Origin: Thiotrichales bacterium HSG1
GTDB taxonomy: Bacteria; Pseudomonadota; Gammaproteobacteria; Beggiatoales; Beggiatoaceae
DNA: 23,053 bases
Direction: 5' to 3'
NCBI GenBank assembly: GCA_030378125.1
Contig: JAUCGN010000005.1
Coordinates: 1-23,053 of the forward strand
The notes below the pieces were generated by a model. That model worked only from the letters and a program-made list of their open reading frames with translations, made no database searches and was not told where the DNA came from. The translations under genes and the position numbers were made by a program. Position 1 is the stretch's first letter, and the number at the start of each line of letters is the position of its first letter. Below, piece after piece: positions 1-23,053 of this stretch.

Positions 1-418
1 CTGTCCCTCCTTCTGAATCAGATGCTTCGCATCGTTTCCCAACTATGGTATACAGTTCGTCGCCTTCGAAAGTTAGGTTTATGAACTCATGGCAAACTGC
101 ATACAACATAAGAGGTTTCTTCTGCTCAGCAAATTTGCTCTCCCAATCAGAGACTGTATTTTTATGCATGCCAAAGATTCGTGCTGTCGCCCTCAGACCC
201 ATACCTTCGCTACGTACACGAAATACACTTGCGACTTTGCTTAACGGCGTTTTGACATGTGCCATTGGTGTTCCCTGCGTCTGTGAAAAATTGTGTTTAC
301 ACTCTTGGCATTGATGCATTCGTCTGCTACCGTTGTGTACTGTATCGTAGTGGCTTATTATCTTTGTTTCTAAGCTTCCGCATACGGGGCATTTTTCTGA
401 TTGCTTTAATTCTTCCAT
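1..418 (-). CDS. IS1-family transposase, N-terminal part (cut by window edge)
   Basis: Read on the minus strand from the ATG at 418, an open frame of 139 codons runs without a stop to the left window edge. The N-terminus carries a zinc-ribbon with two Cys pairs (CPVC near residue 10 and CQEC near residue 37). A helix-turn-helix of IS1 InsA type follows (GLRATARIFGMHKNTVSDWE). Near the left edge is the motif FEGDELYTIVGKR, which matches the first catalytic Asp region of IS1-family DDE transposases (typically DELWSFVGKK). No frameshift is needed, so this is probably a single-frame IS1-type transposase rather than the insA/insB frameshift arrangement. The remaining DDE residues lie outside the window, so activity cannot be judged. 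No strong ribosome binding site is seen, only a weak AGG before the ATG. Confidence 0.85.
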   Translation of the reverse strand, partial: MEELKQSEKCPVCGSLETKIISHYDTVHNGSRRMHQCQECKHNFSQTQGTPMAHVKTPLSKVASVFRVRSEGMGLRATARIFGMHKNTVSDWESKFAEQKKPLMLYAVCHEFINLTFEGDELYTIVGKRCEASDSEGGT

Positions 419-574
419 GAGCCTATTTTAAACTATTAATTCGTGTTTAGCTATTATTAATTTTTATTTTGTTCGTATTAATTATACTTTGAGCCCAGTG
501 TCGAAAATTACAATAATTCACTATACGCACAGCCATTTAAAAAAGTCAATGGTCTTTTACGAATTGTTAAACGT
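419..574. other. AT-rich non-coding stretch between two IS1 fragments
   Basis: No gene is supported here. On the minus strand a TATAAT-like hexamer lies near 486-491, upstream of the transposase ATG, without a convincing -35 box. The outer end of the left IS1 element probably lies here, but I could not define an inverted repeat. Confidence 0.4.
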
Positions 575-747
575 TTTTAAGTACATTTTACAAATCGTAT
601 TGAACGCTTTAACTGTACCATGAGACAACGAATTTCACGTTTGGTTCGGAAAACTCTTTCCAAAAAGCTCTCAAATCATGTTGGAGCTATTTGGGTAGGG
701 ATTCTTTTATTCATCACTATAATGCTAAATATTGTTTAATTTTATAG
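575..747 (+). pseudogene. IS1-family transposase 3' relic (frameshifted)
   Basis: The plus strand encodes HFTNRIERFNCTMRQRISRL followed by VRKTLSKKLSNHVGAIW from about 584 to 694. After a frame change, FIHHYNAKYCLIL and a TAG stop follow at 706-747. This is the conserved C-terminus of IS1-family transposases (…RLVRKTLSFSKKLENHIGAIWYFIHHYNA…). The relic has lost the two codons expected between KTLS and KKLS and is frameshifted after GAIW. Nothing of the catalytic domain upstream is recognisable, and a stop lies just before the homology begins. It is a dead fragment in the opposite orientation to the IS1 gene at the left edge, so the two probably come from separate insertions or a rearranged composite. 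Confidence 0.75.
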
Positions 748-751
748 TAAC

Positions 752-770
752 ACTACTTTGTTCAGGACTA
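752..770 (+). repeat. 19-nt repeat, possible IS1-family terminal repeat (copy A)
   Basis: ACTACTTTGTTCAGGACTA begins 5 nt after the stop of the IS1 relic, where a terminal inverted repeat would be expected. The same sequence with one C/T change recurs at 4354-4372. The link to IS1 is inferred from position only. Confidence 0.45.
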
Positions 771-778
771 CCAAATTT

Positions 779-805
779 GGACTCCATAAATTTTTAAAGG
801 AGTTC
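779..805. repeat. Small inverted repeat GGACTCC/GGAGTTC
   Basis: The arms GGACTCC (779-785) and GGAGTTC (799-805) can form a 7-bp stem with one G-T pair. A third GGACTCC lies at 840-846. No T-run follows, so this does not look like a terminator. The rest of 748-909 holds no recognisable gene. Confidence 0.3.
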
Positions 806-909
806 AAGATTTATCTTGGCAATTTTCAAATTAAAATTCGGACTCCAAAAAAAGTTCAATTTATACCAATGTGAAGTATACAACTAAATTTCCATTTGAC
901 AAAAACATC

Positions 910-1452
910 ATGAAAATAGGTATTTGCGGTAGTCACCGAACTGGTAAAACTACTTTAGCTCAAGCTATTGCCAAGCAAATTGGAATAGATTTTATCAAAA
1001 CTAATAGTAATGCGATATTTATCCAACAAGGTTTACATCCCTCTCAATCTTTAGACTTTTTTACTAGGTTAAAAATCCAAAAACTTATAGTTCAACAGGC
1101 TAGTGAAATTTGGCAAGTGAATAATTTTATTACAGATCGAACCCCTATAGACTTTATGGCCTATACTCTAGCAGACGTTCAAGGCAACACCGAAGTTGAT
1201 TTTATAGAATTGGAGACTTATTTAAACAAATGTTTCACGCTAACTAACCAAGTTTTTTCCAAATTGATAATTGTACAACCAGCTATTCCGTTGGTTTATG
1301 AAACTGGCAAAGCTGCTTTGAATAAGGCTTATATGGAACATTTGAATGTTATTATACAAGGATTGTGCAATGACGAACGCCTACAATGTCAGGTAACCGT
1401 TATACCACGAGAAACTACTGATCTTCAAGAACGAATTTGTATATCTACTTAA
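910..1452 (+). CDS. Small P-loop NTPase/kinase (AAA_28 / NadR-kinase-like)
   Basis: The 180-residue protein opens with a beta strand and a Walker A motif, MKIGICGSHRTGKTTLA (GSHRTGKT at residues 7-14). A later ITDRTPIDFMAYTL segment around residues 75-88 resembles the DR-containing motif of AAA_28 and NadR-type nucleoside/nicotinamide-riboside kinases. Family knowledge suggests phosphorylation of a small metabolite, but the substrate cannot be read from the sequence. The frame is open back to a GTG at 871. I prefer the ATG at 910 because the family normally begins immediately before the Walker A strand. Neither start has a good Shine-Dalgarno sequence. The gene sits alone between IS debris and proS (115 bp away) and may be a passenger gene. 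Confidence 0.75.
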   Translation: MKIGICGSHRTGKTTLAQAIAKQIGIDFIKTNSNAIFIQQGLHPSQSLDFFTRLKIQKLIVQQASEIWQVNNFITDRTPIDFMAYTLADVQGNTEVDFIELETYLNKCFTLTNQVFSKLIIVQPAIPLVYETGKAALNKAYMEHLNVIIQGLCNDERLQCQVTVIPRETTDLQERICIST

Positions 1453-1515
1453 TTATCAATGTATTACATAAAAATATTCTATACAAAGCTAGCAAATATC
1501 AAAATATTAACCTCC

Positions 1516-1544
1516 AAAACTATGTTATAGTAGTCAAGTATAAT
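1516..1544 (+). promoter_or_regulatory. Possible proS promoter (-10 only)
   Basis: A perfect TATAAT occurs at 1539-1544, 23 nt before the proS ATG. No good -35 hexamer lies 16-18 nt upstream, and the region is AT-rich, so chance is possible. Confidence 0.25.
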
Positions 1545-1567
1545 ATTCCTATCAAATAAAATAAATC

Positions 1568-3265
1568 ATGCGAATAAGTCAATTTTTAATTTCCACACTA
1601 AAAGAAGTTCCAGCTGATGCCGAAATTATCAGCCATCAACTTATGTTGCGATCCGGAATGATACGTAAATTAGCATCCGGTTTATACACCTGGTTACCAT
1701 TGGGATTGCGAGTTTTACAAAAAATTGAAAATATAGTTAGAGATGAAATGAATAAAGCTGGTGCTTTGGAAATTTTAATGCCAGCAGTACAACCAGCAGA
1801 ATTATGGCAAGAATCAGGACGTTGGGAACAATATGGACCTGAACTGCTGCGGATTTCAGATCGCCATAACCGTGAATTTTGCTTTGGACCAACTCATGAA
1901 GAAATAATAACTAATTTAATTCGTCATGAAGTCCGTAGTTACAAACAATTACCAGTCAATTTTTACCAAATTCAAACCAAGTTTCGGGATGAAATTCGGC
2001 CTAGATTTGGCATCATGCGAGCTAGAGAATTTTTGATGAAAGATGCTTACTCTTTCCATCTTGATCAGGATTCATTGCAAGCTACTTATGAAGTAATGTA
2101 CAAAACTTATACTAATATTTTCAATCGTTTAGGGCTTAAATTTAGAGCAGTTATAGCAGATAGTGGTAATATTGGTGGTAATAATTCACATGAGTTTCAT
2201 GTACTAGCCGATTCTGGAGAGGACACTATAGCTTATAGCGACACTTATGCTGCTAATGTAGAAATGGTACCAGTCTTGCCGCCAACTGAACCACGTCCTC
2301 AACCAACAACAGATATGACAACAGTTGATACCCCGAATCAACATACAATAGAAGAGCTTAGTCAATTTTTGTCAATCTCTCCAAGTAAATGTGTTAAAAC
2401 CTTAATCGTACAAGGAACAGAAAGTTTAGTTGCATTAGTATTGCGAGGTGATCATACACTCAATATAGTTAAAGCTGGCAAATTATCTCAAGTTTGCTCT
2501 CCAGTTATTTTTGCTACGACAGAACAGATTAAAGATGTTATTGGTTGTGGCATTGGTTCACTTGGACCAGTTGGTTTAAAGATTTCAGTGTTGGTTGATA
2601 ACAATGTGGGTAATTTAGCGGACTTTGTGTGTGGAGCTAACCAAGATGGCAAACATTTAACTGGAGTTAATTGGGGACGAGATTTGCCAGAACCACAATT
2701 AGTTGATATACGCAATGTAGAAGCTGGTGATGTAAGTCCAGATGGTAATGGTAAATTAGAGATAGCTCGTGGTATTGAAGTAGGGCATATTTTCCAATTG
2801 GGAACCAAATATAGTCAAGCTATGCAGGCAACGGTGTTAAATGAAAGCGGTAAAAATATAACTATGACAATGGGTTGTTACGGAATTGGAGTGTCAAGAT
2901 TGGTAGCTGCTGCGATTGAACAAAATCATGACCAACGCGGTATAATTTGGCCAACAACTATCGCACCTTTTACTGTAGCTTTACTACCCATGAATATGCA
3001 CAAATCACAACGTTTACGACAAGTTGCAGAAGATATTTATGCTAAATTGCTGGCTGTTGGTATAGAAGTTTTATTTGATGATCGCAAAGAACGTCCCGGA
3101 ATTATGTTTGCCGATTGTGAATTGATTGGAATTCCGCATCGGTTAGTAATTGGAGAACGTGGTTTAGATAATGGTGAAGTGGAATATAAAGGACGGCTGG
3201 ATGAGAAAGCTCAAACCGTACCATTGGAAAATGTGATTGAATTTATCCAGAAAGTAATAATTTAA
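1568..3265 (+). CDS. proS: Prolyl-tRNA synthetase (bacterial type, ProS)
   Basis: ProS charges tRNA-Pro with proline in the cytoplasm using ATP. The 565-residue length and layout match the bacterial ProRS type. The class II catalytic core begins with [19 protein letters not shown] at about 28-46. GPTHEE lies at 107-112. Motif 2 ([26 protein letters not shown]) spans about 139-164. The inserted editing (INS) domain lies roughly at 225-400. Motif 3 ([17 protein letters not shown]) starts at 436, and a C-terminal anticodon-binding domain follows. INS hydrolyses mischarged Ala-tRNA-Pro in this family. The ATG start gives the usual N-terminus ([20 protein letters not shown]). argC begins 3 nt after the stop, so the two are probably cotranscribed. 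No truncation or missing motif is seen. Confidence 0.98.
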
Positions 3266-3268
3266 ATT

Positions 3269-4300
3269 ATGATTAAAGTAGCAATTGTTGGTGGTACTGG
3301 TTATACTGGAGTTGAGTTATTGCGTTTGCTGGTTCATCATCCACAAGTAAAGATACAAACGATTACATCTCGTACTGAATCAGGTAAACATGTAATTGAT
3401 TTGTTTCCAAATTTACGCAACCATTTGGATTTAAAGTTTACTCAACCTAGCTTGGAAAGTTTGATTGCTAATGACGTGGTATTTTTCGCTACACCCAATG
3501 GGATTGCCATGCAAGATACTCCTGACTTATTAAAATCTGGAGTTAAAGTGATTGATTTAGCAGCAGATTTTAGAATAAAAGATGTAGCTGTATGGGAAAA
3601 ATGGTATGGTATGACTCATAACTGTCCAGAGTTACTTGGAGAAGCTGTTTATGGTTTGCCGGAATTAAACCGTGCTAAAATAACCAAAGCTAATTTAATT
3701 GCCAATCCCGGTTGTTATCCAACTGCAGTATTGTTGGGATTGTTGCCATTGATTGAGGCGGGTATAGTTGATTTAAATAATTTGATAGCAGATGTTAAAT
3801 CAGGAGTTAGTGGAGCCGGTCGTAAGGCTAATGTTTCTACTTTAATGAGTGAAGTTGGGGAAAGTTTTAAGGCTTATAATGTAGCCGGTCACAGACATTG
3901 GCCAGAAATTTGTCAGGTTTTAAATGCTAGTGCCAAGACTGAGGTAGATTTAACCTTTGTACCACATTTATTACCTATGATTCGTGGTATTGAGGCTACT
4001 TTATATAGCCAAACATTACGATCAATCGCTCTGGAAGAGTTACAGGATTTGTTTGTTCAACGTTATCAAAATGAGCCATTTGTTGATGTGTTGCCATTAA
4101 ACTCATTTCCAGAAACTCGCAATGTTCGTGGAACAAATATTTGTCAACTGGCAGTGCATAAATCTAACAATAAATTGGTTATATTGTCTGTAATTGATAA
4201 CTTAGTAAAAGGTGCGGCTGGTCAAGCAGTACAAAATATGAATATTATTAGTGGTTTAACAGAAATAACTGGTCTAACAAATGTAGCATTAGCACCCTAA
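3269..4300 (+). CDS. argC: N-acetyl-gamma-glutamyl-phosphate reductase (ArgC)
   Basis: ArgC reduces N-acetyl-glutamyl-5-phosphate to the semialdehyde with NADPH, the third step of arginine/ornithine synthesis. The 343-residue protein has the Rossmann NADP-binding motif GGTGYTG at residues 8-14 and FFATPNG near 72-78. The catalytic Cys149 lies in [26 protein letters not shown] and [11 protein letters not shown], all typical of type 1 ArgC, follow. It starts 3 nt after proS and is followed within 10 nt by a hairpin terminator, so proS-argC looks like a two-gene transcript. In many gammaproteobacteria argC is followed by a DUF6776 protein, a bactofilin and erpA, and the first two are found here. 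The protein appears intact. Confidence 0.97.
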
Positions 4301-4306
4301 AGCATC

Positions 4307-4344
4307 AAAACCTTCCAAGTTTTTAAAATACTAGAAGGTTTTTT
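4307..4344 (+). terminator. Rho-independent terminator after argC
   Basis: The arms AAAACCTTC (4307-4315) and GAAGGTTTT (4334-4342) pair perfectly over 9 bp around an 18-nt loop, and the T-run extends to 4344. The loop is long, so strength is uncertain. The sequence resembles a decayed copy of the palindromic repeat that is perfect at 16820-16852 (AACCTTCCAGG arms). Confidence 0.6.
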
Positions 4345-4353
4345 GGAACTATT

Positions 4354-4372
4354 ACTACTTTGTTTAGGACTA
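4354..4372 (+). repeat. 19-nt repeat, copy B (solo)
   Basis: ACTACTTTGTTTAGGACTA matches 752-770 at 18 of 19 positions but has no transposase remnant beside it. It lies between the argC terminator and the next gene and could be a solo insertion-sequence end. Confidence 0.4.
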
Positions 4373-4398
4373 ATAAAAATTAAGGACCATTTATTTTA

Positions 4399-5127
4399 AT
4401 GCAAATTTTTTATCATCACCCAGCACCTCGCAAAAAAAAACAAGTTCCAACTATGATGGCGGTCAAACAACATCGTCCTTGGTTATGTCCAACCTTGTTA
4501 TTCATAACAATAATTACGATAATAGTTGGTGGTTTATATTTGTGGAATACAAGTGTTAAGTTGTTGCGTCAAGATAAACAGGAATTTATAGAGCGATATT
4601 TACGAGAGCATCCAACCCCATTAAATAGCTCAGAAACTAGGGAACTTCAATCAAAACTAGCAAGTGTAACCTCTAACGCAGAAAGTTTAGCTAAATTTAC
4701 TAATAAATTACAGGAACAACAACTTGATTTAGTTGAAGAACTAAATTTTTATAAGGATTTAGTTACTTCTAATCAAACTTCGGCAAAAATAAAAATAGGT
4801 AGCTTTACCCTATATAAAAATGCGGAAAATTATATTTACAAATTAGTATTAACTCAAAATAATACCAAAACAGCCACTGGTACAGTACAAATAAATATAG
4901 TTGGTGAGTTAAAAGGTAAAATTAAACAACTTGATATGGCTGCTATTACCAAAGATTCCATAGCAGCTATTAATTATAAAATAGATTATTTTCAACGTTT
5001 TGTTGGTCATATTAAGTTGCCTAAAGCCTTCATTCCAAAACATCTTACTATCCGTTTAGCAACTGAAAATAACAAAACCATTGAAAATATTAAATTTAAA
5101 TGGGAAGAACTGCAATCAAAGGAATAA
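4399..5127 (+). CDS. DUF6776-like inner-membrane coiled-coil protein
   Basis: This 242-residue protein has a basic cytoplasmic N-terminus (RKKK near 12-15). One transmembrane segment follows at about 30-49 (PTLLFITIITIIVGGLYLW), then a periplasmic part. A likely coiled coil covers roughly 75-120 (ELQSKLASVTSNAESLAKF…EELNFYKDLV). A beta-rich C-terminal domain includes DYFQRFVGHIKLPKAFIPKH, which resembles the conserved YFQR-F-G-LP-F-P block of DUF6776 proteins. The function is unknown. In gammaproteobacteria this family is regularly encoded between argC and a bactofilin, as here, which suggests envelope or cytoskeleton work. The ATG at 4399 has AAGGA 12 nt upstream. Internal Met codons at residues 19-20 have no ribosome binding site. 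The family name rests on synteny plus the C-terminal motif. Confidence 0.75.
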   Translation: MQIFYHHPAPRKKKQVPTMMAVKQHRPWLCPTLLFITIITIIVGGLYLWNTSVKLLRQDKQEFIERYLREHPTPLNSSETRELQSKLASVTSNAESLAKFTNKLQEQQLDLVEELNFYKDLVTSNQTSAKIKIGSFTLYKNAENYIYKLVLTQNNTKTATGTVQINIVGELKGKIKQLDMAAITKDSIAAINYKIDYFQRFVGHIKLPKAFIPKHLTIRLATENNKTIENIKFKWEELQSKE

Positions 5128-5130
5128 ATC

Positions 5131-5532
5131 ATGTGGGGAAATCGTAAAAGAAAAGTTACTAGAATAGATTCTTTAATAGGACAATACACTAAAATTAAAG
5201 GAGAAGTTTCTTTCAGTGGAGGGTTACATGTTGACGGAATAATTGAAGGCAATATAACGGCCAACAAAGAACAAGAAAGCTCAGTGCTGACCTTGAGTGA
5301 ACAGGGGACTATTAAAGGAGACATACGGGTTCCCAACGTTATTATCAATGGGACTGTACAAGGTAATGTTTATGCGGAAGAACATACTGAACTAGCTTTA
5401 AATGCTCGTATTATTGGCAATGTTTATTATAATTTAATTGAAATGGCTATGGGAGCAGAAGTTAATGGTAGTTTGATTCACAGTGTAAATATGGATAATC
5501 AACCAGTTTTGCCTTTAGAACATAAAGATTAA
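5131..5532 (+). CDS. Bactofilin (polymer-forming cytoskeletal protein)
   Basis: Bactofilins assemble without nucleotide into filaments that organise cell-wall or polar processes. This 133-residue protein has a short basic N-terminus, then a right-handed beta-helix core at about 12-118 with repeating G-x-I/V turns (IKGEVSFSGGLHVDGIIEGN, IKGDIRVPNVIINGTVQGNV, ARIIGNVYYNLIEMAMGAEV). A short polar tail follows. The start is well supported: AAAGGA lies 7 nt before the ATG and overlaps the end of the preceding gene, whose stop is 3 nt away, so the two genes are probably translationally coupled. The usual next gene in this gammaproteobacterial cluster, erpA, is absent; a convergent glycosyltransferase lies there instead. 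Confidence 0.9.
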   Translation: MWGNRKRKVTRIDSLIGQYTKIKGEVSFSGGLHVDGIIEGNITANKEQESSVLTLSEQGTIKGDIRVPNVIINGTVQGNVYAEEHTELALNARIIGNVYYNLIEMAMGAEVNGSLIHSVNMDNQPVLPLEHKD

Positions 5533-5581
5533 ACAACTATTAAAGACCTAAAAATTAGCAGAATTAGTTTATTGGATATAT

Positions 5582-5605
5582 AGTCTCTCAGACTGCTATT
5601 TTTTT
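5582..5605 (+). terminator. Compact hairpin with T-run after the bactofilin gene
   Basis: AGTCT (5582-5586) and AGACT (5590-5594) form a 5-bp stem around CTC, followed after four bases by seven T (5599-5605). The stem is short. It overlaps the 3' end of the convergent glycosyltransferase gene. Confidence 0.4.
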
Positions 5606-6360
5606 AGTTCTTTGATGTATAATTTTAATAAAGGTACGATACCAAGGATATATCTTTTCCACAATCTTCCGGGTTCTTGCAAAAGTCTATGTAACCATTC
5701 CATACCGATCTTTTGGAAAAATACTGGAGCTCTTTTTTTTGTCCCAATATAAAATTCTGCCGATGCCCCCAAAAACAAAAATAATGGTGTAGGTATTGAC
5801 TGTTCTTCCAAAGTTTGAAAAATGGATAATCCTACCCGTTCTTGTTTTGGAAACCCTAGACCAATAATTACAAATTGTGGTTTGAAATCTTTAATTATAT
5901 TAACAATATCAGTATTAACTTCTTCAAAACTGGTTGAGTTTATTTCAAACATTGGTGGAGCATAATAACGAATATTGGCATAATCTTCTTGCAGCTTAAC
6001 TCCAAGTGTCTTATGGCTGACAATCATTAAAATTTTCTGTTGTTCTTCTTTAGCTTTTTGCCATAGTATTGGAAATAAATCACTTCCGGTCAACCTTGCC
6101 TGTAATGGTTTACGAATTAACCAACTACACCAAATGATGGGGTGTCCATCAGGAAAGATAAACAAAGATTGGCTAAGTTTATTCCTGAGGTTTGGTAATT
6201 TTTCTAATTTAACCAATTGGTCAGCATTAACTGTAATCACAAAGGGTAATTTAGAATTATAATTTGGGTTATGTTGATAATCCATCACATCATCAATAAC
6301 TTTTAAATGATGAGTGGCTGAAATAAATTCAAATTCAAATATACGAATAATATGATACAT
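5596..6360 (-). CDS. WecG/TagA/CpsF-family glycosyltransferase (GT26)
   Basis: GT26 enzymes transfer a sugar such as N-acetylmannosamine or its uronic acid to an undecaprenyl-diphosphate-linked sugar at the inner membrane face. They act in enterobacterial common antigen, teichoic acid or exopolysaccharide synthesis. The 254-residue protein has TVNAD at 43-47, FPDGHPIIW at 69-77, ARLTGSDL at 88-95, IGLGFPKQE at 166-174 and GASAEFYIG at 198-206. The diagnostic C-terminal block (KKRAPVFFQKIGMEWLHRL and QEPGRLWKRY) spans 208-237. The acceptor and donor cannot be decided. It stands alone, convergent to the bactofilin gene and with no other polysaccharide genes in view, and the region upstream is occupied by IS630 debris. 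No clear Shine-Dalgarno sequence precedes the ATG, but the N-terminal length fits the family. Confidence 0.93.
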   Translation of the reverse strand: MYHIIRIFEFEFISATHHLKVIDDVMDYQHNPNYNSKLPFVITVNADQLVKLEKLPNLRNKLSQSLFIFPDGHPIIWCSWLIRKPLQARLTGSDLFPILWQKAKEEQQKILMIVSHKTLGVKLQEDYANIRYYAPPMFEINSTSFEEVNTDIVNIIKDFKPQFVIIGLGFPKQERVGLSIFQTLEEQSIPTPLFLFLGASAEFYIGTKKRAPVFFQKIGMEWLHRLLQEPGRLWKRYILGIVPLLKLYIKELKK

Positions 6361-6486
6361 ATTTGTGCATGGATAGCTGATGTTGATATCTAAACAGCAA
6401 ATATAATACCATAATTTTGAAATTAAAGCTGTGGAAAATACCTAGTCTAACCTGAGTTCGGTATAAGAAAAAGGTATATTTCCTTC

Positions 6487-7024
6487 TCATATCTTACAAT
6501 AGTTCGGACAGTTTAGAGAAAAGAGCCAAAAAAAAGAGAACCGAATCTGTGAGATAATAAAATCAGTTATACCACTTCCCGAATATGTATAATACAGAAT
6601 TGGCTTTAGCCCAAATATTTTTGATAGGGTTAAGTTCAGGAGAATAGGTAAATACATGACTCTAGCTCCAGTGGTTTCAATCATAGCTATAACCTCTTGC
6701 TCGTGTACCTTTTTCTGAACGTGCATGAGTATGAGTTATATTTGTATTAACACCAATTTTATCAATAAATACAAATTGTTCTGGCTCAAACAAAACTATA
6801 TCGTTTTGATAAAAATTTAGTTTCGCTTTATTTTCTGAGGTATTTTTTCTTCCGTCAAATAATGTTTTTTTTACGAGTTATATCTATTCTTTTCAATGTC
6901 CTATCAATCGTTGAACGTGTCACCGTCTGTTCAAAATTATTACTATATTCAGCACATATTTCTTTCAGAATTAAATCTGGTTGCTCTTCTAATAATTCTC
7001 GTATAAAGTTTTCACCTTCAGCAT
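6487..7024 (-). pseudogene. IS630-family transposase relic (frameshifts and internal deletion)
   Basis: Three frame-broken pieces of one IS630-type transposase can be followed on the minus strand. From about 7023 to 6866: EGENFIRELLEEQPDLILKE and the following helix-turn-helix-like part, ending in TIDRTLKRIDITRKK. After a frameshift in a run of A, from about 6864 to 6677: LFDGRKNTSENKAKLNFYQN, then EQFVFIDKIGVNTNITHTHAR and SEKGTRARGY. This contains the first catalytic Asp (FIDE in intact members, FIDK here). In another frame, from about 6690 to 6604: IETTGARVMYLP, then YSPELNPIKNIWAK, the block with the final catalytic residue. The part between RARGY and IETTGARV, which should hold the second catalytic Asp, is deleted. 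The end resembles the family C-terminus (NCPNYCKI). CCTGAGTTCGGTATA at 6451-6465 may belong to the terminal repeat. The upstream end abuts the stop codon of the giant gene that follows on the map. Confidence 0.8.
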
Positions 7025-10000
7025 TTATTCCTGTTTTAAAACCAACAATGTTATATCATCAATTACCTTTTTTTCACCAATATAGTCTTTTACATCAGCA
7101 ACCACAGCTTGTTGTACTTCCAAAGAACTTCCCAACCAATTACCACTAACAACATTGCATAATCGTTCTAAGCTATACTGTTTATTTTCAATATTCTGAG
7201 CTTCAGTGATTCCATCGGTATATAAAACAATACCATCCCCAGCTTGCAGAGTTATTTCTTGATGGGAAGAAAATTCGGCTATATCATCTACCACTCCAAC
7301 CATAAAACCTAGATCAAATGTATCAATTAATTCAACTTTTCCATTTTTTCTGACCAATAAAATTTCTTCATGTTGACCAGTTAATTGCAAGGTTCCATTT
7401 TTATAATCCAACAATGACAAAGTCAAATTTTTATCAGTTTCCATCCGTTGGGCATTGTGATAAACAGTACGATTGACGATATTTAAAAATGTCTCTGGGT
7501 TATCAATACCAGCCAATAATAAAGCTCGTACTGTAGTTTGTACCATCAACATTAATACACCACTTTCCAAACCATGACCAGTTACATCGCCAATCCCAAT
7601 TTTAATATGCCCATCGTGGTTCAAAACCTCATAATAATCTCCACCAACTTCTTCTGCTGGTTCCATAAAACCGGCAATATCTAAATTATCAATCTGTTGT
7701 AATTCTGTTTCTTTAGGTAAAACCATATGCTGCAATTGTTTAGCAATATCTAATTCAGCACCCATTCGCATGTTTTCCTGCTTCAATTGTTCATTTAAAT
7801 AAGTGATTTCTTGATTTGCGGTAGCTAATTGTCCAGTTCTTTGTTCCACTTTATCTTCTAACGTTTTATATAGTAAGGAGTTTTCTAATGAAATGGCAGC
7901 TTGAGAAGAAAACATATTAATCATTTTAAGTCTTGCTTCTGTAAATGCACCTTCTATCAAATTATTTTCTAAATATAATAAACCAATGAGTTTTCCTTGA
8001 TGCAAAATTGGACTGCATAAAATTGATTTAAGTCGATATTGCTGGATATAGCTATCTTTAGTGTAAATTCCTTCTTGCATAGCATTCATCAATACCACTG
8101 GCTCACGAGTTCTCACTACATAATTGACAATAGGAATTGGTAAATGTCCTTCTACAGGAATAGATTGTAAAATAGTAATTTCATCAACACCAAGCTTTCC
8201 CTCTGCTTCAATCACCCACTTTGACTCACCTTTTCCAAGTATTAATAAACCTCTTTCAGCCCCAGCATTTTCAATCACAATATGCATCATTTTTTCTAGC
8301 AATTTGCTTAAAACAATCTCTCCGGCTAAAGTATGGGATGCTTTGGTGATGCTATCTAAATCTAATATTGTTGAAGTTTGTAACTTAGTGGAAACTGAAG
8401 TCATTAATGTGTTTATTGTTGCAGTTATGTTTGGAACAAAAGTTTTAGCCACAGTTAGTAATTGTGGATATTTTGCTTCTAACTCAGATACTTTAGCATT
8501 AGCACCCCACAATTTATATAAATAATGAGCTTTTAATAAATAAACATTGCTAAACTCTTCTTTAGCTTGACTTAACCAAAATTTACCAGCTAATTCATTA
8601 CCAAGGGCTTCAAATTGAATATATTCATTTTCTTTAGCAGTTTGAATGGCTAAATCGTATAGGTGCATAACTCTACCAATTTCTTCATTGGAAATACGTG
8701 CAAATTCAGCTTTTACGATAAGATATTGCTGTGAATAGTTTGGAGGATAAATATCTGCCCAAGCTTTCATTTTGGCAATAAATTCTTTAAGTCTTTGCAA
8801 ATACAGTTCTTTTTTAACAGAATTTTCATAAACTGCTGTTATTGCCAAAGCGTTGTATAAATAAAGCTCTACCGTAAAATTTTGATGGGTTGCTAAAATA
8901 GCATTCGCTAATTGAAATTGTGGATAAATATCAAGCAATTCTTCATAATATTCAAAGAAATACAAACTTCTTATTTTGGTGGCATAAAGCCATCCAGCAA
9001 AAATCGGAATTTTACCAAATTGTTTCCATGTTTCCTCTTCATTAAAATTAACTGTACTCAAAGTCTTATTATCCAGAGTTTGGCCTTGCAAGTGTAAAGT
9101 TGCTTGTATAATTCCAATTTTAAAAATATCTCTGACAAAATTATTGGTTTTTGCCATATAATTCATCGTATCCAATGCTTCTGTGTACACTTTCTGGAGA
9201 TTTTCACCACGAAAAAAACGAGTTGATGTTTTCCACATCAGATTAAAACCAGCGAAAGCAATGTCTCCAGAATCTAAACCATTATGAAAAGCTTTTTCAA
9301 ATTCGGTGGGAAGGTATTTTAAATGAGTATGCCAATGACTCCAAAAAATATGATAAAACATCATAGTACGACATGATATTGATTTATCATCAAATTGTTC
9401 AATTAATTTCATACCAAGTTTACCAAATTTTACTCCTTCTTGAATTTTATTCAAAGCACTCGCCATAAAAAAACCAAGACTTGCATATCCAACTGGTGAA
9501 AAGCGGGTATTACCATATTTCAACGATAGATTAGTTTGTTTATAGGCCAATGCACCATGAAGTAATTGTTCTCCAGCAAAAAATGCTGACATCATTGTGC
9601 TGTTTATGATTTTGGTTGTAGTAATTATCTGTGGATCAGAAGTTAATTTATTTTCAATGGTAAGATTGTCTATATCAATTTGGCGGCTTTCATTTGCTAT
9701 AAAAACATGTAATTGCTCCGAAGAATCAGGAATATAAATATCCAACAATTTGAGGGCTTTTTTACCAGTAGATAAAACCTCAGTTAATTTACCAAACAGT
9801 TGATATTGTTCAATTTGGATAACATAAACTTGTGCTTTTTCTAAAGAGGTTTGTGCTTTTTTTAGTAAAATGGAATAATATTTTTCTGCTCTCTGATAAT
9901 TTTTATTTAAAAGAGCAATCTCAGCACAAGCAAAATAGATTCTATAAGTCAAATTATATTCCAATTGCCACGCATTTTTGGGTAATAATTTAATACTGAT

Positions 10001-12286
10001 AGCAAGATATTTCTCAGCCGGTTTATAAGCTGTAGCAAACTTGGCTTTTTTGGTTGCTTGCAAATTCAATTCGGCTAACTGTAATTTTTCTTGTACGTTG
10101 GTGATTAGAGTCCAAGCAATATTGAAATGATCAACAATTTTAAAAATTTCATTATCCCATTCTTCAGGAGATAAATTGGCTAACAATAACCGTCCAATTT
10201 TTAGATGCACTGCTTTTTTCTGATTATCATCAATTAAAGCATAAGCAGCTTGCTGTACTCTATCATGCAAAAATTTGAATTGAGATTTTTCAGCAGTATC
10301 AAGGTGTTTATAATTTTCATCTAAAGGCTGAACAAGTTCTTCCTCAATTGCTGGACGTAATATGGATATGGTTTCATTTTGCTCAGAAATAATATTTAAT
10401 GTGGATAAATCAAATTGATTACCGATACAAGCTGCTAACTGCAATATCATTGAAGTTTTTTCCGGCAATTTATCAATCTTATTGGCCATCAACTCAACCA
10501 CATTATCAGTGATATTTTGGGCAGTTATCTGTTTAACATCCCATTGCCATTGTTGCTGTTTAAAACTCAATAATTCCTCTTTATACAAGGTATGCAAAAA
10601 ATGATGGGTAAAAAAAGCATTGCCTTGAGTTTTTTGGTAAACTAAATCGGCTAAGGTTTGACTGGTTTTACATTGTAAAGTGTCTTGTAATAAATGATTA
10701 ATATCAGATAGTTGCAAATTAGATAATTCAATGTGGTTAACAATAGCGTTAGCTTTTTGCAGTTCCTCCACCACCATGATAAATGGATGGCTGCTATCAA
10801 CTTCGTTATCACGATAAGCCCCAATAATCAACAGATGTAGAATCTGATCGTCAAGCATGATATTTTTAAGTAAACTCAATGAAGCGGAATCTATCCATTG
10901 CAAATCATCAATAAACAAAATAAAAGGATGTTTTTTATCACATAATGCTTTAACAAAATTTAGAAAAAATATCTGAAATCTATTTTGAGCTTCAGTAGGT
11001 CCAACTTCTACAACGGTAGGTTGTTTACCTATAACTAGCTCTAAATCCGGAACCACATCAATTATAATTTGGCCATTATTACCAACTGCGTCTAATATTT
11101 TATTTCTCCAATTTGCTAAAAGTTCGGTATTTTCCGTCAGTAAATAATGACAAAATTCATTAAATGCTTGTGTTATGGCAGAATAAGGAATATCTTTTTG
11201 GAGTTGATCAAACTTACCCGCTGCAAAATAACCCTTCTTTTTGGTCATCGGTTTGTGGACTTCATGGACTATTGCTGTTTTGCCCACTCCAGAATAGCCT
11301 GCAACTAACATCATTTCAGTCTTACCATCACTAACTCGTTCAAAAGCTTGTAATAAAATATCAACTTCATTATCACGGCCATAAAGTTTTTGCGGAATTT
11401 GAAATTGCCCGGAAAAATCTTTTTGAGCTAAATCAAAAGACAAACATGCCATATCTTCAAGACCTGTCAAGTTTTCTTGGATTTTTTCTAAATCTGCTTT
11501 AACTCCAAAAGCTGATTGATAACGGTCTTCAGCATTTTTAGCCAATAGTTTCATTATAATATCAGAAACAATTGGGGGGATTTCAGGATTGATTTCACAC
11601 GGTGGAATTGGGATTTTAGCAATATGACAATGGATTAATTCCATTGTATCCTTAGTAGTAAAGGGTAATCGCCCACAAAGCAATTCATAAAAAGTAACTC
11701 CTAACGAATATAGGTCGGTGCGATAATCAATACTGCGGTTAATACGGCCAGTTTGCTCTGGAGAAATATAAGCCAACGTACCTTCTAGTTGTTCTGGATT
11801 GCTAAGAGTAGGAATTTCTCGTGACAAACGGCTGGCAATTCCGAAGTCAATAATTTTTACTTGTTTAGTGATTGGTTCCCACACGATATTGCTAGGATTA
11901 ATATCTTTGTGAATAACATTGGCAGCGTGAATATTACCCAATCCTTCAGCTAGTTGAATAGCAAATGAAAAAAAATCTTTTAAATTAAATACCCGTTCTA
12001 GCATTAATTGCTTAAGGGAATTTCCATCAAAGTCCTCCAAAATTATAACCAAAGTATTCTGATATTTTTCAATATCGTAGGTCTTAATAATACCGTTTGA
12101 GTCTAAATTACTAGTTATTTCAACTTCTTGTTGATAACGATTTAATTCGGTTGGACTTGGATAGTCCTGTTTGAGCATTTTTAGAATAACTGGCTGGTTG
12201 TCATTGTTGCGATATCCACGATAAATGAGTGAATTAGCACTTTCATAAATTTGACTATCTATTTTATAGTTGGGTAAAATTAGCAT
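7025..12286 (-). CDS. Giant Ser/Thr kinase - AAA ATPase - GAF - PP2C phosphatase (array gene 1)
   Basis: This 1753-residue cytoplasmic signalling protein starts with a Hanks-type Ser/Thr kinase domain (about 8-268): Lys36 in VILKMLK, HKDINPSN with Asp128 and Asn133, DFG at 147-149 and SPE at 175-177. The glycine loop is not canonical. An AAA_16-type ATPase follows, with Walker A GYSGVGKT at 330-337 and Walker B FILFIDD ending at Asp460-461. A long helical, TPR-like region covers about 700-1270, and a GAF domain about 1317-1465. A coiled coil leads into an RsbU/SpoIIE-type PP2C domain (about 1515-1753). Its metal-binding Asp1550 (GGDYY), Asp1567 (GDVTGHG), the Asp of LYTDGITEA and the DDITLLV end are all present. 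The architecture matches HstK-like multidomain kinases of cyanobacteria and sulfur bacteria, with a phosphatase in place of the usual histidine kinase. AAAGGA lies about 10 nt before the ATG. The 3' end is fused to IS630 debris: the last residue is Glu where paralogues have Lys or Arg. Confidence 0.93.
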   Translation of the reverse strand: MLILPNYKIDSQIYESANSLIYRGYRNNDNQPVILKMLKQDYPSPTELNRYQQEVEITSNLDSNGIIKTYDIEKYQNTLVIILEDFDGNSLKQLMLERVFNLKDFFSFAIQLAEGLGNIHAANVIHKDINPSNIVWEPITKQVKIIDFGIASRLSREIPTLSNPEQLEGTLAYISPEQTGRINRSIDYRTDLYSLGVTFYELLCGRLPFTTKDTMELIHCHIAKIPIPPCEINPEIPPIVSDIIMKLLAKNAEDRYQSAFGVKADLEKIQENLTGLEDMACLSFDLAQKDFSGQFQIPQKLYGRDNEVDILLQAFERVSDGKTEMMLVAGYSGVGKTAIVHEVHKPMTKKKGYFAAGKFDQLQKDIPYSAITQAFNEFCHYLLTENTELLANWRNKILDAVGNNGQIIIDVVPDLELVIGKQPTVVEVGPTEAQNRFQIFFLNFVKALCDKKHPFILFIDDLQWIDSASLSLLKNIMLDDQILHLLIIGAYRDNEVDSSHPFIMVVEELQKANAIVNHIELSNLQLSDINHLLQDTLQCKTSQTLADLVYQKTQGNAFFTHHFLHTLYKEELLSFKQQQWQWDVKQITAQNITDNVVELMANKIDKLPEKTSMILQLAACIGNQFDLSTLNIISEQNETISILRPAIEEELVQPLDENYKHLDTAEKSQFKFLHDRVQQAAYALIDDNQKKAVHLKIGRLLLANLSPEEWDNEIFKIVDHFNIAWTLITNVQEKLQLAELNLQATKKAKFATAYKPAEKYLAISIKLLPKNAWQLEYNLTYRIYFACAEIALLNKNYQRAEKYYSILLKKAQTSLEKAQVYVIQIEQYQLFGKLTEVLSTGKKALKLLDIYIPDSSEQLHVFIANESRQIDIDNLTIENKLTSDPQIITTTKIINSTMMSAFFAGEQLLHGALAYKQTNLSLKYGNTRFSPVGYASLGFFMASALNKIQEGVKFGKLGMKLIEQFDDKSISCRTMMFYHIFWSHWHTHLKYLPTEFEKAFHNGLDSGDIAFAGFNLMWKTSTRFFRGENLQKVYTEALDTMNYMAKTNNFVRDIFKIGIIQATLHLQGQTLDNKTLSTVNFNEEETWKQFGKIPIFAGWLYATKIRSLYFFEYYEELLDIYPQFQLANAILATHQNFTVELYLYNALAITAVYENSVKKELYLQRLKEFIAKMKAWADIYPPNYSQQYLIVKAEFARISNEEIGRVMHLYDLAIQTAKENEYIQFEALGNELAGKFWLSQAKEEFSNVYLLKAHYLYKLWGANAKVSELEAKYPQLLTVAKTFVPNITATINTLMTSVSTKLQTSTILDLDSITKASHTLAGEIVLSKLLEKMMHIVIENAGAERGLLILGKGESKWVIEAEGKLGVDEITILQSIPVEGHLPIPIVNYVVRTREPVVLMNAMQEGIYTKDSYIQQYRLKSILCSPILHQGKLIGLLYLENNLIEGAFTEARLKMINMFSSQAAISLENSLLYKTLEDKVEQRTGQLATANQEITYLNEQLKQENMRMGAELDIAKQLQHMVLPKETELQQIDNLDIAGFMEPAEEVGGDYYEVLNHDGHIKIGIGDVTGHGLESGVLMLMVQTTVRALLLAGIDNPETFLNIVNRTVYHNAQRMETDKNLTLSLLDYKNGTLQLTGQHEEILLVRKNGKVELIDTFDLGFMVGVVDDIAEFSSHQEITLQAGDGIVLYTDGITEAQNIENKQYSLERLCNVVSGNWLGSSLEVQQAVVADVKDYIGEKKVIDDITLLVLKQE
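11483..11590. repeat. 108-nt tract identical to 16858-16965
   Basis: These 108 bases in gene 1, encoding the end of the kinase domain, are identical to 16858-16965 in gene 2, whereas sequence on both sides diverges at once. This fits recent gene conversion between paralogues. Confidence 0.85.
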
Positions 12287-12417
12287 AATTATTATTTCCT
12301 TTAAGGTTGATTTACAAAGATTTGATCCCGAAAATCCTTTAATCTTGTAAATCCTGATTCTGACAATTAAAAAATATTTAAATCAATAAATTATTCTGTA
12401 CAAAAAATAAAAACTAG
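12287..12417 (-). promoter_or_regulatory. Leader of gene 1, duplicated hairpin-containing region (copy 1)
   Basis: This 131-bp spacer is almost identical to 17662-17793, with one substitution and one A-run length change. On the plus strand, GATTTACAAAGATT (12309-12322) and AATCTTGTAAATC (12341-12353) form an imperfect 13-bp stem with one bulge and an 18-nt loop. The hairpin lies just upstream of the ribosome binding site in the gene 1 leader. Its sequence (CAGGATTTACAAGATTAAAGGA on the coding strand, split here by the stem) resembles a short repeat I recall from Beggiatoa and other bacteria. No clear -35/-10 pair could be fixed. Confidence 0.6.
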
Positions 12418-15400
12418 CTATTTCTGTTTTAAAACCAACAAAGTAATATCATCCAAAATTTCCCGTTCACCAATGTAATCTTTAACATTAGCAATCACAG
12501 ACTGTTGTACTTGTTTGGCATTACCAGCCCAATTTTTACTAACAACTTCACATAGTTTCTCTAAACCATATTGTATATTTTCAATATTTTGAGCTTCAGT
12601 AATGCCATCAGTATATAAAACAATACCATCTCCAGATTGCAATGATATTTCTTGATGGGATGTAAATTCAGATACATCATCAACTACTCCAACCATAAAA
12701 CCTAAATAAAATGTGTCAATTAACTCAACTTTTCCATCTTTTCTAACTAATAAAATTTCTTCATGTTGACCGGTGATTGTCAAATTACCAGCATGATAAT
12801 CCAACAATGATAAAGTTAAATTTTTATCAGTTTCCATACGTTGAGTATTGTGATAAACAGTACGGTTGACAATATTTAAAAACTGCTCTGGGTTATCAAT
12901 TCCAGCTAATAATAAAGCCCTCACCATAGTTTGTACCATTAACATCAACACGCCACTTTCCAAACCATGCCCAGTTACATCACCAATGCCAATTTTAATA
13001 TGACCATCGTGATTTAAAACTTCATAATAATCACCACCAACTTCCTCTGCTGGCTCCATAAATCCAGCAATATCTAAATTATCAATTTGTTGTAATTCAG
13101 TTTCTTTCGGTAGAACCATTTGCTGCAATTGTTTCGCAACATCTAATTCTGCACCCATACGAACATTTTCTTCTTCTAAACGTTCATTAAGCAAAGTAAT
13201 TTCTTGATTGGCAGTGGCTAATTGTTCAGTACGTTGTTCTACTTTTTGCTCCAACGTTCTATACAATAAGGCATTTTCCAAAGAAATTGCTGCTTGGGAA
13301 GAAAGCATATCAATCATTTTAAACCTAGCCGGAGTAAATGCACCTTCGATAAGATTATTTTCTACATACAATACTCCGATAAGCTTTCCTTGATGCAAAA
13401 TAGGACTACATAAAATTGATTTAAGCTGATGTTGGAGGATGTAACTATCTTCAGTATAAATACCTTCTTGTATCGCATTAGCTAATACAACTGGTTCATG
13501 ACTTCTGGTCACATAATTGACAATCGAACAAGGTAAATTGCCTTCTAAAGGAATTGATTGTTGGATAGTAACTTTTTTGGAATCCAGTAATCCTTCTGCT
13601 TCAATAACCCACGAATCATCTTGTTTAAGAATCAATAAACCTCTTTCAGCCTCAGCATTTTCAATCACAATATGCATCATTTTTTCTAACAATTCGCTAA
13701 GGACTATTTCTCCGGCCAAAGTTTGGGAGGCTTTGGTGACACTTTCTAAATCCAATATTGTTGAAGTTTGCAACTTATTGGAAACTGAGGTCATTAATGT
13801 GCTTATTGTTGCAGTTATATTTGAATCGAAAGTTTTAACTACAGCTAATAATTGTGGATATTTTACTTCTAAATCCGCTACTTTTGCCAAAGCCCCCCAT
13901 TGTTGGTATAGATAATGAGTTTCTTTAAGGTAAATTTGAGCAATTTTTTCATTACCTTGTTCTAACCAAAACTTAGCTGTTAGTTCATTAGCAAGTGCTT
14001 CTTCTTGAAGGTATTGATTTTCTTTAGCACCAGCAATAGCTTTATCATACAATTCGATAGCTTGCCAATTTTGTTCTTGTACTCTAGCTTTTTCTGCTTC
14101 AACTAAATCATATTTATGCTGGAAATTCATTGGGGCATGTTCAGCCCACAACTTCATTTTTTCTTGATTTGCAGTCACTTTGGTTAAAACATTTTCTTGT
14201 TCTTGCTGAGATAAATTCGGATAGACTGCTAATTTAGCGAGAGAATCATAAAAATGAAATACAGGAACCATAATCAGGCTTATAGCACCATCTAAGTGCT
14301 GTTCTGCTATTTCAGCATTTTCAATTGCAGTGATATATTCTTGAAATAGATAATGTAAAAAACTTTTGTAAAAATGTAAAAAATAAATTGACGTTCTATC
14401 ATTTGCTTGTTGATGAACGGGTAATTGAATATTCTCATCATAAGCTTTACCATTCAAAATACACGGATTATTAGAATCCCCTCTTAAATTCAAAACAGTT
14501 TGCCAAGATATATTAAGCCAATTAAGGGGAGCTTTTTGTTTGAGGCGATTTAGTGAAGAACTATACATAGCCATTTCCTGTTCAAGTATTACAAGTTGTT
14601 TATTGGCAAAAAAAGAATAGGAAGTATACATTTGTAAAGAATAGCCACCATATTCGAGATTGCCAATTTCTAAACCAGTTTGGTAATTTTCTAGTAATGG
14701 TTGTAATGTTTTTCCAAGATGTTCTTTCCAAAACCTAATATGCCCATTAAATATATGAACAATATTAATTTTAAGTCTTTTTTCATTCAATCGTTCTAGC
14801 AAATTTAAAGCAAGTCGGCCAAATTGATAACCTGATTCAATATCAGAAACTACACCACAAAGAATAAGTCCATAAAAAGCATAAGAATAACTTGATTCAG
14901 AACAATTGCCATGTTCAAGCGATAAATTAACTTGTTTAAGTACCAATAAGACCATCAACCCCGGTGATGCAACAAAAGCTGCTGCACTAACTGCTTCCAT
15001 GATACGCATTGCTAATATCTTATCTAGGTTTGTCATAATTGGTAAGTCAATAATAGTTTGAATTGATTTACCAGACAAAAAAGCTTGTGTTTCCTGTAAA
15101 GTTAATCCAATATCCTCTTGAGTAGGTTCTGTTGGTAGATTAATACTCAATTGCTTAAGAAAAATTAATGCAGTTTTAATAGCTTCTTGTTGTTGATTTT
15201 GGGCTACATAAGCTGATATTTGAATTTTATAGATTTTAGCTTCATCGGATAAAGTCCGTGTTCTTTGCAACACTATTTGAACCAGTTGTTCCATCTGTTC
15301 AAAATTACCACTCAGATAAGCTGCTTCTACCATTTCGGTAAAGATATTGAGTGTCAAATCATAATCAGTTTCCCAACTTTTTTCTGGTAAGCATTCTTTA

Positions 15401-17661
15401 CCAATTGTTAAATAGTTGACTGCTGCTTCATAGGCATTTGCCAGCTTTGCTTTTTGCCCAGCCATCAAATTTAGTTTTGCTATTTCAAGTCTTTCAGTTG
15501 ATTCACGAATCAATTCAATGCTGTTATTAAAATGTCCTACAACTTCAAATACTTTATCTTCCAAAGAGTCAGTATTTTTTAATAACAAACGACCAATTTG
15601 TAAATGGATATTTTTCCTATGAGCGTCATCAACCTGTGCATAAGCAGCTTGTTGAACTCTGTCGTGTAAAAATTTAAACTGAGAATTTTCATCTAAAGGC
15701 TGAATAAGTCCTTCAATAATTGCCGGTTGTAATTTTTTTAAAGCTTTTTCCTGATTTAATTCAGCAATAATAACCAACATAAACAAATCAAATTGATTGC
15801 CAATACAAGCCGCTAACCGTAATATTGCCGAGGTTTTCTCTGGCAACTTATCAATTTTGTTAGCCATCAGTTCAACCACATTAGCAGTAATATTTTGAGA
15901 TTTTATCTGTTCAATATTCCATTGCCATTGTTCAGAATTAAATTGCAATAATTCTTCTTCGTATAAAGTTTGTAAAAATTGATGAGTAAAAAACGCATTA
16001 CCTTGAGTTTTTTGGTAAATTAATTTGCCAAGCAATTGAATTGCTTCACATGATAAAGTATCTTGTAATAAATGATTGATATCCTCTAGTTGCAAGTTTG
16101 TTAACTCAATGGTGTTAATAATGACATTTGCTTTTTGAAGTTCAGAAACTGCCATAATAAATGGGTGAGTATTGTCAACTTCATTATCCCGATAAGCACC
16201 TATAATCAATAAATTCTGGATTTCATCATCAAGCATAATATTTTTCAATAAACTCAATGAAGCTGAATCCACCCACTGTAAATCGTCAATAAACAAAATA
16301 AATGGATGTTCTTTATCACATAATACTTTGACAAAATTTAAGAAAAATATTTGAAAGCGATTTTGAGCTTCGGTAGGTCCAACTTTAACCACTGCTGGTT
16401 GTTTACCGATAATTAACTCTAAATCAGGAACAACATCAATAATAATTTGACCATTATTACCTATTGCATCTTTGATTTTAGTCTGCCAATTTGCTAAAGT
16501 TTCGGAATTTTCCAGCAACAAATACCGGCAAAATTCATTAAATGCTTGAGTGATGGCGGAATAAGGAATGTTTTTCTGGAATTGGTCGAATTTACCGGCT
16601 GCAAAATAACCATTCTTTTTGGTCATCGGTTTGTGGACTTCATGAACTATTGCTGTTTTACCAACTCCCGAATAACCACTTACCAACATCATTTCTGCTT
16701 TGCCATCACTGATTCTTTCAAAGGCTGCTAGTAAAGTTTCAACTTCAGTTTCCCGTCCATAAATTTTTTGCGGAATTTGAAATTTACCAGAAAAATCATG
16801 TTGGGCCAGTTCAAACTGCAAACCTTCCAGGTCTTCAAGACCTGGAAGGTTTAAAACTTTTTCTAAATCTGCTTTAACTCCAAAAGCTGATTGATAACGG
16901 TCTTCAGCATTTTTAGCCAATAGTTTCATTATAATATCAGAAACAATTGGGGGGATTTCAGGATTTACTTCACATACTGGAATTGGAGTTTTAGCAATGT
17001 GACAATGAACTAATTCCATTGCATCAGTGGCAGTAAAAGGTAGTTTCCCAGTGAGCATTTCATAAAAAGTTATTCCTAATGAATACAAATCGGTATGATA
17101 ATCAATACTACGATTAATACGACCAGTCTGTTCGGGAGATAGATAAGCTAAAGTCCCTTCTAATTGTTCAGGATTGGTAAGAGTAGGGTTTTCTCGTGGT
17201 AAGCGACTGGCAATTCCAAAGTCAATAATTTTTACTTGTTTGGTCTTTGGATTAATTATTATGTTACTGGGATTAATATCTTTGTGGATAATATTGGCTG
17301 CATGAATATAACCCAATCCTTCAGTAATTTGAATAGCAAATGAAAAAAAATCTTTTAAATTAAATGCCCGTTCTAGCATTAATTGTTTAAGGGAACTTCC
17401 ATCAAAATCCTCCAAAATTATAACCAAAGTGTTCTGATATTTTTCAATATCGTAGGTCTTAATAATACCGTTTGAGGCTAAATTACTAGTTATTTCAAAT
17501 TCTTGTTGATAACGATTTAGTTCGGTTGGACTTGGATAGTCCTGTTTGAGCATTTTCAGAATAACTGGCTGGTTGTCATTGTTGCGATATCCACGATAAA
17601 TGAGTGAATTAGCACTTTCATAAATTTGACTATCTATTTTATAGTTGGGTAAAATTAGCAT
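12418..17661 (-). CDS. Giant Ser/Thr kinase - AAA ATPase - GAF - PP2C phosphatase (array gene 2)
   Basis: The 1747-residue paralogue of gene 1 has the same order: Ser/Thr kinase (Lys36, Asp128 in HKDINPSN, DFG at 147-149, SPE at 175-177), then an AAA ATPase (Walker A GYSGVGKT at 329-336, Walker B FILFIDD). TPR-like helices, a GAF domain (about 1312-1455), a coiled coil and a PP2C domain (Asp1544 in GGDYY, Asp1561 in GDVTGHG, C-terminal DDITLLV) follow. All catalytic residues look intact. Residues 271-281 (NLPGLEDLEGL) are encoded by a perfect palindromic repeat in the linker between kinase and ATPase. The N-terminal ~110 codons are about 97% identical to gene 1 in DNA, while the central helical region is poorly conserved with gene 1 and much closer to gene 4. 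It probably senses through the GAF and repeat regions, but no ligand can be inferred. AAAGGA precedes the ATG by about 10 nt in a 132-bp leader shared with gene 1. Confidence 0.93.
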   Translation of the reverse strand: MLILPNYKIDSQIYESANSLIYRGYRNNDNQPVILKMLKQDYPSPTELNRYQQEFEITSNLASNGIIKTYDIEKYQNTLVIILEDFDGSSLKQLMLERAFNLKDFFSFAIQITEGLGYIHAANIIHKDINPSNIIINPKTKQVKIIDFGIASRLPRENPTLTNPEQLEGTLAYLSPEQTGRINRSIDYHTDLYSLGITFYEMLTGKLPFTATDAMELVHCHIAKTPIPVCEVNPEIPPIVSDIIMKLLAKNAEDRYQSAFGVKADLEKVLNLPGLEDLEGLQFELAQHDFSGKFQIPQKIYGRETEVETLLAAFERISDGKAEMMLVSGYSGVGKTAIVHEVHKPMTKKNGYFAAGKFDQFQKNIPYSAITQAFNEFCRYLLLENSETLANWQTKIKDAIGNNGQIIIDVVPDLELIIGKQPAVVKVGPTEAQNRFQIFFLNFVKVLCDKEHPFILFIDDLQWVDSASLSLLKNIMLDDEIQNLLIIGAYRDNEVDNTHPFIMAVSELQKANVIINTIELTNLQLEDINHLLQDTLSCEAIQLLGKLIYQKTQGNAFFTHQFLQTLYEEELLQFNSEQWQWNIEQIKSQNITANVVELMANKIDKLPEKTSAILRLAACIGNQFDLFMLVIIAELNQEKALKKLQPAIIEGLIQPLDENSQFKFLHDRVQQAAYAQVDDAHRKNIHLQIGRLLLKNTDSLEDKVFEVVGHFNNSIELIRESTERLEIAKLNLMAGQKAKLANAYEAAVNYLTIGKECLPEKSWETDYDLTLNIFTEMVEAAYLSGNFEQMEQLVQIVLQRTRTLSDEAKIYKIQISAYVAQNQQQEAIKTALIFLKQLSINLPTEPTQEDIGLTLQETQAFLSGKSIQTIIDLPIMTNLDKILAMRIMEAVSAAAFVASPGLMVLLVLKQVNLSLEHGNCSESSYSYAFYGLILCGVVSDIESGYQFGRLALNLLERLNEKRLKINIVHIFNGHIRFWKEHLGKTLQPLLENYQTGLEIGNLEYGGYSLQMYTSYSFFANKQLVILEQEMAMYSSSLNRLKQKAPLNWLNISWQTVLNLRGDSNNPCILNGKAYDENIQLPVHQQANDRTSIYFLHFYKSFLHYLFQEYITAIENAEIAEQHLDGAISLIMVPVFHFYDSLAKLAVYPNLSQQEQENVLTKVTANQEKMKLWAEHAPMNFQHKYDLVEAEKARVQEQNWQAIELYDKAIAGAKENQYLQEEALANELTAKFWLEQGNEKIAQIYLKETHYLYQQWGALAKVADLEVKYPQLLAVVKTFDSNITATISTLMTSVSNKLQTSTILDLESVTKASQTLAGEIVLSELLEKMMHIVIENAEAERGLLILKQDDSWVIEAEGLLDSKKVTIQQSIPLEGNLPCSIVNYVTRSHEPVVLANAIQEGIYTEDSYILQHQLKSILCSPILHQGKLIGVLYVENNLIEGAFTPARFKMIDMLSSQAAISLENALLYRTLEQKVEQRTEQLATANQEITLLNERLEEENVRMGAELDVAKQLQQMVLPKETELQQIDNLDIAGFMEPAEEVGGDYYEVLNHDGHIKIGIGDVTGHGLESGVLMLMVQTMVRALLLAGIDNPEQFLNIVNRTVYHNTQRMETDKNLTLSLLDYHAGNLTITGQHEEILLVRKDGKVELIDTFYLGFMVGVVDDVSEFTSHQEISLQSGDGIVLYTDGITEAQNIENIQYGLEKLCEVVSKNWAGNAKQVQQSVIANVKDYIGEREILDDITLLVLKQK
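16820..16852. repeat. Perfect 33-nt palindromic repeat inside gene 2
   Basis: Two 16-nt arms (16820-16835 and 16837-16852) are exact reverse complements around a single central base, with arms reading AAACCTTCCAGGTCTT. The repeat fills 11 codons in frame (NLPGLEDLEGL). Gene 1 has a decayed version at the same place (TCTTCAAGACCTG at 11454-11466). A related decayed element forms the argC terminator. Confidence 0.9.
16858..16965. repeat. 108-nt tract identical to 11483-11590
   Basis: This is the gene 2 partner of the identical tract in gene 1. It begins 5 nt beyond the palindrome at 16820-16852. Confidence 0.85.
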
Positions 17662-17793
17662 AATTATTATTTCCTTTAAGGTTGATTTACAAAGATTTGA
17701 TCCCGAAAATCCTTTAATCTTGTAAATCCTGATTCTGACAATTAAAAAATATTTAAATCAATAAATTATCCTGTACAAAAAAATAAAAACTAG
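17662..17793 (-). promoter_or_regulatory. Leader of gene 2, duplicated hairpin-containing region (copy 2)
   Basis: The same leader as before gene 1, with stem arms at 17684-17697 and 17716-17728 on the plus strand. A candidate -35 (TTGTAC, plus positions 17773-17778) lies 17 nt from a poor -10 (TAAATA, 17750-17755), so promoter assignment is tentative. Because the stop codon of gene 3 lies directly upstream, read-through from gene 3 is also possible. Confidence 0.55.
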
Positions 17794-20250
17794 CTATTTC
17801 TGTTTTAAAACTAACAAAGTAATATCATCCAAAATTTCCTGTTCACCAATATAATCTTTAACATTACTAATCACAGACTGTTGTACTTGTTTGGCATTAC
17901 CAGTCCAATTTTTACTAACAACTTCACATAATCTCTCTAAACCATATTGTATATTTTCAATATTTTGAGCTTCAGTAATGCCATCAGTATATAAAACAAT
18001 ACCATCTCCAGATTGCAATGACATTTCCTGATGAGAGGTAAATTTAGATATATCTTTCTCTACTCCAACCATAAAACCTAAATCAAATGTATCAATTAAT
18101 TCAACTTTTCCATCTTTTCTAACTAATAAAATTTCTTCATGTTGTCCAGTTAGTTGCAAAGTTCCATTTTGGTAATCCAATAAAGACAGAGTCAAATTTT
18201 TATCAGTTTCCATCCGTTTGGTATTATAATAAACAGTACGATTGACAATATTTAAAAACTGTTCTGGATTATCAATACCAGCAAGTAGTAAAGCCCGAAC
18301 TGTAGTTTGTACCATTAACATCAACACACCACTTTCCAAACCATGCCCAGTTACATCGCCAATCCCAATTTTAATATTACCGTCGTGGTTCAAAACTTCA
18401 TAATAATCTCCACCAACTTCGTCGGCAGGTTCCATAAAACCAGCAATATCTAAGTTTTCAATCTGTTGTAATTCAGTCTCTTTAGGTAAAACCATTTGTT
18501 GCAATCGTTTAGCAATATCTAGTTCTGTACTCATACGCATATTATCAGCAGATAAAGTTTTTAAAGACAGGTGAGTTTTTACTCTCGCTAACAATTCTTC
18601 TTTGGAAATTGGTTTAGTCATATAATCATTAGCACCAGCCTCTAAACCTTGGACTAAATCTTCTACTTGGTTTTTAGCGGTTAATAATAATATTGGCATT
18701 TCAATAGCTTGCCATTTTTTTCTAAGCTTGTGGGTAACTTCATAACCGGTCATCTGTGGCATCATAACATCTAATAAAATTACATCTGGTATAAAACCAT
18801 CATCAATAAATTTTAAAGCTTCGTGACCAGAAGTTGCTTGGACAATATTGTAATTTTGTAAAGATAAATAATTATGTAGAACTTGTAAATTTACCGGTTC
18901 ATCATCAACAATTAAAATCTTAAAATTGGTTGTATTATGTGCTACAGACTGTTCTTTTGAATCAGTATTGGTATGGATAATTTTATGAATTATTTTATTT
19001 GAGGATATTGGGACTGCTAGTTCACTTGAAGAAGGTAAAGTAAAAATAAATTTTGAACCAACTTCCAAAACAGATTCTACCCAAATTTTACCACCATGTA
19101 ATTCCACTAATTTCTTAGTAACTGCCAAACCTAAACCAGTTCCACCATATTCTCTGGAAGTGGAACCTTCTGCCTGTTCAAAAGACTCAAAAATACTAGT
19201 TAGTTTATTGGTGGGAATGCCAATTCCATCATCTGCAACCGTAATTTGGATTTGCTGCTCATTAATTGTTTGAGCTGAGATAGTTATATTTCCCTGTTTG
19301 GTAAATTTAATTGCATTACCAATCAAATTATGCAGAATCTGTTGTAAACGATTTTCATCGGCAAATACAGCAGGTAAACTTGGTTCAATTTCATTAACAA
19401 AATTTATTTCTTTCTGGATTACCAATGGCTGACTAAGAGTCAATACCATATCAATGATAGAATTTAATTCTAGAGGTTTTAATTGCAAGCCTATGTCGTG
19501 ATGCCTTATTTTAGAAAAATCAAGAATATCATTAACTAAAGATGATAAACGTTTACCACTGTTAGCAATCATGGCTAAGTTAGTTTTAGTTTGCTTATTT
19601 AGTTCTCCAGTGGCTCCATCCATTAAGGATTCAGCAATACCAATAATACCGTTAAGGGGAGTACGTAACTCATGAGAAGTATTAGCTAAAAATTCATCTT
19701 TAAGCTTATCCATTTGTTGCATTTGCAGAGTTTGGAAAGCTTGCTTAGACAACATAGTAGCAAATAAAAACAAAGAATTAGAAATATTTTCAAATTGTTG
19801 TTTTGACATTTTTGGAACTTCGGCTAATGCATCCTTAAACTGTTCTTTATCTGCACCAATTTCATCAGCATATTGAAGCATTTTTTCATCATTTTGCTCT
19901 TCACTTCGTACTTGTCCAATCAACCAATTAGCAACATGTTGATTACCAACACCTATGCTAATACTGGAGCCAGCGTCCCAAAGACCGCCACTTAAACAAG
20001 GTTGTATTATAGGACCGTTTAAATTTTGTCTACCAATCAATGAATCAGATTCCATACAATTAGCCAGCCCTTTTGGAGTTTGGCGGATAACATCCATACA
20101 CAAACGACAAAAATTACTTGGTTTGGTAATTGGAGTACCATCAGGCTTAGTAATAATTGAGGCAATATTGCAGGCTGATGCAAATGCATCTTGTATTGCT
20201 TGCAATTCTTGTAAGTCAAATAACTCTTCAAAAGAAATATTGTCATTCAT
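17794..20250 (-). CDS. PocR-domain hybrid histidine kinase - receiver - PP2C phosphatase (array gene 3)
   Basis: The 818-residue protein begins with a PocR-type sensory domain (about 12-175) with conserved cysteines 48, 51, 65 and 85 (FCRLC, GLANC, IIQPC) and a GQVRSEEQ end. PocR domains bind small hydrocarbon derivatives or act as redox/metal sensors; the ligand here is unknown. HisKA follows with phospho-acceptor His193 (SHELRTPLNG). HATPase_c has Asn308/Asn312, DDGIGIP at 340-346 and GGTGLGL at 369-375. A receiver domain has Asp449-450, phospho-acceptor Asp494 and Lys546. The RsbU/SpoIIE-like PP2C domain (about 572-818) has Asp615, Asp632 and the DDITLLV end. There is no transmembrane segment, so it should be cytosolic. 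The likely logic is autophosphorylation, transfer to the internal receiver and control of the adjoining phosphatase. The start is clear: AGAGG lies 7 nt upstream and overlaps the stop of gene 4, which ends 5 nt before this ATG, indicating translational coupling. Confidence 0.93.
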   Translation of the reverse strand: MNDNISFEELFDLQELQAIQDAFASACNIASIITKPDGTPITKPSNFCRLCMDVIRQTPKGLANCMESDSLIGRQNLNGPIIQPCLSGGLWDAGSSISIGVGNQHVANWLIGQVRSEEQNDEKMLQYADEIGADKEQFKDALAEVPKMSKQQFENISNSLFLFATMLSKQAFQTLQMQQMDKLKDEFLANTSHELRTPLNGIIGIAESLMDGATGELNKQTKTNLAMIANSGKRLSSLVNDILDFSKIRHHDIGLQLKPLELNSIIDMVLTLSQPLVIQKEINFVNEIEPSLPAVFADENRLQQILHNLIGNAIKFTKQGNITISAQTINEQQIQITVADDGIGIPTNKLTSIFESFEQAEGSTSREYGGTGLGLAVTKKLVELHGGKIWVESVLEVGSKFIFTLPSSSELAVPISSNKIIHKIIHTNTDSKEQSVAHNTTNFKILIVDDEPVNLQVLHNYLSLQNYNIVQATSGHEALKFIDDGFIPDVILLDVMMPQMTGYEVTHKLRKKWQAIEMPILLLTAKNQVEDLVQGLEAGANDYMTKPISKEELLARVKTHLSLKTLSADNMRMSTELDIAKRLQQMVLPKETELQQIENLDIAGFMEPADEVGGDYYEVLNHDGNIKIGIGDVTGHGLESGVLMLMVQTTVRALLLAGIDNPEQFLNIVNRTVYYNTKRMETDKNLTLSLLDYQNGTLQLTGQHEEILLVRKDGKVELIDTFDLGFMVGVEKDISKFTSHQEMSLQSGDGIVLYTDGITEAQNIENIQYGLERLCEVVSKNWTGNAKQVQQSVISNVKDYIGEQEILDDITLLVLKQK

Positions 20251-20255
20251 TTTAT

Positions 20256-23053
20256 TTACCTCTGTTTTAAAACTAACAAAGTAATATCATCCAAAATTTC
20301 TTGTTCACCAATGTAATCTTTAACATCAGCAATCACAGACTGTTGTACTTGTTTGGCATTACCAGCCCAATTTTTACTTATAACCTCACACAGATGTTTC
20401 AAACCATATTGTTCTTCATCCATATTTTGGGTTTCAGTTATTCCATCCGTATAAAGCACAATCCCATCTCCGGGTTGTAATTTCAGTTCTCGATGAGAGA
20501 TAAATCTAGTTATATCAGATACCATCCCTACCGAAAAACCCAACTCAAGAGTATCAATTAATTCAATTTTACCACCTTTTCGCACCAATATTACTTCTTC
20601 ATGTTGACCAGTGAGATGTAAAGTTCCATTTTGATAATCCAACAATGATAGAGTTAAGTTCTTATCCGTCTCCATCCGCTTGGCATTGTGATAAATGGTG
20701 CGATTAACAATATTTAAAAATGTCTCAGTATTGTCAATACCAGCTAATAATAAAGCCCTAACAGTGGTTTGCACCATCAACATCAATACACCACTCTCCA
20801 AACCATGCCCAGTTACATCTCCAATCCCAATTTTAATATGACCACCATGATTTAAAACTTCATAATAATCTCCGCCAACTTCAGCAGCCGGTTCCATAAA
20901 TCCAGCAATATCTAAATCTTCAATTTGTTGTAATTCAGTTTCTTTGGGTAAAACCATCTGTTGTAATTGTTTAGCTACATCCAGTTCTGCACCCATCCTA
21001 ATATTTTCTTCTTCAAGTCTTTTATTTAGCAAAGTTATTTTTTTATTTGCAGTGGCTAATTGTTCGGTACGTTGTTTTACTTTATCTTCTAACGTTCTAT
21101 ACAATAAGGAATTTTCCAAAGAAATAGCAACCTGTGAGGAAAGCATGTCAACTATTTTTAACCTAGCTGGAGTAAATGCACCTTCCATTAGATTATTTTC
21201 CAGATATAACAATCCGATAAGTTTAGCTTGATGTAAGATTGGACTGCATAAAACTGATTTCGTTTGCTGTTGTTGGATGTAATCATCTCCGGTATAAATT
21301 TTTTCCTGTACAGCATTGGATAATACTATTGATTCACAAGTTCTTAATACATAATTAATTATAGAAATTGGCAAATTACCGGCCAATGATATAGATTGTA
21401 AAGTAGTTATTTCATCAATACCTAACTTGCCTTCCGCTTCAATCGCCCAGTCAGAGTTATCTTTCTTGAGGATCAATAAACCTCTCTCCGCCCCAGCATT
21501 TTCAATCATAATCGACATCATTCTTTCCAACAATTTATCAAGTACAATCTCCCCGGCTAAAGTTTGTGAGGCTTTAGTTATGCTACCTAAATCTAATACT
21601 GTTGAGGCTAATGCTGTTGAGGTTTGTAAATTACTGGAAATACCTCCCCTTAATATAGTTGAAGTTATATCTGAATTAGCAGATATTGCTGTATTAGTTA
21701 ATAATTGGGGATATTTTGCTTCTAAATCATTAACTTTACTAGTAGCTCCCCATTGTTGATATAAGTAATGGGCCTCTCTCAAATAAGTTTGAAAAAATTT
21801 CTCCATACCACGTTGAGAATAAAATTTAGCTGCTAATTCATAAGCTAATGCTTCTTCTTGGATGTACTCATTCTCTTTAGCTCCAGCGATAGCTTTTTCA
21901 TACCATTCTATAGCTTCCAATTTTCCTAAAACTCGTGCCTTTTCAGCTTCTACTAGATCATATTTGTGTTGAAAGTTCATGGGAGCATGTTTAGCCCAAT
22001 TTTGCATCTTTTCTTGGTTGGTAGATACTTTGGTTAAAACAGCTTCTTGTTCTAGTGAAGACAAGGTTGGATACAATGCTAATCGTACAAGAGAATCATA
22101 GAAATGATATATGGCTACTGGCAGTAAACCAATAACACCATCTAAATACTGTTCTGCTATTTCTACGTTTTTAACCGCAGATGCATATTCTTGAAATAGA
22201 TAATGCAGGATACATTTGTTGAGATGTAAAAAGTGAATTGCTGTTCTATCATTTGCCTGTTCATGGAGTGGTAATTGAATGTTTTCATCATAAGCTGTTC
22301 CCACTAGAATACATGGATTGTTTGAATGACCCATTAAGTTTAAGATAACCTGCCAATACAAGTTATGCCAATTACTTTGAGTTTTTTGTTTAAATCTAGT
22401 AACTACATGATTGTAACTAGCAATTTCTGGTTCTAAAATAGTGAGTTGTTTACCAACAAAATAAGAATAATAAGAACGAAAACAGATAGAATAGCTGGCA
22501 AATTCAATATTTCCAATCTCTAAACTAATTTGGTAATTATCTAACAAGGATGGTAATACTTCTCTAATATGCTCTTTCCATATTCTAATCTGGACATTGA
22601 ATAGATAGGTTACCATTGTTTTTAATTTTTTTTCTCCAGATCGTTTCAACAAACTCAGACCTAATTTACCAGTTTGATAGCCTGACTTAATATCATAAAC
22701 TATGCCGCATAGAAAGGCTCCATAACAAATATAAGAAAAACTTGATTCAGAAGCATTTCCGTATTCAAGTGACAATTCAACTTGTTTAAGTACCAATAAA
22801 AGCTGTAACCTTGGTGATACAAAGAAAGCTGGACCACCTGCTGCAACCATGATGCGCATTGCCAACATTATATTGGTATTAGTCATCATCGGTAAGTCGA
22901 TAAGAGATGAAATGGATTGTTTAGATAAAGAAACTTGCATTTCATTAAGAGCTAACCCTACATTTTCGGAAGTAACTTCATTAACATCTTCTGAAAAATT
23001 AATACCCAACTGATTTAAAAAAATTAATGCTATTTTGACAGCCTCTTGTAACT
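20256..23053 (-). CDS. Giant signalling protein, C-terminal part: TPR-like - GAF - PP2C phosphatase (array gene 4, cut by window edge)
   Basis: The frame is open to the right window edge (931 visible codons). A TTG at 23007-23009 is not a real start: the codons before it encode QEAVKIALIFLNQLGI, which aligns with QEAIKTALIFLKQLSI at about residue 827 of gene 2. About 825 residues (kinase and AAA ATPase, by analogy) should therefore lie beyond the window. The visible part has a TPR-like helical region similar to gene 2 (for example AMRIM…LLVLKQVELSLEYGNASESS). A GAF domain lies at about 496-645 of the visible protein, then a coiled coil, then an RsbU/SpoIIE-like PP2C domain (about 690-931) with GGDYY, GDVTGHG, LYTDGITET and DDITLLV. 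A 15-nt tandem duplication before the GAF domain adds STALA/STVLD. It is the promoter-proximal visible gene of the array and overlaps the ribosome binding site of gene 3. Confidence 0.9.
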   Translation of the reverse strand, partial: LQEAVKIALIFLNQLGINFSEDVNEVTSENVGLALNEMQVSLSKQSISSLIDLPMMTNTNIMLAMRIMVAAGGPAFFVSPRLQLLLVLKQVELSLEYGNASESSFSYICYGAFLCGIVYDIKSGYQTGKLGLSLLKRSGEKKLKTMVTYLFNVQIRIWKEHIREVLPSLLDNYQISLEIGNIEFASYSICFRSYYSYFVGKQLTILEPEIASYNHVVTRFKQKTQSNWHNLYWQVILNLMGHSNNPCILVGTAYDENIQLPLHEQANDRTAIHFLHLNKCILHYLFQEYASAVKNVEIAEQYLDGVIGLLPVAIYHFYDSLVRLALYPTLSSLEQEAVLTKVSTNQEKMQNWAKHAPMNFQHKYDLVEAEKARVLGKLEAIEWYEKAIAGAKENEYIQEEALAYELAAKFYSQRGMEKFFQTYLREAHYLYQQWGATSKVNDLEAKYPQLLTNTAISANSDITSTILRGGISSNLQTSTALASTVLDLGSITKASQTLAGEIVLDKLLERMMSIMIENAGAERGLLILKKDNSDWAIEAEGKLGIDEITTLQSISLAGNLPISIINYVLRTCESIVLSNAVQEKIYTGDDYIQQQQTKSVLCSPILHQAKLIGLLYLENNLMEGAFTPARLKIVDMLSSQVAISLENSLLYRTLEDKVKQRTEQLATANKKITLLNKRLEEENIRMGAELDVAKQLQQMVLPKETELQQIEDLDIAGFMEPAAEVGGDYYEVLNHGGHIKIGIGDVTGHGLESGVLMLMVQTTVRALLLAGIDNTETFLNIVNRTIYHNAKRMETDKNLTLSLLDYQNGTLHLTGQHEEVILVRKGGKIELIDTLELGFSVGMVSDITRFISHRELKLQPGDGIVLYTDGITETQNMDEEQYGLKHLCEVISKNWAGNAKQVQQSVIADVKDYIGEQEILDDITLLVLKQR
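21593..21622. repeat. 15-nt tandem duplication in gene 4
   Basis: CTAATACTGTTGAGG and CTAATGCTGTTGAGG lie head to tail with one mismatch, encoding STVLD and STALA in the linker before the GAF domain. Gene 2 has only one unit at this place. Confidence 0.85.

Follow-up and report, generated by a model that had tools for sequence, protein, structure and literature searches.

In Pseudomonas aeruginosa, the SiaABCD system combines a PP2C phosphatase (SiaA), a kinase (SiaB), a phosphoprotein (SiaC) and a stalk-bearing diguanylate cyclase (SiaD); according to the accessible text of the source, SiaD becomes active when SiaC binds to motifs of its helical stalk (PMC8457831); SiaD has two such motifs. 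Another PP2C-kinase-STAS switch, HmpU/HmpV/HmpW, is described in Nostoc punctiforme with the STAS protein itself as the output (available parts of PMC6495340 and PMC8256260), and the downstream effector of HmpV is called undefined there (PMC6495340). For Synechocystis, the available portions of one paper treat slr1658 as a putative two-component system gene and give it a phenotype in iron recovery (PMC7555055), and those of another list slr1658 and slr1659 as proteins of unknown function (PMC4614683); neither names a PP2C partner or a stalk effector for them.

Here, we describe a tandem array of sensor proteins from a Beggiatoaceae bacterium and consider it likely that this array is the input layer of a SiaABCD-type partner switch with partner families of its own. 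As in SiaABCD, a PP2C phosphatase goes together with a GHKL kinase (here K) and a small STAS-like protein (here S), the predicted folds of K and S match those of SiaB and SiaC, and a motif-bearing effector gene often follows the K-S pair. Unlike in SiaABCD, K and S fall into other NCBIfam families, the phosphatases score far below the cut-off of the SiaA model, and there are many PP2C proteins per K-S pair. The SpoIIE-type catalytic domain and the predicted folds of kinase and substrate are also those of RsbU/RsbV/RsbW and SpoIIE/SpoIIAA/SpoIIAB; unlike for RsbU/RsbV/RsbW, neither an RsbW-type kinase nor a Pfam-level RsbV was found in the organism's genome, which is 63% complete. K and S pass the NCBIfam cut-offs of the slr1658 and slr1659 families. 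The PP2C-kinase-STAS arrangement also recalls HmpUVW, whose host is a filamentous cyanobacterium, a likeness by description; hmpV is, however, unlinked from hmpU and hmpW by locus tag in the accessible text of PMC10581220, whereas K and S are adjacent here.

The four-gene array and its phosphatase tails

The window, that is the whole stretch of DNA analysed, is the complete contig C392 (23053 bp) of a draft genome of 2.22 Mb in 457 contigs. Four consecutive open reading frames on the minus strand span positions 7025-23051 (Table 1); they would be transcribed in the order gene 4 to gene 1, with 5 bp between genes 4 and 3 and spacers of 132 and 131 bp in the remainder of the array.

Table 1. Coordinates of the array, of its recombined segments and of the candidate partners; positions refer to the window unless a contig is given.
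Feature	Location	Strand	Description or basis
Gene 1, 1753 aa	7025..12286	-	Pkinase, AAA_16, repeat-like middle, GAF, PP2C (Pfam)
Gene 1 Ser/Thr kinase	11516-12244	-	Pfam and motifs
Gene 1 AAA_16 ATPase	10823-11389	-	Pfam and motifs
Gene 1 GAF	7886-8311	-	Pfam
Gene 1 SpoIIE/PP2C domain	7034..7615	-	PF07228
Gene 2, 1747 aa	12418..17661	-	Pkinase, AAA_16, repeat-like middle, GAF, PP2C (Pfam)
Gene 2 Ser/Thr kinase	16891-17619	-	Pfam and motifs
Gene 2 AAA_16	16201-16764	-	Pfam and motifs
Gene 2 GAF	13279-13701	-	Pfam
Gene 2 SpoIIE/PP2C domain	12427..13008	-	PF07228
Gene 3, 818 aa	17794..20250	-	PocR, HisKA, HATPase_c, Response_reg, PP2C (Pfam)
Gene 3 PocR	19738-20226	-	Pfam
Gene 3 HisKA	19501-19701	-	Pfam
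Gene 3 HATPase_c	19030-19359	-	Pfam
Gene 3 receiver (Response_reg)	18577-18918	-	Pfam
Gene 3 SpoIIE/PP2C domain	17803..18384	-	PF07228
Gene 4, 931 aa, front open at contig end	20256..23051	-	Repeat-like region, GAF, PP2C
Gene 4 GAF	21117-21542	-	Pfam
Gene 4 SpoIIE/PP2C domain	20265..20846	-	PF07228
Spacer upstream of gene 1	12287..12417	-	Matches the spacer of gene 2
Spacer upstream of gene 2	17662..17793	-	Other copy
Near-identical block, copy A (ends approximate)	17334..17994	-	End of gene 3 PP2C tail, spacer, start of gene 2 kinase
Near-identical block, copy B (ends approximate)	11958..12618	-	End of gene 2 PP2C tail, spacer, start of gene 1 kinase
K	C333:814-1422		slr1658 family (NCBIfam)
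S	C333:1413-1757		slr1659 superfamily (NCBIfam)
Candidate effector, histidine kinase/receiver protein	C333:2107-4464		About 350 bp beyond S; LEISLDLVAEHGD motif in N-terminal stalk

The preliminary description of this DNA had read the four genes as same-strand neighbours ending in nearly the same phosphatase with intact metal-binding Asp residues, and this is borne out. All four C-terminal tails match the SpoIIE family PF07228 (E-values of 7.9e-34 to 2e-35; 117.7-122.9 bits for a cut-off of 25) and carry the motifs GGDYY, GDVTGHG, YTDGITE and DDIT; the Asp residues of SpoIIE-type PPM/PP2C motifs bind metal. The gene 1 tail is 79-85% identical to the other three, and the likeness is therefore not due to chance. 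Of the three kinase/AAA/GAF giants originally counted, genes 1 and 2 are confirmed by Pfam, and the kinase Lys, HKD and DFG motifs as well as P-loop/Walker B are found in both. Gene 4 has no kinase or AAA domain inside the window; it looks like the back half of a third giant, since its identity to gene 2 across the part that they share is 49-87% when taken in bins of 100 residues. Gene 3 is indeed a PocR histidine-kinase/receiver protein, with no Ser/Thr kinase domain by Pfam.

Giants of this kind are ordinary members of a very large protein group: the GAF-PP2C end of gene 2 is common to 4027 of 7994 scored proteins at E<=1e-3, and about 112 of 120 listed proteins sharing this end also have the kinase and AAA_16 domains. 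Beggiatoa leptomitoformis is among the organisms with a listed giant of this type. Tandem PP2C arrays as such are not new either, with two to three phosphatases of the same kind close together in the congener G004 (contig C270), in G008 (contig C54) and at five further loci (L161, L190, L191, L197 and L219). The G004 array holds three copies of the giant, and its first gene (L100:77-5132) is split into two overlapping frames (77-3661 and 3639-5132). At positions 2-418 (-), the window also encodes a protein truncated at the contig boundary; its cysteine pairs and apparent helix-turn-helix suggest that it may be the start of an IS1-type transposase.

Used as a query against the genus (five genomes), the gene 2 tail gave two well-separated sets, full-length matches at 50-100% identity and, short fragments aside, others at no more than 29%. 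We define the array-type subfamily as the 50-100% group, which comprises 32 matches across the five genomes, including the four window tails and a fifth PP2C on contig C10 of the same genome (motifs GGDYY, GDVTGHG, YTDG and DDIT). Among the relatives searched, a genome can hold up to 21 array-type PP2Cs. The front ends of nine further array-type proteins of the genus comprise one PocR-HK-REC, four HAMP-HK-REC and one PAS architecture, and three have no other Pfam domain at E<=1e-5.

Candidate partners: a kinase that co-occurs with the phosphatases and a STAS-like protein beside it

The preliminary description proposed a multi-input hub converging on one STAS phosphoprotein encoded elsewhere, and pointed to STAS proteins and RsbW-type kinases as the partners to look for genome-wide. 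With Pfam models, the only STAS match in the organism's genome is an MlaE-type (lipid) permease, and no RsbW-type kinase is listed: the best of five HATPase_c_2 matches (E 3e-6), the one of the five that is listed, lies inside a histidine kinase on contig C134. The proposal thus at first seemed refuted, the preliminary description having named a genome lacking STAS and anti-sigma proteins as grounds against it. Partners were then located by another route. A search with the gene 3 tail retrieved cyanobacterial loci that hold a PP2C gene followed in some cases by K, a GHKL protein of about 200 aa, and then by S, a STAS-like protein of about 115 aa. Profiles built from these neighbours detected exactly one K and one S in the organism's genome, adjacent to each other on contig C333 and thus not adjoining the array on C392.

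K passes the models NF052618 (215.3 bits for a cut-off of 200) and NF047703 (202.6 for 100), and S passes NF047705 (121.4 for 100). K also lies just above the cut-off of Pfam DUF6272 (28.1 and 26.6), the family of the SiaB homologue on C134, and S reaches only 12.5 bits with Pfam STAS. Because sequence searches of the PDB gave no match for the K profile at E<=10 and, for the S profile, seven weak STAS/anti-sigma-antagonist matches plus one acetyltransferase (E 0.02-0.25), predicted structures were compared instead. K is predicted to adopt a GHKL anti-sigma-type kinase fold similar to SiaB and SpoIIAB, and S a STAS/SiaC fold similar to SiaC and RsbV. Anti-sigma kinases lead the Foldseek list for K and SiaB is not among the 50 matches listed; SiaB matches K only in a second fold comparison, in which entries less than 1 Z apart count as tied. 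S, by its predicted fold, and K, by its weak family match, are thus closer to SiaC and SiaB, respectively, than to RsbV and RsbW.

The distribution of K follows that of the phosphatases. K is present in 21 of 40 relatives, exactly the same 21 that have array-type PP2C. Within the family, 21 genomes have both and 4 have neither (Fisher p 7.9e-5, kinship uncorrected), a value that is optimistic because co-occurrence among the 40 relatives is clade-structured. K is likewise found in 45 of 45 named genomes, a one-sided test in which every genome had been picked for carrying the PP2C; at least one genome belongs to both sets (G022 and G042 are the same, with identical K coordinates). PP2C and K also occur together in a Desulfococcaceae genome. 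In terms of gene order, K lies within 1.5 kb downstream of 17 of 75 testable PP2C genes and is not adjacent to the other 58, and S directly follows 51 of the 53 K genes with room for it; the K and S profiles were built partly from the same loci as those counted, and S was located by profile in the organism's own genome and by adjacency to K elsewhere. In an Acidobacteriota MAG (L199), PP2C, K, S and the effector described below are consecutive. We regard the pairing of the PP2C subfamily with K and S as highly probable.

This pairing has to be weighed against two other sets of partners. In one, the tails would be SiaA-like phosphatases acting on SiaC, opposed by the SiaB encoded beside it on C134. 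SiaC is encoded throughout the genus, in five genomes out of five, and the SiaA equivalog model NF038263 is the sole phosphatase model listed for the C10 protein and three of the four window proteins (57.9-67.3 bits, with 57.9, 63.2 and 61.4 for genes 1, 2 and 4), scores far from its cut-off of 700 bits; for gene 3, the 25 listed of 159 matches are all to other models. SiaC is found, however, in just 6 of the 45 named genomes; among the 21 relatives that carry array-type PP2C, 11 have SiaC and 10 lack it, and it occurs in G012, which lacks this PP2C. The 11, like the total of 12 in 40 relatives, include G014, whose two weak matches look like the S family. Furthermore, the PP2Cs beside SiaC at L013, L017, L021 and L022 have the motif DC[TA]GHGVPGA and not GDVTGHGLESG. 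SiaC as the shared substrate was dropped because it does not track the array-type subfamily, and we consider this reading quite improbable.

In the other, the tails would belong to a classical RsbU-RsbV-RsbW sigma-factor switch, as their SpoIIE-type catalytic domain would allow. The congener G004 has, on contig C190, an RsbW-like kinase gene (E 2.3e-21) between a PP2C gene and the gene of a 122-aa protein, but this PP2C and the gene 2 tail have no more than 26% identity. The Pfam searches reported above gave no RsbV/RsbW pair in the organism's own genome, a point weakened by its 63% completeness, and this candidate was also rejected; we deem it highly improbable. The hub of the preliminary description thus stands as partner switching with several inputs and a phosphoprotein encoded elsewhere, and gives way as to the partners, which are not RsbV and RsbW by family model.

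Other switches are encoded in the genus and family. At the G004 locus (L116:286-2586), the PP2C of another subfamily, the RsbW-like kinase and the 122-aa protein are consecutive and form a classical-looking switch beside the K-S one; the 122-aa protein appears to be STAS by eye and is not among the Pfam STAS matches. On C134 (L119:2-2419), a histidine kinase gene is followed by those of SiaB and SiaC and by a further gene, presumably RodA-like; the kinase has an N-terminal helix with LLVKMSDKQQ, and the gene order is kept in all five genomes of the genus (also L014, L015, L018 and L020). The SDKxQ of this helix resembles the SiaC-binding residues of SiaD, numbered S82-D83-R84-x-Q86 in the accessible text of PMC8457831; the likeness is one of residue numbers, and a profile of the N-terminal module retrieved no SiaD chain from the PDB at E<=10. 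By analogy, SiaC may drive a histidine kinase at these loci, as a separate second switch. The same module starts other Beggiatoaceae proteins beside SiaC or SiaB-SiaC (L013:1-1225, L025:1-1329, L023:740-1718 and L017:2966-3351). In place of SiaD's GGDEF, three of them seem to have a PAS-like stretch after the module, and at least two have a putative nucleotide-cyclase-type domain. Finally, contig C267 of the organism's genome (L009:5002-8279) encodes an 823-aa membrane-type protein with, by eye, an apparent C-terminal Ser/Thr kinase. The gene directly after it encodes a PP2C of 269 aa that matches SpoIIE weakly (21 bits), and the two are perhaps a kinase/phosphatase pair.

Recombination within the array

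When the spacers upstream of genes 1 and 2 are aligned, a single substitution and a single 1-base indel separate them over 132 columns. They lie within a longer block of which the two copies are 93-100% identical in 60-base bins, unbroken from tail through spacer to kinase start, with an exact run of 212 bases. Gene 3 matches a PocR orthologue on contig C240 of G004, which has no other PP2C gene beside it, over the whole length with a steady third-position identity of 0.56-0.70; its last 60 tail codons, by comparison, reach 0.96 to gene 2 and 0.90 to gene 4, and the next 60 reach 0.87 to gene 2. In a tree of the tails, gene 3 groups first with gene 2 (96/91), then with gene 4 (82/88), and not with its PocR orthologue. 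Of the inner branches of this tree, 13 of 24 are open, its bootstrap is unsettled and it includes at most 27 of the 32 genus tails; the case for recombination is based on the codon-window, spacer and block identities instead. At the other end, gene 1 agrees with gene 2 at 0.86 over its first 250 codons and at 0.98 over its first 53, whereas over the two most diverged regions of the middle genes 1 and 2 are 29-44% identical; in these regions gene 1 is 69-73% identical to its counterpart on C270 of G004.

Because the spacers are near-identical, the block is continuous and the tail windows match neighbours over the orthologue, we conclude that segments reaching from tail through spacer to head have recently passed between neighbouring genes, through either gene conversion or unequal crossing-over. 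Output and start have thereby stayed constant, and the sensory middle has diverged. Constant tails would fit selection for a shared substrate; recombination alone would fit too.

Such exchange bears on a further alternative, according to which the tails share no substrate: each PP2C would be insulated, its target being either an S paralogue of its own or the kinase domain within the same polypeptide, and the likeness would stem from recent duplication and recombination. The demonstrable recombination is in keeping with this, as are the two to three K genes in each of four congeners and the kinase domains with key motifs in genes 1 and 2. On the other hand, gene 3 has no such kinase, the organism's own draft holds five array-type PP2Cs for one K-S pair, PP2C matches exceed K matches 140 to 52, and the tails stay alike from one genome to another even when identity in the repeat middle drops to about 30%. 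We judge insulated phosphatases unlikely and slightly favour the reading in which all four tails share the single S on C333. The 'one phosphoprotein' originally proposed may be one to three, since the draft is 63% complete and four congeners carry two to three K genes; for the same reasons, several S targets are possible for the array.

Stalk motif, candidate effectors and the proposed switch

The gene after S encodes the motif L[EQ]xxLx5HxD, typically LEISLETxTEHAD, in 21 of 51 K-S pairs, four of which (L243, L247, L258 and L267) are orthologues within the genus. In the same loci, the motif occurs in 11 of 637 other open reading frames of at least 150 aa, a background that is not a genome-wide rate, the loci having all been chosen for holding K or PP2C. 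Six of these 11 are the same effectors in overlapping loci, four lie within about 4 kb of K, and one looks like chance. Among the other 30 pairs, for which no motif is seen in a next gene, 14 have no next gene of at least 150 aa within 700 bp in the sequence covered. Several proteins carry two or three copies. These include L251:1997-3544 and L254:2-1447, with three and two LEISLETxTEHAD-like copies, respectively, which lie beside the two K genes, of 53, that S does not directly follow. Unlike SiaD, the four effectors scanned are histidine kinases (the protein at C333:2107-4464 and one at L272), a PAS protein (L206) and a GGDEF protein (L171), with another motif.

By analogy with SiaD, we propose the LEISLETxTEHAD-like motif as a candidate docking stalk for S; it could also be a plain coiled-coil signature, and we see the chances of the stalk step as evenly balanced. 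In the mechanism that we infer, from the substrate and its phosphosite to stalk docking and the direction of the output, each sensor protein would sense through a different front end and control its own PP2C tail. The tails would dephosphorylate one small STAS-fold phosphoprotein, S of the slr1659 family, at a Ser (Ser61 or Ser62) of its conserved N-S-S-G motif, and the dedicated GHKL kinase K of the slr1658 family, a putative remote relative of SiaB, would phosphorylate it. Unphosphorylated S would then bind the N-terminal stalk with the LEISLDLVAEHGD motif in the histidine kinase/receiver protein beyond S on C333 and switch its output, as SiaC does to SiaD. This stalk-bearing kinase, and not a sigma factor, is the probable output.

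More broadly, we tentatively suggest, with confidence a little under even, that PP2C, slr1658-type K, slr1659-type S and TEHAD-stalk effector may constitute a distinct four-part switch of filamentous cyanobacteria and giant sulfur bacteria. A short, portable stalk motif would connect one phosphoprotein to histidine kinases, to PAS proteins and to diguanylate cyclases, as many as about 20 sensor phosphatases in a genome would converge on a few switches, and recombination would keep the output alike while the sensory middle diverges. Searches of the open-access literature gave no paper that links slr1658/slr1659 with both a PP2C and a stalk effector; as far as that literature shows, the partners and their wiring are what is new.

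A large group of sensor phosphatases would thereby gain a concrete pair of proposed partners, and slr1658/slr1659, regulators for which the accessible literature offers little mechanism, a proposed function. STAS proteins would gain a testable output other than sigma factors, namely a stalk motif on a neighbouring effector, and the same kind of target could be sought for HmpV of N. punctiforme. The convergence of many inputs on one phosphoprotein also becomes countable, with 140 PP2C against 52 kinase matches in 21 genomes.
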